37,653 nucleotides of DNA, taken from Chrysochromulina parva (taxonomy: Eukaryota > Haptophyta > Prymnesiales > Chrysochromulinaceae). The stretch is from the NCBI GenBank assembly GCA_002887195.1, contig PJAB01000147.1, positions 1 to 37,653 on the forward strand, read 5' to 3'. Position numbers and translations under genes: made by a program. This document shows, in pieces, positions 1 to 37,653 of the stretch; the stretch's first letter is position 1, and the number at the start of each line of letters is the position of its first letter. The notes below the pieces were generated by a model. The model saw only the letters and a program-made list of their open reading frames with translations. It was not told the origin of the DNA and ran no database searches.

Positions 1-1
1 C

Positions 2-118
2 GCCGAGACGTGCAACTGGGCTTCCGACGCCGATTGCAACGACTGCAGCCCCGGCTCGGAGTTCCGCCCGGCCCCGGGCCGAGCACGGCAGGTGGACCGG
101 ACCATCGTCACATGGTAA
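2..118 (+). CDS. 3' end of a Cys-rich protein (partial)
   Basis: An open frame enters from the left edge and stops at TAA 116-118. Its 38 residues include a Cys-rich motif of the form C-x-WASDADC-x-D-C-x-PGSE, followed by a short Arg/Pro-rich tail. The same W-A-S-x-x-x-C-N-D-x-x-PGSE pattern recurs at the extreme right of the window (about 37,580-37,650) at the end of the lectin-like protein. Both therefore probably belong to a family of secreted multi-domain surface proteins. Such Cys-rich PGSE modules are, from memory, common in haptophyte and dinoflagellate extracellular proteins. The domain seems cut short, because the Cys residues usually expected after PGSE are missing. The stop could instead lie in an intron, since 'TGGTAAGG' at 113-120 looks like a GTAAGG splice donor. 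Confidence 0.45.
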   Translation, partial: AETCNWASDADCNDCSPGSEFRPAPGRARQVDRTIVTW

Positions 119-404
119 GGCGAGACAGAGTATGTATCCGTACATGTACATGTCCTGTACATGACTGAGACTAAACTAAAGTGACTAAAGTAAGAGAACC
201 TCACCACCGAAACGAGAAACGACAAACGGGGGTGGGGAAGCCGGCGGTAGCACTCTAAACATTATCGTTCCACCAGCACCGGAAAAAAGCCAGATCGTCC
301 CGTTCTTTCACGAGATTTGTCATCAGGCGTCAAGATCATCTTGGTGTGTGCCGATCTCGTCGCAAGTCGAGTGCGACTCGTGCTGTGACAGTCTACCGAC
401 CACT

Positions 405-1088
405 ATGCTCGCACTCGTCATGCTTTTGAGCGCACTGAGCACTGGTGCTCTTAGAATCGGTGTTGAAATCAGCAAGCGGGCCGAGCGTACACATTCACCG
501 TCGTGTCTGCGTGGCTCGCATCCACACATGGCGGGCTTCGGCACCGCAGGTGCGGCGAAAAAGGGCGAGGACGTGGCGGCAAAGTCCACTAAAGCGCCAC
601 TATCGCCCAAAATTCAGTGGGACCATTTCAAGAAGCATCGCAAGGCTGGCATCGAGGCCACAACTGTCTTCGCTCGCATAGCTGGCACCGAGGCGTGGTT
701 CGAAGTTGGAGACGTGTCGGCCGCACCGCCTGGGGCCGTGGCAGGTGCCGTGCAGGTGCAGAAGCGCCTCATCCTCGAGCATGCCGTGCGCGTGCACCCG
801 CAGCTCCTGCCCAAGGCCCGTGAGCTCGAGGCGGGATATGCCGTGGGCAGCACCACCCAGCCACTGCAGAAGGTGGAGCCAATCGATGCGGCCGAGGCGG
901 GCTTCGAGGGCCGCGCGGACGCCTCCGGTAGGTATGGCAAGTCGCAGGCCGAGATTTTGGAGCGTGAGGCATCCAGCCTCCAGGCGGCCTCGAAGCCCGC
1001 CGGCGGCAAGGGCAAAGGAGGCTTCCCGGGTGGTGGCACGGGCCCCGCGGCGAGGAAGGGGCCCGCGGGTGCGGGTCGCGGCGACTAG
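405..1088 (+). CDS. putative plastid-targeted protein, unknown family
   Basis: Single-exon gene of 227 residues. I chose the ATG at 405 because it gives an immediate signal peptide (LALVMLLSALSTGALR), followed by a basic, Ser-rich stretch. This is the bipartite presequence expected for import into a secondary plastid. The mature part (about residues 75-165) is a compact domain with patterns W-D-H-F-K-K, VFARIAGTEAWFEVGDV and QKRLILEHAVRVHPQL, ending in LEAGYA. It looks like a conserved globular domain, but I do not recognise the family. The last 50 residues are Gly/Lys/Pro-rich low complexity. The next gene downstream is also plastid-directed (Tic22-like), on the same strand, about 300 bases away. 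No function is assigned; the coding call rests on the presequence and the domain-like core. Confidence 0.65.
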   Translation: MLALVMLLSALSTGALRIGVEISKRAERTHSPSCLRGSHPHMAGFGTAGAAKKGEDVAAKSTKAPLSPKIQWDHFKKHRKAGIEATTVFARIAGTEAWFEVGDVSAAPPGAVAGAVQVQKRLILEHAVRVHPQLLPKARELEAGYAVGSTTQPLQKVEPIDAAEAGFEGRADASGRYGKSQAEILEREASSLQAASKPAGGKGKGGFPGGGTGPAARKGPAGAGRGD

Positions 1089-1394
1089 TGTGCGTTGCTG
1101 GACGGTCAGTTGTGGGCCGCGTTGGAGCTTGGATGGTTGCTTGCGGATCCCCAGTCGTGGGGTCCTCCTTCGCGGCCCTGATTCGCTCCGATCCGACCCC
1201 GTGGCTTCTTGCAAATAATAGCAAGCAGCAACGCGTACAGTGGCTCCAACTGTATGGTACACACCACGCTATCCACCGCCCCATCTGCCTAAGACGTTCG
1301 CGCCGGCCGACAGCTACCGCCGTGAGGACGCGATCACCGCAACCCTCCTCGTCATCGCGTCATCAAACGAGATCGGACTGTGCTCACACGAACG
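1089..1394. other. intergenic, 306 bases
   Basis: Spacer between two same-strand plastid-protein genes. It must hold the 3' UTR of the first and the promoter of the second. I see no recognisable RNA gene, TATA box or repeat. Confidence 0.5.
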
Positions 1395-2642
1395 ATGCCA
1401 CGCCACTTCTTACTGGCGGCGGCGGCGCTCGCCGCCGCTGCCCACGCTAGGATGTTGCCGGCGCCTCCAGAGTCGAGCGCCCCACCCACGTCCAGCCGCA
1501 AGCGCTCCGGTGGTGGGCTGCCCGTCGTCGCCGGAGTATCGGCCGTGCTGCTAGGCGGCGCTGCTGCCGCCATGCCTGCCGTGAGGCGATCGGTCGTGAA
1601 TGCTGTGCGCAAGCTGCTTGACGGCGACGATCCGCTCGCTGATCTGGGACCCGATGATATGATGGCGGGCGCTGGCTCCGCCAATGCCGAGGCTGAGCCC
1701 GCGAGCCAGCCGATAAGGAACGCCGCTCAGGCTGACCTCGGCGACGGGGAGCAGTTTACACTCACGCCTGAAAAGCTGTCGGCGATCGCCGAGCTCAACT
1801 CGAAGCTCAAGGCGATCGCGCCGCTGCTCGCGTCGGTACCGGTCTTCACCGCTGCCGTCGGCAACGGCACGTCGCCGCTGACTGTGCCGACCGAAGATGG
1901 TCAGAAGCTCTGCTACTTCTTTACAGAGCGTGTAGATGCCGAGGCGTTCCTGAGCGCGGTGCAAGAGAATACGAAGCTCGAGTTGAAGGCGACGATCATC
2001 GGCGTCTCGCTCGCCGACATCATCGCCGCCTACACGACGCCCGAGGCGCAGGCGGCAAGAGAGACCTTTGTGATCATCCCGACCATGGCTGAGGTGGCAG
2101 CAGCTCGGCACATCATGAGAGCGTCGGGCAAGGCGGAGGCAGAGCAGCCGGCGCTTGGACCGGGCAGCGGGCTCGTGCCGGTCTTCTGGTGCGAGGCACT
2201 CGCTGTGCAGACCGCCAGTGGCAAGCAGCGTAAGGTACTCTTCCTGCGGTTACAGGACCTGAGGCAGATGTGGGAGGGTCTGACCGACGCGCGCAAGGAG
2301 CAGGGCGAGGTAGACGCGATGCCTGAGGGGCCGACGGTGCAGGTGTCGGACCTGCAGACGATGGCCGATCTGCTCGTCGCGTCCAATAAGACGGACGACG
2401 TCATGTTCCTACCCTCATCCAACGCCCTCAAGAACGCACGCGCGAGCCAGGCGCGGCCGCGTGGGGGCGGCAGCGCCGGACCATCGGATGGGCCGACGGG
2501 CGCCACCGGTGCTGACGAGAGCGCGGCGGCAGCGGACGCGGCGGCTGTGGACGACGCGGGCGCCGATGCGTCGGACGACGGGGCGTCCGAAATTGGCGTG
2601 GACGGGTTCGAGGGCGACGAGGAGGATGGCGCCACACTCTGA
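1395..2642 (+). CDS. Tic22-like plastid protein-import factor
   Basis: Single-exon protein of 415 residues. The N-terminus MPRHFLLAAAALAAAAHAR is a signal peptide, as expected for a secondary plastid. The core (about residues 135-330) carries the two-fold Tic22 pattern: VPVFTAAVGNG, then DGQKLCYFFTERVDAEAFL, an internal 'VSLADI' strand, then a second half with LVPVFWCEALAV, RKVLFLRLQDLRQMW and VQVSDLQTMADLL. Tic22 is a soluble intermembrane-space chaperone linking the Toc and Tic translocons; in complex plastids it sits between the innermost membranes. The ~90-residue C-terminal tail is Ala/Asp/Gly-rich, acidic and probably disordered, longer than in plant Tic22. No introns are needed. The upstream neighbour is also plastid-targeted. 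The family call rests on recalled sequence pattern, not a search. Confidence 0.8.
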   Translation: MPRHFLLAAAALAAAAHARMLPAPPESSAPPTSSRKRSGGGLPVVAGVSAVLLGGAAAAMPAVRRSVVNAVRKLLDGDDPLADLGPDDMMAGAGSANAEAEPASQPIRNAAQADLGDGEQFTLTPEKLSAIAELNSKLKAIAPLLASVPVFTAAVGNGTSPLTVPTEDGQKLCYFFTERVDAEAFLSAVQENTKLELKATIIGVSLADIIAAYTTPEAQAARETFVIIPTMAEVAAARHIMRASGKAEAEQPALGPGSGLVPVFWCEALAVQTASGKQRKVLFLRLQDLRQMWEGLTDARKEQGEVDAMPEGPTVQVSDLQTMADLLVASNKTDDVMFLPSSNALKNARASQARPRGGGSAGPSDGPTGATGADESAAAADAAAVDDAGADASDDGASEIGVDGFEGDEEDGATL

Positions 2643-2860
2643 GAAATCGAACGACAGGATCTCGGAGTGTTTGTGATGGTTTCTGACAAAATTACATTCC
2701 TAGTAGAACCCCACAGCCCAGGCCTCTCCCAGCCCAATGAAAATCACGCAGGCACACATTCACATTCACACACTCATCTGCAGAGGGTGTCGTTGCGAAG
2801 GCATTGAGGCAGGCGACTCTTGACTGTGCAGGTGCTGGAGCCAGCCCTCGTCCCAACAGA

Positions 2861-3825
2861 ATGGCGGACCGCCCTTCATCGCGCGAGCTTGGCGGCGGCC
2901 CTCGCGTGGGTGCCACGTCGGAGCCACCACCGCCGCTGCAGCCGCACACGCTCAAGCTCAACTTCGACTTCGAGGTGGTCGAGCAGCCACTGCCAGAGCC
3001 TCCTCTGGCGCCGCCGCTCGCGGAGGGCGAGCCGCCGCCGCCGCCGCCGCCGCCGCCGCTGCGTATGGGCGGCACCTACTTCGCTTTCGCCATCCCCAGC
3101 TTGGAGGGCGCCGAGCCGACGACGTACAATCTGGCGCACCCTCTCTCGGGCGAGACTGTGGCCGGCATGCTGTCGTCGGTACAGCTGTCGATCAGCGAGG
3201 CCTTGATCAGGTGGCTCGTCGACGAGTCGCAGGGCTTCCTGCCACTCGTGCTTCGCCGCCGTGGCCTCGACGCCGCTGGCGCCGACGACGTGAACGTGTG
3301 CAACCTGCCGATCGACGTCGGCGCGCTCCTCTTCGGCCGACAGAGCGCGGTGGTGCGCTTCGAGGCGGCGGTGTCGAGCGAGGGGCACCTCGCGCCGGCG
3401 AGCAGCGAGGGCGTCTCATTCAGCATGGAGGGCGCCACGCCGCTGCCCGCGCCCGCCGCTGAGCTCGCCGCCTCGCTCGGCGTGCAAATCACCTCGGACG
3501 CGCCGCTTCTCACTCACGAGATGCTGACGGGTCTCAACCCTATGTGTGTGACGCTTGTGCGTGCGGATGGGCTACCGTCGGCCTACTCGGGCACGCCGTA
3601 CAAGCGGCCGTATGAGGATCTGCGGGACTCGTGCGAGCCGGTCAGTGTGCACTGGTCGCTGCTCGACACGACGTGCGTCTCGTCCGCCAAGTCGCATGCA
3701 CCGTCCATCCGGTGGAACGAGCGCAAGATGCTCCTGGCGGGGAACCGCATCATCGACCCGGCCGCGCTCGCGCGCCGGCTACGCGTCGACGGGCTCCGCC
3801 TCGAAGTGCACGACCGCGACCCGCT

Positions 3826-3856
<31 letters not shown>

Positions 3857-6208
3857 ACCGAGGGCGAGCCGCCGCCGCGCGAGGAGGAGGAGAAGGAGGA
3901 GGAGGCCGACACAAATGAGGTCACGCCCCAGTCGGTGCAGCACCCTCCCTTCGGCGTGGGCCGCGCGTCGCTGGGCGACTTGATCCCGCGCCGCCGGACC
4001 GACACGACCGACTACCGGCTGTCGGGGCTGCCGATCCATCCGCCTCGCCGCCTCACCCTCGAGCTCGACATCTTGCCTTGTGAGCTCACCCTCGAGATTG
4101 CCTTGTGAGCTCACCCTCGAGATTGCCTTGTGAGCGTCCCAAATCGAAGCCCGAGCTCGAGGAGGCGAAGCCCGATGCGCCCCTACCTTGCATGCACACG
4201 CTCACGACGACGCCTCCGCTTCCCCACAGGTGAGCGTCCGAAAGCGAAGCCCGAGCCCGAGGAGGCGGCCGCCGAGTACCACGCCGGCTCGTACGTGGAG
4301 AGTGGGACCCTCGTGACCGTGTACGTCGAGCTCGCGTCGCCTCTCGGGGCCGAGGGCAAACCGAAACCCAAGGCGGAGCTGCAGCGGATGATCACGCTCA
4401 TCAGGTACGCCGACACCCCAGTGCTGCACGCCCTGGCCAGCTGCATGCAAGTGCTCAATGCGGCGTCCTCTCCTCCCCACAGGTACGCCGACACCCCAGT
4501 GCTGCACGCCCTGCTCGCGGTGGTCAAGGCGGCCAACGACGCGATCGGGATGGGGTCCGCCTCCGCGTGGGAGTCATACAAGGAGTCGGCTCGTGAGGAC
4601 CTCGACCTGGTGACCGGCGTGCATCTCGTCGACGGCGAGTGCAGGCTCTTCTTCTTCGAGGGGCTCGCCGCGACGGCCCCGGACGATCCGAACCCGAACG
4701 CCATGGGACGACTCGCCAAGCTGCTCGAGCGGCGCAAGCCGAACTCGGGCACGGCGTTCACGCTCATGGACAGCTCGATCACGTTCTCGGAGCGGCTGTA
4801 TAACACCTTCGAGATGCCCACGAAGCTGATCAAGCTGCGCCAGCCGATCCCCGCGCTGCTGCTCCGGCCCGACGTGTACCGGTACCTTCGCGTGGCCGAA
4901 GGCACTCAAAAGGCCCTCCTCTGCCTTGGATGCCTGCTTGGCTCGCAGACGCTGCGCACGGCGTACAAGGCGAGCGCCTTCCCGCACTGGGAGCACCTGC
5001 TGCAGCTCGAGAAGAAGTTTGGCGGCGTGCAGCTCGTCGCCGACCGAGAGGGCGTGATGCTCGATGACGACGATGAAGATGAGCCATTCGATCCGATGGC
5101 GGAGACGGGCGCGGCGCCGGTGAAGAAGCAACGGCACCGGCCCGCCGCGCGCAAGGCGCCGACCGATGGGGACAACGAGGCATGGTACAAGTCTCTCGAG
5201 GCGCGCGCGCTCATGCAGCCGATCGACTACCTTGCCAAGAACATCGCCGAGCTGCCGCAGCCGCCGCCGCCCGCGCCACTCCCTCAGTGGTACCTTGACG
5301 CGATTCCGAAGCTCGAAGGGCCAGCGTACATTTACTCTGGCCAGCGGCTCAACCAGCAGGAGCAGCAAAAGGAACTGCTCCGCCAGGCGCTCATCAAGCT
5401 GCACAAGGAGAAGAACATTCAGATGACGTACAACAAGGAGTTCTTGTGGGCGGACTCGGTGGGCGATCGCGAGCCGCCGAAGCCGAAGCGAGAGCAGATC
5501 CCGAACATGAAGCCCGACGCGCACCTCGCGCCGTGGGACATCAAGCAGCCCATCATCCACAACAAGGACGGCACCACCTCGAGCTTCCGAATACTGCAGC
5601 CGTCCGACTACCGCTCCGAAGAGCTGAAGGAGCCTTGGGACGAGGAGGAGCTGCTGCGCTCGCAGCGGCCCATCCAGCCGCCTGGGCCACTGCCGCCGGG
5701 CGCGATGCACCACTCGCGCCGATGGGACCCGAACCCGTGCCCGAACGACTTTTTGGACGAGGACATCCACGAGCGGATGCGCTCCGTCTTCTCGGGCATG
5801 ACGGAGGAGCAGATCGCCGCCGAGAAGCTCGCCGCCGTCGACGGCGCCGTCAAGACATGGCGCGACAAGCTCGTCGTCGACGACCCAGTGCTGCGCATCA
5901 ACCTGCGATCGAGCGACTACGCGTCGCAGGTCGACAAGCTGAGCTCCGTTCTCGACGACAGGCCGGTCAAGAAGGCGCTCAAGTCGCTCTACAAGGGCAA
6001 GACACCGCTGAAACTGGCGGCCGAGCCGTCCGCCTTCACCCTATCGGTACCGTACGAAGAGGCAAGCACCCAGGGGCTCTCGCTCACCTGGCGCGGCTCG
6101 ACGTCGTGGAAGCCATCCTCGGACGGGCTCGATGTGACCCTCGCGGCGACGAAGGGCAAGTCGAAGGGAAAGAAGGTCACGATGTCGCTGCCGCAGAGCC
6201 ACCGGTGA
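2861..6208 (+). CDS. CFAP92-like (DUF4550-type) flagellar protein, 3 exons
   Basis: Exons 2861-4079, 4230-4404 and 4483-6208 join in frame to 1039 residues. The start is ATG 2861 (MADRPSSRELGGG); the frame is open further upstream but has no earlier ATG. Exon 1 has two poly-Pro runs from CCG repeats (about 3031-3060 and 3822-3856) and a Glu-rich run (3883-3908). They flank a domain with KLNFDFEVVEQP, CVTLVRADGLPS and a WNERKMLLAG segment. Exon 3 is Lys/Pro/Glu-rich with conserved-looking stretches such as DVYRYLRVAEGTQKALLCL and a C-terminal beta-rich end. This architecture recalls CFAP92/KIAA1257, which is linked to cilia and flagella; the match is from memory and uncertain. Both introns lie next to copies of the exon sequence that follows them. 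The joined frame D-I-L-P-C-E-R-P supports the first splice. Confidence 0.55.
4080..4229 (+). other. intron 1 of CFAP92-like gene
   Basis: 150 bases, GT-AG. Three GTGAGC donors occur at 4080, 4105 and 4130, created by two tandem copies of a 25-base unit that itself copies the exon end. Only the donor at 4080 keeps the frame (phase 1). Bases 4130 to about 4170 are a slightly diverged copy of the start of exon 2 (4230 to about 4270). The GCATGC-type core follows at 4190, then a pyrimidine tract and CACAG. Confidence 0.75.
4405..4482 (+). other. intron 2 of CFAP92-like gene, flanked by perfect 34-bp duplication
   Basis: 78 bases, GT-AG, phase 2. Bases 4402-4435 are repeated without mismatch at 4480-4513, so the intron starts with a copy of the next exon's first 31 bases. 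The 44 bases between the copies contain the shared core starting at 4443 and a CT-rich tract ending in CACAG. The intron is a multiple of three with no stop, so retention would insert 26 residues and duplicate YADTPVLHAL. Confidence 0.8.
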
Positions 6209-6496
6209 GAAACACCAGGCCCTGCGTGTCCCGCCGGGGGGCGACGCGGACATGACGGATCATGACATACATTGGTCGAAGCTCAGCGCGCCGCGGAAGT
6301 CGTGTTGACCTGAGTCTATTTGAACGAAAACCCGTCACATCCCTGACACCGAGATGGGATCTCTTTTGAGCAAGTGTGTCTGGGAAGTGGAACTTCACAT
6401 GAAGTCAAAGGTTCGTCACTTCTTTTCCGTCGCCCCCTGGGTCAGTGTCGTCAGTGGACTACCTTGGGCCCGCGCGCACGCCCCCGATCGTGATCC

Positions 6497-7264
6497 ATGC
6501 GCCTCGGCATCTGCTTCTCTCCCGCGGGATTGCTCTTCCCTTACTACGTCGGCGCGGGCTATGAGCTGCAGCGCCTCGGCATACTGCAACCGCAGACGCC
6601 ACTCGGTGGCTCCAGCGCCGGGGCCATCGTTGCAGCATGCCTTGCCTGTGGTGTGCCTGAGGAGACAGTGAGGCTAGGGCTGGCGCGACTCGTGGACGAC
6701 GTGCGCGCCGGCACGCGGCTCAACGTGGCGCTCCGCAAGCAGCTCGAGACATTTATGAACGACGACTCTCCCGCGCTGGCTGCGAAGCATGGCCTGACAC
6801 TGGGCTACTTTGAGGTGCTGCCGCGACCCGGCCCACGGCTCGTGCGTGCTTGGGCTGACCGCGACGACCTCATCGACTGCATCTGCGCCTCTTCCAACTG
6901 GCCCCTCTTCTTCTCTCGCTGGCCATTTGTCAGATGCCGCGGCGCGTGGTGCCTGGACGGCTTCTTCTCCGTGCCTCGCAGCCGCTTCGGCTGCCCAGTA
7001 CTCAGTGAAGGCGTAACGCGCACGCTCGCCATCACTGCTCTGCCGAAGGTGTCGCTCTCGGCCTTTCTAGACGAGGACATCATCCAGCCGGGGCGCGCGG
7101 GATATGCTCCCGCGCTGCCCGTCGACGACAGCAAGTGGTTCAACTGGGCGCTGACGCCAGCGCCCGACGAGCAGCTTGATGCGATGGTCGAACTCGGGCG
7201 GCAGCATGCTCGCGTGTGGGCTTCAAGGGAGCGCGATTCGTTGTCGCCGGCGACCCTGATATGA
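6497..7264 (+). CDS. patatin-like phospholipase / lipid acyl hydrolase
   Basis: Intact 255-residue single-exon protein. Patatin-fold signatures are in place: an N-terminal glycine-containing loop (FSPAGLLFPYYVGAGYELQRLG) that forms the oxyanion hole, the nucleophile elbow GGSSAGAIVAA with GxSxG centred on Ser40, and the catalytic Asp in the CLDGFF segment (Asp154-Gly155). Patatin-like enzymes use a Ser-Asp dyad to release fatty acids from phospholipids or galactolipids. At 255 residues it is little more than the catalytic domain. The N-terminus starts directly at the fold, so there is no signal peptide and it is probably cytosolic or peripheral to a membrane. The start at 6497 is the only ATG that fits. 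It lies about 290 bases after the CFAP92-like gene and has no visible functional link to it. Confidence 0.85.
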   Translation: MRLGICFSPAGLLFPYYVGAGYELQRLGILQPQTPLGGSSAGAIVAACLACGVPEETVRLGLARLVDDVRAGTRLNVALRKQLETFMNDDSPALAAKHGLTLGYFEVLPRPGPRLVRAWADRDDLIDCICASSNWPLFFSRWPFVRCRGAWCLDGFFSVPRSRFGCPVLSEGVTRTLAITALPKVSLSAFLDEDIIQPGRAGYAPALPVDDSKWFNWALTPAPDEQLDAMVELGRQHARVWASRERDSLSPATLI

Positions 7265-8060
7265 GACGTGTGAATTGTGTGCCGGCCGCCGGGACACAGC
7301 GACACACCGCAGTTGATCGCCCTAAATTCTTGCGCGCACACACTATATATACGTCCGGCGCTGAGGCAGTGGTTTTGATCGACTCGCGACGCGAGCTCAC
7401 GCGACCGAGCGGAACAGCATCAGCCACGAGCAACGCGCAAGCGCAGCGTTATCCTTACGTTATCCGAGTGCGTCAGTTCGCGATGAGCGAGTAATGAGCG
7501 GTCTCCATACAGTCCTTAGCGCTTAGCAACCGGAAAAAAATAGGGATGGACCAGGTTTTCGTGGTTTGAACCAGGAAAAGCGGTCCGGACCAGCCCAAAG
7601 TGGTTTGGACCACCGACGGTTCGTACCACTGTTTAGTGGTTCAAACCGGGAAAACCTGGCCCATCCCTTTTTTTTTCCGGTTGCCAAGGTCTTTGGCTTG
7701 TATTGAATTATTCTCGCGAACCACTGTGACGCCCACGTGCCGTTGCCGATCGGATTGATCATGATTGATGCATACATCTGTTACGAGAGACGCCCATAAT
7801 AAGAATAGGGGGGGCGGGCGGCTAGCTGGAGGCGTTTCCAAGGGGGCGTTTCCCGTTTTCACTCATTCACTGCTCATACACAGGCCCCTGTGTAAGGAGT
7901 GTAACGTCTACAGCTAGCCTTAGTCTGCGCCCTCCACGGTATGTCTCCACGGGACTGGTGGCCGTGCGTCTTACCGAGATGGCAAACTTGAGGGGTACCT
8001 CCGGCTTGACTTCACACCTGGGCATCGGGAACTAACGGCTGGAGGATCGGCAGGGAGTCA
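7265..8060. other. intergenic, 796 bases
   Basis: Holds the fold-back element above. Otherwise I see only a TATATATA stretch at 7343-7350 and no convincing reading frame. Confidence 0.5.
7522..7688. repeat. fold-back (MITE-like) inverted-repeat element
   Basis: The two ends are inverted copies of each other: arm 7522-7573 pairs with 7635-7688 with only a few mismatches, beginning CTTAGCAACCGG on one side and its complement on the other, each with an A/T run. The centre is made of smaller palindromes of the type GTGGTTTGAACCA and GGTCCGGACC. It is about 167 bases with no coding capacity and no clear target-site duplication. It could be a MITE, or a fold-back transcription terminator/3' processing hairpin for the patatin gene. 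Confidence 0.75.
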
Positions 8061-8520
8061 ATGCCGCTCCTCAAGCAGGAATCCAAGATGGCCGCCGGGC
8101 CCACTGACGCGTTCGCGGAGCTGGAGGCGCTCCGCTCGGCCAAGGAGCGCGAAGTCCATGCCGCCGGCGCCGCCCAGCCCATTGTTCCGGCGGTCGCTCT
8201 CCAGCAGTTCCTTGTCCTGCTCCAAGCGAAGAAGTTTGAGAAGGCCAAGGCACTCGCCTTCCGCCGTGCGTGCAGCCCGCTCGCATCGCCGCCCATGGCG
8301 CCCATTCCACCGCTCTGCTGATGATGGCCTTCGTCGTGCCGAGCGCTCTCGCTGCTTGCGCAGTCCTGACCGACGAGCCCGACAATCAGACCATCTTGCG
8401 CTCGCTGCCTCTGATTGACATGCAACTCAAGCTGAAGGAGGGCCGTCCTGCTGATGATGACGACGAGGACGACGAGGAGGATGACGAGGATGATGATGAC
8501 GACGACGATGACGATGACGA

Positions 8521-8569
<49 letters not shown>

Positions 8570-8779
8570 GCTGACAAGCCGATTGAGAACGAGCCAGTGA
8601 TGGCCAACGGAGCCGCTGCTGCCCCCGTGCCGGCGGCTTGCGACGACACGACTGCTGCCGCGGCAATGCAGGCGGCAGCTCCGCGCCAGCCCGCGCCATC
8701 GGACGCCGAGCTGCGTAGAGAGCTGCGCAGCTTGGTCGACAGCTTGGTCGAGGAGGAGTCGACACAGGTGGTGAGGTGA
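8061..8779 (+). CDS. ERICH2-like acidic protein, 2 exons
   Basis: Exons 8061-8265 and 8364-8779 join in phase 1 to 206 residues. The splice restores a continuous helical-pair segment: LQQFLVLLQAKKFEKAKALA, then a junction giving FRLLTDEPDNQTIL and RSLPLIDMQLKLKEG. That pattern (two helices, then EP-x-N, then LPLI) and the following acidic tail resemble glutamate-rich protein 2 (ERICH2). I recall ERICH2 from ciliated organisms; its molecular role is unknown. The tail contains an almost uninterrupted run of more than 30 Asp (about 8450-8570, GAC/GAT codons), followed by an Ala-rich stretch and a short C-terminal helix (ELRRELRSLVDSLVEEE). Without splicing, both halves would end or begin in unrelated sequence. 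An internal ATG ten codons in (MAAGPTD) is an alternative start. Confidence 0.6.
8266..8363 (+). other. intron of ERICH2-like gene
   Basis: 98 bases, GTGCGT donor, GCGCAG acceptor, phase 1. It carries neither the shared core nor the GATTGCC repeat. It is predicted from frame and family pattern. Confidence 0.6.
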
Positions 8780-10206
8780 GACGTGCAACGGCGAGCAGAG
8801 TCCAGAGAGAGTCCGTCGCGGCCAGACGTGAGGTGACGCCGTGCCCGTGATATCGCGAGCGTCGACCAAGCCTGACGAATATTTCATGATGCCGGTGTGC
8901 GCCGTGCACTAAATATATCCCCAGCCGCACGCATCTTCGTGATTCGAAACGATCTGCCGTACGGGGTACGCGGGTACGCACGCCGCACGCGGCTTTGGAA
9001 TTATATTCGTGAGCCTGAGCGCATAGTTACCCCTTACCCGAGGACCGTCGGTCCCCCCGCACCGAATCGCGAATGCGCCGCCGTAGAACGCCGTAGGCCC
9101 GTGTAGCCTCGGTTATTTGTACGGTCAACGTAAGGTCAACGGTGGATCGCGGCCCCGCCGGCCCGTCGTCCCCGCCAGCGGATTCGCCTTTCGCGCACTG
9201 CCACGCCTTGGAAATTATGCCTGGGGGTATCCCCCTCGCCAGGTCGAGCGTCGCCTCCCGTCCTCCCGTGTCCCGTCCTGCCGTTTTCCTGCCCGGTCCA
9301 CAGGTTGACTCATTTTGCCGATCACATGACACGTTGATACCCAGAGCACCCGCAGGCGCAGCTAAGGCGCAGCCACATGACATTCAGGCTCTGGAGGTCT
9401 GGTGCAGTGGTGCTCTCATCGTCTCATGAGTCTCAACTACTCGTCTAAATTACATGAATCTCGTCTGAGTTGCCTTACTATTGCCAAAAATCCACCACCC
9501 TCGAGGTCTTGCGTGGTTCCTTGAGATCGTACCCGGTGTGCAGTGCTTCTGCAGGACGGCGATATCCCCCGCGGGAGCGTAGCGCCCCCGTGGGAGGGGG
9601 GAGCACAAAGGGTTTGCCCGAGTACACAGACGAGCGTGGAAACGGCATGACGCCAATGACAGAGAGGCGTGAGGCATCGCGCACGTTGAGCGTCGTCGCA
9701 TGATGGATAGACGTCTTCTGGTGCGGCAAGTTACGCACAGCTTGCGGTGGCACCTTCCGGACCCGTCGCTGGGCCGATACTGGCGCCTGCAGGCCAAACC
9801 GTAATGCATGTAAGGGGAACGTCCCGCTCGCTATCGGCGCAGCTCGGATAGCAGCGCAACGCAGTGACCGTGGCGACGCAGCAGCAGTACGGTTTGCCCA
9901 GTTGACCGCTTGTGGACGATTCATGGGGGAACCATGCAAACCACGCGTCCTTTCGGGTGAAAGCTGATAGGTGAGTGTGTACGACATGCGATCAACACAA
10001 AGAAGTCTTGTAGCAAACGGACCCAGTGCCCTTTTCATCAGCGATGCATGCAAGATTCATTGCGAACGGGCGTGGTGCGACTACGAGCGGCAGCACTTCG
10101 AAAATGGTCAGCTCGGCAGAGTCTCGGCAGTCGATCTGACACGTTCTGTCTGACGATCTCGGCAGCTCCCGAACCTGTCCCGAAGCACTCCCGAAGCTCG
10201 GTCCGA
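8780..10206. other. intergenic, 1.4 kb, no supported gene
   Basis: Several open frames of 60-190 codons occur on both strands (for example 9478-10053 minus and 9027-9383 minus). None shows a signal peptide, domain or repeat that I recognise, and they overlap each other. The sequence is less GC-biased than the genes and may include decayed mobile DNA; I could not identify one. The last 160 bases before 10207 are open in the frame of the next gene and could be 5' UTR. Confidence 0.5.
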
Positions 10207-12694
10207 ATGGGTGTCCGTGCGCCGGCACTGCTGGTGCTACTCGCAGCGTCGCCGTGGCACGCTCTGCGCATCATGCCTCACGCGCGTGTGCACGCGCCGG
10301 TGGGTCGACCACGCCTGCGGCTGCCGCGGCTCTCGATCATTGATTTTCCTGGAGACTCAGCCGCAGAGAAAGGAGGCAAACAGCCGTCACCAAACAAGCC
10401 TGGGGCCGCCGAGTCGCGGCTTCGATTCCCCGAGGAACGTGAAGGAGCGTGGAGGGCTGCCTCGCGCGACGGTGCCGCCAATGTAGGCTACTACCTCGAC
10501 GAGCTCTCGCAGCCATTCTGGAGGCGCAACGTGCGAGTGGAGGTGCTTTCAGAGTACCCAGTGGGTACGCCGGAGGCCAACCCGGAGGTGGGCGGGCGTC
10601 AGCGGGAGATCCAGTGGTTTCGCGGCCTGCGCGACGACCTGCGCCGCAGGCTGCCGCTCTACACCTCCGACTGGGTGGACGGTGTGAGCTCGAGCGGCCG
10701 ATCGAAATCTCTCGCCGCCATCTCCTTTTTGTACTTTGCATGCCTCGCACCGGTGGTCGCCTTCGGTGGCGCGCTCTCCGGGCTCACGCAGGGCGCGATG
10801 GGCGTCTCCGAGGTGCGCCTCGCCTGCGTGCTTTCCTAATATGGGCTCCCGCGCCGTCTCCCTGCACGCTGCATGCAAATGCTCAGCACGGCGCGCAACC
10901 ATCGCTCCCCTCTTCCCACAGGTACTCCTCTCATGTGGGATCTGCGGCATGGGATACGCGGCCCTGTGCGGCCAGCCCATGACCTTCGTCGCTCCGACGG
11001 GCCTCACCCTCGCCTTCACCGCCGCCCTCTTCCGCTACTGTGCCAGCCTCGGACTCCCCTTCTTGCCCATGTATTCGTGGGTAGGTTGCTGGACAGCGCT
11101 GCTTCTCGTATGCGGCGCGGCGGTCAACGCGTCCGGCCTGATACGGTACTGCACGCGATTCACCGAGGACGTCTTCAACGCGTTGCTCGGCGTCAACTTC
11201 CTCTGGGAGGCGTCACGCTCGCTCATTCGCGACTTCAAGGGCGCCGCCAACCCGGGAGGTGGGTGGCTCGCAACGCTGCGGGAGGCTCGGCATGCATGTG
11301 CTCACCACGGCGCGCTCGGTGGCTCGCTCTCCACGCTGCGGACGGCTCGGCATGCCTGTGCTCACCACGGCGCGCCCCCCCTCGCCCTCAGGTGGGATGC
11401 TCGCGCTCAACATGGGGCTGCTCACCGCGTACCTGCTGCAGAAGACGTCCGAGTTTCGATCGACGCGATACCTCTCACGCAAATGGCGTGAGGGCGTCTC
11501 GGACTTTGGCCCCTCGGCGGTGATCATGGGCCTCTCTGCCCTGTCGCTGCTGCCAGTTCTCGAGCACATCGGCACCTTCTCGCGCCTCTCGATGCCCGGG
11601 GGCTTCCAATTGAGCGGAGGGCGAGCGCTCTTCGTCAACATGCTCGAGCTCGAGCCCACCTACCGGTATCTCGCTCTGATCCCGGCTATCTTTCTCTCGT
11701 TGCTCTTCTTCCTGGATCAGGTGATGGCCCTTGATGGCCACTGATGGCCACTGATGGCCATCGGGTGTCATTGTTTGCCACTGATTGCCACTGATGACCT
11801 CGCCAAGTTCGCACTGATGGCCACTGATGGCCATCGGGTGTCATTGATTGCCACTGATTGCCACTGATTGCCACTGATTGCCACTGATGACCTCGCCAAG
11901 TTCGCACTGATGGCCACGGATTGCCACTGATGGCCACTGATGACCTCGCCAAGTTCGCACTGATGGCCACTGATTGCCACTGATGGCCACTGATGACCTC
12001 GCCAAGTTCGCCGCTCCTCTGCCTTGATCAGAACATCACCGTGCGGACAGTCAACTCGCCCTCGCACAAGCTGCGCAAGGGGCAAGCGTACCACCTCGAC
12101 CTATGTGCGCTCGGCGTGCTCACGCTCTTCGCCTCGCTGACGGGGCTTCCGTGGATGTGTTCGGCGACCGTACAGTCGCTCAACCATGTACGCGCGATGA
12201 CTGTCTACAGGAAGATCAAGCCCAAGGACGGGCCCGAGCTCGAGGTGCCAGATTACGTGGTCGAGACACGGGTCACCGGATTCGGCGTGCATGCCGCCGT
12301 ACTGTGCTCCGCCCTCGCAATCCCGACACTCTCGCTCGTGCCCTTGCCTGTCGTCGCGGGGGTCTTCCTCTACCTAGGGCGCAAGGTCATGACAGGTAAC
12401 CAGTTCATCCGCCGGTGCAAGCAGCTCTTCCTTGATGAGGACGAGCTGTGCATCAAGACTGAGGGCGAGAAAGAGCAAGTGATCCTCGGGCGTAAGGCCG
12501 TCTGGCGCTTCACGGCGATGCAGGTCCTGTGCCTCACCATCCTCTGGTGCCTCAAGCTCACGCCCAGCACGGCGCTCATCTTCCCGTCGGTCATTGGCGT
12601 GCTCATGATCCTTCGATCCAAGCTCATCCCGAAGCTGTTCACAGGTCGCGAACTCATGCTCCTCGACACCGCGATCGGTGCCACGAGCGCATGA
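10207..12694 (+). CDS. SLC4-family anion (bicarbonate/borate) transporter, 4 exons
   Basis: Exons 10207-10812, 10922-11258, 11392-11720 and 12032-12694 join to 644 residues. Exon 1 begins with a signal peptide (MGVRAPALLVLLAASPWHALR) and a basic region, then a short cytosolic-type domain and the DWVDG segment leading into TM1. The exons supply the SLC4 membrane domain: GGALSGLTQGAMGVSEV, CGQPMTFVAPTGL, LFYLDQ-like FLDQ|NITVRTVN across the exon 3/4 junction, KGQAYHLDL and GLPWMCSATVQSLNH. These are hallmarks of HCO3 transporters. SLC4 proteins exchange or co-transport HCO3- or borate. The presequence suggests a plastid-envelope or other endomembrane site, which would suit inorganic-carbon supply to the plastid; this is inference. 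An in-frame ATG at 10048 would add 53 residues and bury the signal peptide, so I prefer 10207. Confidence 0.85.
10813..10921 (+). other. intron 1 of SLC4 gene
   Basis: 109 bases, GT-AG, phase 0. The first bases (coding VRLACVL if read through) weakly match the start of exon 2 (VLLSCGI), like a decayed duplication. The shared core begins at 10871, followed by a CT-rich tract and CCCACAG. Confidence 0.75.
11259..11391 (+). other. intron 2 of SLC4 gene, double core
   Basis: 133 bases, GT-AG, phase 1. It contains two tandem copies of a ~60-base unit carrying the core (starting 11290 and 11350). The intron start (GTGGGTGGCTCGC) resembles the exon 3 start (GTGGGATGCTCGC). Confidence 0.75.
11721..12031 (+). 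repeat. intron 3 of SLC4 gene: TGATKGCCAC minisatellite
   Basis: 311 bases, GT-AG, phase 0, splitting the conserved FLDQ|NIT motif. Almost all of it is 10-base units TGATGGCCAC or TGATTGCCAC. A longer unit, TGATGACCTCGCCAAGTTCG, is interspersed four times. It ends TTGATCAG, echoing the GGATCAG at the end of exon 3. Confidence 0.85.
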
Positions 12695-13292
12695 GCCCGC
12701 ACGCGCGATCCACGGCACTGCCCGACACGGCGCTACATGACACGTGAGCGCTCGCAGTTGCACCACGCCTGAGCCTGCGCAGTCGCGCCGAAACCGAAGA
12801 TTTCGACTACGTTCCGATATGTCCAACATGCATGTGCATATGCTCTGCTCCCAATACAGTAACTCAACAGTACAGTACGGTACCGGGCGAGTGTGCGTGG
12901 ATCCACGACCACGTGCGGTTCGGTGCGCTTAGTCGGTGCGGTTCTGTGCTGTGTGGTGGATGAACATCAAGACATGAAGAACACGGTCCCGCAGTGCGGC
13001 GTTTGAGGTGATTGGACTGTGCATTGACCTACTCGTGGATTTCAATTTTCCCTTGCCTATATTCACGGCCCGAAAAAACTTGGTACATTGTGTTGATTTG
13101 TCGGCACGCACACTCGCTTTGAAGTCTGTGCATAACGCCGCGAGCGCGCGCATGCTCCATGTCTCGTGTGGGGTCATCTAAGGTGTGTGTATTCTGAGCG
13201 GGTTACCACCGCTTGCCGCTTGAACCTTAACAGCCTGAACGTTCACACGAGACGAAGCGCATGAAGCGCTTTTTTCGGACGACTTGTGGTCC
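12695..13292. other. intergenic, ~600 bases
   Basis: No reading frame, RNA gene or repeat that I can support. It must hold the SLC4 3' end and the LRR-gene promoter. Confidence 0.5.
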
Positions 13293-14234
13293 ATGTCTGA
13301 ATCAGACGATGACCTCTTCGCGCACGCGGAAGTCGAGTGCGAGCCTACCTTCCCGCTCTTTCAGCTTTGGGGCGGTCTCGACATCAACCAGATCGTCAAT
13401 CAGACTGCTCCGGCCATGCCGCTGTCAGCAGAGTTCATTGCCGCACATGTGTTGGCGGCCAAAACAGGCGGCATCGAGCATCTCGACTTCGATGATCAGG
13501 ACGTCGGCGACGCAGGTTTGTACGCTCTGGTGAAGGCGTGCGAGGCTGCGGGCACGCTCCCGCATCTCGGGCGACTGTCTCTGTCCAACACCAGCGTGAA
13601 GACCGAGGGCATTCAGGCGCTGGCGTCCATGCTCTCAACCTCAGGCGGGAGCCCGGTGCCGCAGCTCAGCGCCCTCAACGTGAGTGGCAACTCTTTCGGA
13701 GACAGTGCTCTCTCAGCCATAGGCGGCGCAGTCGAGAGCGGCAACCTCTCCACTCTGCGCAAGCTCTACATGGACCGCACGCTCATCGGCGATGATGGGT
13801 TGGCTGACTTTGCCGCCGCGGCGAGCAGCCGGCCCGGGCTGCTCCCGAGCTTGTACGAGCTCTGGCTGAGCAATAACCACATTGGAGACTGGGGCGCGAG
13901 GGCATTGTGTGATGCCCTCGGCCGCGGCGGCGCCATGCCAAATCTGGGAGACTTGAGATTGCAATATAATCGGGTTGGTGATGCGACGGCTACCGCGCTC
14001 GTGGCGGCGGCGGCAGCGGGCGCGCTGCGCAACATGTGGTACCTCGGCCTCAACGACAATCAGTTCACCGATGAGGGCCTCGTGGCGATCGGATCCAGCC
14101 TCAGCGCGGGCGCGTTGCCCAAACTCGAGTTCCTCACAGTGCAGGGCAGCAGCGCCTCTGCGGACGCAGCCCAGCGGGTGCAGTGCGCTCTCACTGCCAG
14201 GCGCAAGAGGAGCCTCGAGGAGCGGCAGACTTGA
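13293..14234 (+). CDS. leucine-rich repeat protein (RNI/NLRC3-like)
   Basis: Intact single-exon protein of 313 residues starting MSESDDDLFAHAE. From about residue 60 to the end it is built of 28-32-residue LRRs of the ribonuclease-inhibitor type. Repeat cores include IEHLDFDDQDVGDAGL, LGRLSLSNTSVKTEGI, LSALNVSGNSFGDSAL, LRKLYMDRTLIGDDGL, LYELWLSNNHIGDWGA, LGDLRLQYNRVGDATA and MWYLGLNDNQFTDEGL. That is about seven or eight repeats with the G-D-x-G turn typical of NLRC3-like proteins. There is no signal peptide, transmembrane helix or NACHT domain, so it is probably a cytosolic protein-binding scaffold whose partner cannot be told from sequence. The C-terminus is short and basic (ARRKRSLEERQT). 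ALG3 starts only 80 bases downstream on the same strand. Confidence 0.8.
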   Translation: MSESDDDLFAHAEVECEPTFPLFQLWGGLDINQIVNQTAPAMPLSAEFIAAHVLAAKTGGIEHLDFDDQDVGDAGLYALVKACEAAGTLPHLGRLSLSNTSVKTEGIQALASMLSTSGGSPVPQLSALNVSGNSFGDSALSAIGGAVESGNLSTLRKLYMDRTLIGDDGLADFAAAASSRPGLLPSLYELWLSNNHIGDWGARALCDALGRGGAMPNLGDLRLQYNRVGDATATALVAAAAAGALRNMWYLGLNDNQFTDEGLVAIGSSLSAGALPKLEFLTVQGSSASADAAQRVQCALTARRKRSLEERQT

Positions 14235-14313
14235 ACGAATTAGCATTGTGAAAAACGTAAAACGGACCTTTTTGGTGTGATCAGGAGCACCTAGAATAGG
14301 ACGCCGCCGCCGC

Positions 14314-15982
14314 ATGACAGACATGGTGTCACGATGGTGGCGACGATTTGAGGTATGGTGCGCTGGGCTGCTTGTGGCCGAGACGCTCCTAACGGCCCTC
14401 ATCGTGCTCAAGCGTCCGTACACGGAGATTGATTGGAAGGCGTACATGGAGGAGGTAAAGGGTCCGATCGATGAGGGCACCTTCGATTACATGCAGCTGC
14501 GAGGTGCCACGGGCCCACTCGTCTACCCTGGCGGCTTCGTTGCTCTCTACGGGGCTCTGCGCGCGCTCGCGGGCGGCGACGGCTCCGACATCCGCACAGC
14601 GCAATGGGCCTTTGTTGGCGTGTACGTTGGGACGCACGCTCTCGCGGCGGCGTGCTACGCGGCTGCACGGCCACGCTCCATGCCACCGTGGGCACTGCTC
14701 CTCCTGTGCATCTCGCTCCGCCTGCACTCCATCTACGTGCTGCGCCTCTTCAACGACTGCTGGGCCATGCTGCTAGCGTGGGCTTCCTTCGCCCTCTTCT
14801 GCAGAGGTCGCTGGGTGGTGGGTTGCGTGTGCTTCTCGCTGGGCGTGGGCGTCAAGATGAGCGTGCTCCTATACGCCCCCGGGCTGCTCTTCCTGCTCCT
14901 CGAGGCGCACGGCATCGCCGGGGCCGTCTGCCACATTGCGATCTGTGCCTTGGTGCAACTCGTCCTCGGGCTGCCCTTCCTGTTGACGAACCCCGTCGGT
15001 TACCTTCTGCGTGCTTTTGGGGGCTTCGGCGACCTGAACCAAAAATGGTCGGTCAACTGGAAGATGCTCCCAGCGCAGCTCTTCCAAGCGCGCGCCTTCG
15101 CGCCGGGGCTCCTCCTCCTCCACCTATGCACCCTCGGCTTGCTGGCGAGGTATCGCTGGGGTACCCGCGATGAAGGAGGTGTGGTGCGTGCTCTCAAACG
15201 CGCACCGCTGCCGCTGGGCGCGCTGGTGCAGCGGCGGCTGTCGGCGACGCACGTGCTAACAGTCCTGCTCGGCTCCATGGCGGTCGGCGTCGTCTTCGCT
15301 CGGTCGCTCCACTACCAGTTTTACTGCTGGTATTGGCACTCACTGCCGTGGCTGCTGTGGCGGAGCACGTCGTTCCCAGTGCCTGCGAAGCTCGTGTGCT
15401 TTGCTCTTCTTGAGTACGCTGATTGGCACGGATGGCCACTGACTGCCTCTCGAGTGCCTCCTGTGACCGCCAATTGCACACCTCATCAGGTACGCGTGGA
15501 GCTACGGCGTGGACAGAGCAGATGGCACGCCAACACCACGGTCCTCAATCTCGCTGCAGCTCGCGCATCTCCTCCTCCTCATCGCGCTCGGCATGGCGCC
15601 GCCCACAACGGCGCTCGAATGCGTGCCTGCGCCGCCGGATGAGGGCGCCTATGCCCACGACGGCGCTGCGGACTTGGCCGCTGCCATAGTCCTCGTCAAC
15701 AACGAGCACGCCGACGAGGTGGCGGCCCTCGCAGCACGTCGAGGTGCCGTCTCGCCTGCCGACGCGCGTGGTGCGCTGCTCATCGCAGCCGATGGCACAA
15801 GCGGCGAGCTCTCGATCCAGCTCTGGGAGGGGCGTATCGTGTGCGTGAGCACAAATGGCTCCGCTCTCAAACACAATGTGGTCCCTGAGCGGATGGAACG
15901 AGACGTTGTGGCGGGCAGCAGGCGGCAGAGGTACACAAGTGAAGAGCTGCTCGACAGGATCCAGCGGGCCGCGCGGGAATGA
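14314..15982 (+). CDS. ALG3: ALG3 alpha-1,3-mannosyltransferase, 2 exons, C-terminal extension
   Basis: Exons 14314-15413 and 15490-15982 join in phase 2 to 530 residues. ALG3 transfers mannose from dolichyl-phosphate-mannose to Man5GlcNAc2-PP-dolichol in the ER lumen, starting the luminal arm of N-glycan precursor assembly. Family landmarks are clear: EIDWKAYMEEV, DYMQLRGATGPLVYPGGFV, a series of hydrophobic helices, RLHSIYVLRLFNDCWAM, GVGVKMSVLLYAPGL, WSVNWKMLPAQLF and RSLHYQFYCWYWHSLPWLL. The splice restores the last helices (LLEYAWSYG and LQLAHLLLLIALG). After that helix there are about 115 extra residues rich in Ala, Arg and Glu (CVPAPPDEGAY to the end). I do not know these from other ALG3 proteins and see no known domain in them. 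Reading through the intron would end the protein at 15642 in unrelated sequence. Confidence 0.88.
15414..15489 (+). other. intron of ALG3
   Basis: 76 bases, GT-AG, phase 2, ending CTCATCAG. The intron start GTACGCTGATTGGCACGG resembles the exon 2 start GTACGCGTGGAGCTACGG. The middle has GATTGGCAC/GATGGCCACTGACTGCCTC, the same motif as the minisatellite introns. Confidence 0.8.
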
Positions 15983-16782
15983 GAGGGTGGGGTACCAGGA
16001 TGGAAGGTCATTTCGATAAAATGAGAGGGACCACCATGTTGGAAGGTTCATTAATCATAGAGGGTGCCGCGTGGAGGGTTCGTGCATTGAGATTGATAGA
16101 ACTTGACATCGATCGCTTCTCGACCGTTCTACGGACTACGCGCCGCGCGCGACGTTCTACTTCTAGCCTACTTCTCAAGCCCCGTGCCACTTGCACCTCA
16201 AACTCGCGTAGCGCCGGCCCTGATCCCGAGCTTAGCCTGAGGTATGGACCTCGTCCGGAGCGGTCGACGGGGGTAGACGGGGGGATCGTCCAGTCGGATC
16301 GCCTTTTTCGGCACACGCGGCGCTAAACCGGCTGTGTACGTGTGTAAGCACGACCGCGCCGGGCGGCGCAACTGCATCGTCGCGCCAACCGCCGCGCGCC
16401 TATGCATCGCACCACATTCGCGTGGAACGGCATCGGCAAAACCGCAACCGATCCTCTCATCTCTCCGCGCTTTAGTCCGCGCCCCTCCGTACGCTCGCGG
16501 CTCCGGGCGCTGCGCCGTGCCCGGCGAGCGGCGTGGACGCGACTCGCGAGCCCCATACACCCGGCGTCGCGGCGTCACAGCACAGAGGAACGTGACCAAC
16601 TCCAATGTATCAGTTTTCTATTTTAGAGCGCGGGTGGGGGCGCGATTTAACTGAGGCAAAACTGACTGATTGGCTGACCGTTTTGATTTTTGTACCGCCG
16701 GGGCTATACGGCTGTGATCGATTGAATGATGAATTCGGCCTGAGGAGGTGTCAGCCGAGCTTCGCTGCTGCTTGATGACTGC
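15983..16782. other. convergent intergenic region, 800 bases
   Basis: Lies between ALG3 (plus) and the coiled-coil gene (minus), so it contains two 3' ends. I see no supported gene. Short open frames here lack any recognisable feature. Confidence 0.5.
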
Positions 16783-17973
16783 TTAATGTTCATCCTCCGG
16801 GTTCAAAGCCGTCTTGCGCGTCGCCGGGTCGGTGTTTCGTTGTTCGCTCGAGCCAAAATTGCCCGTATTGATCGCCCGCCGCTGTTTCACCACGATCTCG
16901 CGCGCGGTGCGCACCGAAATCTGCAGTGCCGACTTCCTGCTATTGAGTTCGGTGCGCGCGTCTCGCACCGCCCTGAGCGCCTTGTTGATCGCGTCGCGCG
17001 CGCCGTCCTCACGCTCTGCGGCGACCTCGGTTGCCTCGTGCCCTGTCATCTTCGAGGATGGGTTGTATGGCGATGGCAGCCGGCCGATTTCCGATCCCAT
17101 ATTCTTGTCGTCGAGCGGCAGCGTGAGCGGGGCCATCGGGTTCATTTTCTGGTAGAGGACCGACGTTTTGATGACCGGGTTAGAAAGTACCGGGTCAAAG
17201 AGCGAGTCGCGCATGTCCCTGTGCGACTCGAGGATCGCTTTGATCTCTTGGCACTCCCCCATCTGCTTGATGACCTTCTCTTTGAACGGCACGAGTTCGG
17301 CGGCCATGCGGGATGCCGAATCCCTCAGCTTCTCGAGCTCGGTGACGATTGGCTTATTGGCGACGCCGCTCATTCGGCCCTTCGACTGAGTCAACATCTT
17401 CTCCTTCTCGAGCACCTTCTTCACTTCTTCTCCAATCTCATACTCCGTGGGGAAGCGCTCGTCGCCACTCGCCCAAAGCTCATCGCGCAGCCTATCTTTA
17501 AGCTCCTGCATCTCAGTATCATTGAGCTTCCGCGGGCCGAAGGTAGGACCCTTGGGCCCCTTGGGGCCTGTCTCTTTGGTGGACGCGTGCATGCGCGCGT
17601 TGCTCTCCAGAGATACGTGTGCGCTCCTAGCCGCAGCCTCCAGCTCAGCAATCGTGCCATTGACGACCGCCATGGCTTGCTCGAGACGCGCTATCGAGTG
17701 GTCCGTCGTGCGCACGGCCGCGGCCAGCTCCTTGAAGAGTGAACGCGATGCCTTCTTCTGTCGAGGCGTCAGCGGCGATGCCGCTGTGGCGGAGTTGGGC
17801 TTCACAGGGCTCGGAACCGGGCTCCCAGACCGCCCCGGGCTTCCTGGACGCCCAGGGCTACGCCCTCGAGGCGCAGACGCAGCACGTCCCTTTGATGCGG
17901 CTGCGCCAAAGCCGGCAATCTTTGGAACGGGCGACGGCGGTAGCGCGACTGGGGGCGGTGGGGCAGGAGGCAT
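16783..17973 (-). CDS. coiled-coil protein of unknown function
   Basis: The frame runs to its stop at 16783-16785. The first in-frame ATG is at 17973 (MPPAPPPPVALPP), giving 396 residues. The frame stays open to 18039 without an ATG, so an upstream exon is possible. The N-terminal ~95 residues are Pro/Ser/Gly/Arg-rich and disordered (repeats of the type GRPGSPGRSGSP). From about residue 100 there are long heptad-like helices (KKASRSLFKELAAAVRTTDH, EYEIGEEVKKVLEKEKML, TELEKLRDSASRMAAEL). Between them is a segment (LFDPVLSNPVIKTSVLYQKMN) that may be a conserved loop. I do not recognise the family; a cytoskeletal or axonemal role is possible but not shown. The gene is head-to-head with the LHC gene, about 220 bases apart. 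Confidence 0.65.
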   Translation of the reverse strand: MPPAPPPPVALPPSPVPKIAGFGAAASKGRAASAPRGRSPGRPGSPGRSGSPVPSPVKPNSATAASPLTPRQKKASRSLFKELAAAVRTTDHSIARLEQAMAVVNGTIAELEAAARSAHVSLESNARMHASTKETGPKGPKGPTFGPRKLNDTEMQELKDRLRDELWASGDERFPTEYEIGEEVKKVLEKEKMLTQSKGRMSGVANKPIVTELEKLRDSASRMAAELVPFKEKVIKQMGECQEIKAILESHRDMRDSLFDPVLSNPVIKTSVLYQKMNPMAPLTLPLDDKNMGSEIGRLPSPYNPSSKMTGHEATEVAAEREDGARDAINKALRAVRDARTELNSRKSALQISVRTAREIVVKQRRAINTGNFGSSEQRNTDPATRKTALNPEDEH

Positions 17974-18195
17974 CACGCCGGCGCCCGGCCGTCGAGGATC
18001 CACGGCCGTCACGAATTTCGAGTCGCGTTGTCGCGGCAAGGTCGCGAAGTGTCCATACCCGATTTCGAGTCCGTGAAAAAGAGGGACACCATGAAGCAGC
18101 CTAATCAGACCCTCAGTTCTACACGGGACACGGGACTCGGTTCAGCCGATTCCGTGCAGGATCTCGCGTCGAGATCGTTCTTTCGCCGAGCCTCG

Positions 18196-18936
18196 ATGCC
18201 GTGCTCGATGCCGCGTTCATTGATTCTCTTGTCGACCCATGTGGTCGCGAGCGCCGCGTTTGGGACGTCTGAAGTGTCCAAAGCGATGCGTCCTGCATCC
18301 TGGTTTCCCGGGGCCGTTGCACCCTCGTACCTCGATGGAACGCTTGCAGGCGACGTCGGCTTCGACCCTTATGCACTCGCCGCGCTCGCGCCAACTGGCG
18401 CAAGCGTCGACCAGGGTCCGTGGAGTGGTACGGATCGCAAGTCACGGATGGTTATGGCCACAGACTACGAGAAGCGTCGCAAGGTCATGTGGATGCGCGA
18501 GGCCGAGATCAAGCACAGCCGCATCGCCATGATGGCAGCCGCAGGCTGGCCGATCTCGGAGCTACTCGACGGGCCGCTAAGCCGCTTGCTGGGCCTGCCC
18601 ACGCTTCTTGCCGACGGTGGCCGTGCGCCATCGCTCTTCGCCCTCTCGGGGCCCCAAGGAGGCTTCGTGCTGCTTGCCATGCTCTCGACCGCCGTCCTCG
18701 AGCTGAAGACACTGGACAACGTCGCTGGCCTCACGCCGACCGGGTACGTGGCTGGCGACCTCAAGTGGGATCCGCTCGAGCTGAGGAGCAAGCGGAAAGA
18801 CATGGACCTCGCTGAGATAAAGCATGGGCGTCTGGCGATGCTCGCGGTCACCGGTATGGCCGTGCAGGAGTTTTTCTGGGGCACGCCCGTCGTTGAGCAA
18901 ACCCCCCAGTTCTTCAAGCCGATCGGCTTCTATTGA
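18196..18936 (+). CDS. chlorophyll-binding LHC protein (red-lineage, fucoxanthin type)
   Basis: Single-exon protein of 246 residues from ATG 18196. An in-frame ATG at 18091 exists but would bury the signal peptide. MPCSMPRSLILLSTHVVASAAF is a signal peptide with an ASAFAP-like cleavage site (VASA|AF), the mark of import into red-derived secondary plastids. The mature N-terminus has the LHC entry motif WFPGAVAPSYLDGTLAGDVGFDP. Helix 1 and helix 3 carry the paired E-x-x-H-x-R chlorophyll ligands: REAEIKHSRIAMMAAAGWP and LAEIKHGRLAMLAVTGMAVQE. Helix 2 is GGFVLLAMLSTAVLEL. The protein harvests light in the thylakoid with chlorophyll a/c and fucoxanthin-type carotenoids. I cannot assign the subfamily (Lhcf, Lhcr or Lhcx) by eye. 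It is divergent from the coiled-coil gene. Confidence 0.93.
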   Translation: MPCSMPRSLILLSTHVVASAAFGTSEVSKAMRPASWFPGAVAPSYLDGTLAGDVGFDPYALAALAPTGASVDQGPWSGTDRKSRMVMATDYEKRRKVMWMREAEIKHSRIAMMAAAGWPISELLDGPLSRLLGLPTLLADGGRAPSLFALSGPQGGFVLLAMLSTAVLELKTLDNVAGLTPTGYVAGDLKWDPLELRSKRKDMDLAEIKHGRLAMLAVTGMAVQEFFWGTPVVEQTPQFFKPIGFY

Positions 18937-19091
18937 GATATGCAAGACATGCTCAAATATTACGTCGGGTCCCGTAGAGCACGTGTCGGTGAGGGCGAGC
19001 GGTAGGGGAGCGGGGTAGTCAGAACCGGGTAACCGGGACAAAAAATCCAAATATGGGTGTGAACCCGCTGTGAACGTTTTTCGCGCTCTAC

Positions 19092-22000
19092 ATGGCGGCG
19101 AACTCCATCGCGCCCCCGCCAAACGACGCGGATGATGAGACCAAGCGCTTGCAAGCCGATAGCGACGCGGTAGGCGCCGCGCAGGACTCGGAGATATTCG
19201 CCAACTACGCACCAACACACGCCAACCCAGGCCCTCCGCACCCTGGAGACGTCGCGGAGGCAGCCTCGCTCGCGGCGACGGCAGCACCGAGAACGACCTA
19301 CGAAGTCATCGAGGTGCTTCGCACGGGCGGCACGCTCTCTAACTTGCAGCTCGAGTGTGTGCAACTCGCTTCGCAGCGTCACCTTACGGTGCTGCCCATG
19401 CAGCCGCCGACGCGCTGTGGCTTCTTCCTGGGCGACGGGGCGGGCGTCGGCAAGGGACGGCAGCTGGCGGGCATCATCCTGGACAACCTCGCCCGCGGTC
19501 GATCCAAGCACCTCTGGTTTTCCTCTTCAGCCGACCTGAAACACGACGCCGTCCGCGACCTGAGCGACCTCGGCTGCCATCTGCCCGTTCACGACGGGTG
19601 CCAGGGCCTAGACCGCGGTTCCAAGGGGCTCGGCCTCTCGACCGAGATGACCCGGGGCGTGCTCTTCTCGACGTACGCCACGCTCGTCTCGGCCACCAGC
19701 GCGCAGAAGCAGAGTGGCAAGAGCCGGCTGCGCCAGCTTGTCGAATGGTGCGGCGGACCCGACTTCGAGGGCTGCCTGATGCTCGACGAGTGCCACAAGG
19801 CGAAAAACTTCCAGCCGGGCAAGGAGGAAGCGTCCTCGAAGGTGGCGCAGGCGGTCATCGAGCTGCAGCGCGCGCTGCCGATGGCGCGCGTCGTCTACTG
19901 CTCCGCCACGGGCGCCTCGGACCTATCGAACATGGCCTACATGGAGCGTCTAGGGCTATGGGGGCCCTTCTCAGCCTTCGCCACCTTCGAGGCGTTCACA
20001 GAGGGCGTCAAGAACCGCGGCGTGGGCGGCCTCGAGATGCTCGCGATGGAGATGAAGGCGAGCTCGCCACTGAGGCCCACTGATGGCTTGTGATGGGCCT
20101 CGGAGTCCCTCTGATGGGCCTTTGATGGGCCTCTGAGTGCCTCTGAGTGCCTCTGAGTGCCTCTGAGTGCCTCTGATTGCCTCTGATTGCCTCGGATTGC
20201 CTCTGATTGCATCGGATTGCCTCGGATGGGCCTTTGATTGCCTCGGATTGCCTCGGATTGCCTCTGATGGGCCTCGGTTTGCCTCTGATGGTCTCTGCTG
20301 ATGCCCGCCCTCATCAGGCGAGCGGCTCGTACCTGATTGCCTCTGATGACCTCTGATTGCCCCCCTCATCAGGCGAGCGGCTCGTACCTGAGCCGCGGCC
20401 TCTCCTATCGCGAGGCCGAGTTCGAGCTCGCCACGGTCCCGCTCACCTTCGAGCAACGCGCGTGCTTCGATGCAGCGGCGCATTTCTGGTCGGATCGTCT
20501 CTTGCCGGCTGTCGAGACGGCGGTGGCGCGGACACAGACGGCCGCCGGCCGCCTCGCGCAGCAGGCATGGTCCGCACATCAACGGTTCTTCAAACAGCTC
20601 TGCGTGAGCTGCAAGGTGTGGCACCCGCGCTCGTGTTGAACGCCCAGCACGGCGCCAGACCTCCCGCTTGCATGCGAGTGCCCATCACGGCGCGCGTCGC
20701 CCTCCGACGCGAGCGCCCAGCCCGGCGCTCTCGCATGCACGCGCTCACAACGGCGCCATTCTACGTACCTCTTCGCATGTCCAGGTGCCCGCGCTCGTCG
20801 AGCGCGCGCGTGCCGCGCAAGCCGACGGGTACGCCGTCGTGATTGGGCTGCAATCGACGGGCGAGGCGGCGCTCGAGAAGGCGATCGCCGCCGACGCGGA
20901 CCTGCGTGCCCCCATCTCTCTCTGCCGCGCCATCGTGCTCGGGTTCCTCGAAGCTCATTTCCCAGTGACCAAGGCCGCGGACGCCAAGCTCGACAAGGAG
21001 CTCAACCGGGCTGAGGAGACTGTGCGTGCACACAACTGACGAAACACGCTTCCCGAATGGCCTCGCTCCTTGACGAAGCACGATTCCCGAATAGCCTCGC
21101 TCCTTGACGAAGCACGATTCCCGAATGGCCTCGCTCCTTGACGAAGCACGATTCCCGAATGGCCTCGCTCCTTGACGAAGCACGATTCCCGAATGGCCAC
21201 GCTCTTTGACGAAACACGATTCCCGAATAGCCTCGCTCCTTGACGAGACACGATTCCCGAATCGCCTCGCTCCTTGACGAAACACGATTCCCGAATCGCC
21301 TCGCTCCTTGCCTCGCACATAGCGCCGCCCTGAGCGCCGCCCTGAGCGCCTCCCTGAGCGCCTCCTCATCAGGTGCTGGCCTGCAAACATCAGCTTGCAA
21401 GCATCCGTGCGGCCGCCTCGAGCGCCGGCGGGTACGGGCTGAGCATCGAGTCCCAGCAGGCGATTGCCCAGGCAGAGCGCATGCTCGCGAGCGCTGTCAT
21501 AGCAGTCGTGCAGCTGCAGGCCGCGGTGGACGCAGACAGGGCGGCGAGCGGGCAGATTGATCCGGAGTGCTTTGCCGAGCGCCAACGGCTCGTCGACGAG
21601 GTGCGTTGATTGCACTTGATTGCGCTTGATTACAATTGATTGCACTTGATTGCTCTTGAGCGCGCGCCAACGGCTGGTCGACGAGGTGACTCGACTCGAG
21701 CTGCCACCCGCCCAGCATGCAAGTGCTCACCACGGCGCTCGACCCCCCCCTTTCCACAGGTGAATGCACTCGAGCTGCCACCCGCCGCACTCGACGTGCT
21801 GATCGACGAGCTGGGCGGCAAGAAGGCGGTCGCCGAGATGACGGGGCGCAAGTCGCGAATGGTGCGTTCGGCGGATGGTCGACGCTTTGTGCTCGAGGCG
21901 CGCGCGAAGCCAGAGTCGTCCGAGATGGAGAATTTGAATGTCTCCGAGCGGAACGCCTTCATGGACGGCAAGAAGCTGATCGCGATCATCTCCGACGCCG

Positions 22001-25000
22001 CCTCGACGGGCATCTCGCTCCAGGTGCGCCGAGATTTGGACCGAGATCTGACTGAGATGCGCCCCTGAATCTGCCCCCGATGGTCGCGCCTCGAGAGCTC
22101 AATCTCGCTCTATCTCGCTCGATCTCGCTCCATCTCACTCCATCTCGCTCGATCTCGCTCGGATCTCGCCCTTCCAGGCGGACAAGCGCGTCGCCAACCA
22201 GCGCCGGCGCTGCCACGTCACGCTCGAGCTCCCGTGGTCCGCCGATAAGGCGGTGCAGCAGCTGGGCCGCTCGCACCGGGCAAACCAGGTCTCGGCACCG
22301 CTCTATGTGCTTCTGAATACAGACGTGGGCGGCGAGTCGCGCTTCGCGTCTGCTGTGGCGCGTCGGCTGCAGGTGAGTCTCGTCAATTGCCTCTGATGGC
22401 CTCTGATGGCCACTGATTGCCACTCTCGGCTGTGGCGGCTGCAGGCGCTCGGGGCGCTCACGAAGGGCGATCGGCGCGCCGAGGCGGGTCTCGGCGCGCT
22501 TGACTCGTTCAACTTCGACAACGCGTGGGGCAAGCGCGCACTCAAGCTCGTGCTCCATGGGCTTGCTGATGGCACGTCGACGCATCCGGCGGTGCTCGCG
22601 GCGCTCAGCTCGGCGCGCTACCCACAGATGTGCGCTGCCTCTGATGACCTCTTGATGGCCTCTGATGACCTCTTGATTGCCTCTGATGACCTATTGATTG
22701 CCTCGGATGACCTCTTGATTGCCTCCCTCATCGCCTCATCAGGTGCGCGAGCCTCGAGCTGCTTGGCGCCACGAGCCCCGCCGAGCGCGATAAGATGGAG
22801 GTGCGTCGCTTCCTCAACCGGCTGCTTGGGCTGCCTCTGCGTGAGCAGAACGAGCTGTTCGACCTCTTCTGTGCGACGCTCAGTGGCGTCATCAGCGCCG
22901 CACGCAAGGATGGCAAGTACGATGAGGGCATTGCGGACCTGTCCGGTGCCTCAGTCTCTCTCGAGGAGCCCGAGACGGCGCTCTGGTCGGATCCGCTCAC
23001 GGGCGCCGTGATGAGCACGGCTCTCGTGATGGTCGATCGTGGCGTCTCGTGGCACGCTGCGTGTGAGAAGCTCGCCGCACGGCTGGCGCTCGACGGGCAG
23101 CAGCAGCCAACAACGACGACGACGACGACGTCGAGCGCCGTCGCGGGCGCCGTCGTTGGTGGGCAGCGCACGCCCAGCAGCAGTGCACGCGTGCCAAGGT
23201 CGTTGGTGAGGGCAGGTAGCACGCGCCGGCCAAGAGATGTGGACGAGGACGAGGAGGAGGACGAGGGCGAAGGCGAAGACGAGGGGATGTCGGACTTCAT
23301 CGTGGACGATGACGCAGAGGAGGAGGGGGAGTCCGCGGCAAGGGGTAGCGAGGAGGCTGGCGAAGACGAAGAGAAGCAATCCGAGGCGGCGGCGGCGGAG
23401 GAGGAGGCAGCGACGGCAGCAGCCGCAGAGGCGGCGGCAGCGGCTGTGGCGCCCGCGGACGTGGAGCTCAATGTCGAGCTCGAAGAAATCTCCGACGACG
23501 ACGACGACGCTCACGACGACGCGCAGCCCAGGGCGGGCGGTGCGCCCGCGACGGCGCGTCGTAAGCCGCCCCCCAAGGGCGCAGATCATTGCACTGGCTT
23601 CCACCGCTCACGCTTCTTGCAAGCAGGCGAGCGGCTCTACGTGCTGGCCTTGCCGCGCGCCAACCGGGCCGGTTTGTACCTGCTCACCAGGCCGAGCACA
23701 GGGGACTCGCCTTTCGAGGAGGAGGAGGTGCGATCTCCCTTGATTGCCTCGCTCATCCGAGCACAGCGGACTCGCCTTTCGAGGAGGAGGAGGTGCGATG
23801 CGTCGGATGGCGTCTGAGTTGCCTTAGATTGAACCTGATCCCCCCCTTCCCCTCGTTCCCACCCTCTCTTATTTTTCAGCTGGACCTGCGGCGCAAGTAC
23901 GAGAAGATCTCGCCGGAGGAGGTGCGATCTCCCTTGATTGCCTCCCTCATCCGAGAAGATCTCGCCGGAGGAGGTGCGATCTCCCTTGATTGCCTCCCTC
24001 ATACGAGAAGATCTCGTCGGAGGAGGTGCGCATCAGCCGGTCGGCGTGTGCTAGGACGCTCCAATCGCCTCCAATTACCTCTTTCATCGCCTCTGATTGC
24101 CTCTCATTTGCCTCTGATGGTCTCCCTCATCAGGCGCGCCTCGGCTGGACGGCGTCGTATGAGGGCGCTCTGCATGATAAGAGCGGCGGGAGGCTCTCTC
24201 GACTCCAAGTGCTCACCGGCTCGACGCTGCCGCTGCTGCCGCTCCTCGAAGGTCTCGTCAAGAAGCATGCAGGCAGCCTGACGAAGCGCGACCAGTCCGT
24301 GGCCGCTATGCGAGTCCAGCTGGGTGAGCGGTGGCTCGGCGGCGCTCGGATTGACTCAGATTGCCTCGGATTGCCTCGGATTGCCACGGATTGCCACGGA
24401 CTGCCACGGATTGCCTCGGATTGCCTCGGATCGCCTCAGATTGCCTCAGATTGCCTCGAATGGCCTCCCTCATCAGGTGAGCGGCGGCTCGTCGGCGTGC
24501 GCTTCCCGCGCTCGCTCATGGGCGATCTCAAAGCTGAGCTCGTTGCCTTCCAGCAGCAGCGCCAGGCAGGCGCCGGCCAACATCTCACTGTGGATGTTGC
24601 CCGACCCTTCGACGCTCACGCCTACGCGCAAGCGACGCGCCCGCCGCAGACGCTCAAGAACTTCTTTGGAGGTGCGGCGTCAAAGCCCGCGATGGCGCCC
24701 AAGATGGCGCCCACGACGGCGTCCAACTTGTTTGCCGCCTCCTCGTCTACCGCCGGATTGACGCCCACGACAGCGCCCAACCCGACGTCCTCGATCGATC
24801 TCACTGCCGAGATCTCGACGCAGAGCGACGCCGCGTACGCCCAACGGCTGCAGCGGCAGTACGACGAGGAGTCCGTGTCCGCGCCTGCGCCGGGCGGCAA
24901 GTCCGGTTTAGGCAAGGACATTGGAAATCCCGTTTTGGGTAAGGATAAGGGCAAGGTCGCCGTGCGCGCGGCGCCGAGCGGCTCGACGGGCGATGGAGGC

Positions 25001-25066
25001 ACCGGCGTCAAGCGCAAGAGCGTCCTGGAGTTGCTCGGCGCGAAGCAAGTGCCGCGCACGCACTGA
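19092..25066 (+). CDS. SBNO: strawberry notch (SBNO) family helicase-like protein, 11 exons
   Basis: Exons: 19092-20057, 20373-20615, 20785-21021, 21373-21600, 21760-22023, 22178-22372, 22445-22629, 22743-23727, 23880-23921, 24134-24323, 24477-25066 (1374 residues, in frame throughout). SBNO proteins are SF2-type nuclear ATPases that act in transcription. Motifs in order: Q-like start [11 protein letters not shown], Walker [14 protein letters not shown] (Lys121), Walker B/DECH box [11 protein letters not shown] (residues 232-235), [70 protein letters not shown], then [37 protein letters not shown] (positions 22178-22290), [15 protein letters not shown] and [12 protein letters not shown]. An acidic/Ala-rich insert (about 23230-23510) precedes the C-terminal RPSTGDSPF and [12 protein letters not shown] motifs. 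The tail has a TLKNFFGG motif and a ubiquitin-binding-like helix. The gene is exceptional for its repeat-filled introns. Confidence 0.9.
20058..20372 (+). repeat. SBNO intron 1: GC-AG intron of GATTGCCTC repeats
   Basis: 315 bases, phase 0, joining MEMK to ASGSYLSRG as in SBNO proteins. The donor is GCGAGC, not GT; no in-frame GT donor fits. It is filled with 10-base units CTCTGAGTGC, CTCTGATTGC and CGGATTGCCT. A 29-base block containing the CATCAG acceptor and the exon 2 start occurs twice without mismatch (20308-20336 and 20363-20391), so a second potential GC-AG intron of 55 bases is nested inside. Confidence 0.8.
20616..20784 (+). other. SBNO intron 2: introner-core cluster
   Basis: 169 bases, GT-AG, phase 0. 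It starts GTGTGGCACCCGCGCTCGT, and exon 3 starts GTGCCCGCGCTCGT, sharing CCCGCGCTCGT. It contains two full cores (20670, 20733) and two partial ones (CGCCCAGCACGGCGCC type). Confidence 0.8.
21022..21372 (+). repeat. SBNO intron 3: eight tandem 34-bp units
   Basis: 351 bases, GT-AG, phase 0. Bases 21038-21309 are eight head-to-tail copies of a 34-base unit (core GATTCCCGAATGGCCTCGCT) with a few substitutions each. They are followed by GAGCGCC-rich sequence and CTCATCAG. There are no unique spacers, so this is not a CRISPR array. Confidence 0.85.
21601..21759 (+). other. SBNO intron 4: both repeat classes plus copies of both flanking exons
   Basis: 159 bases, GT-AG, phase 0. In order: TTGATTGCAC-type repeats (to about 21656), a copy of the upstream exon end (about 21664-21686), a copy of the downstream exon start (21687-21713, sharing CTCGAGCTGCCACCCGCC exactly), a core (21715), then a C-run and CACAG. 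Confidence 0.8.
22024..22177 (+). repeat. SBNO intron 5: ATCTCGCTC repeats
   Basis: 154 bases, GT-AG, phase 0, splitting [13 protein letters not shown]. The second half is 9-10-base units ATCTCGCTCG/ATCTCGCTCC. I see no clear exon duplication. Confidence 0.8.
22373..22444 (+). other. SBNO intron 6
   Basis: 72 bases, GTGAGT donor, phase 0. It holds GATGGCCTCT/GATTGCCACT units. Its last bases (GCTGTGGCGGCTGCAG) copy the end of exon 6 (GCTGTGGCGCGTCGGCTGCAG), so here the upstream exon end supplied the acceptor. Confidence 0.8.
22630..22742 (+). other. SBNO intron 7
   Basis: 113 bases, GT-AG, phase 2. Four units of CTCTGATGACCTCTTGATTGC type. ATGTGCGC at the donor is matched by GTGCGC at the exon 8 start, so both sides encode M-C-A. 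It ends CATCGCCTCATCAG. Confidence 0.75.
23728..23879 (+). other. SBNO intron 8, donor-side duplication
   Basis: 152 bases, phase 0, donor GTGCGATC, acceptor TTTTTCAG. Bases 23698-23733 (exon end plus donor, AGCACAG.GGACTCGCC to GGTGCGAT) recur at about 23760-23799 with one mismatch. This creates a second donor at 23793 that would shift the frame. Confidence 0.75.
23922..24133 (+). other. SBNO intron 9: 52-bp tandem units carrying exon-end and donor copies
   Basis: 212 bases, phase 0. A 52-base unit starting GAGAAGATCTCGCC (exon 9 end, donor, GATTGCCTCCCTCAT) begins at 23901, 23953 and 24005. The third copy's GTGCGCATCAGCCGGTCGGCG resembles the exon 10 start GCGCGCCTCGGCTGGACGGCG. Confidence 0.75.
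24324..24476 (+). other. SBNO intron 10, stop-free
   Basis: 153 bases, GTGAGC donor, CATCAG acceptor, phase 1. The first ~28 bases are a diverged copy of the exon 11 start; the rest is GGATTGCCTC/GGATTGCCAC units. Length is a multiple of three without stops, so retention would keep the frame. Confidence 0.8.
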
Positions 25067-25873
25067 GGCGATGCGCACGAAGGCAAGCACGCGTCGCGAA
25101 CGCAATTGCTGCCGCCATGAGCGGCATGGGTGGCGCCACGAGGGCATCGGCCAATGGTCTCTGAGGGGAGATCATGCGAGATCGGGGGGAACAGTCGTGA
25201 GTCCTGTGAGGCGAGGCGCGAGGACGAGGGCGAGGGGCCGGCAGAACATCCATCCCCTAGTAAGTCGACTAGTAAGTAAAGGAGTAACATCCCGTACACG
25301 GTGAGTAACGTAAGCGTAAGAAAAGCGGCACGCCTGACGCGGCGGCTCGGCAGCAGGACGGCCAGAACGCGAAATTCAAGATGCCGACATCGGATCCCCG
25401 GCCCCCCCCGGGGAGCGGCAGCGGGTCCCGCTTCCGAAGCGGTTAAAACGTAACGCGCCTAGCGCGCGGGTGGCGCCGGCGGTGTTGAACCGGGGGAAGC
25501 AACCGCGCGCGGGCGTCGCGCCTTGGCTTCCTTCGGCCTCCGTCCTCGCGCGCCGGTGCGGGTGGGCCGCGGCGGGGGGGCGGGGGGCCCCGCGGCCCCG
25601 TCCGCGCGCGCCCCGTGGCGCCGCGGTGCTCCTCGCGGCGGGCGCCGGGTGTAATTCCCGCGCGTCAGCTGTCCAATCGCGCGTCGGGTCTCGGGTGTGT
25701 CGTGTTCACGGTCATGTCTTCGGTGCTTGGACCTCCGTCGGCGTCGCCGCCGGCTGCCGCAGCCTCCTCCCGGGCGGGGGTCTCCGCCCGCCGCGATGAG
25801 CGGAGCGAACCGGCCGTTTTGTGAAAATCGAGGGTGTTGCCAGAGGGTCCTAAGCTGCAGGGCCTACACTAAG
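25067..25873. other. convergent intergenic region with GC-extreme block
   Basis: Holds the 3' ends of SBNO and of the thioredoxin-like gene. From about 25,390 to 25,800 the sequence becomes extremely G/C-rich with G runs and C runs. Open frames here are by-products of composition. I looked for 5.8S, 18S and 28S landmarks and found none. Confidence 0.5.
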
Positions 25874-26503
25874 CTAGCGCATCTCGTCCTTGGGTACCCC
25901 CTTGCGAGGCCCCTTGCTGCGTCTGCTATGCTTGCCCTTCATCTTCGCCTTGTTGCCCTCCTTCATCACGTTCGCCAGCTCGTCTGCCGCAGCCTTGGCC
26001 AGCGCCTCCTCTCGTTCCTTCGTTCCGACCTTCCAACCCGAAGGCAACTCATCGGTACCATTCCACGTGGCCACCGCCTGCGCCCATGGCAGCACATCCT
26101 CCATCGTAGGCCGCCCTCGGTACACAAGGACACGCTTCTCTGGCGGAGCGTTCTTGAAGAACGCCTTGAGCGCTGGCGCTTCCGGCTCGATGCCAGCTTT
26201 GAATACCATGCCCACTTTTTGATCCGACGTCACGTCGAATCGTCCAAATGCCAGCTCCGGCACGCGCGTTGCAATGTCCTCAAGCACGGGTACGAATTCC
26301 TTTGCGCGCGAGCACGCTCCAGCGTACAGCATGAGCACGGCCTTGTCATTTCGGATGAGCAGCTGCTGCATAGCGGTCACGTTGAGCGAGGCCACTTGTT
26401 GTTCTGCGTTGATCATCACCATTCCGAACCAAAGGAGAAGCCAGGCCAAGCCTTTGGTGGGACGCGACGCGCTGAAGAAAGGCGTCGATTCGGCGAGCGA
26501 CAT
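25874..26503 (-). CDS. thioredoxin-like ER/endomembrane protein with incomplete CxxC
   Basis: ATG 26503 gives 209 residues. An in-frame ATG at 26608 would add 35 residues before the hydrophobic segment, so I prefer the shorter form. A signal anchor or signal peptide (GLAWLLLWFGMVMINA) is followed by a thioredoxin fold: VTAMQQLLIRNDKAVLMLYAGACSRAKEFVPVLEDIA, FGRFDVTSDQKVG, APALKAFF and RVLVYRGRPTMEDVLPW. The active-site position reads G-A-C-S-R-A, so only the first cysteine remains. A one-Cys site could bind or isomerise but not do the usual dithiol exchange. The tail is basic, Lys/Arg-rich and ends KDEMR, not a clear KDEL signal. It resembles PDI-family domains. Just upstream on the same strand is another gene, whose stop is 36 bases before the longer possible start. 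Confidence 0.65.
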   Translation of the reverse strand: MSLAESTPFFSASRPTKGLAWLLLWFGMVMINAEQQVASLNVTAMQQLLIRNDKAVLMLYAGACSRAKEFVPVLEDIATRVPELAFGRFDVTSDQKVGMVFKAGIEPEAPALKAFFKNAPPEKRVLVYRGRPTMEDVLPWAQAVATWNGTDELPSGWKVGTKEREEALAKAAADELANVMKEGNKAKMKGKHSRRSKGPRKGVPKDEMR

Positions 26504-26643
26504 CGATTTCCCGATTACGATTTCGGCAAGCGTGCTCGCGAGAGCTCGTTGTGGAGTGTGGTGTGAGGTTTGGGTGACAATACAACAAATGGTAGCACTC
26601 GCTATCATAGCCCCTCAAACTCAACGCCACGACACAACGTTTC

Positions 26644-27432
26644 TTAGTGCGTGGGCGCGCGCGCCACGCGCGAAAGGCTGTCCGCCTTCACGCCGTACCT
26701 CTTCTCATATTTAAATGCCGCGGAGGCTTGCAACGCCTCGGCCGCGCGTCTCGTATCCGCATCCCGGGCGGCCTGCGCTTCAACGTCGCGGGCAAGCGCC
26801 CTCCATTCCTCGGCACGCCTCGTCGCGTCTCTGCTCCGCGTCTCGAGCTCCGCGGCTTTCGCATCCATCTGCCTCGCCTGCAGCTGCTGATGCCTGCGGG
26901 CATCGGCTGCAGCCGCTTGCGGGTTGGGGGGCGAAATGAATGGGGGCGATGCCGGGCGTGGCGGCTGCTGCGGAGGATAGATTTGCGTGCCGGGTTTCGC
27001 AAAGCCATCTTCCCACATTGTCCGTTGGATCTCAAGTTTGTTGGTCCAGGACGTTGGTCCGGCATCATTCATGAAGGGGTTCTGAGCGTTAGGATGCTGG
27101 CCGCGGAAGGTGGCAGACGCTCGATTTGCCATGGGCACCCAGAAAATGGCTTCCCGCTTGGTCCGCGGTTGTGCGACCGCCGCTTGACTCAGTGACCACT
27201 CTTCGTCGCTAAACATCCTGGTGGCCGCCGGTGTCTGGCTGGACTTGGCCTTGGCGGCCTCGTTGAGCACACCCGTGAGATCGTTCATTGAGAGGCCGTA
27301 CTCGCTCATCGTCGTGGTGAGTGAGTCGCGCGAAGGTGACGCTGACAGCTTGGGCTTCGTCGGGGTCGGGGATGACGGTACTGCGTCACTTTGCGCCGCC
27401 CATGGCAAAAACGCGCCCCATGAGAACTCCAT
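26644..27432 (-). CDS. hypothetical protein with C-terminal coiled coil
   Basis: 262-residue single-exon frame with ATG at 27432 (MEFSWGAFLPWAAQ). There is no cleavable signal. The middle has Trp-containing segments (REAIFWVPMANRA, TSWTNKLEIQRTMWEDGFAKPG) that look like conserved short motifs, followed by a Pro-rich linker (PPQQPPRPASPPFISPP). The last ~90 residues form an Arg/Ala/Glu-rich amphipathic helix (ARRHQQLQARQMDAKAAELE, RDATRRAEEWRALARDVEAQ). I do not recognise the family. Extended Trp/Pro motifs plus a helix would suit a structural or microtubule-associated protein, but this is a guess. The gene lies head-to-tail before the thioredoxin-like gene. Confidence 0.6.
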   Translation of the reverse strand: MEFSWGAFLPWAAQSDAVPSSPTPTKPKLSASPSRDSLTTTMSEYGLSMNDLTGVLNEAAKAKSSQTPAATRMFSDEEWSLSQAAVAQPRTKREAIFWVPMANRASATFRGQHPNAQNPFMNDAGPTSWTNKLEIQRTMWEDGFAKPGTQIYPPQQPPRPASPPFISPPNPQAAAADARRHQQLQARQMDAKAAELETRSRDATRRAEEWRALARDVEAQAARDADTRRAAEALQASAAFKYEKRYGVKADSLSRVARAPTH

Positions 27433-28080
27433 ATGAGACAGTTTCTATCGACGAACGAGATCTTGTGCGACCACGGCGACCCCGACACCGCTGCTCCGCA
27501 CACGCACACACTTCTCGTGTGCGCTCGCGGAAAGCCAAAAACCATGAAAAACTTGGCCAAAAAGGGTTTGCACTCGTCAAGTCTTCAAATGTTTTGGTGC
27601 CGGTTCACGTTCACGTTAAATTGCCATCTCGGCAAGACGCACAGCCACAGGTTTTGGTGCCGGTAGCCGTCATAGCCGCAACACATGAGAAGTTAAGACC
27701 TGCCGCTTAGCAAGAGACCGTTTTGCAAATCCCCAACGCTGAAGTGTCAGTGTGTAGTGTGTACAATTGTAGTGTGGTTTTGAGATTCCCTTCGGGCGTG
27801 GGGCGTCTCGGCGTCACGTCATCTGAATGAAGGCCACGCTCGAAACATACAATGCTCGAATCAATGCACAATGGCTCGAATCAGGATCACAGAATGCCTC
27901 TGTAGTACGAGTGTACCCGCCCCCGACCCCGTTTGCTCTACAGCTCTCAGCTGTCCTAAAATTGTTACTGCTAAAACTCCCCACAATAATCGACTCCTAT
28001 CGTCCCATCTGAGATCTGTACGCGCCTCCACACAGAAACCTATAGTACATGCGAGGCGGAGAGCAGCTGGACTTCCGGGC
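27433..28080. other. intergenic, ~650 bases
   Basis: Promoter side of the 27432 gene and 3' side of the 28081 gene. GTTTTGGTGCCGGT occurs twice (about 27,589 and 27,652) as a direct repeat. No gene supported. Confidence 0.5.
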
Positions 28081-28720
28081 TTAATCGCGGATCGTCATGC
28101 TCACGAGCCCCTCTACGTCGACACTAGCCGATGCCCAAAACCTGCGTCGTGCACGCCTGCTGGCCGAGAGCTCCTGTTCAGCCGCAGCTCGAGCCCACGC
28201 GCTCAGCTCGGGTGTCTCGTCTACCAGCTTCACACGGCTTGAACCCTCGTCTAGCCTGTCGACGGTTGATTTCGGAGATAGCGTCATTTTGTGATCCCGC
28301 TTTGTGATCCCGCGGCGCGGCAGCCAGGGAGTCGACGAAGGGTGACCTGCACAGGCGAGCACTGGACCTCTTGGTCAGCATGTGCTGGAAACGACGCTTT
28401 GAGCGGCTGCAGATGCATACAGGCAGACGGCATCGGGCTTTCGAGGTTCAAGAGCTCTGTTAGCACGCACGGTGTCGGTGACGCATCGCGCTCTCCATCT
28501 GCTTCTGCTCGCTGCGCAGGCCTTCGCGGAGGTGGGAGAGATAGGCGGCCTCCAGTCGTCTGCTGGCATCATCCTCGTTCTCCTCGGCCTCGCAGCACAG
28601 CCGCTCGACCCAGTAAAGGTCCTCGGTACTGACCATTGACACAACCGATTGTTGCGCGTGCTCCGAACTCATCTCATCGAACAAGGACGCGAGGACGGAG
28701 ACCTCCATGTGAGTCCGCAC
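28081..28720 (-). CDS. small hypothetical protein, 2 exons
   Basis: Exons 28720-28471 and 28346-28081 join in phase 1 to 171 residues. Exon 1 is acidic and helical (MEVSVLASLFDEMSSEHAQQ, VERLCCEAEENEDDASRRLE, AAYLSHLREGLRSEQKQMES). Exon 2 ends in an Ala/Arg-rich helix (WARAAAEQELSASRRARRRF) and TIRD. The intron (28347-28470, GTGCGT donor, GTGCAG acceptor) is the simplest one that keeps one frame; other acceptors meet stops. A 13-base tandem repeat (GCGGGATCACAAA twice, near 28,290-28,316) lies in exon 2. The family is unknown. Either half might instead be non-coding; support is only composition and frame. Confidence 0.4.
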
Positions 28721-28971
28721 TGAACGAATTCTTTTCGACGAAATCTGATTTCCTTTTCGAGAATGGCCGGAAGCTCCCGACGTCCGAACACCCCCTAGGT
28801 CTCAGTCACGCAAGGAGTCGACGGTCCGGTCGACAAGGTTTGGACTGAAGGAAGCAGGAACGCCGGCCCTAACCGTGGTTCCACACTCAACGGAGAACGG
28901 ACCACATTCCACACTCAACGGACCACCGTATATGAACCCGTCGTATATGAAATATGATCCTCGCCGATCGT
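28721..28971. other. intergenic spacer downstream of MsrB
   Basis: TTCCACACTCAACGGA occurs twice as a direct repeat, about 30 bases apart (near 28,880 and 28,908). No gene seen. Confidence 0.45.
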
Positions 28972-29052
28972 GCCGCCTGCCGTAGTTCAGGTCGAGCCTC
29001 GCACCGGGCAGTGAGCCCGAGTTCGCGAGTCGCCATCATGTTGGCAGCGAGC
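28972..29052 (-). promoter_or_regulatory. SECIS element (form II) in MsrB 3' UTR
   Basis: Reading the minus strand: lower helix TGCC (about 29046-29043) with GGCA (28981-28978); SECIS core strand ATGAT at 29039-29035 facing TGAA at 28989-28986, which gives the tandem G.A/A.G pairs; helix II of GG, CGA and CTCGC (29034-29025) with GCGAG, TCG and CC (29002-28990, small bulges); unpaired AA at 29023-29022; then an extra apical hairpin CGGGC/GCCCG with loop TCACT. The 12-base spacing from core to AA is typical. The core starts 53 bases after the MsrB stop, about 176 bases after the UGA. Confidence 0.85.
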
Positions 29053-29091
29053 GCGTCAGCACTGATTCGAACTGATTGAATGCTCTGGCCC

Positions 29092-29580
29092 CTACATCAC
29101 CGCGCAGCCACCGGCAGCTTTGAGCGCCAGGAGCTCCTCCGGCAGCTTGACCGGCATCTCAATGAGACCCTCGGGAACAGCATCTTTGACGTACTTGATG
29201 CAGATCGAATTGACTCAGTGGCGCTCGTCCGTCTCAGTTTGCGACTCGCCATAGAATACGTGGCCCAGGTGCGAGGAGCAGCCGTTGCAGATGATCTCAA
29301 GGCCAGCAGCGTCTCTCTGAACCCCGACGTGGCAGTTGTCGTCCGTGTAGAAGCACTTGTCGAAAGCATCCCAACCGCAGTCCTTGAACTTGGACGTCGA
29401 TGAGTACAGAGGGAACTTGCAAGCGCGGCATGCGAAATATCCCTCCTTCGGGAAGAACGCGTGATACTCGCCAGTGCCCGCTCTCTCCGTGCCCGCTTTG
29501 CGGAGGCACCTGAACTCATTAGGCGTGAGCTCCTTGGCAAACTCGCTGTTTGGGCGATTATGAGGGAACTTGCCCTCCAT
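29092..29580 (-). CDS. MSRB: methionine-R-sulfoxide reductase B, selenoprotein (UGA = Sec)
   Basis: ATG 29580 to TAG 29092-29094, 162 residues if the in-frame TGA at 29217-29215 is read as selenocysteine (residue 122). MsrB repairs methionine-R-sulfoxide in proteins. The fold is plain: HAFFPKEGYFACRACKFPLY, KDCGWDAFDKCF, VGVQRDAAGLEIICNGCSSH and LGHVF. The two CxxC pairs bind zinc. The UGA falls exactly at the catalytic position in ETDERH-U-VNSICIKY, where most family members have Cys (R-x-C-x-N-S). After it, 40 more codons continue the family pattern (YVKDAVPEGLIEMPVKLPEE) and end in GGCAVM. A SECIS fold lies in the 3' UTR. Cys residues after the Sec (SIC and GGC) could resolve the selenenic acid. 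A conventional reading ending at the UGA would lose the catalytic residue. There is no targeting peptide. Confidence 0.92.
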
Positions 29581-29850
29581 GTCGAAAGAGCGAACGCGAG
29601 CGACCTTCTCAGGAATTTCCGAAATGAATATGGATCAGACCGCTTTTTTATCGTATATCCAACCAAAGGGCAGGTGTAGGTGTTCTTTTGAACAGCCTGC
29701 ATATGGGTTTGTGCGATGTCTTCTAAAAGCGGACACTTTCGCGCGAGGGGAGAAAAGCGGTTCCATCCTCACGCCGCCGCTGATCTCGCGCCAGCCCGGC
29801 GACAGGCTATGCCTCGATTATTTCGCCCCGGATCGGCGCGCGTCCGACCG
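29581..29850. other. shared divergent promoter region (MsrB / PDZ gene)
   Basis: 270 bases between two divergent starts. The plus-strand frame of the PDZ gene is open back to an ATG at 29716, so part may be coding. No motif recognised. Confidence 0.4.
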
Positions 29851-30338
29851 ATGTCTGCACACGACAGCAACCCGGCCAACATTCGTACTGAGTGTTGCAC
29901 AAAGGAAGCTGGCGCCAGAGGTGCGCGTTCTTGCCCGCTTGCGCACCCGATCGCCCGCTTGCGCACCCGATCCGCCGTCTCACGCCACCTCACGCGCTCA
30001 AGTCTCGTTCCGAACCGGCAGCGGGCGTGTACTTGAAGCAAACGCCAGGCATCATCACGATCGAGAGTGTTGAGCTGTCGAGCCCATTCTTTGGCCTCGT
30101 TCATCCGGGTGACCTCATTCATTCCGTGTGTGCCGAGGTCGATGGGTGCGAACCTCTCGATATGATGGGTGCCAAAGACGTGGCGGACTATGCTAAAATG
30201 TTCATCGCTGCTTCTCGGCTCACCGTGAGGGTTGAGACGCTTGGAATTTCGCCGGAGAAGGCTCCTAAAGCCTCAATGTATACTAAGGCTGCCCGTGTAG
30301 CGAGCCCTCAAAGCTGTACTCACTCTACGAGTACGTAA
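29851..30338 (+). CDS. PDZ-domain protein, 2 exons
   Basis: Exons 29851-29920 and 30022-30338 join in phase 1 to 128 residues. The domain is PDZ-like: AGVYLKQTPGIITIESVELS, SPFFGLVHPGDLIHSVCAEV, then an alpha helix (AKDVADYAKMFIAA) and a last strand (RLTVRVETLG). The GLVHPGD-x-I turn is the strongest signature. PDZ domains bind C-terminal peptides. Without the splice, the domain would be preceded by Arg/Pro-rich sequence encoded by a near-perfect tandem repeat (about 29,934-29,972). The intron 29921-30021 starts GTGCGCGTTCTTG and exon 2 starts CGGGCGTGTACTTG, a possible decayed duplication. An in-frame ATG at 29716 would add 45 basic residues. The tail after the domain is short and Ser/Thr-rich. 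Confidence 0.6.
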
Positions 30339-30517
30339 GTCGTACGGTAAGTCGTGCTCTAAGTCCTAAGAGAGAATTTTAGTCAACACTCGAGCAGAAA
30401 ATACGTTATGAATAAAGGGCTTCTGAGTCGCGACATGTGCACATGACACGTCTCGAGCGCTGGCCCGCTGGGCCGTGTAGTTGTTACTCTGCGACTGCTG
30501 TGCTACCCTGCCGTGCT

Positions 30518-32170
30518 CTACCGTACATCTGCTCCATCTGCTCCATCTGCCGCTACATCTGCTACATCTGCTACTGCTGCTGCATGACTGATGCTAGTGC
30601 AAGTCGTGGTGGTGCTGCTGCTGCTGGATACACTGACCAACTCCAATTGGCTCGCTGCCGCTCTGGGCGGGAGCCGCGGCACCATCGCGACGCCAATGAA
30701 GCAGAGTGTCTGCACGAGCACGACGAGGCCGACTGAGTAGAAGAGGAAATTGGGCGACGAGTCGAGCAGCGCACCTGAGGAAGGCAATTAGGGCAATTCG
30801 GGCAATTCGGGCAATTAGGGCAATTAGGGCAATTCAAATGCCTATAGGAAATGGGGCGACAAGTCGAGCAGCGCACCAGTGAGCGGCGGGCCTAGGACGG
30901 CGCCCGCGAGAGCGCCCACGCAGAGCCGCGAGATCCAGACGCTCGAGAGCGGCACACGCGACTTTGCGAGCATGAGGCCCTGGGGGTACAAGGCTGAGAT
31001 GCCGAGCCCGACTCCCGCCACACTCGCGAGCAGCCAAGTATAGTTCGTCGGAGCCGCGACAACGAAGACGACGGCTGAGGTGAGAGCGATGCTGAACTCG
31101 ATGGCGCAAAAGGCCGCAGGGCGTAACCACCAGGCAAGCGGCACGGAGAGCAGCCGCCCCGCCAAATGAGCGCCAAAGAAGGCCGAGGTGGCAAACGCGC
31201 CGGCCTCTTCGTCCTGGTCCAACTCTGGCGAACGTACTATGGCGGTTGTGAGCCAGTCGCCGGGAATGCGCTCGGCCGCGCCCAGGCACGCGTAGAAGCC
31301 AAACATGAGCACCATGATCAGGTAGAAGTGTCGAGGACGGTCGCCAGGCTCGGGCGCCACCGATTCCGGTCCTGTTCCTGGGTCGCCTCCTGGCCCCTCG
31401 TCTACCATGGCTGTGGACGCACTTCTGCTTCCGCGGGCTGTGGGAAGACGAGATGTTTGCTCGTCAGGGTCGCCTCGAGGACGACCACCACCGCCGCTGC
31501 TGCTGCCGTTGCCATGACCACACCTGTGCCGAGCATGCGCGTGCGCTTCTTGGGCAGAGTCTGAGGCTGCGAGCGATAGTGCGGCCCAGTGCTGGCGAGG
31601 TGGCGGCACCAGCACAAGCGGAAGGCTGAGCGCCGCCGTGCTGAGCGCTGCGACGAGATAGAGCAATGGCAATCGCTCCGCTGAGAGGCCGATGGCCTGT
31701 GCCAGGAGGGGTGCCACTGTGCTACCTGTGGACCATGCGGCATGGAGCAAGTTCATCGCCGGAGCTCCACGCACCTCATCGTCTTCCCACAGCTTGACGA
31801 GTAGCACGTTGCCCATCACATCGATGCAGCCACCCGCAAAGTTCATGCCTGCGACGAGGAGGACGAAGAGCCACAGACTGCTGGCATGTGGGAAGAGAGC
31901 CCCACAAAGCGCCATCATTATCTGCCACGCTGCCAGTAGCCAATGCGCATAGCGACCGGTCCGGTCCAGGAGCGCGCCCATGAAGATAGTCCCAGCGCCG
32001 TAACAAGCTCCACGGGCGATGTACGCTGGCGCAAGGTTGGATGGGTTGTTGACGCCGACTCGTATGCTGAGCGATGGAAGCGTTGGGCCGACAGTGCCAG
32101 GCATGAGCCCGAGGCCGATGAAGAGCACGCAGTATGCCAAGGTGCAGGCGTAGGGCCCATCAAGTCGCAT
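30518..32170 (-). CDS. MFS transporter (MFSD4 / NaGLT1-like), 2 exons
   Basis: Exons 32170-30877 and 30774-30518 join in phase 1 to 516 residues. I chose ATG 32170 because TM1 follows at once (YACTLAYCVLFIGLGLMPG). The frame is open to an ATG at 32284 that would add an Arg-rich leader. About twelve hydrophobic segments form two halves separated by a Gly/Asp/Arg-rich loop (about residues 200-265). The loop between TM2 and TM3 has GTIFMGALLDRTGRYAHW, the major-facilitator G-x-L-x-D-R-x-G-R signature. The overall pattern recalls MFSD4/sodium-dependent glucose transporter 1; the substrate is unproven. Exon 2 restores the last helix (SVGLVVLVQTLCFIGVAMV), which an unspliced reading loses at LSPHFL-stop. 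The C-terminal tail is repetitive (Ser/Thr then VADVADVAADGADGAD). Confidence 0.75.
30775..30876 (-). other. intron of MFS gene, flanked by 33-bp duplication
   Basis: 102 bases, GT-AG on the minus strand. The intron's first 33 bases copy the first 33 bases of exon 2 with three mismatches. The middle is 9-base units GCCCTAATT/GCCCGAATT in the sense direction, again containing TTGCC, and it ends CCTCAG. Confidence 0.85.
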
Positions 32171-32426
32171 CGGTCCTGCCGTTGCGCGTTGAGCCGAGGC
32201 CGAGCGCGACCGTCTGGTTGTACGGCGTGTACACCTTGAGCTCGTCAATCGCGTTCGGTGCTGTGAAAGCGTAAAAAATCGCAAATTTCTACATTGCGTG
32301 CGAATGTGCAGCGGCGTCGTGTCACCGTCGTTGGCGTCAAGCGTTGGTCAATTTGGTTTCTCTGATGACTTTCCTAATTCGTAACACTCGGTCACGTCTC
32401 TCACGCGTACCCTACTCTCTCCCAAC
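32171..32426. other. divergent promoter region (MFS / 2OG oxygenase)
   Basis: 256 bases between the two starts. Part is open in the MFS frame (to 32284). No recognisable box. Confidence 0.4.
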
Positions 32427-34571
32427 ATGCAGCGACTTTCCGCGCTTGATGTGATTTCGAGTGAAGAGCAGTGCGTGCTGCTGAAGGCTGATGCCGCCAA
32501 ACTCCGGGCCATCGTCCGTCTGAACGATCGGGGCCATCAGGGCCATCAGACCTTTTGGCTCGACTACTTTTCTGGGCAGACCTCCACGGCGGGAGAAACA
32601 CCAGAGCGGACGCGATGCAATCTAGAGCGCCTTGCACTCGCAGTGATGCATCATCACACACCTGCTGATGGCTGTCTTGGTCCAGGCCTCCATGTGCGCG
32701 GCGTTGAGTGGTGGGTTCAGTCGCGTAGCTCGTCGGCCAGTCGCGTTACCCATCCATGGGGTTCGTGCATTCAGTCGCGTCAACCATCTATGGGCCTGCA
32801 TTTCGACTCAGACGAGGAGCTCAAGGGTGCCACGGGAGAGCACAAGACGCCATGGCTCGCGACCATCACATATCTTGGCTCGCGTGGAGCACCCACCGTC
32901 GTATTACCGGTCGTCGGGGACTGCGAAGGTCACGCTGAGCTGCTGCCGGAGACGAGCGCAGCGAGCGGCACCTTTGTGTCCTACCCAGTGGCGGGCAAGC
33001 ACGTCGCATTCGACGGCGGGCTGCTGCATGGCGTGCTCGCAGAGATGAGCTCGGAAGGACCGGCCGACCCAGACGAGCCGTATGTGCGGTGCACGCTACT
33101 GGTCAACATTTGGTGTAGCCACCGGCCCCTTGCGGCCGTGCGACTGCCTGCCGAGATTGCGGCGACGCTCTCAAACTCGCCACAGGCGGCCTTCTTTGCT
33201 GGCGCGACCGCCCTGCCGGTGACTCTGGCGCCACAGCCTCAGCCAAGGGGGCATGGCGCAGGCTCTCACCCAGATCAGGACAGTGCAGAGGACGCATGGA
33301 CTGCCTTCGACGTCGGCTTCATCCCCGAGCGCGCCGTGTGCGCTGCTCACCCCGACTGGCACACGATGACGGTCAAAGGCTTCCCGTTTGCACACCCGAG
33401 TCTGGGCCTGCGCCGCCTGATGGCACCGCCCTCGCCTGCCGTCCAGCCCTCCTTGAAGCTCACGGGGGCCTCCTCGCTCTTCTACGCTCCATGTGTGGAA
33501 ATTCGGCTCGACGAGGTAGTTGCTGCAGCTGCAGCGCTTGCGGCGACGATCGCGGCGGCGACACTCACGGCCGTCGTGGTGGCGGGGACTACCGAGGCTG
33601 CCACCGTGCCAGTAGTAGAGGCCGTGGGCATGGTCGATCCCGCGCAGGCCGCTGCGACCGTGGGAAGCACAGCATTGGCGGTTACGGCAGCGGCTACAGC
33701 GGCGGCGGCAGCGGTGGCAGCGGCAGCGGTGGCGGCGGCGATGGCGGCGACAGCGGCGGTGGCACGAGCCGGTGCGATTGGATCTCAAGCCGACAACGAG
33801 CCCGCGCCCGATAAGAACCCCACGTACGAAAGCTACTTCACAGCGCTGCCCCACGTGGTTCGTCAATGCCTGGTCGAGGGCGAGGAGGTGGATGCATGCG
33901 CGCTGGTCGAGGCCCTTCAAACCATCAATGAACATGTGGACGATTATCCAACCGAGACCGCCCTCGACTTGCTCAGTGTGAAAGGCGCGATCGATGCGGC
34001 CGGCTGCGAGACGCTACGCAGAGCGGTTGATGCGACGCGGAGTGTTGTGCTGGACTCCGTGGACCAAATGCCGGAGCATCAGCTGGATCTGAGCCGCGAC
34101 GAGCTCGAGGGCTATCTCGGGACCTCCACGGTTGCGAAGCTGTGGCGGCTGCCTCGCCGTCTGGCCTCTCAGCGCGAGAGCGGCGTGCCTGGAGAGACGA
34201 GTGACGAGCCGCCCGCGAATCGATGGGCGAACCCTGAGCCACAGTACCGCGTGGTGCTCTTCGTGCGTCGGTATTGCCGAGAGACCCGCCCGATGATCAA
34301 CTTCCACCGGGATACTTGCGCGGTCACCGTGAACGTGGCACTCGCGGCCGACGAGGCGCACACGGGCGGGCGTCTGCTTGCGATCCTCGACGATGGGTTG
34401 CACGAGATCCGGAGGGAGGAGGGAGAGGCGACAGTTCATCCCTCCGATGTGCTGCACGCTGTCACGGCTGTCCGCGAGGGCGTCCGGTACTCGTTGCTGC
34501 TCTTCTTCTTCTTGGAAGCCCTGGCACATGAGCGGACAGAGTACGTCGACCATCACTGCTACACGACGTGA
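32427..34571 (+). CDS. protein with two 2OG-Fe(II) oxygenase domains
   Basis: Intact 714-residue single-exon protein. The C-terminal third is a prolyl-4-hydroxylase-like double-stranded beta helix: VVLFVRRYCRETRPMINFHRD gives the iron ligands His627 and Asp629, then GGRLLAILDD, VLHAVTAV (His677) and VRYSLLLFF (Arg687, 2-oxoglutarate salt bridge). The N-terminal third also reads as a 2OG fold: MGLHFDSDEE gives His125 and Asp127, ATITYLGSRGAPTVVLP, FDGGLLHGV (His201) and VRCTLLVNIW (Arg221). A ~100-residue Ala/Val-rich, low-complexity linker (about 33,510-33,770, GCG-type repeats) joins them. Such enzymes hydroxylate amino acids or other substrates; the substrate is unknown. No signal peptide is seen. 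Both copies keep all facial-triad residues, so both may be active. Confidence 0.75.
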   Translation: MQRLSALDVISSEEQCVLLKADAAKLRAIVRLNDRGHQGHQTFWLDYFSGQTSTAGETPERTRCNLERLALAVMHHHTPADGCLGPGLHVRGVEWWVQSRSSSASRVTHPWGSCIQSRQPSMGLHFDSDEELKGATGEHKTPWLATITYLGSRGAPTVVLPVVGDCEGHAELLPETSAASGTFVSYPVAGKHVAFDGGLLHGVLAEMSSEGPADPDEPYVRCTLLVNIWCSHRPLAAVRLPAEIAATLSNSPQAAFFAGATALPVTLAPQPQPRGHGAGSHPDQDSAEDAWTAFDVGFIPERAVCAAHPDWHTMTVKGFPFAHPSLGLRRLMAPPSPAVQPSLKLTGASSLFYAPCVEIRLDEVVAAAAALAATIAAATLTAVVVAGTTEAATVPVVEAVGMVDPAQAAATVGSTALAVTAAATAAAAAVAAAAVAAAMAATAAVARAGAIGSQADNEPAPDKNPTYESYFTALPHVVRQCLVEGEEVDACALVEALQTINEHVDDYPTETALDLLSVKGAIDAAGCETLRRAVDATRSVVLDSVDQMPEHQLDLSRDELEGYLGTSTVAKLWRLPRRLASQRESGVPGETSDEPPANRWANPEPQYRVVLFVRRYCRETRPMINFHRDTCAVTVNVALAADEAHTGGRLLAILDDGLHEIRREEGEATVHPSDVLHAVTAVREGVRYSLLLFFFLEALAHERTEYVDHHCYTT

Positions 34572-35029
34572 AACGCCATGTCCGGTGAGAGCGGTGAGGC
34601 GCGTGAGGGATGACCCACAGTGACGTGTGAGCGTCGGAGCGAGAGCTCTCCCCTAATCGGCTCTAACTGATATCCAGAATGCGTAAGCCCGTAAGCGAGC
34701 GTAACCGCTGCATCCATCGCTCGCGCTCCTGTTTAACACGGCTCGGCTTCTTGGGGCACGGATACGCCGCGGTGTATTGAGTTGAGGTCGCTGGTCCGGA
34801 AACGGACGGGATAACGGTAGATGAGTTCGCGTCGGTGTTGAGTCACAGCAGCGTGATGGAAGACTCTGTAAACGTGTTTCTTCTCGAGAGTCTGAGAATG
34901 CCATACTCCTTACCTACGCGCATATCGCATCGTCCGACTCTGGGATGGCGCTGTGCAGTATCGCGGTTATACACAGGTGACACAGCGCGCAATGGAGGGA
35001 GTGTATAAGATCAAGGTGCGCTCGCTCGC
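34572..35029. other. convergent intergenic region, 458 bases
   Basis: Contains the 3' ends of the 2OG gene and the Cys-rich gene. No gene or repeat supported. Confidence 0.5.
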
Positions 35030-35878
35030 CTACTTCGGGCACTCGAGGTTGCACGCCTTCTCGGCAGCGGTGCGTATCTGATCGGACCAGTACTTGCAGT
35101 TGCTGTCGAACCATTGCTCGCTCGTGCAGTCGATGCACTGAGAGAAGTAGCCATCGGCTTGCGTCACGCACGACTGCGGTTTCGGGCACGGCAGGTCCGG
35201 GGCGTGGCATGCACCTCCCGAGTCGGCGGTACACGGGAGGCCGCACTTTGCGGCGGCGGCGGTGCGGATGCTAGGGGACCATCCCTTGCACTGCTGCGCG
35301 TACGTCGTCGCGTTCGTGCAATCGACGCACTGGGCCCAGCTATGGTCGGCCTGTTCGACGCACTGGGCTGGCGCCGTGCACTGCAGCTCGGCGCAGTTGT
35401 GGCCACCAGGCGAGGGCCCGGGCGGCGAGGGTGGCGGCAGCTTCGTGCAGTTCAGCTTGCACTTGGCCTCGGCGGCGGTGCGCATTTGCTCCGACCAGTA
35501 GATGCACTGCTCATTGAATGAAGTCGAGTTGGTGCAGTCGACGCACTTGGCGTAGTACCCGTCCTGCTGGACCACGCACGAGTCTGGTTTGTCGCAGTCA
35601 GCATCGGTGTGGTGAGGGCAACGGTCCTTGCACGTCGAAATACCGCACTTCGCCTCAGCGGCCAGCAGAAAGGTCTCGGACATGGACTCGCACTGCGTCG
35701 CGAACGCCGCCGGGGTACAGTCGGTGCACTGGGAATAGGACGGGCTCTCAATCACGCATTTCAGGCCGCCTGTGCAGTCCGCATCCGTCTTGCACGTATC
35801 CGTCGTGCCGCACTCGAAGCCAATCTTGCAGAGGAAAGGCATGAGCTTCATCAGCATTCCATGCCTCATGGGGTGCAT
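35030..35878 (-). CDS. secreted Cys-rich protein with four tandem modules
   Basis: Single-exon protein of 282 residues (MHPMRHGMLMKLMPFLCKIG), with a weak signal-like start. It consists of four modules of about 60-70 residues. Each has a C-x(4-8)-C pair, then a C-V-x-Q-x-D-G-Y-x-x-C-V-D-C-T segment, then F-x-x-x-C-x-Y-W-S-x-Q-[MI]-R-T-A-A-E-A-K-C-x-L-x-C. The best-preserved cores are DGYYAKCVDCTNSTSFNEQC, SWAQCVDCTNATTYAQQCKG and DGYFSQCIDCTSEQWFDSNC. A Pro-rich linker (KLPPPSPPGPSPGGHNC) separates modules 2 and 3. Such spacing implies disulfide-bonded extracellular units. I do not recognise the family name. An upstream exon with a better signal peptide is possible. It may be a cell-surface or scale-associated protein, like its neighbour. 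Confidence 0.7.
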   Translation of the reverse strand: MHPMRHGMLMKLMPFLCKIGFECGTTDTCKTDADCTGGLKCVIESPSYSQCTDCTPAAFATQCESMSETFLLAAEAKCGISTCKDRCPHHTDADCDKPDSCVVQQDGYYAKCVDCTNSTSFNEQCIYWSEQMRTAAEAKCKLNCTKLPPPSPPGPSPGGHNCAELQCTAPAQCVEQADHSWAQCVDCTNATTYAQQCKGWSPSIRTAAAAKCGLPCTADSGGACHAPDLPCPKPQSCVTQADGYFSQCIDCTSEQWFDSNCKYWSDQIRTAAEKACNLECPK

Positions 35879-36149
35879 GGAATGACGGGTCTAATCGTCA
35901 AGGAAGTTAAAATTGAAGAGCGGAACTCCCGGCGCGGGGACGTGATATGACGTGCATCAGAACGCCGTATCGGAGCTTTCTTACTAGTAATTACATGTAC
36001 GAAGGACTTGCTTCCCTCGACTTGAATTGACTTGACTTGACTTCGTTCTCAAAGCACGATCGTACCGTAATTCGATCGCTTTTGTTGGGGTCTTCCTCAT
36101 GTCCGGGCGTACGGTGGTTGGGCGTCCCCGTGTCCCTCTGCAGCAAAAC

Positions 36150-37518
36150 ATGATGTACGCGTTATCCGAAGAGTGCCAACGCTGCGGCGTCGGATTCGTG
36201 CCTCGGCTCGCCCGTATCATCTTCCTCGTCATGATGGTGAGCATCGTCGACGCACAGGACACCTCCTTTACCGTCTCCTCCGCCTCTTGCGCCGTCGATC
36301 CTAGCTCGCCGAATGGCATTCTGTCGGGTGGCTGGCCGTCGAATTACGGGAATGGCCAGGCGTGCACCATCACGCCGACTGCGCTCGCCATTGGAGCGTC
36401 CCTGTCAGCGACCTCCTTTTGTACGGAGTCTTGTTGCCCTCGTTACAACATGATGCCGCCGCCGCCGCCGCCGCTCCCGCCGCTACCGCCCTTCTCGCCG
36501 TTTGCGCAACCGCCGATGATTTCGCTGCTTGCTGCTCCGCCCTCGCCACCGCCGCCGCTGACGCACCCCTCGTCGCCCCCGCCGTGCTCGCTGCCGCCGC
36601 CCCAAGGCGCCACCGCCAACTCTGCAGACACTGGATGGAAGGCCACCGCTCTCCAAGGCGAGATGGGTCGACTCGCTTGCCTGCTCTCGACGGTCGTCTT
36701 TGCGATGGCTGGGCTCGTCGTACGGTTGGTGGGGTTGTTTAGAGCACTGCGTTCGAGCACGATGCGAGACGGGACGCGAGGAGCACGAGGGTGGAGTCGG
36801 CGAGGAAGGTCGCAGGCCGAAAATGCTCAATCGACAGTCGAGACCGACGGTTGGGTGTCCCTCCTCAGCGCCAGGCCACCGCGGTGCAGGCTCAGGTTAG
36901 CTTTGGCACTGCACCTCTTCTTTGGCAAGCATGCCATGGCACAATCGTCGACGACTCTTCGACCACCGCCGCCGCCGCCCGCCCCCCGCGTTCCGCCCCC
37001 TGCCCCCCGCTCCACGTTGACCGCTGGCTCGTGCCTAAGTTCCAATGGAGGCCCCCAAACAATTCAAAGCACCGACCAGAGGTTCAATGCCAGCATGCAG
37101 GAAGATGGAAACTTTGCCGTGTACTCGACCACCGGCCCAATATGGAGCACGGGCACATCCTACGGATCAGGCTACTACCAATATTCAATGTGCATGCAGT
37201 CCGACAGGAATCTCGTACTTTATCGATATGGGCGAATGGCGTCGGACTCCATGGCCACAGGTTTGTCCATATGGACAAATGGCCAAGCCTGTGGCCAATG
37301 CACGTGGGCTGGCTATCTCTCGATGCAGAACGATGGCAGACTCGTTCAGTTCGACGCAAGCAACGTAGCACTCTGGTCGAATCGGCCTCCGCCACCCCCA
37401 TCTCCACCTCCATCGCCGCCCTCGCCGCCGCCGCCCTTGCCGCCGCTGCCCTCGCCGCCGCCATCGCCGCCGCCGCCGTCACCGCCGCCATCGCCGCCGC
37501 CATCGCCGCCGCCGCCGT

Positions 37519-37551
<33 letters not shown>

Positions 37552-37653
37552 ATCCGCCGGCACAGCCGGGCTGCAGATACCTCTGCTCGAACAACTGCGC
37601 CTTCTGGGCCTCGAATGGTGTTTGCAACGATGGAGGGCCGGGGTCAGAAGGAG
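36150..37653 (+). CDS. extracellular protein with CUB-like start and bulb-type lectin domain (partial)
   Basis: Open from ATG 36150 to the window edge (501 codons), so the 3' end is missing. Residues 19-36 are a hydrophobic signal (RIIFLVMMVSIVDAQ). Next is a CUB-like stretch (SPNGILSGGWPSNYGNGQAC), then a Pro-rich region. About residues 290-410 are a bulb-type (B-type) mannose-binding lectin domain with QxDxNxVxY sites: QEDGNFAVY, QSDRNLVLY and a degenerate QNDGRLVQF. A long Ser/Pro array (37,386-37,563, SPPP type) follows, as in algal hydroxyproline-rich wall proteins. Then a Cys-rich module (CRYLCSNNCAFWASNGVCND, PGSE) resembles the one at the window's left edge. Residues about 165-280 contain an extra hydrophobic helix (LACLLSTVVFAMAGLVVRLV) and basic sequence that fit poorly; an unseen intron or two separate genes is possible. 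Confidence 0.65.

Follow-up and report, generated by a model that had tools for sequence, protein, structure and literature searches.

In the haptophyte Chrysochromulina parva, the 23-nt core shared by six predicted introns of the window (the whole stretch of 37,653 nt analyzed here) is probably part of an introner by function, spread by break-type capture of branch-point-bearing fragments that leave an unusual insertion footprint. Judged from sequence, the element is short and apparently non-autonomous, and its insertion into exons would give rise to new spliceosomal introns. The earlier note proposed a mobile introner family that brings its own acceptor. Our data support this proposal and extend it in three respects: the duplication that goes with the insertion is of considerable and varying length; in some copies the donor belongs to the element, and the acceptor comes from a copied stretch of the upstream exon; and a similar footprint is seen in another element family.

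The core in the window and in the genome

A window scan allowing at most five mismatches from the 20-mer of the earlier note recovered exactly all eight core starts that it had listed (Table 1), all on the plus strand, with no copy on the minus strand. The scan and the splicing models also confirmed that copies of the core are spread over six introns in three unrelated genes, and that two of these introns (11259-11391 and 20616-20784) hold tandem copies. Removal of the predicted introns leaves no internal stop in the whole of genes 1 and 2, nor in the helicase gene as far as exon 8 of its model. Spliced gene 2 matches the Pfam family HCO3_cotransp (PF00955), and the spliced helicase gene matches both Strawberry-notch domains, AAA_34 and Helicase_C_4; no Pfam family was matched by the pieces of gene 1.

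Table 1. Predicted introns and inserts of the window, with their cores and exon copies
Feature	Position	Strand	Sequence features
Gene 1, intron 1 (150 nt)	4080..4229	+	Core 4190-4212; copy 4130-4167 = exon start 4230-4267, 35/38
Gene 1, intron 2 (78 nt)	4405..4482	+	Core 4443-4465; first 31 nt = exon start 4483-4513, 31/31
Bicarbonate-transporter gene (gene 2), intron 1	10813..10921	+	Core 10871-10893; exon copy not significant
Bicarbonate-transporter gene (gene 2), intron 2	11259..11391	+	Tandem cores 11290-11312 and 11350-11372, unit 60 nt; weak exon-start copy, 11/13
Strawberry-notch-type helicase intron	20616..20784	+	Two cores (20670, 20733); weak 11-nt exact exon copy
Composite helicase intron	21601..21759	+	TTGATTGC-repeat insert, two exon copies, core 21715-21737, acceptor
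Core-less intron, family 2	20058..20372	+	TGATTGCC repeats and CTCATCAG acceptor; exact exon copy of 19 nt, 20318-20336 vs 20373-20391
Core-less AATTGCCC-repeat insert	30744..30877	-	32-nt repeat (30/32), AG/GT boundary; from a scan without a null

Many similar copies were found in introns of unrelated genes. The pattern GCATGCNNGTGCTCA has 1260 matches (652 + 608) in the 45-Mb genome versus 6 (4 + 2) for its reversed control, and GTGCTCACCACGGCG has 746 versus 1. Core-bearing genes include those for a bicarbonate transporter, a Strawberry-notch helicase, a short-chain dehydrogenase, and a metallophosphatase. The flanks of the core differ among copies, and tandem core units of 55-79 nt occur in several introns. 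CACAG follows GTGCTCACCACGGCG within 4-24 nt in 458 of the 746 genome copies, and GT comes directly after it in 386 of these 458 (84%), which fits an exon start that also serves as the donor.

The examined copies are predominantly in sense and concentrated in genes: the codon score gives a stronger coding signal on the core's own strand in 40 of 44 copies, of which only 4 come from unselected DNA and 40 from the window or motif searches. One of the four exceptions is in sense after all, its spliced exons matching a short-chain dehydrogenase domain; the codon-score test was wrong for at least one copy (L047:2460). Of 35 repeat offsets, 24 are not divisible by three, which rules out in-frame read-through of those. 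The frames agree in only 18 of the 32 copies with clear frames, versus about 11 by chance; the full set of 35 has 15 disagreements, 11 of which lie in introns that are tandem or nested, a post hoc explanation. Three copies (L021:1515, L029:1515, and L030:2185) have no clear adjacent splice signals and are open in one frame; by their sequence, these may be in-frame exon insertions.

No Rfam family matched the window at gathering scores, and RNA folding was better than that of shuffles for one of three window stretches (z -2.85; the other two, -0.16 and 0.74). A single IMG/VR contig carries a copy of the core, at its very end. Its predicted genes are, as we take them, bacteriophage-like; the contig is probably chimeric, and spread to viruses was rejected on these grounds.

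Exon copies at the intron borders

A copy of 25-38 nt (median 30.5) of the next exon opens the intron in 14 of the 28 acceptor-bearing copies, an architecture that we call type A. These 14 score above 99% of swapped pairs, while the other 14 fail this 99% test and have no clear duplication by it; the mean score is 18.4, versus at most 9.1 across 200 permutations. Long flanking duplications, which the introner proposal led one to look for at other copies, are clear in half of these 28. A first, cruder test of all 49 copies placed 14 above its 99% null of 25; this null was inflated by donor halves common to the copies, and the swapped-pair test replaced it for type A. The resemblance that the earlier note claimed between every intron start and the exon start behind it held clearly for three of the six window introns (scores 32, 31, and 21 versus 99% nulls of 10 to 11). 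The resemblance is weak in 11259-11391 (score 9, with 20 of 350 nulls equally good) and in 20616-20784 (score 11, 5 of 350), and absent in 10813-10921 (score 7, 204 of 345).

Exon base 0 is the first base copied in 13 of the 14 clear cases, and the copy is contiguous with the splice site; its identity is as high as 35/35, with 30-35 identical bases at three sites. It also ends abruptly: in 17 copies, selected from the 28 for showing an exon copy, matches make up 431 of 471 bases within it versus 42 of 177 past its end. These clear duplications are not the short fixed 3-9 bp target-site duplication of a DNA transposon. A target duplication of any fixed length is likewise disfavored, since the clear copies end abruptly at differing lengths. 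The exon copy at the intron start appears, from its position, to supply the 5' splice site that the element itself lacks; alternatively, a start exactly at GT could reflect a target preference.

No local template was found for the filler of at least 10 nt between exon copy and core in seven of eight tested cases, and the template of the eighth was its own tandem copy. GC directly follows the exon copy in 6 of 17 copies, too weak a signal to use. A 25-nt repeat within the first 50 nt of intron 4080-4229, read from the sequence, also copies the donor region.

The mirror architecture, type B, consists of a donor half and core followed by a copy of the upstream exon's end, which supplies AG. Five such copies in four introns (L016:1886, L025:1501, L029:674, and L047:9291/9370) were recognized by eye on alignments. 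On the cruder 49-copy null, L016:1886 and both L047 copies exceed 99%, L029:674 exceeds 95% only, and L025:1501 neither. A single core occurs in both polarities.

The composite helicase intron combines, in order, the TTGATTGC insert, a 22-nt stretch repeating the end of the upstream exon (21664-21685 versus 21579-21600, as read), a 27-nt copy of the downstream exon's start (21686-21712 versus 21760-21786, 24/27), the core, and the acceptor. Its internal GACGAG/GTGA is a possible recursive splice site.

In the second, different element family, exon copying exceeds the 99% null at 4 of 12 acceptors, and GT or GC stands right after 568 of 730 acceptors; its exact pattern matched no viral contig. 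A repeat scan of the window and 20 loci, made without a null and used only to locate the intron at 30744..30877, found 44 repeats; counted over the two strands, 15 were flagged as type A and 10 as type B, several being simple tandem repeats.

Proposed mechanism and its alternatives

We suggest that a fragment with a branch-point core and one splice site would enter a break whose strands are cut about 15-40 nt apart. Gap filling would then duplicate the exon stretch, and the duplicate would supply the other splice site. The mRNA would be unchanged only where the duplicate has a donor-like GT at its start (type A) or AG at its end (type B), and we propose that insertions of this kind persist because they leave the mRNA unchanged. 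Tandem copies would arise afterwards, in place. More tentatively, new introns here might arise by a general host-level process of break and capture, and not through a transposase specific to one family. A branch point plus one splice site would then be all that a captured fragment needs, the same event duplicating about 15-40 nt of exon for the other site, in at least two unrelated families and in both polarities.

A doubtful but coherent alternative is target-primed reverse transcription of intron RNA by LINE-type machinery, in which the CACAG 3' end is joined at a nick, 5' truncation falls near the core, and a second-strand nick yields a long variable duplication. A constant 3' end, a ragged 5' end, and duplications of variable length are typical of LINE-type insertions, and the clear type A copies have all three, with 0-22 extra nt at the 5' end. 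However, type B copies are constant on the 5' side and ragged on the 3' side, the reverse of the truncation by that mechanism.

We consider it improbable that the element is a DNA-transposon introner of the ordinary kind; its target-site duplication would then be short and fixed, and the remaining exon resemblance would have arisen later by local duplication. In the passages of Gozashti et al. (2022; PMC9860276) used here, target-site duplications, terminal inverted repeats, or both are given for 59% of 130 judgeable introner families, and duplications from earlier descriptions are of 3-9 bp. The length, identity, and contiguity of the clear duplications in C. parva argue against this origin. 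No terminal inverted repeats were evident by eye in the shared core.

Also quite improbable is an origin in which an existing intron's 3' part was locally duplicated in tandem together with the next exon start, as described for the potato RdRp gene in the part of PMC4974935 considered. The tandem units noted above do have such a form, but single type A introns, such as 4405-4482, have no adjacent parent intron, and a core common to unrelated genes implies an outside origin at least once per gene. Finally, the core can hardly be an immobile conserved splicing motif of the organism, a view already disfavored: it does contain CTCAC, presumably branch-point-like by its consensus, and nearly all examined copies lie in predicted introns, but other introns of the same genes, including five of seven in the spliced helicase model, lack it, and the 86-100% agreement among 43 copies at positions 16-23 of its 23, which the search pattern left unfixed, exceeds the need of a branch point.

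How introns come to be gained in large numbers has long been asked. Should long exon duplications be the routine source of the missing splice site, a branch-point fragment of a few tens of bases could found an intron and leave the protein unchanged, and families detected only via whole-intron similarity would be undercounted. The roughly 700 to 1300 exact core matches and the three exon copies with 30-35 identical bases could make these steps directly testable in strains or sister species.

Comparison with known systems

In the introners of protists and fungi covered by the passages of PMC9860276 cited above, either splice site may come from the duplicated target; the examples include an acceptor-carrying introner (Symbiodinium) and a donor-carrying one (a Chrysochromulina MAG), both with a 4 bp duplication. 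The C. parva element resembles them in its many similar introns in unrelated genes and its enrichment in genes. Compared with the 3-9 bp duplications given there for earlier families, the clear ones here are far longer and differ in length, and both polarities are found with one core. Those families were found via intron-intron similarity, and copies sharing only about 25-45 nt could have been missed.

Among other systems, the Amoebophrya introner elements are similar in being repeated introns with direct repeats at the exon borders, but as described in the portion of PMC7789003 consulted their direct repeats measure 3-5 nt and their inverted repeats 8-20 nt, and many of their splice sites are non-canonical. 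The newly gained introns of Daphnia pulex have 4-12 bp repeats in the cited part of PMC4202315, whereas the inserted sequence here belongs to one recurrent family. A direct-repeat survey of 213 introns gives, in the portion cited (PMC11782384), a mean of 11.4 bp and lengths up to 30 bp; it covers introns of many kinds, in contrast to the one repeated element described here. Finally, the potato RdRp intron, in the account of PMC4974935 used above, likewise combines a cryptic donor in the duplicated exon start with a branch point and acceptor before the second copy, but it is a single case with its parent intron adjacent.

The core in the genome and in introns

The genome containing the window comprises 45.07 Mb in 2199 contigs; for the window's light-harvesting protein, the best named match among those listed is Prymnesium parvum (identity 66%, covering 82% of the query), with a Prymnesium MAG lower among them, which makes a prymnesiophyte haptophyte the probable source organism. 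A search of the window recovered the eight 20-mer copies of the introner core that had been placed at 4190, 4443, 10871, 11290, 11350, 20670, 20733, and 21715, all on the + strand. Genome-wide, GCATGCNNGTGCTCA has 1260 exact matches versus 6 for its control, and GTGCTCACCACGGCG has 746 versus 1. A search with the 23-mer GCATGCAAGTGCTCACCACGGCG that tolerated up to 5 mismatches gave 49 distinct core copies (8 from the window, 40 from loci of the searched genome G000, and 1 from IMG/VR), of which the non-window copies with 4-5 mismatches are doubtful. Unselected DNA (200 kb) contains four sure copies, one in locus L035 and three in L047, and three doubtful ones with 4-5 mismatches in L040 and L051.

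The earlier note assigned these cores to six introns of three genes, and continuity of frames and domains upholds the assignment. Gene 1 becomes a single open frame with no internal stops once 4080-4229 and 4405-4482 are removed. After removal of its predicted introns, the bicarbonate-transporter gene has an open frame without internal stop and then matches PF00955 with E = 1.2e-120. The same operation leaves the Strawberry-notch-type helicase gene without internal stops through the eighth exon of the model, and extends its AAA_34 match from profile positions 1-273 (first exon) to 1-305 of 306. Because 5 of the 7 introns in the helicase model lack the core, it is not a motif that splicing in this organism generally relies on. 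CTCAC within the core is presumably the branch point, following the consensus yUnAy.

Orientation was assessed in 44 copies, namely the 8 from the window and those from G000 with at most 3 mismatches. The copies examined are biased to the sense strand: the coding signal is stronger on the core strand in 40/44, in a set where 40 members came from the window or from motif searches. The exceptions are L002:1548, L003:1515, L013:1578, and L047:2460, the last being sense after all by its short-chain-dehydrogenase match.

Exon copies on either side of the core

In type A copies the core is followed by an acceptor, and, in the clear cases, a copy of the next exon's start begins the intron and supplies the donor. 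In the 28 of the 44 copies that have an acceptor at most 45 nt away and lack another core in the 70 nt behind, the 60 nt preceding the core were aligned with the initial 60 nt of the exon that follows. Scores averaged 18.4, whereas 200 between-copy swaps gave a mean of 7.6 and a maximum of 9.1. A long exon copy of variable length lies on the side without a splice site in half of the tested copies (14/28, above 16, the 99th percentile of swapped pairs). In these 14, with introns of 71-100 nt by this count, the copy spans 25-38 nt (median 30.5), is 93% identical, and begins at exon base 0 in 13 cases, a start partly set by the method, since the exon window begins there; in unanchored alignment most simple type A copies start 0-6 nt before that base. 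Shorter copies, at or below threshold, occur at L008 (16/16), L004:1515 (17/21), L013:1728 (14/16), and L016:1569 (15/16). In 17 copies picked for showing a copy (11/28 omitted, including L010 with an indel), 431/471 bases match inside the duplication versus 42/177 in the filler before the core; the duplication edge is therefore real and variable in position. An earlier, cruder test, its null inflated by donor halves common to the copies, placed 14/49 above its 99% level. In addition, GT directly follows CACAG in 386 of the 458 genome copies with CACAG 4-24 nt past GTGCTCACCACGGCG; base composition alone (63% GC) would give about 6%.

Type B has the opposite polarity: a donor half resembling GTACGTTGATTGCCACTGATGACCTGCCTT, the core, and then 14-28 nt copied from the end of the upstream exon, with the copy's AG as acceptor. 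Five such copies in four introns (L016:1886, L025:1501, L029:674, L047:9291 and 9370) were identified by eye and scored only on the cruder 49-copy null, where L016:1886 and both L047 copies exceed 99%, L029:674 exceeds 95%, and L025:1501 falls below both. The end of the donor half joined to the core, TGATGACCTGCCTTGCATGC, has 72 exact occurrences, and both halves are present in core copies of L011, L013, and L019. The core is thus the part common to the types, which fits a requirement for fragments to bring a branch point together with one splice site or more.

Among 35 copies with a repeat, the offset modulo 3 is 0 in 11, 1 in 8, and 2 in 16, and upstream and downstream frames agree after its removal in 20 (18/32 with clear frames). 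Tandem or nested introns account for 11 of the 15 disagreements, explicable post hoc because there a single offset does not cover the full intron; the others are L009, L010, L013:1728, and L029:1515. Cores at L021:1515, L029:1515, and L030:2185 have no clear adjoining splice signals, are open in one frame, and are possible insertions into coding exons.

A second element family and other repeats

Introns of a second family carry TGATTGCC repeats and a CTCATCAG acceptor without the core; TGATTGCCTCCCTCATCAG occurs 730 times in the genome, with GT or GC next in 568. With the copy anchored at exon base 0, 4 of 12 filter-passing acceptors in the DNA examined, a small sample, exceed the 99% null, their stretches spanning 19-25 nt; in 7 to 8 there is little exon copy. 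More than one family may thus share the footprint, which argues for a host process.

Positions of second-family and other repeat features
Feature	Positions	Matching exon	Location
Exact exon copy, second family	20318-20336	20373-20391	window
32-nt repeat around another repeat insert, minus strand	30744-30877		window
Tandem repeat units combining a 21-nt exon end (GAGAAGATCTCGCCGGAGGAG and a relative) with GTGCGATCTCCCTTGATTGCCTCCCTCATC; as read from sequence, a further intron layout in which the upstream exon is copied	23726-24030		window
Helicase-gene intron, mostly a minisatellite of roughly 31-34 nt (CCTTGACGAAGCACGATTCCCGAATGGCCTCGCT)	21022-21372		window
Bicarbonate-transporter intron of TGATGGCCAC/TGATTGCCAC tandem repeats	11721-12031		window
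Core, acceptor, and GT at the end of an IMG/VR contig with bacteriophage-like genes (probably a chimeric assembly)	4430-4554		L053
Tandem cores with identical 41-nt upstream stretches, intron start GA instead of GT (possibly a non-canonical donor, or a donor further upstream)	1501-1592		L016

Possible origin and published introns

The core recurs in both polarities and has grown in tandem. Such inserts would have entered breaks whose two strands are offset by about 15-40 nt, and selection would retain those whose duplicate starts with GT or has AG at its end. As a source of the insertions, reverse transcription at nicks also accounts for type A, but it does not explain type B. By alignment and sequence, a type B-like insert and a type A insert occupy the same junction in the window intron 21601-21759, which suggests repeated hits at that site and a possible recursive splice site.

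In Gozashti et al. 2022 (PMC9860276), earlier introner families have 3-9-bp duplications, acceptor-carrying and donor-carrying introners come from different species, and introners of a Chrysochromulina MAG have 4-bp duplications. The present genome may be one of the published MAGs in which introners have been counted before. No introner family with exon duplications this long was found in the listed titles and abstract openings of mainly open-access literature. Daphnia neointrons (PMC4202315) carry 4-12-bp exon repeats from staggered breaks. Finally, a survey of 213 introns (PMC11782384) gives repeats of 4-30 bp (mean 11.4) and contains, among others, the same two repeat arrangements as here; because its range reaches 30 bp, long repeats near splice sites have precedent.
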